Positions 1-64,000 of a stretch of 64,000 nt of DNA are shown here, piece by piece; positions within the stretch are counted from its first letter, which is position 1; each line of letters opens with the position of its first letter. The translations under genes were made by a program, and so were the position numbers. Source of the DNA: Allacma fusca (lineage: Eukaryota > Arthropoda > Collembola > Symphypleona > Sminthuridae); assembly GCA_947179485.1 (NCBI GenBank), contig OX359247.1, positions 56,207,131-56,271,130 on the forward strand, in the 5' to 3' direction. The notes beneath the pieces were generated by a model. That model did no database searches and was not told the origin of the DNA. It was given only the letters and a program-made list of their open reading frames with translations.

Positions 1-578
1 ATGCATTTAAAATTAGTTTAAAAAGAATTATGCACATATGTTTGATTAAATCATTCGTGCTTATGTATTATCTTTTGTAGCCGTTGGAATGGTCTTCATT
101 TTTTTCAAAAAGAGTATTAAATTTACTTTGTTTGAAATACGAATAAAGCGTTAGAAATTTAAAAGGTTTAACCGAACGTACCTCAGATTAATTCTTACTC
201 AAATATAGTTGCACAATTATTTATTCAAATTTTTCAGAATGTGATCATGATAGAGGGTAGTTTGAGTTACCAATACCCTCTACGAGAAAGGTGAGTTTGT
301 GATCTTGTAATTTTTTTAAGAACGATCGTCGCTTATAAAACAAAAACATTTTTATTGCAGCTTTTTAAAATAATTTATAAACTTTACTTCACATTGTTAG
401 ACCGCAATTTTTTACCTGTAAAGATTATTATTAGGCTTATATTTTTCATGTAGTTTACCTAAGAATAGAAAATAAAAGTAAACCAGGCAATGAATAGCAT
501 TTTCCTACAATGCTGAAACCGGGATTCGTTCCCCGTTCAAATTTTTTAATGAAGAATTAAATAAATAATTATTGAAAA

Positions 579-780
579 TGAGCTGAATTGAACGACTAAT
601 TGATTTAAATGAACTTGAACTGAACTGATATAATTGCAAAATAAATTTGAACTGAACTGAATGGGCGGTTAAAAAATTACATTGAACTTGAGTGAACGTC
701 TCATTTGTATTTTCACAGCGAACTGAATTGAACTGAATGTGTTTGAAATCCATGGATTATGGAGTTGAACTTGAATTTTA
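579..780. repeat. GAACTGAATTGAA-rich simple repeat block
   Basis: Variants of TTGAACTGAACTGAA recur many times between about 579 and 780. The same motif appears at about 17890-18005 and 19673-19732, inside the hAT element at 17611-19947. This looks like the motif-rich edge of another transposon family. An 8-base TGAATAGC is present on both sides of the block (near 490 and 810), but I see no convincing terminal inverted repeat, so element borders are not called. Confidence 0.5.
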
Positions 781-1616
781 CCTCGAAGTTGCAAGCATGA
801 CATCATTGAATAGCCGCGTGAAAAAGTCGAATAAAATAGTAATAATAAAATTGGGGAATCAAATATTGTTTATTGCTGTCCTTTACAAGAGCTAGGAGAA
901 AGAGGCGGAGCACCCTGTACAGACATGCCTGTATGAAGGTTCAGGACAATTTTTCATGAAGTATTTTACCATATTTTTAATTAATAATTTTTAATTTCTT
1001 TCAGCCACAAAATTAAATATAACTGGCAATAATGAGAGGAATGCTTATACATATATTTTGCAACTATTTCTTACTTCTACTGCATGAATAAGACAAGGCA
1101 AATAATAACGTATTGTTTTGGAATCCTTATTGTTAGCCAGCAGTGCAAAACCTGTTGTGCCGATTAAAATACAACTCAGTTGCATTTAAGTGTTTACGTC
1201 GACACTGACCTGTGACTGTTTTAGATATCTTAATTAAGTACGCGTAATTTATTGGTTCTGATGCTGTGGCTGCTGTGAACGTCACCAGTATAGTTTAATT
1301 TCATGAGCCCAAGCGTCTGCATTTTTAGCTACGGCTTTCGACGAAATATTAGTAACTGACCATATATAGTTACAAATACATTTGTGATTCCCTCATTTTC
1401 AAGATTATTCCTTGCCGGATTTTTTAAATTCTATCTCAATGAACTAGGTCTAGAAGTGAGGGTACAGGCCTCAAAGCCATACAGCGAAGTCGAAATTTTG
1501 TACGATTCTAGAAACACCAAATTTTTATTTCCGGCCAAAATATTTTTTAAATTTCTTTGTACGACATTTTATTGGCTTTAAAAGAACTATCCTAGTTATG
1601 GAGCAGGTTTCCAAGT

Positions 1617-1767
1617 TGAGAATTGTGAAACTGACCCGTAAGAGCAGAGGGCAAGATTGGGGAAATTCATCATCACGAGAAAAGATGAGGATCTTGATCT
1701 TTGCTCGTGATGTTGACTATCCCCAACCTTGGTCACTGTTCTTGAGGATTATGCCCACAATTCTGAA
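1617..1767. repeat. Long imperfect hairpin (inverted repeat, arms about 75 bp)
   Basis: The two halves meet near 1693 with almost no loop and are imperfect reverse complements. The left arm contains TTGGGGAAATTCATCATCAC and the right arm carries its complement as GTGATGTTGACTATCCCCAA. Pairing extends outward to AGAATTGTG on the left and CACAATTCT on the right. It could be a small MITE remnant or the template of a hairpin RNA. No target duplication was seen. Confidence 0.6.
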
Positions 1768-3681
1768 ATTAGCTATACAAGTTGAATACCTCACCTGAAA
1801 GACAATGCAATTTCCTAAAAGTAAGCGTCGAATATTATGCATAAAATAATTTTTAATTCCTTTCTTTAAGCAGAAATACAATTTGAAAACTATTGAAGTT
1901 ATTGGACTATTAATTGGAGCTCGTGGAACTATTTTTGAACATTTTGAACAATTTAGACAACGATTTAATTTATCTAAACAGCTTATAAACGATGTAATTA
2001 TTACCACAATTCGTGGATCTTACAGGATAGCATTTCATCACTTGTACAATTAGTATGTTTATAACCAAGTTTATAACAAATATTTTTTGTGTTAAAAATG
2101 TTTGAAATTATTATGTACTGTGTCGTAAGGCAAATACTATTGTGGTATCAGTGAAATAAATTATTTCTTTCTCTCTAAACATACAAATTGAAACCATTAA
2201 ATTTTTAGAAAATGACTTTTTCCTACAAGAATCCTGACTTTGCTCTACTTCCTGTAAGGTCATTTCTAGAGCTTTTAATCTGCAGGGATGAAATAATTTT
2301 GTTTAAATCTGAAAAACATTTTTCTTGGAAAAATGGGGGGATCGCATGTTTTTCGTCATCATCCCTTGTATGGACTAAGGGGGAGAGAAAAGATGTGGAA
2401 TACCCTGAACAGGCTGACACATTTATGCGCAAGCATTTAGCTCCTTTTCTTACTATTTAGCAAAACAACCACCTCTCCTATTATAAATTATCCTGTAAAT
2501 TGTCCTAGTGTTTATTTATTATATGTATTTACTATAATTTTTCTGACTATACAATTTCACCCCAAAAATTAACTTAAATGCTAGATTGTGCAAACAACTT
2601 TATTTTGTGCGGAAATAAATGCAGAAATAACTTGCACTCATCATCGTATGTGGTCAAACGATTTGTGCAGCCTGTACGTGTAGCTTACACAATTATGTAT
2701 AATTATGTGACATTCTTTGAACTTGCAAATAGATACAGTGCACTCCCACGGTAAGCGGAGCCTTTAAAAAAATTTAGTCTCGGATAATGTCATCTTTTTA
2801 TAATGAGAGAAAGCATTTGTAATAAATATAAGCTAATCCAAATTATGTTGAAGTATTGATAAAATGGTACATGCAAAAAGTGTATGCAATGTGTACAACC
2901 TGGCTTATCTCTTAATGAATTCACTTCAGTGTGCAAGTTATTCACGTACAACATTACATTATGTGCTTATTTGTTTACAAAAAGATTATAAAATCTTCAC
3001 GAAAATAGGGGAGTTTTGGCTTTCAAACCATTCCGTTACGCGAGCTGGGGTAAAGCTTTTATGGCACCTACAGTGTCTGTCTAATTGAAAGAAGACATTA
3101 TGTAATAGGCAGTCTGGTATTTAGGTTTATTGACCTGCTGCTTGTTATGGGGAGTTTTGTTTAATATTGTTGCACTTATTTTTATAGCTCATTACATTGT
3201 CAGACCTCACGTTTCGACATTTTATCAGACTTGTGTGTTTATTTAATTGCTTAATTCTAGGCCAATACATACGCAACTTCATTATATTTGTGCTAGAAGG
3301 ACACATGAAAAAATGCATGGGGGAAGTTCATGTGAGCAAAGAAAAACATTCTATATGTATTGTTTTCTCCATATATTGGTCAGTTATTCCTTAGAAGAGT
3401 AGTTCAGGTAAGTACAAGTGAGTCATCAGTATTTAGGAATAACTAAATTATTGTGTGATCATGAGTACGAATTGTCCTCAAATTAGGTTTGCCTTAGCAG
3501 TACACCTTAGAAAATACATTGGACTGGTGCATCTCTCAAGTCCTACAAGCTTTATTTGGACATCTTGTTTTCATTTTGACGATACTCTTTTTGCAAACGC
3601 ATTCTGTCAGATAATTTAATCGGTTTGTGGTAAGCACTGTTGAATTGAAGTGAACAAAAACTCAAACTTGATTAAGTCAAC

Positions 3682-4260
3682 ATGAAGAATAAATCGCTAA
3701 AACTTATTGTTTTGCTAAAAACATTTTTGTTTTTGTGGAATGCAGCAACGTTAGAAAGTTCCCTTGTTCGTCCAGTTACATTGGTATATTTGTTACCATA
3801 TTATCCCCAAATCTATTATGAGCCCTCAATATCTCAAAGTTACGTTTATCATTACCAGTCATTTTTGCCGTCTTACTCGTTAGACGCAAACACTGAAGAA
3901 AACTCTCGTAGTCAGCTTACTCCTCTTGAAGATCAAAATTTGAAGTCGTACCCACCAGAACCGTCGACATTTCTAGAGGTACCGAAGTTGACAACTGAAT
4001 CTAGTAGTTACTTTTCATCCTCACTTGAATCTCAATCAGGGGGAAGCCCTTCGGGAACCATTCTTGATAACGGTAACTCCGTTCCAACTACATACACAGG
4101 AGACCTTCAAACGTTGGATGAGGCAAAGATTTCAGTTGAAAATTCTGCAAGGGGGTTTGAAATAAGCAACAGCATGATAGAGAAACGAATCCCGGCAAGT
4201 ATTACTGACATTATTGAGTCCGAAGTAGCAGCGGGGCAGATTTTCCAGCGAGAATATTAA
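3682..4260 (+). CDS. Predicted secreted protein of unknown function (192 aa)
   Basis: An intact single-exon frame from ATG at 3682 to TAA at 4258-4260. The first 22 or so residues look like a signal peptide: a lysine-rich start, then a hydrophobic run (LIVLLKTFLFLW) and a small-residue segment (NAA) that could be cleaved. The mature part is rich in Ser, Tyr and Pro, with no cysteine, no further membrane segment and no family I recognise. It has a Tyr/Pro-rich stretch near residues 35-60 and a Ser/Thr/Glu-rich middle. The start sits in a good context (AACATGAAG). A polyadenylation signal follows 53 bases after the stop, which supports a real short transcript. Secretion is inferred from the N-terminus. 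The function is unknown. Confidence 0.6.
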   Translation: MKNKSLKLIVLLKTFLFLWNAATLESSLVRPVTLVYLLPYYPQIYYEPSISQSYVYHYQSFLPSYSLDANTEENSRSQLTPLEDQNLKSYPPEPSTFLEVPKLTTESSSYFSSSLESQSGGSPSGTILDNGNSVPTTYTGDLQTLDEAKISVENSARGFEISNSMIEKRIPASITDIIESEVAAGQIFQREY

Positions 4261-4312
4261 ATTGGAATGTTACATATTAAAAATTCTGAAATGTTTTCCT
4301 TTGGATTAAAAC

Positions 4313-4318
4313 AATAAA
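4313..4318 (+). terminator. Polyadenylation signal AATAAA
   Basis: Canonical AATAAA about 50 bases downstream of the stop codon of the secreted-protein gene at 3682-4260 and on the same strand. Confidence 0.55.
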
Positions 4319-4320
4319 AA

Positions 4321-5537
4321 CTCAACTAGAATGAATGAATTTCTATTGCTAATGTTTTAATATTATAAACCCTGGCTAAAATAATATCTAATTTCGCAAA
4401 AATTAAGCTTTAAAAATAAAAAATGTTGTGATGGTATGGCCGGGCTGTGTTTGGTTATTCTGGAATCAATTAGTGCTTGCGCAGTCCAACTAGTGTGATG
4501 TTATAAAGACTTCTATAAGTACATGTGAAAATTAATATTTTCAATTTTCTTGTAACCTGTGCACATACATAGGATAATGCGTATATATAATTACCATTTG
4601 TAAATACATGGTTATTATAACAGTGATCATTTTAAAATTTAAAGACATTGTAAATTGTTACATTTAATGCGGGTACCTACTACCTACCCATAGGTCTTGT
4701 ACCAAGCAGCGATTCATTAAAAAACATTATTTTCCACGCCCATGATTTCATTGTTAGGTGCGTTAATTATGCAAAAATATTGTACGCATTGAAATTTGAG
4801 CTGCGCGACATAAAAAGCTGCGCCCATCAGCATATAAACAATAAAAGGGGAAATGGTAAATAATAATTGACCTCCCTACTTTTACAACTTTCTTCCAGAT
4901 TTTTCAGAATTATGTAGTTACATGGTTGTAGCTCAAAACCGTACAGCTGTCAAGAAAGTAAAGCAAAAACTTTGCTTTACTATTTTGCTTACAGGTTAGC
5001 TGCTTTTGCTTTACAGAATTTTTTTGAAATAAATGAAATTTGGAAAGCTTTTCGTTTCCTCATGTCTTTCCACGGTTATTGGCCTAGGGACCTGTAAGGT
5101 CAGTGAGTGGTCATTACGCCACCAAGTGGAACCAAGTGGAAGGCGTTTACACTGTACTTAACTGAAATGTTTTGGTATATTACCTGGCAGTTTCAACTAA
5201 TTGTAAGTTTAGAAAATGAATTCGGTATTGGCTCCATTTGTCCTCTTGGAATGAATAAACTCGACACCCACCAGGCACATCAAGTCTAAATATTTTTTGA
5301 TAGTTGTTTGGGGTATGTTGGTTTCATTTTTATTTGCTAAATTTTGAACGTTTTTATATTTTGTGCCCTGATTACCCCATGAGCCACCTATTTTTCGTTC
5401 AACTTTAACCCTGAATATCTCCGAATCTGGTTTCCAGACTTCATTTTGACAATTATCAAAAATGATCTAGTCATCACGGCGCAGCACCCTCCATGAATTT
5501 TTTTATTGAGATCGAACAGGGGGCATATCCTGAAAGG
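4321..5537. other. Intergenic, nothing recognised
   Basis: AT-rich, with short non-coding frames only. There is a local run of CTTTGCTTTACT-like words near 4960-5020 and no other structure. Confidence 0.6.
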
Positions 5538-5545
5538 ATTGTGAA

Positions 5546-6872
5546 CAGTGATGAGATCGAACCGATTATTTCAAAACTCGATGTTGGTTCGTATTCGAAT
5601 TCGGATTACCGATTCGAAGTATGCCTTCAAATCGAAGTTGGTTTTACAAAACCAAATCGAATAAATCAAGAATTCGAACAATTTATTCGAATCGAATATC
5701 AAAACTAGGTATCGATTGTTATTTCCTTCGAGTTATTCGGTTCGAAGTTGGTATCGAATCGGTTTTTTCGATTAATCGGTTAAGTATATCCATTCCTCAA
5801 TTTATTTAGATAACAAAGTCTACGATTTAACAATTCTTGAAAATGAATACGTAGCGTCGAAGTGTTCTTTCGGCCCGAACTTTCGCGTCAATTGTCTCAT
5901 ACAATTGACTAAGAACTAATTGCTTTTGGGTGTTTATTTCTTAAACGAATCAAAGTTGCTCGTGGTCCCGGATGACAATTTAACAAAGCTTGATCTATGT
6001 ATAAATAAAAGTAATACCTACCATTAAGCGTTAGACACCTGAGAATACTATGGAGGAGGTTAGGGCTTCTTTCGGGACTTGACGTTCCGAAGTTTTCAGG
6101 ACCGGACCGGGATCGGCACAGTTTCGGGACAAAATCTTTGTACCCATTTTATTTCGGGACTGACTGAAGCCGAACGTTTTTGTCCGGAGGATTTCGGGAC
6201 TGGACAGTTGTCGCCGGGACACAAAATGGTCCCAGTAGAAGCCCTAGTGGAGGGTTACAGTATAAGTATATGTCTATTAAGTAATTTCAAACTATTTAGG
6301 AAGCTTATTTGCAATAAAATCTTACTTGAAGTATTTGCAATGATACAGATTTTCTTTTAACGTAAAATGATTGTGGGCAACGGATAGGTTTTTTTCGGCG
6401 TTGCGGAGTATTCTCACAGCTTTCAGCGTCACTGGTGACAATATCAATGATATTTGCTTTCATGTAATTTTAAATTTACGAAAATTAATTTTCAAGACGT
6501 TCAAAGTGTTGAGGTTGAGACTCTTACTTCCTCACTACATTCCTTATCAGGCAAGTGGTTACTCTCGTCGTGATAAGAATGCCGTGGGGTGTATAATTCG
6601 TTGATGGAATTTAAACCGTGGCGGGAATTCGATTGTTCGAAAATCCAATTTCGAATACAAAGCGATTAAAAACAGATTCGGTATCGAAATTGGATTTGTA
6701 GTTTCACTAATCGGTTTGAACTTTAATCGGTTTTATAAACCAACTTCGATTGTTCATTCCATTCGAATTATGTTCGGATTAACGCAAACGAACCGATAGC
6801 TCTTGGCTAATCGATTCGGTTCGTATTCGAAATCGAACATTTCGATTATAATCGTAATCGGTCGCATCACTG
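5546..6872. mobile_element. hAT-like non-autonomous DNA transposon, TIR CAGTGATG, TSD ATTGTGAA
   Basis: The left end reads CAGTGATGAGATCGAACCGA and the right end, reverse-complemented, CAGTGATGCGACCGATTA. It is flanked by an exact 8-bp duplication, ATTGTGAA, at 5538-5545 and 6873-6880. Eight-base duplications with CAG-type ends are the mark of the hAT superfamily. Both edges (to about 5800 and from about 6620) are crowded with TCGATTCGAAT-like words, the subterminal repeats. No transposase frame is present. A smaller GGGACGGG-type element lies inside at 6061-6246. Confidence 0.9.
6061..6246. mobile_element. Small hAT-like element (GGGAC family), nested
   Basis: Ends TAGGGCTTCT and AGAAGCCCTA are perfect 10-bp inverted repeats. 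The flanks GAGGAGGT (6053-6060) and GTGGAGGG (6247-6254) match at 6 of 8 bases, a decayed 8-bp duplication. The interior is made of TTTCGGGAC words. Two relatives are in this window, at 40314-41026 and 58680-58837. No coding capacity. Confidence 0.7.
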
Positions 6873-6880
6873 ATTGTGAA

Positions 6881-7291
6881 GTGTCCTCCAGAAAAATGTT
6901 GGGAAACAAATGTAGAAAATTGGTAAACGCAATATTTATTTTACCTCTACTCCTATTATGCTGATGACGAAAATGTTCTACAACTTGTAAATATTTAGTG
7001 CATACTAAAAGACGTGATACTCCAATTTGGTTTAAATATCTTACCTAGTCCATCTACTTTTGATTTTTAATACACTTCTGTGGGTAATGTTTTGATGCAT
7101 CTGCAAGTATAAAGGTTAATTTGGTTTCTAATCGAAAACGCATCTTTTTTTCTACTCGTAAATGAAAGTATGCAACGTCGAATACCGCTCTAGCTGGTCG
7201 AAACTACACACTAAAGTATCATCAGGAATTATTACATGTAACTACTATTTAATCTAAACAAATCTGGATAAAGGACCCGGGTTATAGTACG
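6881..7291. other. Spacer between two transposons
   Basis: About 410 AT-rich bases between the hAT-like elements at 5546-6872 and 7300-12085. Only the CCCGGG/TACGGGTAC words at 7275-7299 stand out. They continue on the far side of the next element, at 12094-12260, as TACCCGAGTATGGGTAC repeats, so that older repeat was the target of the insertion. Confidence 0.5.
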
Positions 7292-7331
7292 GGTACGACC
7301 AGGGATGGGAAATTTACAAAGACGACCTGCA

Positions 7332-7690
7332 GGATTGGATTAACGGATTAAAGGAAAAACTTTCGATCACTTGGATTGGATTAACGGATTAAAGGAAAAA
7401 CTTTCGATCACTTGGATTGGATTAACGGATTAAAGCAAAAACTTTCGATCACTTGGATTGGATTAACGGATTAAAGCAAAAAATTCCGATCACTTGGATT
7501 GGATTAACGGATTAAAGCAAAAAATTCCGATCATTTGGATTGGATTAACGGATTAAAGCAAATAATTCCGATCACCTGGATTGGATTAACGGATTAAAGC
7601 AAAAAATTCCGATCACTTGGATTGGATTAACTGATTAAAGCAAAAAATTCCGATCACCTGGATTGGATTAAGGGATTGACGGGGAAACTC
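7332..7690 (+). repeat. 41-bp tandem repeat, 8 full units plus a partial ninth
   Basis: Units beginning GGATTGGATTAACGGATTAA start at 7332, 7373, 7414, 7455, 7496, 7537, 7578, 7619 and 7660, an exact 41-base period with no indels. Early units have AAAGGAAAAACTTTCG and later ones AAAGCAAAAAATTCCG, so two unit variants are grouped in blocks, as expected from local duplication. The array is the left subterminal region of the hAT-like element starting at 7300. Confidence 0.95.
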
Positions 7691-8636
7691 CAAACATTTG
7701 GATTCGATTAAAGATTTGATGAATAAAACTTCGCAGATTTACATGGGATTTCCAATAAAGATGCAGATATTAAGGATTGATGAACAATATCAAAAAGTTT
7801 CTAACGGATGAGCACATAGACCAATTTAAAGCTTATATTAATGAGGTTTACGGGCCAACATTTCTTAATACATACTTAGATCATTTACACTAATGGCCAC
7901 CATAAATTCGGTAATTCATATTGGGATAATGCGATGAATCAAATATCCTAATAGTTGGTTCAAATTACAAGGTTGGTCCCATTATGGAGGACAAAACATC
8001 GGCCAAAGGTCTTATCGTCCAAAGACTTAGAATAATTTTCTCATCGGCTAAACAAGCCAATGCAGGATCTTATCGGCTAAACACGCGCAATGCAGGACTT
8101 TTTCGCTAGTCCTTGTTGATTTTTTGATTGACCGTTGAATTTCTGCGGTACTCATGCTTTGTCGAATGATTTCTTTGAAAGAAAGTGTTGACAAAATAGT
8201 GCTCCATCTCAAAACTGCAATTTCTCGTCGAATTTAATTATTTTGATTTCATTTTTATTCTAGCTTGTTTGTAATAATTGTGTACTGTTTATTTTTGTAT
8301 TTTTTTGTTAAATTTTGCTTTTCAGCTTTTAGTAATTTCCAGGTTTTACTTGCTTGTAGTGGATTTCGGCTGTTCTGGATTTGTGCTTTTGGGACGCTTG
8401 ATTACTTTGGTAACTTTTTTTTTAATTTTGCTAACTTCATAATAATACAAGGCATCAAAGGTATCCGCTTACCGTCGTAGAATTATAGGATTTTCCGATT
8501 CTTCGATATATATATATCTTCGATATTATAGGATTCGCATAAATTTGTGCTGATATGTTGGGTTATTCTTTCCTATCTGGTATATATGATTTTAAATTGG
8601 GATTTTTCTGGTGTATTATATGGAATTTCCACTGGG

Positions 8637-9012
8637 ACGCACCAGGAAAATATCTTGTACAAGTTGTGGAATTTGTATTAGGTATATACCATGGTATCAA
8701 TCGATTATACCAGTCATTTACTGAACCACAAAATGTCAATGTTAAAGGGCACGTCAGAAAGATTGGTCCTTTGGTTTGGGGCGGGGTTTTGGGCGAAAGG
8801 AAGAAGTACCAGGAATATACTTGGATATACAGGAATATAATAAACGACCCTGCCATTACAGTCAGCACCCGTTTCAAAAAAATTAATACCAAGTATATTC
8901 TCGGTGGAGTGAAAATATACCTGGTTTCTTTTACGGGAATCCTCATTTCAAAAAAAATAATACCAACTATATTCCTGGTTCAGTAAGTGTCTGGTATGAT
9001 TGTAATGTACCA
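8637..9012. repeat. Degenerate inverted repeat rich in ACCAGGTATA words
   Basis: The segment near 8692-8728 (ending TACCAGTCATTTACTGAACC) is matched in reverse complement by the segment near 8978-9012 (GGTTCAGTAAGTGTCTGGTA). ACCAGGAAAATAT on the left pairs with ATTTTTCCTGGT on the right. Further CCAGGTATA words run to about 9110. It is probably a small foldback element nested in the transposon 7984-11382. Open frames on both strands across it reflect this symmetry, not genes. Confidence 0.6.
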
Positions 9013-9445
9013 GGTATTTTTCCTGGTAGTAGAAACGGGTCTTGATGTAGTGTGAACCAGCATATTCATACCAGGTATGTAGTTGGTGCCGTCTACCAGA
9101 TAAAAAAGTATATCCATATGTTGTCATCCAGCTAATGCTTTCACATAATAATTGCTACAGTTAGTAAGTTACTCAAACTGATTGTGAGGAAACCCAATAA
9201 TTACTGTGGAGCATATTATAATTAAAAATATCTTGCTAGTTAGGTTTTATTTGCGCTTTGAACCTTCATTTAGAGTAGACATGTCAACTACGGCATAGCA
9301 GTACGGTAATACCGTATTTGCCGTAAAAATATGAGGTAGGCTATGCTACGATAATTTTCGGTATTTAGAAGAGACCTTTTTAATCTAAAGCGAAACCATT
9401 TTAAGATCGCTACTGGTGCTTAACTTTACTCCTTTAACAATCCGT

Positions 9446-9476
9446 TGTATGTATGTATGTATGTATGTATGTATGT
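9446..9476 (+). repeat. (TGTA)n microsatellite
   Basis: About seven and a half perfect TGTA units in a row, immediately left of the 52-60 bp repeat block. Confidence 0.95.
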
Positions 9477-9560
9477 CTCAGTGATTGTGAGCGATATTAT
9501 CCAAGGCAACTTCGTGAGTCTGCTTGGAAGAAACAGCGAAAAAACCAAGCCAAACAAATT

Positions 9561-9733
9561 ATTCCGAAAGACTGAAAACGTCTGCATGGAAAATAAAGTG
9601 CAGGTATATCTTTCATTCCAAGAGACTGAAAAGTCTGAATGGAAAATAAAGAGGGGTATACCTTTTAATCCAAAAGACTGAATAAGTCTGATTGCAAAAT
9701 AAAATGAGATAGAGGCTATACTTTGTATTCCAA
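9561..9733 (+). repeat. Three diverged tandem copies of a 52-60 bp unit
   Basis: ATTCC(A)-A-G-ACTGAA...GTCTG...GAAAATAAA...TATA recurs with starts at 9561, 9615, 9667 and a last partial at 9727, giving spacings of 54, 52 and 60 bases. It lies inside the transposon 7984-11382. Confidence 0.75.
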
Positions 9734-10142
9734 GTAAATAGGCAAATATGCGAGAAAAAGAAAGCTCGAAATAAAAAATCTGAAAAAAAGACGAAAAAAG
9801 AAAAAAGATGTAACTGATTTCCAAACCGTTTGTTTGTGTAATCTAAGTGTGTAAGTGTTGTAAGAGTATAATCTTTGTCACATTCAAGTTTTACAAACAT
9901 TAAGTATGCTAAAATGTAGATTTTTAAAGTTACAGGAGGGTATCAGTGTTGGGTGGGTGGGATATCAATTTTTTTATTGACTACTTGATAATTCGTAGCA
10001 TTAAAAAAATTGTGTTCCTTCTTCCCGTCGATCAGCAATACCTGCAGGACCAAATCCCTATTACCCGGACTCAGTGTTCTTCGTAACTTTTGGAAGTTAT
10101 TTTGCATATCGTTAGCCGATAAGGAATATTTCTCATCAGTTC

Positions 10143-11382
10143 TTTTTGAGATCCATTGGCAATTTTGGAATCTGCGGCTCTCATTGTAATTCTATGTCCA
10201 ACCAAAAAATTAAAAATTGGAATTTCTCTAATCCCAGAGATAAATCCAAGTTTTTCATGCTCCTAAAGTTTTAATTATAATAATGTCTATTAAGTCGACG
10301 AAGGAGGGAAATATTTTTTGTTCTTGGCCGATGAGAAAAATTATTCTAAGTCTTTGGCCGATAGTAACTTCCTCAAAACTAGAAAATTTGGAATTTTGCT
10401 AAACCAAGAGAAGTTCCCCTGAGGAATTTCATGTTCTTTCGGATTATGCAAGAGTCTTTTTTTGAAGACGGCCATTCCCATAGTGAAGCATTTTTTTTAG
10501 CTATGTACTTATAAAGTACATACACACATTTTCAATAATGTGTATGATATTGAGTCCAAATATGAAAGGGCTGTAGCCAACCAATCCGAAATTATTAAGA
10601 AAATAAAATGGGACTATTTGAGCTGCGGCACGGCACCAAAGAATGGAGCGTGATGTGGCCTTCTATTTACATGGAAGGCGCTGCCCGTGTATTACGTAGG
10701 GAGGAACCTCCTCTCCTCGTCTACTACAGCAACCAATGCTGGCTGTATGTATACGTATACAATCCATGCGTGCATGGATCTAGACGAGCATGCCACCTGT
10801 CACTCTCATTTCGTTGTAGTAGGCTGTCGGTTAGCGCCTTATTTTTTCCTCGCTTTTTTATTAAAAAATTATTTGTTGTTGCTTTAAAAAATTCAGGGGG
10901 GTACACATTACATGGTTGTACCCCACCCATTTTATTGGGGGCTGACATTGACCTTTGTAACACCATTGTTCACCGCATAGGTCATACTGATTTATTTGTA
11001 CATAAATCGTATAAATTGTGCATCCGTTGGGTACCTCTAAAAGTGTTTCAAAAAATAGTGATTTTCACGGTGGCCGTTTTCAAAAAAACAGACTCGCAAT
11101 CAATTTTGAAATCCGTTGACAACTTTTGAATCGGCTGCTCTCATTGTCAAATAAGTCATTTTTTCCGAACTTTGGTAATAATTACCTTTGCCGTGCATTA
11201 AGTATCTTAAAGCTATAAGGGAATGCCTAACTACGAGCGTAGCTGCAGACGTCGCAACGTGTTTATGATAAAGTACCTATTAAATAAATGAACGTGAGAA
11301 ATATTATGTTGTCCTTGGCCGATGAGAAAAATATTTCTAAGTCTTTGGCCGATAGACCTTTGGCCGATGTTTTGACGTTCAT
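10143..11382. repeat. Two tandem copies of the transposon's right terminal region
   Basis: The string TTGGCCGATGAGAAAAATTA followed by TTCTAAGTCTTTGGCCGATAG occurs near 10324-10365 and again near 11313-11355. It is preceded in both cases by GCTCTCATTGT about 150-200 bases upstream (10175, 11130). The right end of the 9-bp-TSD element has thus been duplicated internally. Only the outer copy has the terminal TTTTGACGTTCAT. Confidence 0.7.
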
Positions 11383-12093
11383 GGTCCCATTTATTCAAAG
11401 AAATTAGTATGCAGTAAATTATTGGGGATGGAGTGGAACCAGGAATAGTCTGCTTAAATTAGAAAGATATAGGTCAAATCGCAATTCCAACCTACATATT
11501 TATGATACACATTTAAATTATTGTATTGAACAACTGAAATGCTAGTAATAAAAATATGCACATATTTGAGGCAAACTTAAAGAAAATTTGTTACTCCGTA
11601 ATTAATACAAAAAAGCTTAAAGCTTTTACTATGCTCCCACGTTCTTTTCTCAGATTTATATTTTTACAAACTGTACTTCATGATTCCTGTTTGAAAACGC
11701 TAGCCTTGGAATTGCGGCATGTCAACAAACACAAGCTACATGTTCATTATGAAACCGCTAGATGTTGAAAAACGTGAAAAACTGTAGCAATGACATAGCA
11801 GGAGACATAATCCAATCCACACTACTGACAGCAGTGGATTTTGGGATTAGGATTGACCGAATAATTTATCAAGTTTTGGATTAGGATTGGGGATTAATTC
11901 GTTTCCATGTAAATAATTGGATTAAACTAATAGATTAAAATGAAAGCATTAAGCCGGGATTGAGGATTAAGGATTAGATTCAAATTTCCACAACACTTGG
12001 ATTGGGATTGGGATTAAATACTTTTTATAAATTTTGTAATCCGGGATTAATTTAATCCCGGATTAATAATCCATTCCCATCCCTGGGTACGAC

Positions 12094-12670
12094 ACTGAGA
12101 TACCCGAGTATGGGTACAATTTTCGAGTATTTTTAGGGTACGGGTTTGACAACTTTGTACCCGAATACTCGGGTATGCGTGCGGGTATATTAACTAACTA
12201 TAGGAATACCGGCATTTCGGGTGCAAATACCAATTTTGCGTACCCGTGCCGAGCAATGAATGGTATACATAGTCATAATGTATCTATATATGTATTAATT
12301 AAACTCATGATATGAAGACAAATGCAAAGAGCAAAGAAAATAATTTTATTACATGAATTAACCAAAATTAATTAATGAACGATCCTACCCTGACAAACAC
12401 GAGTACTGAATCAAATAAAGCGTGTACTCACATGAAAAAAACCATAATGAGATAGTTCCGTTATGCATCCTTCCATTACAAATTTACACATCCCCATTAC
12501 AATTCCATTACAATGACGTGTCCTACGTGATAACTCCACATCGTAACATTAACAAAAGTAGTGCTTCCAGATAATTACATACTTTATCAATAGGAACAAG
12601 AAAATAGCGTATAAACGTATTCGATCAACAGATGCAAGTGTAAATGTTTGAGTGGTACTACCGTTCCTCC
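12094..12670. other. Spacer: TACCCG-rich repeat remnant, then AT-rich sequence
   Basis: Positions 12094-12260 hold repeated TACCCGAGTATGGGTAC-type words, the continuation of a repeat at 7275-7299 that was split by the hAT-like insertion. From 12260 to the end of the minus-strand pseudogene at 12671 nothing is recognised. Confidence 0.5.
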
Positions 12671-14508
12671 TTACCAAAACTTGAACCAGCCTCCTTTTGA
12701 AGCGTGTTTATTTCCACCATTCTTCTTTCCAGGCTTCGAATAATTATGAAATGGTGTCCATCGCTTGACTAATGGTGCTTCGTGATATGCTGCTGCATTG
12801 CGATTGGAGGATGTGACTACATCAATTGTCTGTTTCAATTGGACTCCTGTTTCAGGAAGTGTGCACAATTTTTCCACTAATTCCGCAATCCTCTGAGGTG
12901 CGATCTCTCCTTGAAGAGAACTGCTAGAATTAATAGATTCCTTTAAAATTCTAACTTTGTGGTTGTAATTGTTCTTCATAGACTGCAAGCTATTTACAAC
13001 CTTCCGATCATTCCCTAGTGTTACTTTATCCTGTTCTACTCGAATCAGATGATCCAAATAATCCGCCATAACGTCATTGTAAGGAGTAATAGCATTCCGC
13101 TGGAGAAATGCAACAAACTCTGCACTTATTTGAGTAATGACTCCTTGCTCGCTTTCCAATATCCCTATTTTAGATTCCAGGGAATTAATAAAGACTTTAA
13201 TAGCTGCAACGTTGTTTTCACGATTCGCAAGCAGTTCTTTCACATTTACATCATCCACTAATTTCATTACCTTTGTTGTTTTGTATGTTTGATGCATATG
13301 TTCAAACCAAGGACAATCACACTCGCTACAATAGCGTCCATTAGATGGACCGGTCATGGCAAAGCAGTCAGTTAGTTCCGTCTGATTTTTTGTTCCAGTC
13401 GAAACTCCCCTGATTTCGCAATGTTCGTGGCAAATTTGCTTATAATTCTCCACCGCAACCCCATTGACCCCTCTCAAAATTTCTATGCATTTGGACGCTC
13501 CACAAACGGTTCTGGGATAACCTAAAGGCTCTGCTACCAAGTCAATCGCTGGGATCAACAAACGAGTAGTTAAATCTGCACAAGATTCATCAATTTTTGT
13601 GATCTCGACTTGCTTATCCTTAACCACGGAAATGTTATCCTGAATATTCTTGCTCACATCCGCTAACGGTTTGGTCAATTCCGTAATCAGTTTTCTCGCA
13701 TCGTTCAACGAAATTGTGTCTTTAGTTGTGTGAGGTTTTAATGATTGGATATGAGTGAGTAGGCGGTCTGTTTCTTCAACGGATTTATCCCAGCTTGCAG
13801 AAAAGTTGATTCTGTCATTATCAGAAAATACGATTCCATTCTTGACAGCAGCCAGGAATCGAAATGCTTCGTTGTCCATGCAGTACATCGTGTGTTTTGA
13901 GATAGGAATTTCAACGTCCTTGTTTTCACTGAGTAGACGTTTGAGGGCAGCAAGTGTATCACCTGGTTTGTAGAAGGTGCTCCGAGCGTTAGTGAAGCAA
14001 AACACAATATTTTTGCTAGCATCTCGATGCAAATGAGTGAGAAGCTCTTTAATACAAAATTGGAAGACAATTGTGAGTCTTGCGTTGTTCGGCTTCAACA
14101 AAATGCAGATACCTTGAATTTCCGGCACGTGCGATAGGTGGTCCAGGATCCTCTTAAAATTTTCTTTGTCCTGAGTAATACCTCGGACGTCCCCAATCCC
14201 TGGCGTATCAATCAACCTAACCAGCGTGTCACCTTGTGGGAACGTGTATGATTTCGGGTACTGGGTGGAGGAATTCCCTGCTTGAGCGTCTTCGTTGGTG
14301 TCGTTTCCCATGCTTATGACAACCTCCTCGTAATCGTCGTTGGTTACGGAAAATGAAGTTGGGATGACGGACAGAAGCGTTTTGTTTTCAGCTTCTGTTA
14401 AACTTGAGTATGATAGGTAGTTGACGATTCCATTTATCCAAGTTGATTTTCGCACTCCTGTCTCACCCAGAATTAGAATGTTCAATTCCTTCATTGGCTT
14501 CAACTGTC
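12671..14508 (-). pseudogene. SNTX-like/GTPase paralogue 1, exon 2 (GTPase half, degenerate P-loop)
   Basis: Minus-strand exon encoding the C-terminal half of a large protein, about four residues in five identical by eye to exon 2 of the intact sister at 53858-55713. It holds a P-loop GTPase domain (the DTPGIGDVRG switch-like motif is intact), then a Cys/His-rich putative zinc-binding segment ending C-x-x-C-x-C-P-W-F-E-H-M-H, then coiled-coil-like helices and a basic tail ending GWFKFW. The Walker A motif reads GETGVRKS: the glycine before Lys is Arg (CGA, against GGA in the sister), which should cripple nucleotide binding. The frame itself is open to TAA. The exon begins after a TTTTCAG acceptor at 14509. 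It is called a pseudogene because its first exon is broken by a stop, a frameshift and a 12.7 kb insertion. Confidence 0.85.
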
Positions 14509-14678
14509 CTGAAAATCCAGAATATATACTAAATGTAATTGTTTTCAAGATGCCTCTTTTTACTCGGACCTTGACTTTGCATTCATGAAATGAGGAAGAT
14601 GATGGGGGCACTGGTAACGAGCAATACGTTTACTGAAAACGTTGTGTGTTCAATCTGCTATATTATTAGTTGACTTAC
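14509..14678 (-). other. Phase-1 intron of paralogue 1 (170 bp)
   Basis: The donor is GGTAAGT (intron starts at 14678, minus strand) and the acceptor is TTTTCAG (ends at 14509). The junction interrupts a Gly codon after its first base. The intact sister has its intron at the same codon and phase (55902-55714), which supports both calls. Confidence 0.8.
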
Positions 14679-16332
14679 CAAGTAGTTCGCCTAGAGTTGT
14701 TTCATCTGAACTGCTGAAAAGATTTTCCGTGTAAATCCGAGGAACAGCGGTATGATTATGAATCAGCTTTTCCACTGCCACAGCTGCAATAGAAGTAGTC
14801 ATCAAAGCCGTACTCCACATCCGTTCTGCATTTGAAGCACACCCATTTGTGTACATCCGTTTCACATTTGCCATGGACTGACTGGGGACATCGTAATTCA
14901 AGTAGCGTCCGTTTATTTGGTTTCCTTGCGTAGTACACAATAGAGCTAGACTTGACTAAGCACAACCTATGTGCTCCGGTATAATCATCATGTAAGTCCG
15001 TAGATATGCATTTCCCATTTTTAAAATATTGTACAACCGTGGCTTGATTTCCTTGGGGGCAGAGCTGCGGAGTTATATCTAGATCCACATAAACAAATGC
15101 AGTTAGTTCATCTGGGGTCGTTGCTTGGTGCTGATCCTCTTTCACCTTTCGTTTTTTCGTAAGACTTAGAAAGAAATCCATCTGTTTTGACCATCTTTCC
15201 TTGTCAACAGTTTTGGTTTTAGTTTTCGAAAACAGGATATACACGTCCTTCCCAAAGAAGGGCAGAAGCGCTTTATCCAAACTGGATATCGTATTTGGAA
15301 CAAATGTTACCCCATGTTTGATTACCAGAAGCTTGTAGATGTTAATTTTGTTAGAAACATCGGCAAACTGAACATGAATTGTACTCAAGATTCTAAGGGC
15401 AGAGTTAGGATCTTTCTCATACTTTTGTCTTATATCATGAAGTTCAGATGACTCCGCTCTACAAGATCTTACTTCGACTAATAGATGTAAGAGTTGAGAC
15501 CGAATGTTGGCTTCTGTTATGTCTGCGTTGGACTTAAAATCTTCCAAAATCTTCCTGGTGGTGTTGAGTACACAAAATTCATGATCAACCACATCACCGT
15601 GTAAGTCGTTTAGTTGCTGGTTGGCCTCGCTGATTGCGTCAAACAAAGACACGAACTGGAGAACAGTTCCATGATTTAGGCTCTTCACGACTGTGTGAGC
15701 TTTCATGTGGATCTTGAAATAAGACTTCAATACATCTACAGGTAGCATGGTATATTGCAACTGATTTCTTTTTCCATCATTTACTTTCTGTACGACCGTT
15801 GGTAAATTCTTCATAAGTTCTATTGCTCCGTCAATTTTTAGGGGCAAGTCGCCATCCGGGAGAACGTCCCCGTAAATATTCAACGAGAGTTCCTTTTCAT
15901 TTGAGGACTCCCCTTTGCTGTATTCAACACCATTACTTTGTATCTCTAAATTGGCCATCTTTAATTGCGCAAGGACTGCCCGAGCTACCTGCAAAGTTCC
16001 TTTATTATTTTGGTTTGGAGACTCCGCAGTTATGAATAAGTTGGCTCCCCAGCTGATACCTATGACCACATGAGTAGCCTCTTGTTGAAGCGCATCCAAT
16101 TCAATAAAGTCCTTGAGGGCGTCATTAAATATGCTTAGTTCCTCAACTTTGGTGCAAATATTGTGCATCAGGGTACAACGAACAGCTCTCTTGCTGGACT
16201 TCGCATCCTTAAAGTATCGTCCGGAACCCTCCAATGAAATAAGTCCGGAAAGAATGCTCAACTTCAGTTCACCCTCCACATCCAGTATCTGGAACATATC
16301 GCTGAACTTATCCGAATGGAAGTATTTGGTGT
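14679..16332 (-). pseudogene. SNTX-like/GTPase paralogue 1, 3' part of exon 1 (stop and frameshift)
   Basis: Encodes most of the N-terminal half: the rest of the SNTX-type MACPF-like region, helical FAT-like and thioredoxin-like parts, and a Cys-rich segment (WVCFKCRTDVEYGFDDYF, then C-x-C). Compared with the sister at 55903-57715 it has an in-frame TAA shortly after GSGKADS (near 14754-14758). A small frameshift follows before the last dozen codons (near 14705), after which the frame again matches the sister up to the donor site. At 16332 the coding sequence stops dead at the LTR of the Ty3/gypsy element, in the middle of the Thr codon of SDT. The remaining N-terminus is 12.7 kb away at 29015-29172. 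Confidence 0.88.
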
Positions 16333-16681
16333 TGTGACATACCTATTTGGGGGAATTAGTGTATGTACACATATGAGCCTGTGTGCCTATAATTATACAT
16401 GAACGTAGATTCAGCGAGCTACGAGAGGGGAATCTGTAATAAATGATATGGTTAAGCAGGGCAGTTTATAATGTAGGTATTTATTATGTAACACTTGAGA
16501 GATGATGTTTACACTAGGGCGAGGACACACAGACTGAGGATTCAGCTGTGAGCTGGGCTTATATACCCAGCATGTTACCTACGAGGAGCGGGTAGCGAGG
16601 GAGTAAGATTATTAGGTGGCGAGTAACAATAAGCAGGTTATTATATACACTTATATAACTAAGGATTACATGTATGCCACA
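16333..16681 (-). repeat. 3' LTR of the Ty3/gypsy element (349 bp)
   Basis: In plus-strand reading it starts TGTGACATAC and ends GTATGCCACA, which are imperfect inverted ends of the TG...CA type. It matches 28666-29014 at all but 4 positions. Because the element runs on the minus strand, this is the downstream LTR. It abuts the broken exon at 16332. Confidence 0.95.
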
Positions 16682-17068
16682 CCCCCACACTTACATAATA
16701 CTCAAGTCCTCGTGAGGTAATTAATAAGTATGTAGTATATAACATTTATAATACAGTATTAAATATCTATGAATTCGATTGAGCAGGTCTAATCTAATTG
16801 TAACAATTATTATTAGCGAGTACATTCATAAGTAAATAAATTCATTGTAATATAAGTATAATTAAGTAATAATTCATTAGCTGGAAGAATACATCAGCGA
16901 GAAAATATAAATAATTAATCTTAAAGTAAATCTATATTTCTAAAGTTCTAAAATTCTAAAGCGAGATAATTAATGTCAAGTCAATTGGGATTAGTTAATT
17001 ATATCGGGTCATAAGTTAACAATAAAAAGAGCAAGTCACTTTACTCACGTACAAAATACCAACTAATT
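16682..17068 (-). other. 3' untranslated stretch of the Ty3/gypsy element
   Basis: Very AT-rich, without open frames, lying between the stop of the zinc-knuckle ORF and the 3' LTR. The purine tract GTGTGGGGG (minus strand) next to the LTR is the likely plus-strand primer site. Confidence 0.6.
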
Positions 17069-17610
17069 TTAGCGGCGTTTCGGGTAAGGGCAATGATTCT
17101 TCATGTGCTCTCGGCTTCCACAGTTGTAGCAACGGCGACCTTCACAGTTGCTGGCCATATGTCCAACGTGGGTTAGTACAAGCCGGCACCGAATTGGTCT
17201 GGGTTGTACACATTCTATGAGCGAGGTATGTAGAAGTGGGACATCGGGTATATCATAGTCTGATTCAAAATAGTCACGAGCTGCGGAATTCTCATAAATG
17301 AAATTTTGTAGTCGGAGCAAAGAATTTGCGATGCCAAATTGAGTTCCATGGAAATGGACTAGTCGTTCGTGATGGCGGGGTTCGGGCATGATTCCATCTA
17401 TGTGAATTACGACGTGGTATTCACTTTGAGTATTTTGGATGTGACAGCCTTGGTAACCTTCCAAGGGTCCAACTAGCGGGGATGGAATTTTGAAATTGAC
17501 CCAGATTACGATGTTGTCATCGAGGGTCATGCCATAAGAATTTTCAAATACAGGCAATGTTCTTCCGGAGTGGGATAAATAGGTGCGTTGCACGAATGTT
17601 GGGTTCTGAT
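17069..17610 (-). CDS. Extra 3' ORF of the Ty3/gypsy element, C-terminal part with zinc knuckle
   Basis: The C-terminal part of a reading frame downstream of integrase. It ends with a CCHC zinc knuckle, C-Y-N-C-x4-H-x4-C, preceded by a degenerate half-knuckle (C...H-M-x-x-N-C), and stops at 17069. The region before it (IVIWVNFKIPSPLVG, then H-rich ERLVHFHGTQ) matches nothing I recognise. It is cut at 17610 by the hAT element 17611-19947. The frame resumes exactly beyond the duplicated target, at 19948, so before that insertion this was one frame with 19948-20319. A second nucleic-acid-binding motif outside Gag is unusual for a Ty3 element. It could be an accessory protein or a duplicated Gag-like domain. 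There is no membrane segment, so it is not an obvious envelope gene. Confidence 0.6.
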
Positions 17611-18359
17611 TAGGGTTGGTCATATCGTTACCTATCGAAATATCGTTAACATCGTTATCGTTCACAAAAATAATCCCGATAACGATATGGTAGAACGATA
17701 AAAACGATATACAATATAAATTGAAATAATAATGAAATTAAGCAGTAAACATATTCAATAAGTATTTAATTTATTGAAAGTCACATAATCAATATAAATA
17801 AGCCGAAATAATGCTTCAATTTCAATTATTCACTTTTCAGTCTGTTTAACCGTTCCTTCTAGTACTCGGACTAATCCAATTCTGAATTGGAAAGTTTCGG
17901 TCCATTTCAATTCAATTCACTAATTTTTCGATTTAATTCAAGATGAAACTGAATCGATGGATTCAGTTCATAACATTGAATTAAATTGAATCGTTTCCCT
18001 TGAATTAAAGTTCAAACGATTCATTCTACCCCAAACATTTCAGCAACAGATTTACTGTTTACAAGCTCTCCAGCAGTCATGGGCAATTGGTTTTCCTTGC
18101 CTTTAACATTGACACGAAACTTAAATACAATAACACCTTCCTTATCGCCTTTCCGGGATCATATTTCGCAGTTTTCCCTTATCCTAAAAATAGGTAAATA
18201 TTTGCACCTTCCTTGCCTTTTTTTACCATTTCAAAATGCCTTGTCTAGCCTTAAATTCCCTTGTCGTTGAAAAATAGGATTAAGTAACATGTGGCTGGGC
18301 CTGGGTTAGTTTGCAGTATGATGCAATTATGCATTGAACGTATTTGACATGTGAACAAA

Positions 18360-18620
18360 TTTCAACTTATAACAAATTCGTCTTACGAAGTGACCAAAAT
18401 AATCCTTAAAAAATTTTTGAACAAATTCGGTCGATCAGTTTCAAAGGAAAAATGCATGAAGTATCTACAGATTTAATTTTTACTCACGACGCTGACCGAT
18501 TTCAATTAATAACGAACTCATGCGAATTTTCGTCCTAAACAATGTTAATTTTTTTTTGACGAAATCGGTAAAGTAGTTTTGGAGGAAAACTGTAGGACAT
18601 GCAGACACACGCGCAACAAT
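18360..18620 (+). repeat. Two diverged copies of a roughly 120-bp ACCGATTTCAA-type unit
   Basis: TTTCAACTTATAACAAATTC...GACCAAAATAATCCTTAA...AAATTCGGTCGATCAGTTTC is followed by TTTCAATTAATAACGAACTC...GAAATCGGTAAAGTAGTTTT. A comparable pair of diverged units lies at about 59745-59990. It is an interspersed repeat remnant of unknown class. Confidence 0.5.
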
Positions 18621-18873
18621 ATTTTATAAGAGGTCTGACGCCGCCCTAAAAATGAGTCTCGCAAAGTATGGTTTAATGCTGTGCTAACGTTGTCTTTTCA
18701 GCGTTATGTTTTGAAAATATGTATGGAAAGTACGTCAAATATTTATCTCAATTTCTCGCCGTCAGATGCACTTGCTAGGCAATTTTTGAATAGCCTTACC
18801 TTAATCCTTAGCATAAATTGAACCTTCATATAACCTTGCCTTAAGTACCAAAATTTTAAAGCCTTACTACTTC

Positions 18874-19539
18874 ATTTCTTCGTTCGTACGACCGAGCCTG
18901 CGGTCTGGTGGTGTAGCGAATCTGTAAGGTTGCAGAAGAGCCGGCTTTCGACTCTAGCTCACCCCAAAATAATTTCAGGTCCTTTCTATCTTTCCCTATA
19001 CACTATCGGTATGCAAATGAGGTTTGGAGGCGGCCCTTGACCCCTCCCTTGTCTGCATATCTTCCCTCTCTATCTGTAGCTTTACATTTCATTCTCACTC
19101 TATAGCTATGCCGGGCAGCAGGTGTAGTCCAGCACCGAATGTACTCAACTACCATCGTTGAGGAATGGCTGCAAAGCCCAGTGCCCCTGCTGCTGCGGAG
19201 GTGTGAGTAGTGAGAGAGATGGATGTTGGGTTCTGGGGGATGTTGCAGCTGGATACAGGGCGCACTAACGCTCACTCAACCGAGTGAGTGGTATTACGGT
19301 TGCCTCGGCTCTACTGGACCTGTGCCTACCTGCAAACACAAGGCTTGTGCTCCTTCAGTTCGTCGTGGGATATATTCTCCTTCTATGTTACCTTGCTCTC
19401 TCACCTCCTTAGATTAAGTAAATTAAGGTATATGATTGTTACAAACACAAATACACTTGCAATGTACGGATGATATGGGCTCAGCCCGAAAAGATTCCTG
19501 AATAAAGAATTAATTATTAATTATTATTTCTTCGTTCGT
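18874..19539 (+). mobile_element. SINE-like retroposon with 14-bp target duplication
   Basis: The element body is 18888-19525, flanked by the exact 14-bp duplication ATTTCTTCGTTCGT at 18874-18887 and 19526-19539. Near its 5' end are sequences resembling RNA polymerase III promoter boxes. An A-box-like TGGTGTAGCGA lies at 18909-18919. A B-box-like TTTCGACTC at 18946-18954 differs from GWTCRANNC only at the first base. The 3' end is an AATTATTAATTATT tail. The pattern of box A, box B, body, AT tail and long target duplication fits a tRNA-derived SINE, although about 640 bp is long for one. A fragment in reverse orientation lies at 52772-52845. Confidence 0.7.
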
Positions 19540-19947
19540 TTATGCATTGTGAAGCCTTCCTTCTTCCTTCCCTTTATTGTAGCCGTTTTTGAACGCCTCC
19601 TTTCCTTTTTGCCTTATTCCAAGGCCTTTACCAGGGCAAGGTGCCCATGATTGCTCTCCAGATCCCAATTCAAAAATTTGAACTGAACTGAACTGAATTA
19701 ATTTTTACTGAACTGACATTGAATTGAACGGGTTTCACCACTCCTTCGGTTCAGATGACATTTTCTGGGACATGAAATACGTCAGATGGCCACAGTATGC
19801 AATTTTTGGCTATTCTACCGTAGAACGATATTCAGGTGGCCCGATATATCGCGTGAAATATCCGAGAATTATCGTAGCATATCGTTCCTCCAAATTGAAC
19901 GATATTAACGATAATATCGTATCGTTATATCGGTATGACCAACCCTA

Positions 19948-20319
19948 GTTCTGATATGATGGTCCAGGTCTCGGCGGCTGAACAGGTGAGTGTCGGCTGG
20001 ACTGAGAACCTGTAGATAATGTCGGGGAATGAGCGGGTGGTCCCATATCTTGTAAAGCAGGTAACTGCACAATAGAGATTGACGTAGTAGTGGTCGTCAC
20101 TCGAGGAGCTGGTTTTGTCCATGTAACAAGTGTTGTATCCAATGGTTCCATGACTACTATTGGGATAGTAGTAGGCGGGTTTTTGCACGGTTGTTTTGCA
20201 GGTTTAGTTACCGTCGTGGAAGCAGTTGAAGTTCGCTTATGAGTCGTTGCTCGTGTTGTAGGCGGGGGTAACTTCGGAGTGGGTGCTTTCCCATGTGTGC
20301 CATTGGATTTCCGGGTCAT
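19948..20319 (-). CDS. Extra 3' ORF of the Ty3/gypsy element, Pro/Thr-rich middle part
   Basis: A Pro/Thr-rich, low-complexity frame (TTTTTSISIV, PPTTIPIVV) that runs, across the hAT target site, in frame into the zinc-knuckle part at 17069-17610. Upstream it enters the N gap at 20343. It reads as a disordered linker. Because of the gap and changing frames, its true N-terminus cannot be seen. Confidence 0.5.
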
Positions 20320-20342
20320 TCCTTTATCCTTTGGTTGAGTTA

Positions 20343-20542
20343 NNNNNNNNNNNNNNNNNNNNNNNNNNNNNNNNNNNNNNNNNNNNNNNNNNNNNNNNNN
20401 NNNNNNNNNNNNNNNNNNNNNNNNNNNNNNNNNNNNNNNNNNNNNNNNNNNNNNNNNNNNNNNNNNNNNNNNNNNNNNNNNNNNNNNNNNNNNNNNNNNN
20501 NNNNNNNNNNNNNNNNNNNNNNNNNNNNNNNNNNNNNNNNNN
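20343..20542. other. Assembly gap (200 N)
   Basis: Exactly 200 unknown bases within the extra 3' coding region of the Ty3/gypsy element. The round number suggests a placeholder, so the true length is unknown. Confidence 0.99.
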
Positions 20543-20562
20543 GTTTAGCAGGCTTCGTAAAG

Positions 20563-21557
20563 TCAAATTTCGTTATTCTTGGTCACTGTCAGTGGAAGAA
20601 TGACCGGTGATAAATTCCGGTCAGTTGCACTGAAGGTTCGGCTCTGCCGTCTTAGCAGGGAAGCGTGCATCCGGGCGGAGAGTCTGCGAGTACTTCTGGG
20701 AGCTTCTTCTGGTGTATCTTCTCCATGTTCTGGAGAAAAAATAGTCGCTTCTGTATCCATGAACTCTTCGGGTGGGACAGAAGGGGAAGCTTCTGTTGAG
20801 CTGGACTCCATTGGCTGGTCAGGAGGAGACACTTGACTTGACCCAACTGTGAAGAGGGGTTCATCCACACATTGCTGTGGAGTGTGCTCCGTCGGCTGTA
20901 AAGCTAACCAGGGCTTTGGAGTTGGAGTAGGTATAGAAAACACTGCAGGAGGAAGATGTATTTCCTTTAACAAGGTTTTGGGTTTTGCAGGTATAACTTT
21001 CGGCAGTGGGAAGGCTTTCGAGGGGACTACTGAGTAGTCCTGGAATTGCATAGACAGGGCATCTCCAACGGGCCATGGGACCATCTCAAGCTCATTATCC
21101 TTGGATGGCTTGACTTTGTATTGGTAACGTTCATAAGTCACGGCGGGTTTTAATTTCACTATCGTTGGAGCGGGTTTTGATGTTGCGGGTAATGTCTTTT
21201 TGGCGGGTAATTTACTTTCGGTTGTTGTTGTGCTGTTGTTTTTACTGTAGCACTGGTTGACGGTCGTGCACTGTCACTAGTAAATTCACTAATAGTAGAT
21301 TTTAACTTTTTCTGCTTAGCAAGTAAATGACTGTCTGCAGGTTGTTTTATTTGTCTCTTGCGGGTTTCGAAAAATTGTTTATAGTCTTTTCTAACTTCAC
21401 CTCTAGAGCGAAGTCTACTTCTGATGGAAGTAGATCTGGCGGGTGTCTTTTTAGCTGAGTAAGTCATTATATTCGAAACATTTGCACTAATATTTGGCTG
21501 TATTAATGGCGTGGACTCTACCGGAGGTAGTTCACCTTCTGTAGCCAACTCCTCCAC
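20563..21557 (-). CDS. Extra 3' coding region of the Ty3/gypsy element, disordered part (two frames)
   Basis: Two abutting minus-strand frames. The frame 21159-21557 (132 aa) is basic, with RSRLRSRGEVRKDY and a Lys-rich middle. The frame 20563-21159 (198 aa) is Pro/Ser/Glu-rich, with PPEEFMDTEA and RSTRRLSARMHASLLRRQ. Composition is that of an intrinsically disordered protein and no domain is recognised. They are probably one original frame separated by an indel, since the stop of the first and the start of the second meet at 21159. They lie between integrase and the zinc-knuckle ORF. Confidence 0.45.
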
Positions 21558-22236
21558 CTGGGAATGTTAGGCGGGTTAGGATCGGAGACTGGAGGTTGTA
21601 CTGCAACGGTAAGTTTCAATTTTATCATAAGGGAATTTATACATTTCCATACAATTGTGTACGAAAGTTTCAAGTTCTTCTTCACTAGCATAAGGCATTC
21701 TAGCGGGTTCGGAAGTTGCGGGTAAGCTCATTGAAAATAAGGGCTTGGGGGAGCTTAATCCAAAGGGCGGGACTGTAGTAAATTGAGGTACATTATGTTG
21801 TGGGTATAAGTCTTCGATCGGGAAATTGTCTTCATTTGGCGAAATAGGCTCAGTATTTGATCCTATATATCATATAGTTCTTCAGCTGTGCTTGAGTGCG
21901 TACTGAAGGTGGGAGATACTGGAGCAGTATATGCGGGAATATTTTCTCTGACTGGGAATGTCTGATAAATGTTCGATGAATTTTCTCCAATATCGGGGAG
22001 ATCCTGAACGATCTCGGCGAGGTAGTTCGCAATGGGAAAGGTGAGCGAGACAAACATTGTTCAGCGGGAGGAGTCAAACGTATGGTGGGTGAATTAATTT
22101 CGGGAGAGTTAATTCTTGTTGGGGTAGTGACCTGAGGTCGAAGTATAGGCGGGGAATTAATTTGAGCTACTTCGTTGTCACTGTCGTGTTGCTAATTATT
22201 AATGGGAGTTAAAAATTCTCGGGTTAGTACGGGCAT
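21558..22236 (-). other. Degenerate stretch of the extra 3' coding region
   Basis: Only short frames remain (for example 21850-22077), with the same Pro/Ser/Thr-rich composition as the flanking frames. It is probably the same coding region interrupted by indels. Confidence 0.4.
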
Positions 22237-22842
22237 TTACGGGGTAAATGATGAAGCGGAGCTGATTGTTAATGTCGGCGAGTACGCTCTTGACATAACA
22301 GTACTTTGGTTATTTTCAGGTAAAATTGGGGTGGGTGTTCGTCTTTCTGCAATATACCTTGGAGACATCTCTCGGGAATATTGAGTTCGTCTGGGGCGAC
22401 GTGATCTTGTATTATAAGCAGGTCCAGTATAATTAGTATAGCCACGTTGTCGTCGTGGTGGACTATAATCTAAGTCTCTGTAATTATCAGGATCAGGTGA
22501 TGGTGAACGTGACACTGGCGGGGTTATTACCAGTGACATGAGTGGTGGTATGTTGAAGTTTTGCGGCGTGAGCGGGGGCTGTGCACGGCCATCCGTTCCT
22601 TCGCGAGTTATTATATTATAGGTAGTAGCGTTAGATGAATTATTTGATGTTTGCGAGTCCAATGGTACCACGGGAGGATAGGTGATCATTCTATCCGGGC
22701 GAGGTAAAATTGGGGCATCTGTTTGGGCAAAGATGGAACTTCCCAATTCACGGGCAGGGATGGGGTTTTTAATCAATAAAGGATAGTCTTCCATCCATCC
22801 ATCTGGCATTTGATTGTAGGGTCGTAAATGCTGTTGATGCAC
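22237..22842 (-). CDS. Integrase C-terminus and Pro-rich extension (frame-shifted)
   Basis: The frame begins in sequence typical of the C-terminal end of Ty3 integrases (HLRPYNQMPDGWMEDYPLLI) and overlaps the end of the integrase frame at 22769-22842 in another register. A one-base frame change near 22842-22860 therefore separates integrase from its natural end. It continues as a Pro/Arg/Ser-rich tail (SPSPDPDNYRDLDYSPPRRQ) without a known domain. Confidence 0.55.
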   Translation of the reverse strand: MHQQHLRPYNQMPDGWMEDYPLLIKNPIPARELGSSIFAQTDAPILPRPDRMITYPPVVPLDSQTSNNSSNATTYNIITREGTDGRAQPPLTPQNFNIPPLMSLVITPPVSRSPSPDPDNYRDLDYSPPRRQRGYTNYTGPAYNTRSRRPRRTQYSREMSPRYIAERRTPTPILPENNQSTVMSRAYSPTLTISSASSFTP

Positions 22843-23890
22843 ATTTTGTTCTTAAATTTGTATTTGCATAAGCAGGAACAACTTCATAAGAGGAATTCCC
22901 TAATATTTTAGAAATAATATAGGGGCCTTTGGTTCGCGGGTTTAAACCATCCTGGAGAGTGTCCACGAGGACCCAGTCTCCAATTTGATACGAGTGGCCT
23001 ACTCGATTCTCGTTGAAGGCTGCATCCCTCTGGATCTGCTTTTTCCGGGAGAGTTCCGCTGCAATTTTTAATGCTTCATTAATTTCATCTTGATTTTCCT
23101 CTGGAGATTTAGGAAGTATTGGGTTGGCGACTGGAGAAATTAAGTCAGCCTTGAGAAGAGGTTGTCTTCCGTGCACCAAATAATATGGTGAATATCGGGT
23201 AGCCTCATGTACTTTGATGTTATGCGAGAAAGCTGCTCTGTTAGCGAGAAAATCCCAAATATAATGTTTACTCGGGACGTCTAGAAATTTTCTCACGTAG
23301 GTCTTGATTTCGCGGTTACTGCGTTCCTCTATTCCGTTGAATTGAGGGGAATGGGACATGACCACTATGTGTTGAATGCCATGTTCATTTAAGCTGGCCT
23401 TGAACGTGACGCCGGTAAAATGGGTACCTCCGTCCGTAACTATTTTTCTGGGCCATCCGTGGGTGTAAATGACGTGTTCTTGGAGACGTTCCCAGGAGTT
23501 AAATGCTGTGGCCGTCTTAGTGGGTATTATAATCAAGTAGCGGGACGCGTAATCAATAATTACTAGTGCGTATTGATTACCTCGGGGAGTTTTGAACAGC
23601 GGACCAATATAATCCATAGCTATTGTGTCAAATAGCTTGGTGGGTGTTGGAATTGTTTCGCGTTTGCCCAGCGGGAATTTATTGCGGGCGTTTTCACGCT
23701 GGGAAATGTCACAGCATTTTATATATTTAAAAATATCATCACTCATGCGAGGCCAATAATATCTTGTTCGGATGAGCGAGCAGGTCTTATAAAAGCCTCC
23801 ATGACCTGCAGCGGGGTCGTCGTGCATAAGTTTCAGAATTTCACGGCGTAAAGGCAAAGGTACTACAAGCTTGTATGGAGAGGCGCTCAT
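22769..23890 (-). CDS. Ty3/gypsy integrase
   Basis: Catalyses insertion of the retrotransposon DNA. The N-terminal zinc-binding region has the two His (HDDPAAGHGG) but reads CCDIS where a C-x-x-C pair is expected, so the second Cys is apparently lost. The catalytic triad is present: Asp in MDYIGP, Asp in VTDGGTHF and Glu in GIEERSNREIK. The frame is open upstream of the first Met into the RT frame, offset by one base near 24050. That offset is either a mutation, a sequence error or a programmed shift. Confidence 0.88.
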   Translation of the reverse strand: MSASPYKLVVPLPLRREILKLMHDDPAAGHGGFYKTCSLIRTRYYWPRMSDDIFKYIKCCDISQRENARNKFPLGKRETIPTPTKLFDTIAMDYIGPLFKTPRGNQYALVIIDYASRYLIIIPTKTATAFNSWERLQEHVIYTHGWPRKIVTDGGTHFTGVTFKASLNEHGIQHIVVMSHSPQFNGIEERSNREIKTYVRKFLDVPSKHYIWDFLANRAAFSHNIKVHEATRYSPYYLVHGRQPLLKADLISPVANPILPKSPEENQDEINEALKIAAELSRKKQIQRDAAFNENRVGHSYQIGDWVLVDTLQDGLNPRTKGPYIISKILGNSSYEVVPAYANTNLRTKCASTAFTTLQSNARWMDGRLSFID

Positions 23891-24044
23891 GTTTGCATCA
23901 ATACGATATAATAATCCATGTAGTAGGCAGTAATTCTTTCCAAAAATATGCGGGTGTTCTGACGTATCTCCGTTTTTGTGCAGGTCTTGAATGATTTTGA
24001 GTAGTTTCGGGTCTTGTTTCTGTTTATCAGCAAATAGCGAGATG

Positions 24045-25652
24045 TTACCACCAACTGTGTTGTATTAGTTGGTCCTCTTTCCCAATGTCTTCTGGAGAGG
24101 AGCGGGCTATTGCATACCTTAGTTGTCGTATAGGATAGCGTGAAAGGCAGTCGACATGAAGCATAGTGGCTCCTTTTTGGTATTTAATTACCATTTCTTG
24201 GTCGGCAAACTCCAATGCCCAACGAGCGAGTTGGCCATGGGGGTCCTTCAAAGAGTTGAGGTATTGAAGGGCTTGATGGTCGGTTTTTATGTGGATCCTT
24301 TTTCCAAATATGTAGGGTCTGAATTTCCTTATAGCAAAAATAATTGCGAGAAGTTCTCTTTTGTGAGTTGAATATTTTTGCTCTTCTGGTGTTAATGAGC
24401 GGGACGCATATTCAATCGGGTGTAAAGATTTTCCCTCATCGATTGATTGCATGCAGATGGCTCCTATGCCAATGCCGGAGGCATCTGTATGGATGTGGAT
24501 TTCAGCAGCAGGGTTGTAGATTTGTAACACTGGTGATTTAGTTAGCGCTGATTTCAGGTGATTAAAGGCGTTATCGCATGCGGGTGTCCATTCAAAAATG
24601 GCATCTTTCCGTCGTAAATCCGAAATTGGTTTGGCTATTTTTCCATAATCTTGGACAAATCTTCGGAATTGTTCGCATAGACCTAGGAAGCAGCGAACGG
24701 CTTTGATGTTTGTTGTGACGGGAAATTTTTGTACGGCGTCGATTTTATCTTCAGGTACGCTGATTCCATTCAGGTCTATTCTCCAACCTAAATATCGGAT
24801 GGAGTTATAGCCGAAAAAACATTTTGAGATTTTAAAACGAAGTCCATATTCTTGACATCTAAGCAGGGCTAGTTGTAAGCGGGTCAATAATTCTTCGAAA
24901 GTTGTAGCAAAGACTAGGACGTCATCTATATAAACTAGGACCAGGAAATATTTAAGGTTTCCTAGTATATCGTCCATCATGGACTGAAATTCAGCGGGTG
25001 CATTCATGTAGCCGAAGGGGAGTCTATTAAACTCGAACTTCCCTTCTGGTGTTGTGAAAGCAAATTTCTTTCGGTCGGCGGGATGTACTTCGCGTTGTAG
25101 AAAGCCTTGGAGTGCGTCCATAAGGATGAACCATCGGGCTCCGTGCAGGCGGTCCAGTTGCTGCGGGATGTTGGGCAGTGGCCAGGTATTTTGAGATGCC
25201 ACTGTCTTATTGACCCATCGGAGGTCAATGCAGAACCGATGTTCGCCATTAGGCTTTTTAATTAATAATATGGGCGAGTTCCACGGGGAAGTTGATGGGG
25301 AGATGATTCCTGCGTCTAACATTTGGTCGTTATGTTGTTTCATGACAGTTTGTTCGAAGTCAGAAACTCGGTACTGTGCCTTGTACACAGGCGGGGAATC
25401 TCCAGTGTCAACGGTGACGTATTTGTATTTTAATTTGCCGAGTTCTGTTTCATTCCGGGCGAACCATGTTCTGAAAGAATTAATTTTGTCGAGCATCAAA
25501 TTCATTTGTTGTGGTGTCATAGCGGGTCCCATATTTATCTCATCCATGGTAAAAGGTGTTAATGAAGGTGAGTAGGGTTTATTATTGATATGTCCAATTA
25601 TAGGTGGGTACGGTGAGTTATTATTGTTATTGGTAGGTTCAGGGATTTCCAC
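24045..25652 (-). CDS. Ty3/gypsy reverse transcriptase and RNase H
   Basis: Copies the element RNA into DNA. The RT core shows SPWNSPILLIKKPNG, FCIDLRWVNK, a first-Asp motif (FILMDALQGF) and the catalytic YIDD box. RNase H follows with HTDASGIGIGA, an LLAIIFAIRKF Glu and KTDHQALQYL. The frame remains open upstream of 25652 to overlap the end of the protease frame at 25757 in the -1 register. This suggests translation by frameshift rather than from its own start. Confidence 0.93.
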   Translation of the reverse strand: MEIPEPTNNNNNSPYPPIIGHINNKPYSPSLTPFTMDEINMGPAMTPQQMNLMLDKINSFRTWFARNETELGKLKYKYVTVDTGDSPPVYKAQYRVSDFEQTVMKQHNDQMLDAGIISPSTSPWNSPILLIKKPNGEHRFCIDLRWVNKTVASQNTWPLPNIPQQLDRLHGARWFILMDALQGFLQREVHPADRKKFAFTTPEGKFEFNRLPFGYMNAPAEFQSMMDDILGNLKYFLVLVYIDDVLVFATTFEELLTRLQLALLRCQEYGLRFKISKCFFGYNSIRYLGWRIDLNGISVPEDKIDAVQKFPVTTNIKAVRCFLGLCEQFRRFVQDYGKIAKPISDLRRKDAIFEWTPACDNAFNHLKSALTKSPVLQIYNPAAEIHIHTDASGIGIGAICMQSIDEGKSLHPIEYASRSLTPEEQKYSTHKRELLAIIFAIRKFRPYIFGKRIHIKTDHQALQYLNSLKDPHGQLARWALEFADQEMVIKYQKGATMLHVDCLSRYPIRQLRYAIARSSPEDIGKEDQLIQHSWW

Positions 25653-25756
25653 TTCTTCTCCGTCAAACGGGTCATATTTTGCTATATTGCGGATGCGGGG
25701 AAGGGTAACCTTTCGGTTATGCGGGTTAAAAACTAACAGGTAAGCGCATTTGTCTT

Positions 25757-26647
25757 TTACTGTGACTCAATAATGGGCTCAAAGGTTCTTGCAGGAATTT
25801 CATAAGGGCGGGATGTATAGCAGGTAAAACGTTTAACTGATTGTGATGAGCTGGATCGGGATTCAGTATTAGTATTAGTCGAGTAGTCATTATCGGGTAT
25901 GTCAGTATCGGGTGGTTCAGTGTGAATTACTGAACGTGAGTCTGAAGCAGGATTTAATTCATATTTTCGGTGACCAAAATCCAGGTAGGATTTATGGTAT
26001 TCGAGAAAGTCTAATCCAATGATGAGTAAAGTTGAGGATTTTGGGACTATAGCGAAGTCAAACGAATGAAACTTGTTTTTAACTTCATAAAATAGCGAGG
26101 CGGTTTTATTATAGTAAACCACCGAGTTTTGTACGAATTGTCCTAATGCACGTCGTGCCCGGGTCTTGACATGTATAGCCTGGGGTGCTATACGTTCGAG
26201 TTCTTGAACCAAAGCTGGTGATATTGTTGAGATGGTAACCCCACTATCAAAAGATCCTTTGACATGGCAGCTGGAGTTAATTAATTTAATTGGACAGAAA
26301 AAATCTGCAGATTTCTGTTGGCAAGCTTCAAGCATTTTAAATTCTTTTGCTAATTCTAGCGGGGATTGGTACGTATGTACAGATCGGGAATCTGCACTCT
26401 GATTCCGAATTAGGTTTAGTCGAGTATTAATTTTAGGTTGAATAGGAATATGCGGGATTGAATCTTCGACTGATTGTGAGTACAATTTTTGATTCTGAAA
26501 TTCCAAATTAGGTTCTTGGTAATCATGAAAATGTTGAAAAAGAGAAAATGGATGCGAGGAGTTGTAAATTCCAGGATCCGGCAGAAGGTTTGGTGTGGTG
26601 TGTTGATCCCGAGTCAACTCACCTATGCGTTTTCCGAAGGAAACCAT
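25757..26647 (-). CDS. Ty3/gypsy aspartic protease region
   Basis: A 296-codon frame overlapping the end of gag by 25 bases in the -1 register. It has a retropepsin signature, FDSGVTIS, and a later IIGLDFL motif that matches the second conserved block of retropepsins. The active-site triplet is D-S-G. The segment before it is a Gln/His-rich linker. It matures the Gag and Pol polyproteins. Confidence 0.8.
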   Translation of the reverse strand: MVSFGKRIGELTRDQHTTPNLLPDPGIYNSSHPFSLFQHFHDYQEPNLEFQNQKLYSQSVEDSIPHIPIQPKINTRLNLIRNQSADSRSVHTYQSPLELAKEFKMLEACQQKSADFFCPIKLINSSCHVKGSFDSGVTISTISPALVQELERIAPQAIHVKTRARRALGQFVQNSVVYYNKTASLFYEVKNKFHSFDFAIVPKSSTLLIIGLDFLEYHKSYLDFGHRKYELNPASDSRSVIHTEPPDTDIPDNDYSTNTNTESRSSSSQSVKRFTCYTSRPYEIPARTFEPIIESQ

Positions 26648-27948
26648 GTAAGTTGAGGTTGTCTGGCAGGAGCTGGTTGTGATGTGGTTGTCGGTGGTGC
26701 TAATCGGGCACTCAAGTTGAGAACCGCTGCCTCCAGGGCTCGAATATTAGGTTGATTATTACGATTGGGGTTTCCTCGGGGAGCATTGTTGTTGTTATGT
26801 TGTAAGCAAGGATTCTGCTGATTAGGATTTTGATTTTGATTTCCTTGTGGGCAATTCTGATTAGGAAAGCGAGGGTTGTTATTGTGTGGTCTGTCATTTT
26901 GTTGTTGGTTTCGAGGGTTCTGATTATTGAACTGCCGTGGTTGGTGAAAGTTTTGATTCCCGTTGCGGTCATTTCCTCGAGGATGTAGATTTTGATTTCG
27001 CCTCTCACCATTTCTAGGTTGAATGGGAGGTAGTCCATCTCGGAGTCGGTAACAGACCCCGGCGTGATGGCCTTTCTTCTGACAATATTGACAGGTCATT
27101 GGCGAGTTCATTCTTACAGCTGCGGATGCTTCCGACTTATTACTGGCAGGTTTAGTTGTTGAGGAGTCTTTAGGTGGTCTTTTTGAGACGGTACAACCGG
27201 GTTCGGCGTACTTACCATCAGGAAAATCGATTGTAAGGCGTTCCTTCAGGCGGGTTTCAAATTCTGGTAGTGAGCGATTTTGTTCATTTGCAAAATGCTT
27301 GCGGAGATTTCCGGGAAGTTTTCTTCGGAGATTTTCTACGACTTCGGTGGACGACCAGGTCGGATCAATGCGGTAACATATCTTGACGAGTTTGGTGACA
27401 AACTCATGAGCGTCCATCCCGGTCTTTAAGGTAAAAAGGTCATAGTCGTCTTTGGCGTCGCGGCGCTGGACGACATCGTCAAATTGTTTTAAAAATGAAT
27501 CCTTAAAGTAGGTCCATATATTTTCGGGAGTTTCTTTAGCATCCAATCTGCGGCGGACTTTGGGTTGGATTGTTGAAAACCAGTCCTTAACGTCTTGATT
27601 GGAGCGGGCATCGAAAACGTAATGAAAAACTTGCAGGAAATAATCCAGTGGAAGATTCAGATTTTCACGTTGCGAGTAAAAGGTTGTAATATAATCGCGA
27701 GCATTTTCAACTCCATTATAAGGGGAGATGCGGGTTTTCAGTTTCTTAAAATTGTCGTCGTTTCGGTCTTGAACTGAGCGTCCGAATAATTTTAATCCGG
27801 GTAGCATCTTTTCGAATGAGTCAATTTGTTTTTGCAGGTCGTTGACCTGAGACTTCTGTAAGTCTTGTTCATCTTGATGAGTTTTGCGGGCGTTGACTAA
27901 TTCTTGTTTTAGTGCAGCGATTTCGGCTTGTAAATTGTCGTGCGACAT
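26623..27948 (-). CDS. Ty3/gypsy Gag (441 aa)
   Basis: Structural protein of the virus-like particle. It has an N-terminal coiled coil (Leu/Gln/Lys-rich, residues 5-50) and a capsid-like helical region (YFKDSFLKQFDDVVQRRDAK...HEFVTKLVKICY). A CCHC zinc knuckle, C-Q-Y-C-x4-H-x4-C, lies near residue 285, followed by an Asn/Gln/Pro-rich low-complexity tail. It begins at ATG 27948 and the protease frame overlaps its end. Confidence 0.9.
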   Translation of the reverse strand: MSHDNLQAEIAALKQELVNARKTHQDEQDLQKSQVNDLQKQIDSFEKMLPGLKLFGRSVQDRNDDNFKKLKTRISPYNGVENARDYITTFYSQRENLNLPLDYFLQVFHYVFDARSNQDVKDWFSTIQPKVRRRLDAKETPENIWTYFKDSFLKQFDDVVQRRDAKDDYDLFTLKTGMDAHEFVTKLVKICYRIDPTWSSTEVVENLRRKLPGNLRKHFANEQNRSLPEFETRLKERLTIDFPDGKYAEPGCTVSKRPPKDSSTTKPASNKSEASAAVRMNSPMTCQYCQKKGHHAGVCYRLRDGLPPIQPRNGERRNQNLHPRGNDRNGNQNFHQPRQFNNQNPRNQQQNDRPHNNNPRFPNQNCPQGNQNQNPNQQNPCLQHNNNNAPRGNPNRNNQPNIRALEAAVLNLSARLAPPTTTSQPAPARQPQLTWFPSENA

Positions 27949-28665
27949 TTTGATGAAATTTGGAGGGATGACGGGTAATGGAAATGGAATGCGGGAGAAT
28001 AATCCAATGCAGGAATAATGAATAGATAATTTAGATTACCGGATTGGAAGGTAGGACTACGTGAAAATCCGGGACTGGTATACCAACATCATCCTTGGGT
28101 AAAAACGTCTAATTTTGTTGAAAATCGAAATGCGAGTTTCCAGAATCGGGTGAAAATGTATTTGTGGGATGAATTATCATCAGTTTAGGGTTGTCCAATG
28201 TTTGAAAGCGGGATTAAAATGGATGAAAATTGACATCAGAGCGAAAAAATCATCAGCCGTCGTCCTAGGGTTATAGTATGGGAACCTGGGCCTTGGCTGA
28301 AGTCCGTCCTATCCAGTATGGGTTGAGCCGAAAAAAACGGTCAATTTTGTTGAAAATGGTTGAAAAAGTTCGAGAATTTCACTTAGTCTCGGTAGAATAA
28401 GTAGTTTAGGTTGTAGGAAAATTGTTAATTAGTAGTAAAGTCACTAGGTTTAAATGTAGGAAAGTGAAAATCACTTGAGTTCACACAAAGGAAGTACTTA
28501 TGTGTGTTGGTGTTGTGTTCAGTTTTCAACCGTCACTTTTTCAAGTCTTATATATTTAAAGTTATTTTACGCGGTTTTCACGTGAAAATTAAAATAGTTT
28601 TTGCACTTTGAGTGTATTTATTCACTTATTTCACAGACTTCGGGTATTTTTAGGGCCTCCACCAA
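27949..28665 (-). other. 5' leader of the Ty3/gypsy element
   Basis: About 700 bases without open frames between the 5' LTR and the gag start. The first bases after the LTR (TTGGTGGAGGCCC on the minus strand) fit a tRNA primer-binding site beginning TGG. The matching tRNA was not identified. Confidence 0.6.
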
Positions 28666-29014
28666 TGTGACATACCTATTTGGGGGAATTAGTGTATGTA
28701 CACATATGAGCCTGTGTGCCTATGATTATACATGAACGTAGATTCAGCAAGCTATGAGAGGGGAATCTGTAATAAATGATATGGTTAAGCAGGGCAGTTT
28801 ATAATGTAGGTATTTATTATGTAACACTTGAGAGATGATGTTTACACTAGGGCGAGGACACACAGACTGAGGATTCAGCTGTGAGCTGGGCTTATATACC
28901 CAGCATTTTACCTACGAGGAGCGGGTAGCGAGGGAGTAAGATTATTAGGTGGCGAGTAACAATAAGCAGGTTATTATATACACTTATATAACTAAGGATT
29001 ACATGTATGCCACA
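28666..29014 (-). repeat. 5' LTR of the Ty3/gypsy element (349 bp)
   Basis: Partner of 16333-16681, with 4 mismatches in 349. In the minus orientation this LTR drives transcription of the element. It abuts the N-terminal exon fragment of the broken SNTX-like/GTPase gene at 29015. Confidence 0.95.
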
Positions 29015-29181
29015 GTGTCGGAGAAATGATTGTCCGTACAATATATGGCAGATTCCGGGGCCCCGCCCTTCAGAATGGAAATGTCACAAAACTTGTCGCA
29101 CCGGGCGTCGTACAGGTCCCCGAGTTTCGCCACCCTGCCTAGAGCAGCTCTTGTAATGGTACGCAACTCCATATTGTCCAA
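29015..29181 (-). pseudogene. SNTX-like/GTPase paralogue 1, 5' part of exon 1
   Basis: Encodes the first 50 or so residues. The stretch RAALGRVAKLGDLYDARCDK is nearly the same as the sister's start at 57715, including the SNTX-family hallmark A-L-G-x7-G-x-L-Y-D-x-R. By alignment the authentic start is the second ATG (29172); a further ATG lies three codons upstream. The reading frame is cut inside SDT by the Ty3 insertion and resumes at 16332. The 5' flank (GGATTTAATCCAAAA) resembles that of the sister (GATTTTAATCTAAAA), so the two genes share an ancestral leader. Confidence 0.85.
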
Positions 29182-29788
29182 GTTTTGGATTAAATCCTGA
29201 CAAAATAATAATTTTCACATTATGGCTACGAATTGAAAGGACTTGAAGTGGGTATCTACGATATGTGTACCTAACTCCCTAAAAGGAAATGTTCCTATAT
29301 AAACGATGTCAAGTCCCAATATACGATACGTGATCCCAAAAACATTAATGATGGCCAGTTTAGGGCCACGCAGAAAGAGCACACGTTTCCTGCCTAAACT
29401 AACCTAAGTCTCACGGACTTCAAGGACACTACAAGATTGATTCCGAGACTTCATTAAATTGAATGGGAACATTCAATTATGTTTCAGGGCTAGTCAGTTA
29501 TTATTAAAAGCATATATTTATTAGGTAAAATATTTTTCAGTACGTCGGAAATAGTGGGTTGGGACAAGATATCTTATTCCTGGGCCAGTTACTGTATTTG
29601 ATATAAGTGAAAGTGTGAGTTGGGACCAGAAACCATATATTGACTGCATTTTGGGGACAGATATCGTAGTACAAAACCCTTTAACTAAAGCTCACATTTA
29701 AACATACATCGCATTGTAAAATAACAAAATAATGTCCCATATTTACCCTGTATCTATAAACAAAACGACACTACAGATATGTATAGTG

Positions 29789-29820
29789 TTTATACATATC
29801 TATATATAGATATGTATAAA
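29789..29820. repeat. Perfect 32-bp palindrome
   Basis: TTTATACATATCTATA is followed directly by its own reverse complement. It is AT-only except for two C/G pairs per arm and has no spacer. Confidence 0.9.
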
Positions 29821-31090
29821 TACTACAAATGCTTGTGACCACAGTGACCAGAACCAGGGTCAAGGAAATAAATTTCGGTATTGTATCGTAAGTACGGTCT
29901 TTAGCCTTATTGTTAGCCTTTTACAATTACAAAATTATACTTACCACTGCCACTTCTTCCGTTTAGACTTTAGACGATCCCTGTTGCGAACTTTCCCTTC
30001 AACTGACGATTAAACAATTTCACAAAATTCAGAAAATAACAATTTATCTATTATTGTTCTTGTTCTGGTACAAGTGACAAGAACAAATTGTCCCAAATTT
30101 TGTTCGAATTATTAAATTGGCTAATTGCGAGATTAACGTTTGTGCCGGATATCATTCACCGAAATTTTAATTTGAACTTCAAAGTTGTTTGGAATCCCAC
30201 TTCGAACTCAAGCATGGCTCAAGTGTAACTTGAGGCTTCAGTTTGAAGTTTAGATCATTTTGCTGTAAAAATTGCATGAACTTACAATTAGTTAATTTTG
30301 CCTGTAGTGAAAGTACATGTACCTAGATCATTTTGGCATCATATACTAATTACAGGAATCGAAATGCACCTAGATCATTTTGCCTCTTCACCAACGATAC
30401 GCTTTTAACGTACACGTAGTAAGTATATACAATATACGTATAATAATTATTCATTACATATTGATTATTGTTCCAAATTCTACTTAAATTGTAACTCCTT
30501 GGAACCTTTCGCGGAGGAAAAATCTTGAAACAAAACAGGAACAATTTAAAACCATTATTTAAACAATAACCTCTTTCAGTGTCTCTGCGCTCAAAACCGC
30601 TAGTCCCTCAATTGGAAATCAAGCAAGCTTACAATTAGCCAGTCAAGGTCAACTTATTTCTTATATAAGGTCTACCCTTGGTGAAGAGACCAAATGAAGG
30701 GCTGGATGCACTTCGAATTACAAGCGAAGTCATATGTTCCTGCAGTTTTCGCTAAAAAGTAAAATGGTCTAAACCCGTTTTAATTGTAGCTCCATCGACT
30801 ATACGTGTGGTAACGTGTACTTATGGGCAATCTGCTGTCGTTATTCTCTGTGCCCCGTACTCACTCTATTTATAAAGAGCACAGAGCTTCCAGGAATAAT
30901 TGACAATAAATCTTGATCGGCATGAAAGGGTAAAAAATGAAACTCGTCTCCTTAAACCAAGTGCAGGACAATCACTGAAATTCCAACTATATTTGGAGGT
31001 CTTCAGAGATAGGTTCTCACAATCAGTTTTGTAGCCGGTGATTTTCGTATTAACCGGTTTCCTATGTCCTTATTATTTTTGAAGCGACTT

Positions 31091-31156
31091 TTGTCTGTGA
31101 ACTATTTAATTTTGGGAAACCTGTTGTCTGTGAACTATTTAATTTTGGGAAACCTG
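31091..31156 (+). repeat. 33-bp tandem duplication
   Basis: Two identical copies of the unit starting TTGTCTGTGAACTATTTAAT and ending GGGAAACCTG, followed by the first six bases of a third. Confidence 0.95.
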
Positions 31157-32147
31157 TTGTCTTGTACTATAGTTATTTGAGTTTGTGAAAATAGCTAATT
31201 TACTTGTAAATTACTAGCAATGTAGTAATTGTCCACACAAGAGGTTTTCAGAAAGTCTGTTGATGGGAATTTGGATAAATCCTTCGCCATAACCCGACGT
31301 CAGCAATTCTTCTCAGCTTCTGATGGTGACTGACAATAAGACGATTAAGACACTTTTAAATGAAGAAGTGTGTGTGTGTGTAGTCACAGCCCGTAAAATT
31401 TTAAGGATTCCCGTGGGTGGTATATAGGGATATTACAGTTGATTCTCTGAATAATGACACCCAACCCCAAGTAGTATAAAATGTTTTGTCACCATAACGT
31501 CAGCCTAGGTATATTTATTGCTAGCATTAAGAGCACATGCTTATTGCTACATATTATTTAAAGAGAAAATCTCACAATGCCACAAAATACTACCATATAA
31601 ATTCATTAGCCATCAGGCATCAGGCTGCCAATAGTGCCAATGCCAATGAGACCTGAGAGTATAACCTGAGACACAGAAGGGGAAGTTGTTACGCATTGCA
31701 CACACAGAGTCCACGATACTCAGTGCACTGTATTGATTAAACTGTGTTTAAATGTGAACGTGTGCAAGGGACGCATCTATTCCTAATGTGCAACGGCAGA
31801 GTGGAAGTGGAAACGTTTTACAATCGTTATTTTCGTTCTTCTTTAGAACTTACTGGATGTAATGATAAAATTAAAATTCCTTGCGTTTTTACAGTCTCAC
31901 AATCAGTAACACATGTACATTTCGTACTGAGTGTTTCATATAATTATATGTAACTAGCAATGCTCAGCCAGCTATACTGCTGGATTCGAAAGGTTTCATT
32001 TCATAGTTTGTTCTTGTTGGGGAACGTGTACAAATTATGTTATCAAAATAGTGGGTGGGTGGCTTTGAAGTTCTATGACACGAGATGACAGAGTCCATGG
32101 GTCTCTACCCTATTGTATGACATGTGCCCAATGTCATCTATTCTTTA

Positions 32148-33465
32148 TGTTGCCGAGTAAACTGTATCACATTTGTTGTTTGTATTAAATGTTTGAAAAT
32201 AATTTATGTTATAATTTTAAGATTAATTCATTGGCTAGATAATAGCTCACAGAGCGACAGAAACAGAGCTGCTTGCAGGTATCAGGTAGTACCTGAAAAA
32301 TACCCGTCGGGTCGGGTTCGGGTCGGGTTCGGGTCAGCTACAAAAAAAAGTACCTGAGGTTCGGGTCAAGTGCGGGTACATCCAGGATCCGCACCTGATA
32401 TTACAGGTCGGGTTACGATCAAGTTCGGGTTTGAAAAATATACCTGACCTCAATGTCAGGTACAGGTTCGGTACGACGAATTCAAAATACCTGAACCCGA
32501 ACTTGCAATTTCAGGTATTTTGGAAGTATTTTTTTACCTTAATAATTTAACTTTAAGTTCAAGTGAATGAAACTTTCAGGCTGATCTGAACGTTAATGTA
32601 GCTTCACATGGCTGAAAGACACGTTGTATTTAGTGATGCGTGAGAGCCGCCATATTCATTAAATTAACAAACAGTCAAACTTTGCTAATTAATTTCATGA
32701 TATAGTCTTAGCGTTGTAGCAGACATAGACATCATCGATTTGGAATCTATTTCGTGTATACTTGTGCCTTAACTTCGTTAAAATTGAAAAGCATGACGCT
32801 TATCTGCGGTCTCTTTCTAAAGCTATCACTCAGAGAATGCTTGGGGAAGCTTCAATAGCTGTTCCCATTCTCTTTGTGCTACATGTCACTTAAAATTAGT
32901 ACAAATTTTTGCATTTTCAACTTAACGTCATTTGTAAATCATATTTACTTTAATAAAGTCTTAGGATAGAACTTATGTTTATAAGTTTCCTCTGACAAAA
33001 TAATTGAAAGTCGGGTTCAGGTTCGGGTTCAAGTTCGGGTCGGGTTCAAGTTCGGGTCGGGTTTGTTTTGAGATCCGCACCTCAGGTATTTTTTCAGGTG
33101 CGGGTAGCCAAGCAATACCTGATCCAAAAATACCTGACAGGTGCGGATATTAACTCGGATCCGGAGGGCCAAGTTCGGGTCGACGAAAAAAATTAACCTG
33201 ATATTTCAGGTGCGGGTCGGGTTCAGGTGCGGATCTTGATTTTTTACTACCTGAAAGCAGCTCTGGACAGAAATGACGGAAAACGGAGAACGCTTGCTGA
33301 CACGGAGCGGAAAAGACTAAAGAATTTGTTCCTATTGATTCCTATTTGCCTTCTTTAATAAAATCACTGAAAACTACTTGCATATCCAAGCATTCAAAAT
33401 TTCACGCAATTAATACTAGCTATCGTATGTGTAAAAGGCTGTTACTCCTTGAAGTCTCAGTAACA
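32148..33465 (+). repeat. 5' LTR of the BEL/Pao element, interrupted by a hAT element
   Basis: LTR sequence at 32148-32263 and 33266-33465. The 1002-bp hAT element between them brings an 8-bp duplication. Without the insertion and one target copy the LTR is 308 bp, the same as the 3' LTR. It begins TGTTGCCGAG and ends CTCAGTAACA. Confidence 0.95.
32264..33265. mobile_element. hAT-like element inside the BEL 5' LTR, TIR CAGAGCTGCTT, TSD GACAGAAA
   Basis: Ends CAGAGCTGCTTGCAGGTA and, reverse-complemented, CAGAGCTGCTTTCAGGTA (17 of 18 match). The target duplication GACAGAAA at 32256-32263 and 33266-33273 occurs once in the uninterrupted 3' LTR (39116-39123), so the borders are proven by an empty site in the same window. 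Both edges carry TTCGGGTCGGG and TACCTGA words. It has no coding capacity. Confidence 0.97.
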
Positions 33466-33520
33466 TTAATGGTCCTTCGTAAACCGAATTGAACAGTTCT
33501 ACGGAAATAAATTCTACAAA

Positions 33521-35232
33521 ATGGATACAACTTCTGATCACCCCAATGACCTCTTTACGATCCCAATGACTAATGGTGAACCCAGACGAAGTCAAATAGT
33601 GAATAAAGGCTGCCTCCTCCTCACTACGGAGACTCAGTTAGTGTGCTGCGACAGAGCAAGACAGGGATTCATACTGGTGGAGAGGGAGAGAAGCTACTCA
33701 TGGACTTTAACTTTGTACCACCATTGAAACTCCCAGAGGAGATGGCTTCATCAATTAAAAGCGGTTCATCTGTCAGGTCGTATGCAAGCGTACGCAAGTT
33801 AAGACTCGAAGCGGAGTTGAAAGCTGCTGAAGAGATAGCTGCACTGAAAGAAAGCGTCATAGAGAAGAGGCTACAACTAGAGAAAGCAGCAATTGATGAG
33901 CAATTTGAAACTGGTAACCACAACAGTATTGTTTCTGTTGTCAACGATCAAAAGGTATCAATTTATGAAACAGATTATGAGGATAAGAAAGAAGATGTAA
34001 ATGAATGGGTTGAGTCTACTATACAAGTGCCACCAGTTAATCATTTGGCCGAGTCCTTCGCTAGAGCTTTGCAAGCAGGCGTTGCTATGGCAACCAACAA
34101 TCCCAACTTCCAGCCATCAACAACTGAGAGCAAGATTGAGAAATTTTTGGCCCGTCAGACCAACGCTCGCGATCTGCCTTCTTTCTCGGGAAAACCAGAT
34201 CAGTGGCCTAACTTCATAAGCGCATATAGACGTTCAACAGATGTGTGTGGATTTACCAAGGATGAAAATATGGCACGATTGCAGAAAAGCTTGAGCGGAC
34301 CGGCTCTTCACGCGGTGCAAGGTATGCTTATTTCACCTGAAAATCTAATGCTTGTCTTGAAGACTTTAGAGATGAGATTTGGCCGACCCGACATAGTCAT
34401 CAAAACTCTCATTGAAAAGGCTAGAAAGACTCCGGGACCCAGAGATGATAAATTAGAGATGCTGATTGAATTCTCTAATGTGGTTCAAAATCTGGTGGCA
34501 ACGATGCGAATTCTGAAAGGCACATCATACATGTTACATCCAGAATTGACTGAGGAGTTGGCATCAAAGATGCCCAGCCACTTGAAGCTAAAATGGGGAA
34601 AGTTTGTCCTAAAGCAACCCAGCCCGATCACTTTAGAACATTTTGCCAGTTGGCTCGACTTAATAGCAAATGCAGCCAGTATCACCAGCACTTTCACAGC
34701 AGAACCTGAAAACAAGAAATTTCAGAGAAATGATGTGAAAGGGAAAAAGCCAGACACTGTACTAATTGTTACTGGTGAAAGTAACAAGAATGAATCTTCA
34801 AGCAACAAGAAATGCAGCTATTGTGAGAAGTCCAATCATAATCTTGACAAATGCAATGACTGGATTAAGCTCACCGTCGACGAGAGATGGAAAGTTGTCA
34901 CTAACAAGCGACTGTGCTTTCACTGTCTACAACAATGGTGTCAACTGACGAAGCATAAAAATAAGCAAGAATGTGGAATTGATGACTGTAAGAAATTTCA
35001 TCATAAACTGTTGCATAACACTCAGCCATCAAAACCCGAATTATGTGCTCACACGAGTACTCGAAAACTGGAGATACTTCTTCGAATTCTTCCTGTTACA
35101 CTGAGTGGTCCAATAAGTAAGGTGGAAACTTACGCTCTCTTTGATGAAGCTTCAACCGTTACACTGATTGACTTAGCATTGATTCAGCAATTGGGACTGG
35201 AAGGAGAGCGTAACCCATTAAGCATCCAATAG
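33521..35232 (+). CDS. BEL/Pao gag and protease region (frame-broken)
   Basis: The frame from about 33643 to the TAG at 35230-35232 encodes a charged helical N-terminus (ELKAAEEIAALKES). A DUF1759-type capsid region follows (LPSFSGKPDQWPNFISAYRR, then LMLVLKTLEMRFGRP). Then come Cys/His zinc-knuckle-like motifs (CSYCEKSNHNLDKC, LCFHCLQQWC) and the start of a retropepsin-like domain (YALFDEASTVTLID, where the usual active-site Asp is present but the following residues are Glu-Ala). A first ATG at 33521 opens a frame offset by one base, so the N-terminus may also be broken. The TAG is in frame with the RT block downstream. Confidence 0.85.
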
Positions 35233-36714
35233 ACGAATTCCCAGACGAACCGAGACGACGATTCTCTGAATGTTTCACTGGAAATTTCTGGGACTGGTCA
35301 CAATGAGACATATAATTTAACAAATGTTCATTCTATGTCTAATTTCAATTTACCAGTTCAGTCAGTGAATTTTCCTCAACTTCGGAAGACTTGGAAGTAC
35401 CTGTCAAAGGTAAAGTTTCAGTCGCTGGTGGGAGCTAAACCGCGAATACTGATTGGCCAGGATAACTACCACCTTATAGCACCTCGAGAAATTATAGAGG
35501 GACCTCCAAATGCTCCAGTCGCTACGAAAACCAAATTAGGTTGGGTCATTCATGGGGTCAACTATCGCCGACATCAATTGGATTACACATGCGCCGTGTT
35601 CAACGCAAATGAAGATGGCGACAATTCGCTCCATAACTTGGTTAAAGACCACTTCAAGATAGAATCGTTAGGAATTTCTGCTAATGCTAAATCTATTCGT
35701 TCCAAGGAGGAGCAACGAGCCGAGATGATACTTGAATCTACAACCAAGAGAGTTGATGGACGGTGGGAGACTGGTTTGCTCTGGAAACATGACCACGTGC
35801 AGCTTCCTGAGAGTACGCAACAGGCGTTTCGCAGATTGAAATCCATAGAAAAGAAAATGGATCAGAATCCAGTTTTTGCTACTAAATACTGCGCCAAGAT
35901 GCAAGACTTTCTGGACAAAGGGTTTGCTCGTAAACTTCGTCCCGACGAACTTGCCATTAAAAGTTCAAAAATATGGTACCTTCCACATTTCGCTCATTTT
36001 AATCCAAATAAACCCGATAAACTTCGACTGATTCTAGACGCTGCATCTAAGAGCAACGGAACTTCACTAAATGAAAATCTTCTTACTGGCCCGGACTTTT
36101 ATGTACCTTTGACGTCCGTACTGTTCCATTTTCGACAGCGTAAGTTTGGATTTGGTGGCGACATTCAAGAAATGTTCCCCCAAACAAGAATTATTGAGAG
36201 CGATCTTCCAGCACAGAGGTTCCTATGGAGAGCAATGGATCGAGACAGACCACCGGACGAGATGGTTATGACCCGCATGATTTTTGGTTCAGTTTCGTCT
36301 CCATGCTCAGCTCAATTTGTCAAGAACCGTAACGCTCAGGATTTTAAGGACGACTTCCCTGAAGCGGTAGCCGCCGTTGTCTATCAACACTACATGGACG
36401 ACTATTTTGATAGTACGGATAGTATTGACGAAGCTGTAACTAAGATCAAATCGGTGATCAAAATCCATCAGAAGGGAGTATACAAAATTTGCAACTGGAC
36501 AAGCTGCTCTCCAGATGTTCTCAAAGAAATTCCCTCGGAACTTAGAGGCATTGATGACAAGGATCTAAATGGTAGTAAAAACCTTCCGACTGAAAGAGTA
36601 TTGGGTATGAGCTGGAATCCAACGGAAGATACTTTCTTTTTTGGTACAAAATTCCACAAGGTAGACAAAAGTTTACTGGATGGTACGGCAACCCGACCAA
36701 GAGGGGCATTTTGA
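35233..36714 (+). pseudogene. BEL/Pao reverse transcriptase (pol, frame-broken)
   Basis: Continues in the gag frame after the TAG. It shows the BEL-type RT: KTKLGWVIHG, LRLILDAASKSNG, the first catalytic Asp in FGGDIQEMF, and the YMDD box in QHYMDDYFDS. The frame ends at 36714 where the conserved sequence moves to a register one base back. The change falls in or next to a G or T run, so a single missing base would account for it. Confidence 0.88.
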
Positions 36715-37229
36715 CAGTGGTAATGTCAATTTATGACCCAATCGGTTTCCTTCACCCCTTGACTATTAAAGGAAAAATCCTACTTCAGGATAATTGGCGG
36801 GAGGGTATAGCCTTTGACGTTCCTTTGAGTAGTACATACACCAGTAAATGGCGCCTTTGGTTAAAAGAAGTCGAGTTAACTCTAATTGCCTTCCAGGTAC
36901 CCAGATGCTATTTTCCATTTCCAGCAGAGAATGTTAGGAAATGCTTACATGTTTTTTGTGACGCAAGTGAGAAAGCCATGGCTACCGTTGCATACATTAC
37001 TTTTGAGCAAAGCAAATCTATTTGTACCGCATTTGTTATGGCCAAATCCAGAGTTGCGCCACTGGCAGCGAAATCTATACCTAGATTGGAATTAGAGGCA
37101 GCAGTTATGGCATCAAGAATGGCTTTAACTGTACGTCAGCAGCACGACTTCCAGTTCGCCGAAACGCATTTCTGGAGTGATTCGAAGATCTGCATCTCTC
37201 TGACTCCAAGAAGTGCAAAACTTTTGTAG
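36700..37229 (+). pseudogene. BEL/Pao RNase H region (pol, frame-broken)
   Basis: Starts with the conserved SIYDPIGFLHP and PLTIKGKILLQ block that follows RT in Pao-type pol, then RNase H. The RNase H Asp is in HVFCDASEKA, the Glu in RLELEAAV and a further Asp in FWSDSKICI. The frame is lost at 37229 beside a run of T, again a one-base step back, with RNase H ending in the next register. Confidence 0.85.
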
Positions 37230-38986
37230 CGCACAGAGTTGGGGAGATTCAGGAGGCTTCGGACGCTAGTCAATGGCATTGGATACCAACCCATGAAAAC
37301 GTAGCAGATGAAGCTACTCGAGATGTCAAAGCAGTTGATGTGTGTCAAAGTAGTCGCTGGTTGAATGGGCCCCCTTTCCTGAAATTAACTTCCGACCAAT
37401 GGCCGCAAGAGAAAGGTATCCTACGAATTGAGGACTTTGATCCCGAAATTTTGGAGGTAAAGAAGGAGTTTGTCGCTGTGACGACGTTACAGCCAGAATG
37501 TGACTTTCTCAATGCTGACAATTTTTCATCCTGGAAGATATTTATACGAAAGACAGCATGGGTACTCAGATTTATTGGTAGATGTCGCAAGTTGATTTCC
37601 AGAAATACAACCCTTACAGCCATGGATATATTTTCCGCTGAGCTATTTTGGTGGAAACGATCCCAGAAAGATAGCTTTCCCGAAGAGGTAATAATGCTGA
37701 GCCAGGGAAAGCCGCTACCACAGAGCAGTCGACTTCGTTTTCTCTCTCCTTATTTGGATACATTTGGAGTGATGAGAGTGAAAGGCCGCATTGGAGAGGC
37801 AATCGAAATTACCCACTGGACTCAAAATCCTGTTATACTGGATCCAAAGCATCCATATACAACTTTGGTTGGTCAATGGTTTCATGAGGACGCAAAACAT
37901 TACGGAATGGAAGCTGTGGCCAACGAAATCAGGCAAAGATTCTGGGTACTTAATTTACGAAGTTTTATTAAGTCCATTTGGTCTAGATGTCAGGTCTGCA
38001 AAAATGCAAAAGCACAACCGCATGTCCCCGAGATGGCCCCACTTCCTGATTTCCGGGTAACAAGATATCCCCGAGCTTTTACTATAACCGGCCTCGATTA
38101 CTTTGGCCCAATGACTGTTACTGTGGGGAGGCAGAGACAATTCAGATATGGGTGTCTTTTCACATGTCTCACAACTCGAGCAGTTCACATTGAGATAGCC
38201 GAGTCCCTCACAACTGAATCTGCAATATTGGCGTTAAGGAGGTTCTGTAGCAGACGAGGAAATCCTAAAGAGATTTACTCGGATAATGGCACGAATTTTC
38301 ATGGAGCCAACAATGAGCTTCGCAAAGCCTTTCTTACTTTAGACAAGACCACAATTGAAGCAAAAATGGCTGAAAAGGGAATTCAGTGGAATTTCATACC
38401 TCCTGGAGCTCCTCATATGGGTGGTTTCTGGGAGCGTTTGGTACGAAGCGTGAAAACTGCATTGAGAGAGACATTAAAGACTCCACAAAAATCTGAAGTA
38501 TTGATGACTCTAATGGCTGAGGCAGAATTGATCATTAGTAGCAGACCACTTACGCACGTATCAATAGACCACAACGACGATGAAGCGCTTACTCCTAATC
38601 ATTTTCTCATAGGTACATCTGGGGGCTACCAACCAATGGGAAACTTCGAATACTCAAATCTAGATCTGAAAAACAGGTGGAGAATGGCTCAACATCTGGC
38701 TGATCTGTTCTGGAAAAGATGGATCAAGGAATATTTACCTTGCCTTACCAGAAGGACAAAGTGGCTCGATCCTGCAAGACCAATTCGAGTAGGCGGCATA
38801 GTCATAATTGCAGATGAACGATTGCCAAGAAATTGCTGGCCCAAGGGCATAGTGACCAGAACCATACTCGGAAAGGATGAAAAATGTAGAGTAGCCGACG
38901 TCCGCACAAAACTTGGTACCTTCCGAAGACCCGTTTCCAGGCTTTGTGTACTTGATGTACAACCCTTTGTGAGTGATGTAGCCTAG
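37230..38986 (+). pseudogene. BEL/Pao integrase and C-terminal domain (pol)
   Basis: A long open frame. The zinc-binding part has the pairs H-E-D-A-K-H and C-Q-V-C. The catalytic core has Asp in GLDYFGP, Asp in YSDNGTNFHG and Glu in GGFWERLVRSVK. A C-terminal DUF5641-like region follows (RWRMAQHLADLFWKRW, then PRNCWPKGIV and VADVRTKLGTFRRPVSRL). It stops at 38986, 21 bases before the 3' LTR. It is intact from about 37340 onward, but without the upstream frames it would not be made as a normal polyprotein. Confidence 0.9.
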
Positions 38987-39007
38987 CTAGCATCACATTG
39001 GGGAGAA

Positions 39008-39315
39008 TGTTGCCGAGTAAACTGTATCACATTTGTTGTTTGTATTAAATGTTTGAAAATAATTTATGTTATAATTTTAAGATTAATTCATTGGCTAGAT
39101 AATAGCTCACAGAGCGACAGAAATGACGGAAAACGGAGAACGCTTGCTGACACGGAGCGGAAAAGACTAAAGAATTTGTTCCTATTGATTCCTATTTGCC
39201 TTCTTTAATAAAATCACTGAAAACTACTTGCATATCCAAGCATTCATAATTTCACGCAATTAATACTAGCTATCGTATGTGTAAAAGGCTGTTACTCCTT
39301 GAAGTCTCAGTAACA
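39008..39315 (+). repeat. 3' LTR of the BEL/Pao element (308 bp)
   Basis: An uninterrupted copy beginning TGTTGCCGAG and ending CTCAGTAACA. One difference from the 5' LTR was seen (CATTCATAATTT here against CATTCAAAATTT). It provides the empty target site GACAGAAA for the hAT element in the 5' LTR. Confidence 0.95.
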
Positions 39316-39320
39316 CTTTA

Positions 39321-40305
39321 CTTAAATTAAATACGTACCTGGAACTTCAAAAATGACTTTCCTAATTTTCATTCAGGATTCGGTGGATCAACATGTACAG
39401 CTTCCAACGACTATTCCTTTAATTTCGTGTAACACGGACAAATTTACGAATCGCAGGAATTGTTTTTTTATTTTCAGCCAAAGGTGTCCAAAAGCCTACC
39501 TAGAATACTACATATTTTTTGCAGCTTTGTCTTCCCTGCATATAAACCTAAATTTTTGATCAAAAATAAATTGCCTACACATTTGCCTACATATATGCTC
39601 CTGTAATATTTCTGCCTATATTTTAGCCTATAAAGGTCTATATTTTAGCCTATAAAGGTAAATTTTTTAGACTAGAAATCATCTATGTACGTGCAATCGT
39701 AACACACGAAAAAAATCGAAATACTAAAATGTCACGTATTGGAAAAATATTTTTGAGATTTATTTCAAGGTTACATCAAATATTTGCTTGTCAAATTTGT
39801 TCATAGATTATTCAGCGTCACTTATTGCATTCAACGGGGAAAATTGCAATTTGCAATATTAACATCAATGTAAACCCATTCTATAAAATATGAGGAGCTA
39901 AACGAATTGCAATCGTTTGCGCGCATAATAATGCTTGCTTTAGTTCGGTTTTGTACTGTTAGAGGGTGACTCATAGCGTTGCACTTTAGTTTAATCAACA
40001 TACCCGACTTACAAATATGCCTATTTTTACCTTCACAAACTGCCTACCTTTTTCCTAAATAAAAAGTGAACTCTTGCAGCTCCTACATATAATATAGGAT
40101 TAATTTTAGCGGTAATTACTGCACCCTATTTTACTACCTATAGTTACTTGGATTTTGCATCCTGCCTATTTTTATCCTATACTTATATAGGTGATCATAT
40201 ATATATAATTATACACATTATATATTATAATCTGATACAATTATGTCATTTCAAAGGGTGGGTCAGTGCATTTATGAACTTATGACACAAAATGACAGAG
40301 GAGTG
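39321..40305. other. Intergenic, repeat remnants only
   Basis: AT-rich. It has a 22-bp tandem duplication near 39618-39661 (TATATTTTAGCCTATAAAGG, twice) and many TGCCTA(C/T) words between 39570 and 40190, which look like the motif-rich edge of an unrecognised repeat. No gene is seen. Confidence 0.5.
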
Positions 40306-40313
40306 ATAGGGTC

Positions 40314-41026
40314 TAGAGCTTCTGCCGGGGACAGCGACGTCCCGTCGGGACACTGGTCGGACCGGGACGGGACCAAAATAATTGTCCCCATGTCGTATTC
40401 GGGACGGGACGGGGACAAAAAAAAATCCCCATTATATTCGGGTCGGGACGGGGACAAAAAAGTCCCCACTGTATTCGGGACGGGACGAGCAAGCATAGCA
40501 GAACAAGGATAACCTTTCAGCTTTAATGCTCATGAGTAAACTATTCTGTGAACACTATTTCACCGAATGTAAGACATTCGATTTTAGGTTGTAGAAAATG
40601 AAGCTTGTTGCTCAAAAAGTTAAGGAAGAATCTTGGAGCTACGATTCTATAAATGTTTTTGGTACAAATATTTTTTGTACGAAATTTTCCTCATGTTCCT
40701 ATTTTCGGTATGAGAATGTCGACAACTGCTTTTAATAATTATCGGGACGGTACAGGAACTTTGTTCACATACCCCGATTTTTGGGACCGGGGATAATGTT
40801 TTTTAAAATTTTGGGGACGGGACGGGGAGAACGTTTTTATCCCCATGTCCCGACTTTCGGGACGGGACCGGGGACAACGTTTTTATAAATTTTTGGGGAC
40901 GGGACGGGGACATGGTTTTTGTCACCGTGTCCCAATTGTTGGGACGGGACTGGGGACAAATGTTTTGAAAAAATATCGGGACGGGACGGGGTCGGGACAA
41001 GAATTTTGTCCCCAACAGAAGCTCTA
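40314..41026. mobile_element. hAT-like element (GGGAC family), TIR TAGAGCTTCTG, TSD ATAGGGTC
   Basis: The 11-bp inverted ends TAGAGCTTCTG/CAGAAGCTCTA are perfect, and the exact 8-bp duplication ATAGGGTC is at 40306-40313 and 41027-41034. The interior consists largely of GGGACGGGAC and GGGGACAA words at both edges and an AT-rich middle. It is the largest of three copies in this window (others at 6061-6246 and 58680-58837). Open frames on both strands reflect the simple repeats. Confidence 0.93.
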
Positions 41027-41100
41027 ATAGGGTCCTATAATCGCCCTTTTTAGATGACATTTTGTACACGTTCCCTTGGTTCAGTCGCATAGCATATGAC

Positions 41101-42082
41101 CAGAGCTATGCAAACTACTTGGTCTTCGTTGACAAAATACAAAATAAAATACTTCAGGTTATATTGCTAAAATACAAATCAAAATACAATACATGGTAGG
41201 TATTTTAAAATACTCAAATACAAAATACTGTATTTTAAATACAATACTTTCCTTAAAATACCCACCTATATAATGCTCACTCTTCTCGGTTTCTAGAACA
41301 CAAACCTTTTAAAACAGCCACTTCAAAGACAAGGCAAATAAGACATGTGTAGCAACAAATTGTTCAACGGTTGCCGAATAGGTAAGTCCATTAAAATTTA
41401 TTATATTATAAATCGTTTTGAATGTTCATGAAGTACCTAGATTAATATTAAAGTTTTATTTACTAGTAATTAAATGTTTTAAAAAATTTCGAAATTATTA
41501 TTATAAAAAATAGTTATTATCTAAAAATTAAATCGAGTCGGTCTTCGGCGTATATTAAACATCGTTGTTGCATAGGCAAAATGGTCTGTGCTGTACTGTA
41601 CAAAAGCATGCACGCGTAGACCATTTCGCCTCTTCAACGACGTAATGCAGTATCGAGAACCTGAAAATGTTAGATGTAGTGAATGGATTCGTTCCAACGT
41701 ATGTCATTCCAATGCTAAAATGGAATTTGCACAGATATTTCACATCATACAAGCTGCATACAATGTCAAAATCAGAATTAATACTAGTGAAAAGTATTTT
41801 GAGCCAAATACTTTTGGCTCAAAATACATATATTCATAATAATATTCATATTTCAATATTCATATGAATATAAATAATATTCATATTTGAAATACAATTC
41901 ACATGTCATTGAAAGTAAGTAAATACCAAATACTTTTGTACTTACTGGTCCTCAAAATACTAATTGTAAGTCCAAAATACTTGCTGACTGCTCATCAACA
42001 TTGAAATACAAAATACAAAATACTTTGTGGTCTGAAAATACGTATTTTAAAATACTGTATTTGAAAATACTGCATAGCTCTG
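41101..42082. mobile_element. hAT-like element, TIR CAGAGCTATGCA, TSD CATATGAC
   Basis: The 12-bp inverted ends are perfect and the exact duplication CATATGAC is at 41093-41100 and 42083-42090. AAAATACAAAATAC words crowd both edges (41140-41260, 41930-42070). It is non-coding. Its right target copy overlaps by one base the target duplication of the next element. Confidence 0.93.
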
Positions 42083-42826
42083 CATATGACTCAGAATTAG
42101 TGTTGTCCAGTCTTGAGTGAGAGTTTGAGACTGAGTGGCAAAACGAAAAGACTGACTCTTAAAAGACTGAGACTGACTTTAAAAAGAAGGCGTTTATGAG
42201 AATGAGACTAAGTGAAACTGTTACATCCTCTCTTCTAAGTTGAAAGAGTGGATAGTCTCCGTCAGTGCTGCCCGTTCACTTTCTAGTCTAGTCAATTCTA
42301 GTCCACTACTTACTCAAGCTGTAATATTCTATTCCTATTCTATTCATATCTTCTTGTGACTTGGCTATTCTAGTCTATTCCAATTCCATCTAAGTCAACA
42401 AAATTCTAGTCTATTCCAAGTCTATTCACCTATTCACAATTCACCACAAACAAAAACAGCTTCAAGGAATGTGACGTTGCTGAGAAAGGAAAACTGCGTT
42501 TCTATGATCTTCCTGGTAAAAATAGAAAGGAAAATACATCACGCAGTTATTAGGTATATTCTTGAAGCATTATGTTTACTCAGGTAACTGAATTCAAACC
42601 AGCCATAAGCTGCTTGTACTGAATCGGAATTCTGGATTTTTAAGGTAGCAGACGTGCAATATTTGAGGGGAGGTTTTTACTTATTTTGTGATCGAACTAA
42701 GGTAAAAATCATTTTTAAATCGTTTTATACACTTTGTGAAGTCGGTTTATTATAATCCATTCCAAAGCTCTAGTGCTTTGGCAAATCATTATGCATGCCT
42801 TAAATATTTTTTATTCAATTTTGAAG

Positions 42827-44317
42827 ATGGCAGCTTTGACATATTGGCAGAGAAAGGAAAAGGCAATGAAGTTTGGTAAGGCAGATCATCGTCCTCAGGA
42901 TAAAGATGGAATGCGGTTTTTCCTATTGCATCGCAGAAGGAAGAGCTTTCATATTCAACCTCAAATAAACCCAAATCTTCATCGAATTCAGGCATGGATG
43001 CCACGACCACACTCAGTTCCAGACGGATTCCATAAGCAGATAGACATTTCCAGTGAACAGAAATTCAGACTTGTGGACTGTCCTGAATCATTTGACGTGA
43101 TGCTCGATCATTTATACGAAGTGGAAGTCTTTGCATTGGATCTGGAGTTTCATGACGATCATTCATATTTAGGTATGAAAATTATTTTTATAATTCGCAA
43201 AGAATCGTGAGAATGTACTACAAAACATGTATTTAACTAATACAATCAAACATTTTGAAATTTTAAATGCACATTATTCCAGGAATGACAAGTCTGATCC
43301 AGATAAGCACTTACTACTTCGATTTTGTTTTGGATCCGTTTGTACTGATCCAAGAGATTGAAACCCAACTAAAGGTTATATTCGAGAGTGAATATTGGAT
43401 CAAGATTATGCATGGATGCCCCAACGATGTCCGAAACCTTCAACGAGATTTCGGAATTTTCATCATTGGTGTGATTGATACACAATTAATGTTCCAGAAG
43501 TACAAATCACTCAACGCTGGAAACATGGTAAAATTCGATACTATGGCCAAGGAGTTCTACTCTAGGAATGAACTCAGTTATTTAAGTGATAACGAAAAAT
43601 CATTACTGACTTTGGCCGATTATTGTCAGCGTCCGATTCCTAATAAATTGAAGATCTATGCGCGTGCGGATGTCCACGTTCTAATTCGGGTATATTTTCA
43701 AATGAAGATTCATGTAAGTAATTATGCCATTAGAGATTTTAAGTCAAAGCAATACATACACACGTTTACAACACTAACCTTCAAATTTACAGATGACAGC
43801 GGCTGAATTTAACTCAGTAGTAGTAAGCACAAATACATTACTCTGTAAACATGGACTAACTTACGAGCCGCCAGTCACTGTCAATTTTGCTTCAAATCCT
43901 TTGGTGCACAGGGATATGAATTTCAAATCGCTATGCACCGAACAGAAAAGGATCTTGGAAGCTATTTACAATTGGCGGGAAGATTTGGCTAAGAGATTTG
44001 ATGAGAAACCGGAATACATTATTAAAACTCCGGACAAAATTGCTATCATAGCACGCCCATTAATTTCAGCGGAAGATATTCAGTTGGCTGTTCAACGTTA
44101 TTCTGAATCGTTTACCCGATGGTGGGAAGCGTTTCTTAAACTGAAAGTAAATGGGCAAATTTATTACGCCGATTTGCTAGCTACATCATGTCACAACTGC
44201 ACTATTGCTGGACATTGTGCGTGGGGATACCTAGAAGACTATTCAAAAGAACATCAGCAAAGGTATTATGCAAACCACCGTGCCTCTAAGACAATTGTAA
44301 ATAGACATCGACGATAA
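42827..44317 (+). CDS. EXOSC10/Rrp6-like 3'-5' exoribonuclease, 3 exons, 433 aa, inside a hAT element
   Basis: Exons 42827-43172, 43283-43713 and 43793-44317, with introns GTATGA...CCAG (110 bp, phase 1) and GTAAGT...TACAG (79 bp, phase 0). The joined frame is open throughout. Known family role: nuclear exosome-associated RNA trimming. Visible parts: a DEDDy exonuclease domain (about residues 95-260) with D-x-E in FALDLEFH, Asp in MHGCPNDVRNLQRDFGI, and Y-x3-D in YARAD. An HRDC domain follows (about 300-345, EQKRILEAIYNWREDLAKRF). It is much shorter than usual EXOSC10 because the N-terminal PMC2NT domain and the long tail are missing. The tail has C-H-N-C and Arg-rich runs. The start is chosen at ATG 42827 (AAGATGG); the frame is open further up. 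It lies within the TIRs of a hAT element and so is a captured, DNA-level copy. Its expression is unknown. Confidence 0.75.
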
Positions 44318-45589
44318 CATCGGGATGCCAACAGAAGGGCAAGAGAACAGCAACAACTTCAGCAATAATTTTAATATTCTCCTAGTGAGAACAAGGTCTT
44401 AAAGCTACAATACTCTTGTGTATTGTAGTTTAAGGGTTTTCACGATAACAGTAGCTAAGGTTCGGTACACGGCGTATTAGCTATAATTTAAGTAATAAAT
44501 ACGGCAAAATTATAAGCCTACATGTGTGTAATTTTACTAGATAGTTTTCAGTAGATAGTCTCATTTAATTATTACGGGATAGAAGTATGCGATTGCATTA
44601 GTAAGGTCTATACTACAATTGTCCTGGTTATAATAACTACAAAGCACTGGAGCTACTAATAAACGTCCCAGGTAATCATTTCTAATAAATTATAGATTGT
44701 AGTTACAAATAAATGTGTATGAATTATATAGTGGTAAAATGACTATGTAACCTTTACTATGTGTAAGTATATTTTGCATATCAGCGTTAGTCTTGCGGAA
44801 TTTCAAAGCTCTAGTGCTTTGTAGTTTTAAGAGTGCATTAAAATGCAATGTAAAGCTGATTGCTGTGTTATGACTAATTTCCCGAAACAATCAGTACTTT
44901 TTAAGCTCTAAAATGTTCAATTTCGGAATCTGATAATATGTGGGACAATAAATGAAATATGCACACAAACGAAACTTGTATTTTTAGCACCGTGAAACTG
45001 TTAGAGCTAATATTATGTATACATTTTATTTTAACAATTTAACTTCTACTCATATGCACTAGATATTAAAGTTACAGTAGTTTCAGTTAAAACAAAAACA
45101 CATCAAATGTACGTCTGCAATACAAAAATAGTAGAAATACTATTGAAACCATTTAAAGTTATACATGTCCTTAAAGACGCAAATATTCCTTAAATTCTCC
45201 CCGTATCCAACATCTTACAAGAAACCACACGAAATCGTATGAAAATATTAAAACTCTTGTATTTTAATTGTAGGATACGGTAAAATTCTTATATTTAAAA
45301 TAACTGATTACGTAAATACATGTACCCATCTGCTCCAAGTAGTAGTTACAAGAAAATTAAATCCAACTCTATAACTAGTTATGTAGTGAAATTAAACCGA
45401 CAACAGTTTACCCACTAGAATAATTGGGATATTTAATAGTACATGTTTGGTGAGCCAATTGTAGCAACTTGTCTATTGCATGGTAAACGTTTTCCTATAA
45501 ATGCAAAAAACACATACGGTATGAGGCATATTTATAAAACTAGTGTTTTGTAAGCAATAAGGAGTTGTAGCTATCGCAACCTGATCAGA
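44318..45589. other. hAT interior without recognised genes
   Basis: AT-rich sequence between the exonuclease gene and the truncated end of the transposase. Immediately after the exonuclease stop the same frame continues as a short Arg/Gln-rich tail (44318-44368). The word AAAGCTCTAGTGCTTTG occurs at about 42763 and again at 44805, flanking the gene. Confidence 0.5.
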
Positions 45590-47405
45590 TTGAAATTAGC
45601 CTGTTCACCTCTGCAAGCCGATAAATCGCATCAACCCAATAATTCCATCTTATTATAGCACGCATTAGAAGCCCCTTGCCGGCCAATTTGCCTAATTTGG
45701 CTAAGTACACTGTATTATTGAAAAACAATTGATGATTTTGTTCATATAATTCAAGAAGGACAAAGCCTCAGCTGTCTCTAAAGCTTTATTGATTCCAAGC
45801 TGAAGTTGATGAGACGAACATCGAAGATGCTGCATTTCCTTGTTAAAACGAGGTTCCATTGCAGCAAAAGTATCAATCGATTACTCAATTTCACCTTCCA
45901 CGTCGTTGTATTCATCATCACTATCGCTATCACAGTAAAGCGTGATCTCATCTGACAACATTTCTGCATCTTCAATTACGACATCTTCGTCCGAGTCTGT
46001 TTCATCATCTGCATCATCGACTTGATTATTCCTAGTTGGAGCCTTGAATGCTTTAATCATATTAGATCCTGAGTCTGTCATTACAAGGGCAACCTGCGAA
46101 ACGAAATTGGAGATTAATAAAACTAGTGTTTGATTAATTAAACAAGACAATTTATTGCAAAAAACCTTTTCCCCTAAGTTAAGCTCGGTCATAAGAGCAT
46201 CAAAGTATTTCCGAATTGCTTCACCAGTCTGGCTTACGTTTATTTCACGAATACCGATTGTTAAGCATCGAAGATTCCAGCATTCATCGATGAAATGAAA
46301 CTTAAATGCAAGAATGCCGTCTTTCCTTCTGCTTTTCCACCCATCCAAGTATACAATTCCCTTATCTACCGATTTCAGTATCCTCTTCAGATTTGGAACC
46401 ACCTGAATGAGGTATTAAAATAGAGACTAAAGATACATTACATTGAATTACTTTGTACAAATAATTACTGGAATGTAGGTTCCGAATATTTATCTTACGC
46501 TATTTTCATGTTCCTTTTTGAATCTTCGTTGGATAGTTGACCGACTTGGGATAACAATTTTCGGGTCAAGGGTCGTTCTTACATTTTGAAATCCCTTACT
46601 ATTTCCAAGGCTCATTGGTAGCTTGTCTTTCGCAATACAGTACATTAGCGATTTGTTGAACCTACTCTGCTGTACATCGGTTGGTTGGTATTTCACTTCT
46701 TTTGAGTTCACCCATGATTGTAAGAGCGCCTTTGACTTTTCTTTGCTCGCCGCTTGTTTGATCTGCAGCTCTTCGCTCTTCCCGGGATGATATTTCTATA
46801 AAAAAAACCAAATGAGGTGTCTCAGCTATCACTTGTTTCAAAATACTAGAATTTTGATAATGAATTCGGCATAAAAATAAAACCGTTTGACTCACTTTAA
46901 GATGTCTCATAAGGTTTGAAACTCCTCCACAGGAAGGGGACTGATATGGATAGATTTTATCACAGATGAGACATTTTGCTTGAATTGATGTTGGTTCATT
47001 CATCTTTGGTATCCCCGTAATTGTATCATATTTGTGACCAATGTACTGAAATGCCTCGCGTATTGCTTTTACTGGTATTTGGTAGTCTTCGGCCCGAATT
47101 AATACTTGATCCGCCATTCCAACTTCAGGTAGCTCGTCTTGTACGTTTTGACTAGGGGAATCCTTGTGAAGTTTCGCAGGACGGACGCTTGCATTCGATT
47201 TTCCGAAATCATTGGAAAGTTTCCTTTTGTGAGTCAATTCATTTAGCCAGTTGGGTTTCAATTTAGTCTTCTCAGTAGTTGTTTCAATGCAGCATGAGAT
47301 CGTTGAAGTACTGGGAAGGGCATCTTGTTCCGTGACAAGGGTTAGTTCCTGCGGCTGTGGTTTTGGATCTGACTTACTAATTTTTTTTGTTTTTGGTTTT
47401 GACAA
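45590..47405 (-). pseudogene. hAT transposase, C-terminally truncated, with introns and one in-frame stop
   Basis: Minus-strand remains of a BED-finger hAT transposase. Exon 1 (47405 to about 46895) has a basic N-terminus and a BED finger (CLICDKIYPYQSPSCGG...MRHLK), ending at a GTGAGT donor. Exon 2 (about 46796-46497) carries KDKLPMSLGNSKGFQNVRTTLDP and IPSRSTIQRRF, ending at GTAAGA. Exon 3 (from 46402) has YLDGWKSRRKDGILAF. After a further intron VALVMTDSGSNMIKAF follows. An acidic stretch then ends at TAA near 45882, but the same frame goes on with HLRCSSHQLQLGINKAL. The WN-type motif (IIRWNYWVDAIYRL) appears near 45600 in another register. Nothing matching the C-terminal dimerisation region follows. 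Confidence 0.8.
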
Positions 47406-48135
47406 ATTCGACGGAGGATTGTTAAGTTCAGATCTGTTCTTGAAAATTACTGCTGGAGTGCTAGGAGCTGATTTGTTTTTATGGATCCTGTGTGGGAGGT
47501 TTTTCTATCGTTTCCTCCCATTTTTGGGGAAAATTAATAACAAAAATCTTGTTTTTTGCTACTACCACACATTAAACAGTTTGGAAAACTTTCCATAGTC
47601 GAAATCTTGAAACTCTTCTTGTGTATCAAAAATCTTGTTTTTTGTTATAGTTCTGGTTAAATCAAATGAATAAGGGAATACTGATGAAACTTAAAAGGTA
47701 ATTATGTTACAAGTGCCTTAATATACAACGTATTTAGTGAAAGGGCAAGTTTGGGAAGAATTTTCAAGTAAAAAGAAAAGGCATGGCAATATGACTCGGA
47801 CATGCATCGCATAAGTCATAAGAACTCAGAACTGACAAAATGGGAAACGGTTTCCAACTTGAAAAACGCACATTTTAGTCGTATGTTTGCTTGTGCCCAC
47901 AGTGCAGTTGAAAGGCTCACCATCAGCCTTAGACGAGGGAATAGTGCTATCTTCCTAGTCAATTCTAGTCTATTCCCTCTGCGTTAACATTCTGTGTATT
48001 CTAGTCTATTCTATTCTTTTTTACTTTGCATCAAGGCTATTCAAGTCTAGTCTATTCAATTTGTTCCCACATCCGGGCTATTCTAGTCAATTCCCTAGTT
48101 TCCTAGTCTAGTCGGACTAGACTAGGGCAGCACTG
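47406..48135. other. 5' flank of the transposase and right subterminal repeats of the hAT element
   Basis: Upstream region of the minus-strand transposase. From 47950 it holds CTATTC/CTAGTC repeats up to the TIR. No other gene is seen. Confidence 0.6.
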
Positions 48136-48561
48136 GTCTCCGTCTCCGTGATGGTAAGATTCAAATTTTCGCGCGCTCTAGCTGTAGCGTCTACCATAGC
48201 TATATGCAGCTAGCTATTGCATACAACTATTTACTGCCTTCCTTATTTACATTTGCCGTTCTGAGCTAGGAAATGCTGGCTGTGCAGTGCTCGTTTTGTT
48301 AAAAGACTGACTGAGACTGATTAAAAGACGCATGTATACGCGCGTATACAATATTAAGCAATTTTAAATTTTCGCGCCATTATTAAAGCCCAAGGATGGA
48401 AATTGGCGCCATTTTGTATCCTTGGGGACTGAGTGGGAGTTTGACCCAAGACTTTCCTTGGGACTGAGACTGAGTTGGACTGATATGCGTAGCATAAAGA
48501 CTGACTGTAAATAAAAGACTGAGACTGATAAACTTCAAGACTGGACAGCACTACTCAGAAT

Positions 48562-48844
48562 CAGAAATAGCTGACTGAGAAGTGCTAGTAGATATATATA
48601 AACAATAAAGTACGATACAGAGAAAGAGCTAATGGAATAATAAGCTATAGTGTTAAAATATTCTAGACAAAATAACGCTGATAATGAGATGAATAATCAG
48701 GCATCGGTTTTGCCAATTGAAAATACATACACGCTCATTGTAAATCCATGACGCAAATAAGCCGGTTTTTAATTAGCCTTTGTGGTAATTTTTAATTGCA
48801 ATCGCAAACCAGTAGCTTTTAGCCTTTACGAGAGAGAGCGCAGG
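48562..48844. other. Short spacer between hAT elements
   Basis: About 280 AT-rich bases with no recognised content. Confidence 0.6.
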
Positions 48845-48936
48845 TAGGGTTCCCAGACGTCCCGGAATGCCCGGGACAGTCCCGGACTGACAGTCGTTGT
48901 CCCGTGCCCCGGAAGGGTGTATTCCGGGACACGTAA

Positions 48937-49390
48937 ATGTCCCGGAAACGTCGAGCTCAAAAAGTTATGAAAATTATTAGAGTTTTTAAGATAAAAATAA
49001 AATATTTCGTTCTAGAGGAGCTCGATTCAAATCTAACATGTAAAGTTCCTAAAAACCTAGAGAAAGCAGGTACTGAAACTAAAAAAGTTAAAAATAAACC
49101 GAAAAATCTGGAGACGATTAAAAATTCAATATACTTGCTGTTACAATGCGACCGTAAATGTCGGTCGCCAAGTGTTTTAGAAATTCCAGGAAGAAAAGCC
49201 ATTATCAATGTTGCTGCTAATTGCAAATATCACATTATACACAACGCTGTGAAAAATGCATGCAATAAATTATGAATGAATGTTGAAGGCTTAGTTTTAA
49301 AGGTTTTTAGCGAATCTAGCCCGTCTGCGCAGAGACTACTCTTTAAAGCAGTTATGTGAATTTGTGGATGTGGCTTTCCAGATTACACCT
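48937..49390 (+). pseudogene. hAT transposase remnant, central part
   Basis: The frame 48937-49275 ends with VLEIPGRKAIINVAANCKYH, IIHNAVKNACNKL and a stop. The C-x2-H-x2-H-N pattern is typical of one hAT transposase group. Beyond the stop the same gene continues as VEGLVLKVFSESSPSAQR and then, in another frame, LCEFVDVAFQ up to 49390, where the foldback element begins. Several disabling changes make it non-functional. Confidence 0.6.
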
Positions 49391-51111
49391 CTAAACGCAT
49401 AAAAGCTAAACGTATAACAGCTAAACGTATAAGCTCAATACGCATAATCAGCTAAACGTATAAGGTATCTAAACGTATAATCATATATACGTATAAGGTA
49501 TCTCAATGCATAATCGTCTAAACGTATAGGGTATCTAAACGCATAATCACCTATACGTATAGGGTATCTAAACGCATAAGGTAGCAAAATGTATAATAAT
49601 GTACATGTATATATTGACATTCGTTTGAATAAGGCTAGTATTTTAATTCAGGGATCAAAATAATATTTAGCGTTCTCCACATTCCCTTGCAGCAGCATCG
49701 TCGTTAAAGAGATCAAATTGTCTATTGTATATTAAACCCACGTCTGCATGTAATTTAAATAAAAGGAATATATACTAATATTTAATAATAGTCTAAGTAC
49801 AGGCAATGTGTACAGGCAAGTCCTCTAACTCTAATAGTCCCAAGTAAGTAGCATTCTAACATTCTGTCAGTCCACTCAGTCGTGTAGTATCCATGCATTA
49901 GTCCCTATCAGTCTCAGTCCTAACAAAAATCTCAGTCAGTCCATTATGTATTTCGTATGCATTTAATTCCAGAAGAGTACCACGTGTTGAGCATACACGT
50001 CTTCATGGACTCAATGTCGACAATTTTATTAATTCTCGAACTTACCATTTGCTACAATTAAGTTAATAATGATGATCTTATTTATTTATTATACTGCTTC
50101 AATGAGGTCACCGGAGCCAAAAATGTAACGCATGGTTTAATTTTTTTATATTCTATTTTACTTACTAAACTTTACAGCATTTAAGGGGAAATCCTACAAG
50201 ATTTTCAGCAAACATGTTAATTTTGAGTTCTAGAAAAATTCAAGGGTGGATTTACGGGGTGGCCCACCCTGTAAAACATTTAGGGCCAGGGTAACAAAAA
50301 TGTTGACCAAGGCCCTCAGATTACATACATGCAAATGCCCACAAATCCATTTTGGGGGTTAGGGCCAGGGTAAAAATTATTTTATTAATCCACCCCTGGA
50401 ACAATCCATACGTGTACCCTTTTTGTGGCTCAAATTACCCAAACGTTGACTCAGTTCAATGACGTAAATTTTGGAAAAAGATCGGTCCAAGAAAATCAAA
50501 TATATTATAAGCCACTCCCGGAAATATAGTCAGGCAAATATCAGTAACTGGCGTAAATACTGATTTTTACGGGGTCATCAACGGCTCCTGATAAACAGTG
50601 GGATTCAAACTATTTGCGTGGGTTTTACCTGTACGCATTGCCTGTACGTAGACTATTTTCCTTTTATTGAAATTACATTTAGACGTTGGTTGAATATGCA
50701 TGAGACAATTTGGTCTCTTTAGCGACGATGGTCTTGCAAGGGCATGTATTAAATGTACATGTAAATGCTTTTAAATACCTTATACGTTTGGCCGATTATA
50801 CGTTTTTGAAGCCTATACGTTTAGACGATTATATGTTTAGATACCTTATACGTATAGATGATTATGCGTTTAGATACCTTAACGTACAGGTTTCAAAAAG
50901 GTATAACAATACGTATAGATGATTATGCGTTTAGATACCTTATACGTATAGATGATTATGCGTTTAGATACCTTATACGTTTAGCTGATTATGCGTTTAG
51001 ATACCTTATACGTTTAGCTGATTATGCGTTTAGATACCTTATACGTTTAGCTGATTATGCGTATAACTCTATGCGTTTAGCTGTTATACGTTTAGCTCTT
51101 TATGCGTTTAG
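49391..51111. mobile_element. Foldback element with tandem-repeat arms
   Basis: The left arm (49391 to about 49830) and right arm (about 50620 to 51111) are reverse complements. The outer part reads CTAAACGCATAAA...GCTAAACGTATAACAGCTAAACG inward from both ends. It is followed by arrays of a 33-34 bp unit made of ACGTATAAGGTATCTAAACG and CATAATCAGCTA. The array has more copies in the right arm (50930-51070). Deeper in, TACAGGCAATGTGTACAGG pairs with CCTGTACGCATTGCCTGTA. The central 800 bases are AT-rich without a recognised gene. It is inserted in a hAT transposase remnant. A target duplication could not be fixed. Confidence 0.8.
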
Positions 51112-51917
51112 CTAGGATACCCTTTGAACAGGAAGCTTGGATTTTTTTGAAATCACTGCAGATCTATTTAAGCAGGCATTTTGATTGCAGTGATACTAAA
51201 TTTGTTTTGAAAATGGTACTACTAAATTTGAAATCAGGAATTCTTAGTATCCATGGCTTATTTACTACTAAATATTGCCGTTGCACTCGGTATTACATTA
51301 AACGAGGACCAACTGTACAATAAATATTGCTTACTTCGTTAAACGTGAGTTTTTAAAGCGAAGCGCTTTTGTAAAATTGCTCGTTTTTGATTTTGTCCTT
51401 CTAAAGGATCCCGCACGGGACAAGATACAACCGCCGGACCAGCGGCAAACGACCTGTTGGGTCCTGGACTTGGGAATAACGCCTTTACTTTTTCAATTTT
51501 CAAAATTTCATGAAATTTCATAAAATTTCGAAAATTCCCCGAATTCCCTTAAAAATCTAATTTAACCGTACAAACGAATTCGTTGATCACTAAAGTCGTG
51601 GAAAATACCTTTCCCGCCCAAATTTCCAGAAATTTCGAAAATATTCCGAATTTACGTAAAATTCTGATTGAACCGCTCGAAAGAATTCCTTGATCAATAA
51701 AATCGTCGAAAATACCTTCCTCGCCACAATATTCAAAATTTTATGAAATTTCCAAAAAACTTCGAATTGACGTGAAAACCTGGGTTAACCACAGGAACTC
51801 GATTTTAACTCGTTGATCACTAAGGTCGTAAAAAATACCTTCCCTGCCTTGAAATCCGGCTTCGCTTTTGTTGCAATCGATTCATCGATTGCAGTTTTGG
51901 ATTTTTTATTGTGATCG

Positions 51918-52224
51918 GTGATCGTGAGATCGGTCGGTGCAAAGTTGGCTGCATTTTTTAAGAAAGATCAATGTCCTGAACTATTCCAGCTTGTATCGTT
52001 CGTGCTATTAATTCCTGTTAGCAACGATTTTGCAGAGTTATTTCAGCATAATGAAGAAAGTTTGGACAGCCGAGAGAAACTTAATGTCAACAAAACTTGT
52101 GAAGGCAGAGCTTCAAGTCAGGCTTAATGTGCCCTTTTCTTGTTGTGAATTGGTTTCTTTTTTGAACAAACCGGAAAACAAGAAAATGTTATTAGATGCC
52201 AAAAAGGCTGAAAAATACAATTAG
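51918..52224 (+). pseudogene. hAT transposase remnant, C-terminal dimerisation region
   Basis: The frame 51918-52034 gives CPELFQLVSFVLLIPVSNDFAE. After a one-base change the other frame continues with FSIMKKVWTAERNLMSTKLV and FLNKPENKKMLLDAKK to a stop at 52224. P-V-S-N-x2-x-E-R-x-FS-x-M-K-x-W-x-x-x-R-N-x-M is the conserved hAT C-terminal motif. The arginine turn at the frame change is damaged. It is the end of the same gene as the remnant at 48937-49390. Confidence 0.75.
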
Positions 52225-52297
52225 GAATCGTGTATACGTGAACAAAATTTAAAATTATTTTGTCCCGGAATGACGTTTCAAAAAAGTGGGAACCCTA

Positions 52298-53857
52298 GCA
52301 TAGCATGCACGAATGGGTGCAACTTTCACCATAAATCGTGTTCTATAAGTATCTATTTGTGCCCTGCACTAGTCCACCAAAAATCAGTGTATTTCAATGA
52401 CATATGGACATTACCTTATAGGTTTCCTGTGAATCAACTGCAGATATTATAAACAGTTAATGGTAATTGGAAGTCCACACTGTTCCGTACAGCTATTACT
52501 CAACTATTACAAAATTACGTTGTTCAAAATTAAACTATTAAAGCAAGTTAGGGTAGAATTTAGGTTCATATGTATATAGTTTTTATTAGTATTATATTGG
52601 ATTTTATGATAAATAATCACAAATTTTAGTCACTTTACTCCAAAATGTTACACAGAAATATTTGTCTACGCAAGTTTGAAATCAGAACTACATTCAAGCT
52701 CATCAGGTCATCAGGTGACCATACGTCAAATCAGGACAGTCCTGATCAAATCAGGACTTCTTGGCATTCTGACTCACACCTCCGCGACAGCAGGGACACT
52801 GGGCTTTGGAGCAATTCCTCAACAATGGTAGTTGAGTACATTAAGTATCTGTAGATTTGATGCGAGTTGTGCTAATAGTGGGATCATGGACTTGAAAAAG
52901 CATATTTTGACAGAAAAGCATAAAAAATGTTAAGTGAGTGAGTCAAGCGAATTTGTCTGGATTTCGAGCATGTAAAAATCAAAATGGTGACAAAACCACA
53001 GCTGCCTCCGAACTGCCCTGGTGTATCATGGAGTCAAGGCTACTTTAACTGGATGTACATACATGGGTGTCTAAAAACGCTGACTTTTAAATCCATTATC
53101 TCAACTAACATCTAATTGTATCAAAAACAATTGTCTCGTTAGACCTTTCTGTACATTTTAAAGAAAGTTTCTCTTACAAGTTCCACAAAGTTTCATTCAT
53201 TTCTGGAGTTTACAGTGAAAGACCTTGCTTGTTAACAATTATGAATTTTTAATGTAAACAGTGTTTTACAAAATTTTCTACAAAACAAAGCAAAATTTCC
53301 AAATATACCACTTCATGCACTGATGAGGAACTTTTCTGAGTGATTGCTCGGGCTTAAAACAACGAATTTCCAAAATAGGAAGCTACATTTTTGTCTTTTT
53401 TAAGAGATGTCAATTTGGGAAACCTTCTCGGTGGTTGCATATCCCTGGAATATGAATCACAATGAAATGTGCAAAAGCCCAGTGCTATGAAGGTTTTTTG
53501 ATGGCGTTTTGCGAGAGAAAATGACAAAATTAGAAATTCATCCTCCTCTTTGGCCCATTGAATGTCAAAATCAGTTCTTATTAATTTTGTTAATTTATTA
53601 TTTGTCTTTATTACGAATAAGCTGGTAAATAATGCATGTAGAAATTGGGAGGTCAAAATTACCAGCGCCACAGCAGCTACAAATGTTTCTGGCATGTTAC
53701 AATCAATACAATCTAAGATACTGATTCATCATAATTCTAATTTGAACACTAAATTGATGTAGTAGTTACATATATATGATTATTATAAGGTAAGGATAAA
53801 TCGGCAGGTGAGGGTGCGATAACAGGGATACATGTAATGTGGTTGTGAAAAGGTTCT
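52298..53857. other. Intergenic with transposon fragments
   Basis: It contains a hAT-like left edge near 52708-52760 (GGTGACCATACGTCAAATCA, then GGACAGTCCTGATC). A SINE-like fragment lies at 52772-52845. A short Cys/His piece near 52870-52934 (DLKKHILTEKHKK) resembles the zinc-finger region of some hAT proteins. The rest is AT-rich and shows no gene. Confidence 0.5.
52772..52845 (-). repeat. Fragment of the SINE-like element
   Basis: ACTCACACCTCCGC through GTAGTTGAGTACATT matches, in reverse complement, positions 19133-19211 of the SINE-like element, with roughly one mismatch per ten bases. Confidence 0.8.
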
Positions 53858-56800
53858 TTAGAAAAATTTTCTCTTCAACCAGCCAGTTACTGAGGAGTCT
53901 TCAGAACTTTCGCTCTTTTTCTTATTCTTCTTCTTATCGTTCTTCGAATGACTATTAGAATAACGTTGTGGAACTAAGGGTGCTTCGTGATATTGGGCAG
54001 CTTTTCTATTGGAGGATGTGACAACGTCAATCGTCTGTTTCAACTGAGCTCCTGTTTCCTTAAGCTCGCACAGTTTGTCAACCAATTCTGTCACTCTTTG
54101 AGGAGTGATCTCCTCTTGGCTAGAGCTGCTGGAACTGATAGATTCTTTCAGAATGTTCACTTCGTGGGTGTAATTGCTCTTCATATCATTCAAGCTATCC
54201 AGAACTTTTCGGTTATTCCCTAGTGTGACTTTATCCTGTTCTACCCGAATCAGATGATCCAAATAATCCGACATTACGTCATTATAAGGAGTAATAGCGT
54301 TTCTTTGAAGGAACGTGGCAAATTCTGCGCTCACTTGGGTAATAATTGCTTGCTCGCTTTCCAAAACCTTAACTTTGGTCTGTAAGGTGTCAATAAAGGT
54401 TGCAATGGTTGCCTTGTTGCCCTTACGATTGTTCAGCATTTCCTTTACACCCGCATCTTCAACTAATTTCTGTACTTTAGTAGTTTTATATGTCTGATGC
54501 ATATGCTCGAACCAAGGGCATCCGCAATAGTTGCAGTAGCGTTGATTTGGTGGACCAGTCATGGCAGCGCAGTAGTTTAGTTCCGTCTGATGCTTGGTTC
54601 CAGTCGAAACTCCACTGATTCCACAATGCTCGTGGCAAATTTGCTTATAGTTCTCAACGCCAACGCCATTATTCCCTTTGATGATTTCGATACATTTAGA
54701 AGCCCCACACACAGTTCTTGGATAGCCCAGAGGTTCTGCTACCAGGTCAACAGCTGGGATCTGTAGACGCGTTGCCAAGTCTGCACAATGTTCATCAATT
54801 TTAGTGATCTCGTCTTCCTTATCCTTTGCGAGAGAAATGTTATCCTGGATGTTCTTGCTCACATCCGCCAATGGTTTTGTTAATTCCGTTATAAGTTTTC
54901 TCGCATCGTTCAATGAAAGGGTATCTTTCGTCGTGTGAGGTTTCAATGATTGAATATGACCGAGAAGTCGATCCGTTTCTTCAACGGATTTATCCCAGCT
55001 TGCGGAAAAGTTGATTCTGTCATTATCTGAAAATTCGATTCCATTCTTTACTGCAGCCAGGAATCGAAATGCTTCGTTGTCCATGCAGTACATCGTGTGT
55101 TTCGAGATTGGGATTTCAACGTCTTTGTTTTCACTGAGTAGACGTTTGAGGGCAGAAAGCGTATCCCCTGGTTTGTAGAAGGTGCTCCGGGCGTTAGTAA
55201 AGCAAAATACAATATTTTTGCTAGCATCTCGATGCAAATGAGTGAGAAGCTCTTTAATGCAAAATTGGAAGACAATTGTGAGTCTTGCGTTGTTCGGTTT
55301 CAACAAAATGCAGATGCCATGAATTTCCGGCACGTACGATAAATGGTCCAGGATCCTCTTGAAATTTTCTTTATCCTGGGTGATACCTCGGACGTCCCCA
55401 ATCCCTGGAGTATCAATCAACCTCACCAGGGTGTCACCTCGTGAGAACGTGTATGATTTTGGGTACTGGGTGGCGGAGTTCCCTGCTTGAGCGTCTTCGT
55501 TGGTGTCGTTCCCTGTGCGAATGATAACCTCCTCGTAATCATCGTTAGTTACAGAGAATGAGGTTGGGATGACGGACAAAAGTTTCCCGTTTTCAGCCTC
55601 TAATAAACTTGAGTAGGAGAGGTAGTTGACGATGCCATTTATCCAAGTTGATTTTCCCACTCCAGTCTCACCCAGAATTAGAATGTTCAATTCCTTCAAT
55701 GGCTTCAACAAACCTTTAATTTAAAGAAAATAATTTAGTTTTTGATGTATGAAAAGTATTTGTTAATTTACTTTCGTAATTCGCTTTAACTAAGAAAGAA
55801 GTACACAAATACTCTGAAACCTATCTGGCAACTAAAAACATCATAGGATTTATGCAGGTCTAATATAAATAATTTGTGTATACTTATTACAAGCACACGT
55901 ACCAAGCAGTTGCTTCAGAGTTTCTTCATCGGATTTAAACTTCTGGAAAACGTTTCCGTGTAGGTCGGAGGAACATCTGTATGAATAGGTGTCTGCCTTT
56001 CCCTTCCCACAGTTGCAATAAAAGTAGTCATCAAACCCAAACTCCACATCAGTTTTGCATTTGAAGCACACCCATTTGCGCACATCGTTTTCGCACTCCC
56101 CGTGCAATGATGCTGGGCATCGTATCTCCAGTGTGGTCCGTTTGCTTGGTTTCCCGTCGCAGAACACAACAGAGCTTGATTTGACTAAGCACAAGCTTGC
56201 CACTTCAGAGTAGTCTTCAAGTAAGTCCCTTGAGATGCATTTCCCGTTTTTGAAATGTTGAACAACGATGGCTTGATCTCCAGGGGGTGAGAGCTGCGGA
56301 GCTACATCCAGATCTACGTAAAGAAATGCTGGCGGTTCCTGAGGAGTACTGTCGGAAGGCTGATCTTTTTGCTTATTTTCTTCAATAAGGCTCAAAAATA
56401 AATGCAATTGCTTGGACCATAGCTCTTTATCAGCGGTTTTGGCTTCGGTCTGGGAAAACAGGATGTATATATCCTTTCCGTAGAACTGAAGCAGGGCTGT
56501 ATCCAGACTAGATTCCATTTTCGAAACATAAGTAACTCCATGTTTGGTTGTCAGAAGCTTGTAAAGGTTAATTTTGTCAGAAGCGTCCTTAAATTGAACA
56601 TGAATTACTTTCAGGATATTAGGAGCAGAATTGGGATCTTCCTCATATTTCTGTCGAAGATCTTCCAGCTCCATTGGGGCTGCCCGACCCGATCTGATTT
56701 CCACTAATAGATGTGAGAGCTGAGACCGAATGTTGGCTTCTGAAATGTCTGCCTTTGACTTTAAATCTTCCACGCTCTTCCTGGTACTATCAAGTACGCA

Positions 56801-57715
56801 AAAATCATGCTTTGTCACATCCGTGTACAGATCGTTGAGTTGTTGCTTGGCCTCGTTGATGTCGTCAAACAAATGCACGACCCGAAGGATGGCATCTTCA
56901 TTTAGTCTCTTGACGATTGTGTCAGCTTCCCTGTGGATCTTGAAATGTGACTTGAGCACATCTACTGGTAGCAAAACATAATGCAATGGTTTCCCTTTTC
57001 CATCGTTTGACTTTTGCACAAGAACTGGTAATTTCTTCATAAGTTCTACAGCCCCCTCGATTGTTTGAGGTAAGTCGCCTTCCGGAAGTACGTCCCCATA
57101 GATATTAAGAGAAAATTCCTTTACTTTTGAAGAACCCCCTTTGCCGTAGTCAACGTCGCCTTTCCCAGATATCTGAACAGCAATCACGTTCAATTTCGCT
57201 TGAAGTGCACCGGATATCTCCTTAGTATCTTCATTCTCCTCGTTGGAGTACTCCGCGGTTACCATCAAGTTGGCTCCCCAGCTGATACCAACGACCACAT
57301 GAGTAGCCTCTTGTTGAAGCGCATCCAATTCAATGCATTCTTTGAGGGCGTCATTAAATATGCTAAGTTCCTCAATTTTGGTGCAAATATTGTACATGAG
57401 GGTACAACGAACGGCTCTCTTGCTGGATTTCTCGTCCCGAAAGTAGCGTCCGGAACCTTTCAGTGAAAACAGTCCGCAAAGGACGCTTAACTTTAGCTCC
57501 GCCTTCACATCCAATTTATCAAATTTATCGCTGTACTTGTCCGAGTGGAAGTATTTGGTGTCGGAGAAAGGGTTGTCCCTTGTCTGGATGGCTGAGTCTG
57601 GGGCGCTGTCCTTGAGGATGGAGATTCCACAGAACTTGTCACGTCGGGCGTCGTACAGGTCACCGAGTTTCGCAACGCTCCCCAAAGCTGCTCTTGAAAT
57701 GGATCCCGTTTCCAT
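53858..57715 (-). CDS. Intact SNTX-like MACPF/thioredoxin plus P-loop GTPase protein, 2 exons, about 1222 aa
   Basis: Exon 1 is 57715-55903 and exon 2 is 55713-53858, joined over a 189-bp GTACGT...AAAG intron in phase 1. The same junction is seen in paralogue 1. N-terminal half: SNTX-family (stonustoxin-like) MACPF-type region, about residues 5-265 (AALGSVAKLGDLYDARRDK, KSSKRAVRCTL, ATHVVVGISWGA). Helical FAT-like and thioredoxin-like regions run to about 490, then a Cys-rich segment, about 515-590 (WVCFKCK, CNCGKGK). C-terminal half: P-loop GETGVGKS near 618-625, switch motif DTPGIGD near 705, FTNAR in place of the usual G4 motif, a Cys/His cluster ending C-x2-C-G-C-PWFEHMH near 1010, coiled-coil helices and a Lys-rich tail. 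There is no signal peptide, so it is probably cytosolic. A membrane- or pathogen-response GTPase is an inference. Family membership alone does not make it a venom toxin. Confidence 0.85.
55714..55902 (-). other. Phase-1 intron of the intact SNTX-like/GTPase gene (189 bp)
   Basis: The donor GGTACGT is at 55902 and the acceptor AAATTAAAG ends at 55714. The polypyrimidine tract is weak. The site agrees with the better-defined intron of paralogue 1 (GTAAGT...TTTTCAG), which sits between the same two codons. Confidence 0.75.
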
Positions 57716-58671
57716 GTCGTTGATATTTTTAGATTAAAATCTAAATAAATAATTAAACAAAGCGCTTTGATTATCCTAGTGAAGCTCACAATCAGAGACA
57801 TTTAAAATTGGGAAGATTAACTTACACTTAATTATTAATATTGCACTGATCTCTACGCCAATTTACCCAGTGGGTTTGTGGTTGTCTGTAGAATAGCAAT
57901 GTGTGTTTCTTTACCCATTTGTATGAAAATGCAATAAATATTTTATTTGCGCCATTGCTGTATAACGAAATGGTAACCTGGTAAAGGCACAAATGTAGAA
58001 TAACCGGATGAAGTAAAACATTTTTTTAGATTGTTCATAGTCTTGCTATAACGGATGACTATATAACAGATATTATACAAGCAACATATAAATTTGGCCA
58101 TCCCAAGCCCCGTATACGTAATGCTTAAGAAGTATGTATAATTATATAAAGTAATAATCAGATCGTAATAGCGCATAAAAAACCGTCCCCTGGGAACATG
58201 TTATATCGAGGTTTGGTAGCATGTTCCCGTAAGGTAGTATTTTCTTTACATGGGTAAAAATATTTAGGAGGAAACGTTTCTCATGTTACCCTCAGTGCTA
58301 ATTTTTCACCCAACAAGCATAGATATAAATGCTTCATGAGAGTCAAATTTTATTTTTTAAGGGGATTTTAGCTATATTAATTTTAGATCCTATATTCCTT
58401 AAAATATTTGTATTCTCCTGCATAATTATTGAAGGTTAAAAATAATTAAGCTATCCACAGGAAACCTTCCATGATACTTGTGCACGTTATGCTCCTATAT
58501 GAGTGCCCTTGAACTCAAAAATGTTAACACATTGGGAACAAGGACAATGGGGTGATAATTCTATGAGGACAGTTTCCAATTAGATCTGACGTTCTTTGGC
58601 TATTCCCAATTCTGAACTGTCATACACTATATATGTATCATTTATTTGCACTGAACCTACACAGTACATAT
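57716..58671. other. Upstream flank of the intact SNTX-like/GTPase gene, no gene seen
   Basis: The first 25 bases upstream of the start (GATTTTAATCTAAAAATATC on the minus strand) resemble the flank of paralogue 1. The rest is AT-rich without recognised features. Confidence 0.5.
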
Positions 58672-58679
58672 GTGTGTAC

Positions 58680-58837
58680 TAGGGCTTCTGTTCGGGACGG
58701 GATCGGGACCGGGACAGTTTCGGGACAAAATGTTTGTCCCCATGTTATTTCGGGACGGAATGGGGACACACATTTTTGTCCCGAGGATTTCGGGAATCGT
58801 CTGCGGGACAAAAACATTGTCTCCATTAGAAACCCCA
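58680..58837. mobile_element. Small hAT-like element (GGGAC family)
   Basis: The left end TAGGGCTTCTG with TTCGGGACGGG words, and the right end TAGAAACCCCA, match the family TIR imperfectly. Flanks GTGTGTAC and GTGTAGAT agree at 5 of 8 bases. Closest in structure to 6061-6246. It is a decayed short copy. Confidence 0.65.
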
Positions 58838-58845
58838 GTGTAGAT

Positions 58846-61800
58846 ATACAAACGAAGGAAACTGTTGGAATGACACAAGGTTCAAGGTTCGGTCAACCTA
58901 TATTTATGTATCAAATTATTTGTACTTACCACTTTTTTTTGTTGCTCTAGCTTATGCTGGACCTTGCTGGGCTGAAATGACGAGTATGACAAATTACTTG
59001 GAAGAAAATTTATTGAAAAAAGAGAATTTGTTCCGGTTTAGTGATTATGAGCATCCGCAGAGAATTAGTCTTCAAACCCACTGACTGTGTGAGCTCAGGT
59101 TTAAATCAGCCTTTGTATAAAAAAGTTTCATTTGTTCTTTTGTGATTACTACTTGTAAAGGATATACATAGTAAAGCAATAGATAAATACTTCCAGAATC
59201 AACTACCCCTTTGAGATTATATCGCCTCCGGTCGTTAATCACAGAGATATAATTCGAACAAAATATCGTCTAATACTAACTAAGTCACCCCCACGATAGC
59301 TGAAAACTCATTGTAGATTAAATAATATCATTTAAGCCGGATATTCTGAAGGTTACGAGTAATTGATTATCATAATTTAGTAATTTACCGATGAACAAAA
59401 TTCCACTTCATGAAATTAAAGTGAAAAGGGTGTCTCATGAAGCCAGTAGAGTTCAAGGTAATAAGCTTACATATATTATCAACTGATTTTATATTAAGTT
59501 AAAATCAGCATGGCTGTATCAGCTAAAGAATATAAAGATAAGTTTGCATGTAACAAAATGTTCTATCAATGATTTAGTGCTGGGCCGGGTGATTCACAAT
59601 TAATTGAAGCGGCCCATACCAAATAATTCAGGGCCTAATCTTTTCGTGTTTAGTGTCATTTTTAGGATGGCGTGTCCCTAATAATAACTGTAAGATATAT
59701 ACTCTATTCCGTACGTCCGGTGTCCGTCAACTCAATTTATCAAAAATTACCAGACAGATTTCAATCAAATGTATGTATGTAAATTATTAATAGTAAGGCT
59801 GGGTTCGTACTTGGCTGAAATCGGCAGGCTAGTTTTTGAGAACAAAATTCTTTAAAATTAATTGAATTACTGTTACCTCGAAAACTAATAGACAGATTTC
59901 AAAGAAACATTTTGTCGGCATTACTTGTGTCAACAGTAAGACTAAGTTCATATTTGGTTAAGATCGATTGAGTTATTATAGAGAAGAAAAATTTAGAAAT
60001 TCAAATTAAACAGCATTAATTTATGGCAGTGTGTATGACTCGCAATCAATGACCAGAGCTGATTGTACATAGGCGTAGTACACTTCATCTTTACGATCTT
60101 ACTGTGACGGTCGTAGCTTACGTCACCCTACGCGTAGCCTCAAATTATCACGTAGCTATGAATTTTAACACTAGGATACCTGTTAGCTTTCAATGATAAT
60201 TAATTATTGTGTAATTAAATTCTAAAATGCATCTTCCGAAATGACTGGTTTATGTTCAGAAATATGTATGTACCTGTGTATTGGTTCCTCATTATGAAAA
60301 TAATCAGATGACAAATTTAACGCGACGGAAATCCACGTCATCTGGTTTAATTTTAGCGTTTTATGATATGCTATAAATTGTTATTGTTGGAACAGATGTA
60401 TACATATGTAATTAATTATAATAATGAGATTTATATGTGTTCACTTATCAGTTCACGTGCCAACATTGTTTGCAAAGTATAGCCACTCCAAATTGACGTT
60501 CGGCAGTTCATATTTGAAAAGCTACACTGAGAGATATAGTTGACGATAGTACAAACTTCAAGTGTACCACAATCCGAATTATTCTTCAGGGTGAAACATG
60601 TGGTTGACGGCTGATAAATTATCGTAGAATCTCCTCTTTCCTTGTCCAATAAGAGTTAAGTAATAATAAAATTAAAGTTAGTAATGCACTTACATACTGA
60701 ATATTAATACGGTTTTCTGTCATCCCCATACAGGTAACCATAATTATTTGTCGCCTACCCTAGCCCACAAAATATAAATAAATGTTAATATGAAAGCAAA
60801 TTCTACGTCATTACCCATGAGCACAGTGTCGCAACGCTTGAAGCAAAGTCGGTGTTTTAGAATGTAAATTTTTTATTCCCACACAAATTTGTTTTCAGAA
60901 AATATTTTGAAGTTTATTTGTAGGAAGTTTTATGGGCTCTCCTGGGAGCTTACTTGGCAGGTGTCTACGTTGAGATTTTTCCACTTGACCGGAAGAGCAA
61001 GGTTGGCGAAATTATGTTTGATGAGCGGAATTAACGAAAGGAAATTATTATTAACGAAGGATGAGGAATTTCGGAAGTCGTTTTATTTTGGGCGGCCATA
61101 TCACAACGAAAATATTTCAAAGCACTGGGCTTGTAGCAAATATCATTGGGATTCACTTTTATTAAATATCAATTGGTGTCCGCGTATCCTACGCATATAC
61201 ATACATAGGTCAATTTGTCGCCCATTGTAGGATGCAATGGTGCAAGGACTTTTTTGAAGAGCCTTATAGGTAAAATAGGGAGCAAGAATATACACTTAAA
61301 ATCTAGCTTGCAAAATATGTAAGATCAGTCGTCGTAGAATTGTAGGCATATTTGAAGGCTTCTGAAGAATGTTATTTTCGTTTAATTGTATAAGGGACGG
61401 CTAAAAAACAATTGAAGAACGATCTGCGCTTTGGTACTTGCAGATAGTATGTTTTATGGTTCATATCAGGAGTAAAAGGTTCGTACTATCTCGCATTGAT
61501 TTACTCGGGAAGTCTCACCGAAATTTGAAGTTCTAAATATTTGGTAAAGTGGAAACTCTGTAAATACTCGTCCATTTGAGTGAAAGTTCCAGTTTGAACA
61601 CAATTAAAATTTCAAACGGGTTTTACTACAAGAAATGTTGTCAGCCTGCTACTACATTCTCCTTGTCACAATTGTCTTTTGTAGCTGTCTTTGGAAAATG
61701 TTTCTTATGGTGTGAATTTGTAAAATCCTTCACATTCCTTTTGACCAACGTTGCAAAACTTGGGCACGCTTTCCGGTACAAACCCAGGCGAGATCGACAA

Positions 61801-64000
61801 ACTGTTCTGCTCGTAGGCTGATCCATATGGGTGTTAAAATGTAGGCATGCAGTAATATATGTACGATCGTCCCAAACTTTAAATGTAGGAAGGATATTGA
61901 ATGTCTGTTTTTATTTCCCTTTAAATATTAACTTTGACCTCTCCACAAGTCTAATGATTAACATTGCGATAAGAGTGGCAGTTTTTGGTACACCCGGGTT
62001 TCAATGTGGAAACAAACCAAGATTTTTATCACACGTCACCAGTTGATTAATCACACATTAGGAAGTGATTGACTGTAAATTTATCGGCAGGGATAAAAAC
62101 ACAGATGACAAAGTTATCACATGCACGGCTCTTACCAGTGATGTTCAGTAGCGCAACATAAGCCATAAGTATGTATATGTCGTCATCTTTTTGCATGAAG
62201 TGAGCAAGTTCAGGGTTAACTACTCACAATCAGAGATACATTTCTGTACGCTTGTACTACGCATCTGTAATAATTGTTATTAGAACAGAAAACGACAAAA
62301 GCTCTTTGTAAGCAATGAGTGTAGCATTTGGTGTGCGTACAATTTGTATGTACGATTATTAATACCTACGCACGAAATTAAAGCTGTCGTATCAAGCCTT
62401 AACCTAATACTTTTATGTACATAGCAAAAACAAGGACAATGTACTTGACTACATATACATACAAAGCACTAGCGAAGCCCTTTTTACATGTACTTTATTA
62501 TCTATAGTTACATACAAACTACTTATCATATTAATTAAGAAAACATCCCAAAAACATCCCAGATGTTTCCTATAATCACCGTATAGTAAAGGCATTTTCG
62601 TCGAAATCCACTGCTGAGTAAACTTCTTGCATTTTCCATTACCTGAAGTTGACCTTGAGGTTCACTTACGCCATGTTCTGCTAAAGCATCGGTCAATCTG
62701 TAAAGATGAAAAAATGCTAAAGCTTGTTCAATCAAAAGTCTTTAGAATTTCTTAAAGGTACAAATACACTACAGTAAAAATAATCAGTAAATATTTTCAA
62801 GTAATTCAATAACATACAAAATGAATATGTTTTTCATTCCTTCAAAAAACTTGTGAGGATCGTACTGAGACATGCTCATCCTGAGATCACCAGAATGTAC
62901 CTTGCAATGTTGCCATGAAATTGTAGATACAAAATTCCAGCATAAACACCAATACTGAATAGGGACTGTACAGTAACGCCCCCACGCTTCTATGAACTTC
63001 TGTGAAGATCTTACGTTATCAATTGTACGCAACGAATGATTTTTTTGTTTTAAATAACTCTGCAGACAGTATTCGAATTTCAGACCCTCTGACTAAACTT
63101 GATAATTTTGATGCTAATATAGCGGAGGTATCTGTGCTTGGCTTCCACAGCTTGCAATGGGAATATATGCGAGACGAATATCAATTTCCTTGGCTAAAAG
63201 TTGCCATCTCAGGAACCATATTATTCATCAAGCTTAATTATTATTGTTTTAATGAGCTATAATATAAATATTTCTTTATTTCAATCCTACCTCACATATT
63301 TAGGTCCTTATACCATGATTTTTTACTACTTGAAATGATCTTCAACTCAAATGAACCCCAATAATATTTTAGTAATTTATTAATAATAGTTGTCAAATAT
63401 ATTGTATTCTACGCCAGATCGTAAATGAAAAATGTCAAGATCAGAAATTCCTACTTTATCTGCATCTTAATTAACTTAATTCGCTGTTCAAGCTAAGTTT
63501 TTCCAAACTTGGAGCATGTTTTTACCGTCATGGTCCAGTTCTCAACGACGGGGATCTGCCATGTAGCTCCTTCATAAAGAAGTAAATTTTTCTATGAAAA
63601 ACGTCAAAATATATTTGTGAAAACGTTTTACCGGGAATAAAAATTTTGTTCTTGAAGTGACAAGCTAGTTTTGGGTAACAACAGTTGGCATAGCAGAATT
63701 CCTTCCATTCGGTAATCATCATACCGAACAAAAATTTGAATAATCATGTCATGTACAAATATTTCATTTTGGTTTTCATTTTGGCGTTATAACATTTGAA
63801 TTTCTTCTTTATTTACGCAAAAATAAATAATCAATGATCTTCAAATGATTTTTAAATTAATTTGAAATAGATGTCCTTAATATCCAGTGAAAATGCACAA
63901 ATTGGCTGCCAAAAATGGCCCATATCATTGTTCCAATTAAACGAATTTCAAGGGAATGTGACCTGATGAGCTAAAATTTTGGCACTCGAATTAAATAAAG
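58846..64000. other. Intergenic, no gene recognised
   Basis: AT-rich. A pair of diverged 100-120 bp tandem units lies near 59745-59990 (ACCAGACAGATTTCAATCAA, then AATAGACAGATTTCAAAGAA). Short open frames at 60889-61230, 61576-61821 and 62535-63262 show no family pattern. I see no RNA gene. Confidence 0.5.
59745..59990 (+). repeat. Two diverged tandem copies of a roughly 120-bp unit
   Basis: Each copy has AGACAGATTTCAA, then GTAAG(G/A)CT, then GTTC(G/A)TA(C/T)TTGG(C/T)T, spaced alike. Similar in style to the repeat at 18360-18620. Confidence 0.5.

Follow-up and report, generated by a model that had tools for sequence, protein, structure and literature searches.

Transposons are usually pictured as consisting mostly of a transposase and their ends. 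For the Dada transposons of Laccaria and Ectocarpus, a DEDDy exonuclease domain is described (PMC3706591). KolobokD has a DEDDh exonuclease, and accessory nucleases are found in other Kolobok lineages as well (PMC9587614). Histone H3 has been captured by a fungal hAT element, whose copies have undergone inactivation by RIP (PMC6710886). No report of an exonuclease in a hAT or CACTA element was found in the open-access literature searched.

The element analyzed here is a hAT transposon of the springtail Allacma fusca, at positions 42263-48135 of the window (the whole stretch of DNA that was analyzed, 64,000 nucleotides, C10:56207131-56271130). As in Dada, a DEDDy 3'-5' exonuclease is present in a DNA transposon. 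In Dada as described, however, the exonuclease is a domain within the transposase, whereas here it is encoded by a separate, intron-containing gene, in hAT and CACTA-like elements. KolobokD, as its description has it, also shows an accessory nuclease of an animal DNA transposon, but this enzyme is of the DEDDh type, resembles TREX/ERI1 and is found with a Kolobok transposase. Membership of the window element in Dada or KolobokD is ruled out, as the relatives of its transposase are hAT. The fungal H3 element is similar in having a gene for a protein of cellular origin inside a hAT transposon; here the gene is conserved across element families. The most probable reading (about 0.8) is that the exonuclease is a recurrent accessory second gene of transposons in the A. 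fusca genome.

The ends of the element and its repeats are located as follows.
42255..42262, no strand: left TSD, GTCTCCGT
42263..42273, + strand: left TIR, CAGTGCTGCCC, which also bounds the 1,754-bp derivative L042
42281..42438, no strand: left subterminal repeats of the TCTAGTCTATTC type
42763..42780, no strand: 18-bp near-palindrome CAAAGCTCTAGTGCTTTG, 64 bp upstream of the exonuclease ATG
44804..44821, no strand: second copy of the 18-bp near-palindrome
47947..48113, no strand: right subterminal repeats
48125..48135, - strand: right TIR
48136..48143, no strand: right TSD, GTCTCCGT

The 11-bp TIRs match at 11 of 11 positions, with no third occurrence of this sequence in the 64-kb window, and an exact 8-bp TSD is found on both sides, as the original prediction had noted. 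Empty insertion sites give further support to this unit. The joined flanks have at least 46 matches in the genome (40 of 1289 candidates scored). Among the matches listed, the two halves of the window's own site account for two, and all of the remaining 44, in 38 places, cross the junction. A single, unbroken TSD sequence is present in all three of the junction-crossing copies that were inspected base by base. The left and right ends therefore belong to one insertion, into one copy of a repeat, and an origin of the TIRs from two separate elements is ruled out. The left end of the element is found in at least 39 other places with 81-87% identity (40 of 108 candidates scored), and none of the matches listed extends beyond base 416. 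L042 is a complete derivative with the same TIRs and the TSD GAGGGACT, and has no exonuclease match. For L041, a left-end match that was also examined, no right end was found.

The exonuclease gene has three exons.
42827..43172, + strand: exon 1, with the N-terminal FGKADHRPQ motif and Exo I (DLE)
43173..43282, + strand: intron 1, phase 1, with position and phase common to the modelled relatives
43283..43713, + strand: exon 2, with Exo II (HGCPND) and Exo III (YARAD)
43714..43792, + strand: intron 2, phase 0
43793..44317, + strand: exon 3, with the HRDC-like region, the CCHC knuckle (last Cys changed to Tyr) and the stop codon TAA at 44315-44317
44318..44368, + strand: former C-terminal tail, resembling the end of the L018 protein and severed by the TAA

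The exons are positioned as originally predicted. They encode 433 residues, with introns of the GT..AG type, and a protein database search finds a deposited A. fusca protein identical to this model. It comes from the same 7,207-base contig as the deposited protein that is identical to the transposase fragment. A search with the exonuclease as query returned only the exonuclease itself, among candidates limited in length, and a further search returned it with four distant Rrp6/RNase D proteins. The DEDDy exonuclease domain (PF01612) is recognized in a Pfam scan with an E value of 8e-24, and its five residues (D105, E107, D164, Y241 and D245) are invariant in five sequences. The HRDC match (E 0.007, 16.8 bits) is under the Pfam cut-off of 23.8. 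A genome search with PF08066 (PMC2NT) gave no match, with the controls silent as well.

The DEDDy domain and, putatively, the HRDC-like region are shared with Rrp6/EXOSC10, which also provides the best matches in the PDB by sequence (Rrp6, 4nlc, 1.6e-23) and by predicted fold (Rrp6, 4nlb, 2.4e-16). Of two structure models, the first was poor (mean pLDDT 53.7), and the second, from alignment A3 (66.7), was better. In the top 13 fold matches, 318-413 columns of the predicted structure can be aligned to the catalytic core of Rrp6, with low pLDDT outside the exonuclease domain (about 60 at the HRDC-like region). In comparison with Rrp6/EXOSC10, however, the window exonuclease is short, lacks PMC2NT in the Pfam scan, has a CCHC knuckle and introns of its own, and is carried by a transposon. 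The gene had been called intact. Compared to that of L018, a hAT element elsewhere in the genome, its last zinc ligand is replaced by Tyr and its last 15 or so residues are removed by the TAA. The window exonuclease is probably no longer fully functional.

The transposase is encoded on the other strand.
46896..47504, - strand: exon with the BED zinc finger
46499..46795, - strand: exon
46166..46402, - strand: exon with the LDGWKSR motif
45722..46093, - strand: exon with an in-frame TAA at 45881-45883
45586..45719, - strand: remnant in a different frame, with homology stopping at 45609

Its C-terminal truncation was read correctly in the original prediction: besides the in-frame TAA there is a frameshift near 45725, and the C-terminal 286-289 residues of the relatives' transposases are missing. 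The deposited transposase protein of the window copy (P0002) has a zf-BED domain (E 5.7e-7) and is 54% identical to P0003 across the aligned part. The Dimer_Tnp_hAT domain is missing from the window transposase and is found in its relatives P0003 and P0005, so the hAT assignment rests on the ends and on the homology of the truncated copy. The short TIRs, the 8-bp TSD and the BED finger agree with the animal, BED-finger hAT superfamily, as does Dimer_Tnp_hAT in the two relatives. The element differs from a typical hAT in its second, convergent gene and in the loss of the transposase C-terminus. The window copy is decaying: the last zinc ligand and the C-terminus are lost, and the transposase is dead.

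A genome search with PF01612 gave 57 exon-level matches, many of which start at the profile position corresponding to the start of window exon 2. Twenty-six loci were examined (the window, L009-L028 and L033-L037). The exonuclease is located opposite hAT transposase sequence in 12 of them (the window, L010, L012, L016, L017, L018, L021, L022, L024, L025, L033 and L035). Among these, L033 has the window-type layout in degraded form, and in L035 the N-terminus of P0005 adjoins the exonuclease, at 91%. Six of the 26 loci are CACTA-like (L014, L015, L019, L020, L036 and L013, the last an internally deleted relative of L014 without the CACTA-like transposase). Among the 20 loci L009-L028, the opposite-strand transposase sequence is hAT in nine and CACTA-like in four. 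L009 is atypical, with hAT transposase and exonuclease on the same strand, and at L034 the exonuclease-like ORF is part of an LTR retrotransposon. No transposon partner was found in the stretch read at L023, L026, L027, L028 and L037.

Both ends and a TSD were seen for nine exonuclease-bearing elements: six hATs (the window, L012, L017, L018, L021 and L022) and three with 2-bp TSDs (L013, L014 and L015). No ends were established for L010, L016, L019, L020, L024, L025, L033, L035 and L036, nor for L037. Elements bounded by TIRs and TSDs and containing both genes occur in more than one family, and the capture is not peculiar to the window element.

L017, L018, L021 and L022 are complete hAT elements of 6.7-7.1 kb on two chromosomes. 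They share the TIR CACTGCTGCCC (11/11), and each has a perfect 8-bp TSD of its own. Their aligned blocks of at least 1.7 kb are 96.7-99.6% identical, and the homology ends at the TIRs or within 9 bases of them; in L022 the left 158 bp are doubled. Each has an exonuclease, 59% identical to that of the window where intact, and transposase pieces covering residues 1-835 of the 848 in P0003, in the same tail-to-tail layout as in the window. Damage is seen in several copies, with exonuclease frameshifts in L021 and L022, a stop and a 189-bp deletion in the L017 transposase, and a stop in the L010 exonuclease. L012 is a 10.15-kb hAT with a distant version of the exonuclease (TIR 10/11; TSD GGTGCAAT, 8/8).

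CACTA/EnSpm elements have TIRs beginning with CACT, TSDs of 2-4 bp and a transposase in which DUF4218 follows Transposase_21. L013, L014 and L015 have 12-bp TIRs and the TSDs CG, TA and TA, respectively, with the TIR being CCCACACCATGG, not CACT. Matches to Transposase_21 (PF02992; E 0.006 in L019, 0.083 in L020) and to DUF4218 (E 0.003 in L014, 0.14 in L036) are all under the cut-off, and the two are never found at one locus. PF02992 clusters with CACTA (PMC3985635).

Related hATs without the exonuclease also exist. L032, a sister element with the transposase P0003, is complete (TIR CACTGGTGCCC, TSD CGCACGGC) and has no exonuclease match, and five transposase loci have no listed exonuclease nearby (C8:17809840, C8:17937995, C8:45894562, C1:44376279 and C1:79146918). 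The exonuclease would therefore be helpful to the transposon but not required.

As an accessory gene, the exonuclease would serve the transposon. It may trim or degrade RNA, for example element-derived antisense RNA or small-RNA precursors for silencing. Sequence, tree and fold all place it by Rrp6, and since the solved structures closest to it in sequence and fold are of this RNA exonuclease, a role on RNA for the benefit of the element is the leading proposal, held tentatively and at slightly less than even odds, with function predicted from the catalytic residues. An action on DNA, trimming 3' ends or hairpins that transposition creates at the termini of the element or at its donor site, is a less probable but serious alternative. 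Such a role is proposed for the nucleases of Dada and KolobokD (PMC3706591, PMC9587614). The fold matches of the predicted structure include the WRN exonuclease. WRN is a DNA exonuclease, but the nearest solved kin act on RNA, and the complete L032 has no exonuclease. Going further, the Rrp6-derived exonuclease could be a mobile counter-silencing gene common to hAT, CACTA-like and, without the catalytic residues, the LTR retrotransposon L034, acting against RNA-based control of each element; we regard this broader idea as rather unlikely. A selected enzyme of the RNA-exonuclease type in a hAT, present also in a CACTA-like family, suggests that there are conserved effector genes in animal DNA transposons, possibly directed against small-RNA silencing, and the transposon exonuclease is a directly testable enzyme.

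What the transposon exonucleases have in common are the DEDDy residues, an intron in phase 1 and, at the C-terminal end, a CCHC knuckle. All five DEDDy residues are present in the window, L018, L012, L014, L019 and L024 (the models of L016, L020, L025 and L036 are partial), and are absent from L034 in the alignment used. Intron 1 has phase 1 in the best model of all 13 modelled loci, with low scores for L010, L012, L016 and L025. Intron 2 has phase 0 in eight of the ten loci with a model (L016, L021 and L022, with no open model, are not counted), the exceptions being L020 and L024. Nine of these ten have the CX2CX4HX4C knuckle, the exception being L020, whose third exon was not found. The knuckle is also seen in L036 and L034 and, with Tyr for the last Cys, in the window. 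FGxAxxRPQ or a near-match is present in the window, L018, L014, L019, L020 and L024, and RPQ alone in L012.

The canonical host EXOSC10 is a separate locus, L011 (yeast Rrp6, E 1.6e-67), and is 30% identical to the window exonuclease. Introns are indeed present in the window gene, but they give no indication that the host gene was captured at the DNA level, since the EXOSC10 exons run through both positions. With these introns and this identity, host EXOSC10 is ruled out as the direct source.

A single transposon-borne lineage is not the only way to account for these families. The hAT and CACTA-like elements could each have taken members of one host exonuclease family, which is conceivable though doubtful. 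By plain identity, the distant families (27-31% for L012, L014, L019, L024 and L025; 27-34% for whole models overall) are no nearer to the window exonuclease than host EXOSC10 is. In the exonuclease tree (11 of the 26 loci and four database proteins, L034 and L036 having been dropped beforehand), the nine transposon rows group together with support of 83/84, within which the three CACTA-like rows form a subgroup (93/91), and monophyly of the hAT rows is not rejected (AU p 0.24). Independent captures are at odds, however, with the knuckle, intron-1 phase and, in most, N-terminal motif held in common. P0007 and P0008, both Rrp6 proteins, have no such knuckle, host EXOSC10 lacks the introns, and, leaving aside L009, L023, L026, L027 and L028, the search turned up no free-standing source that bears these marks.

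Within the hAT elements, the transposase tree joins the window, L018 and P0004 (99/97), then P0003 (83/82), then L033 with P0005. Transposase identity, at 51%, is near the 59% of the exonucleases, as expected under shared descent. As L033 and L035, the relative of P0005, also have exonuclease sequence, the gene looks ancestral in this clade and would have been lost in P0003.

Over 431 codons, the window and L018 exonucleases are identical at 59.4% of the amino acids and at 69/76/40% of the three codon positions, with pS 0.84 and pN 0.27. No dN/dS is given for this pair because pS is saturated. Identity is 74% in intron 1 and 86% in intron 2, where shuffling gives means of 74% and 81%, so that intron 1 equals the shuffled mean and intron 2 is inside the shuffled range. 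Conservation of the protein over saturated synonymous sites indicates that the exonuclease is, in the longer run, under long purifying selection. Selection on the cargo, as originally predicted, thus holds for the longer run, but the argument that it stayed open while the transposase decayed does not apply to the window copy, because the 3' end of the cargo is damaged too. A functionless passenger, captured neutrally, would fit the damage in the window and several other copies and the persistence of exonuclease-less elements. This is improbable given the amino acid conservation and the DEDDy residues kept in distant families. L010 and L012 give a dN/dS of 0.35, from 24 differences and with L010 broken.

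The one-off, recent capture of host EXOSC10 by the window element that was originally envisaged would agree with the failure of the protein search, among candidates limited in length, to give a second close annotated protein, but can practically be dismissed, as other elements carry the exonuclease and the host gene has 30% identity and other introns.

No RNA families were found at gathering scores, and a viral relative sought in viral_contigs was not found. The near-palindrome upstream of the window exonuclease has a counterpart in L018, CAAAACTCTAGTGTTTTG, located 65 bp upstream of the L018 exonuclease ATG.

An 18-bp near-palindrome, CAAARCNCTAGNGYTTTG, was found in three of the ten stretches scanned:

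window, 42763-42780 and 44804-44821
L018 (hAT-type locus with a related exonuclease), 2451, 3469 and 6344
L033 (another locus of this type), six places

The exonuclease ATG is located 64-65 bp after the near-palindrome in both the window and L018, and the near-palindrome ahead of this ATG could be considered a candidate regulatory site. The scan found no copies in L012, L014, L019, L020, L024, L025 or L032. The last of these, a sister hAT element, belongs to the same clade as the window, L018 and L033.

The window hAT is itself enclosed by a second repeat, with inverted ends TAGTGTTGTCCAGTCTTGA (42098-42116 and 48535-48553, one mismatch).

At another locus of this genome, L009, a single-exon ORF matching the exonuclease-domain profile PF01612 (2824-3855) has a hAT transposase nearby (7472-9534) on the same strand. 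L034 has the pol of an LTR retrotransposon and, downstream of it, a 546-aa ORF without introns (2720-4357 within C8:20869600-20875599, plus strand), which matches PF01612 and contains a CCHC knuckle. The DEDDy residues are absent from this ORF in the exonuclease alignment. Four more matches in the genome PF01612 listing score nearly the same as L034.

The window also contains:

22237-28035 and 33607-38986, retrotransposon-like ORFs, by motifs
12671-16342 and 53858-57733, minus strand, two similar loci with large ORFs

Based on their motifs, the first pair resembles Gypsy-type and BEL/Pao-type retrotransposons. The second pair is a duplicated gene, and one of its loci carries the stretch GETGVGKST, which we take to be GTPase-like.
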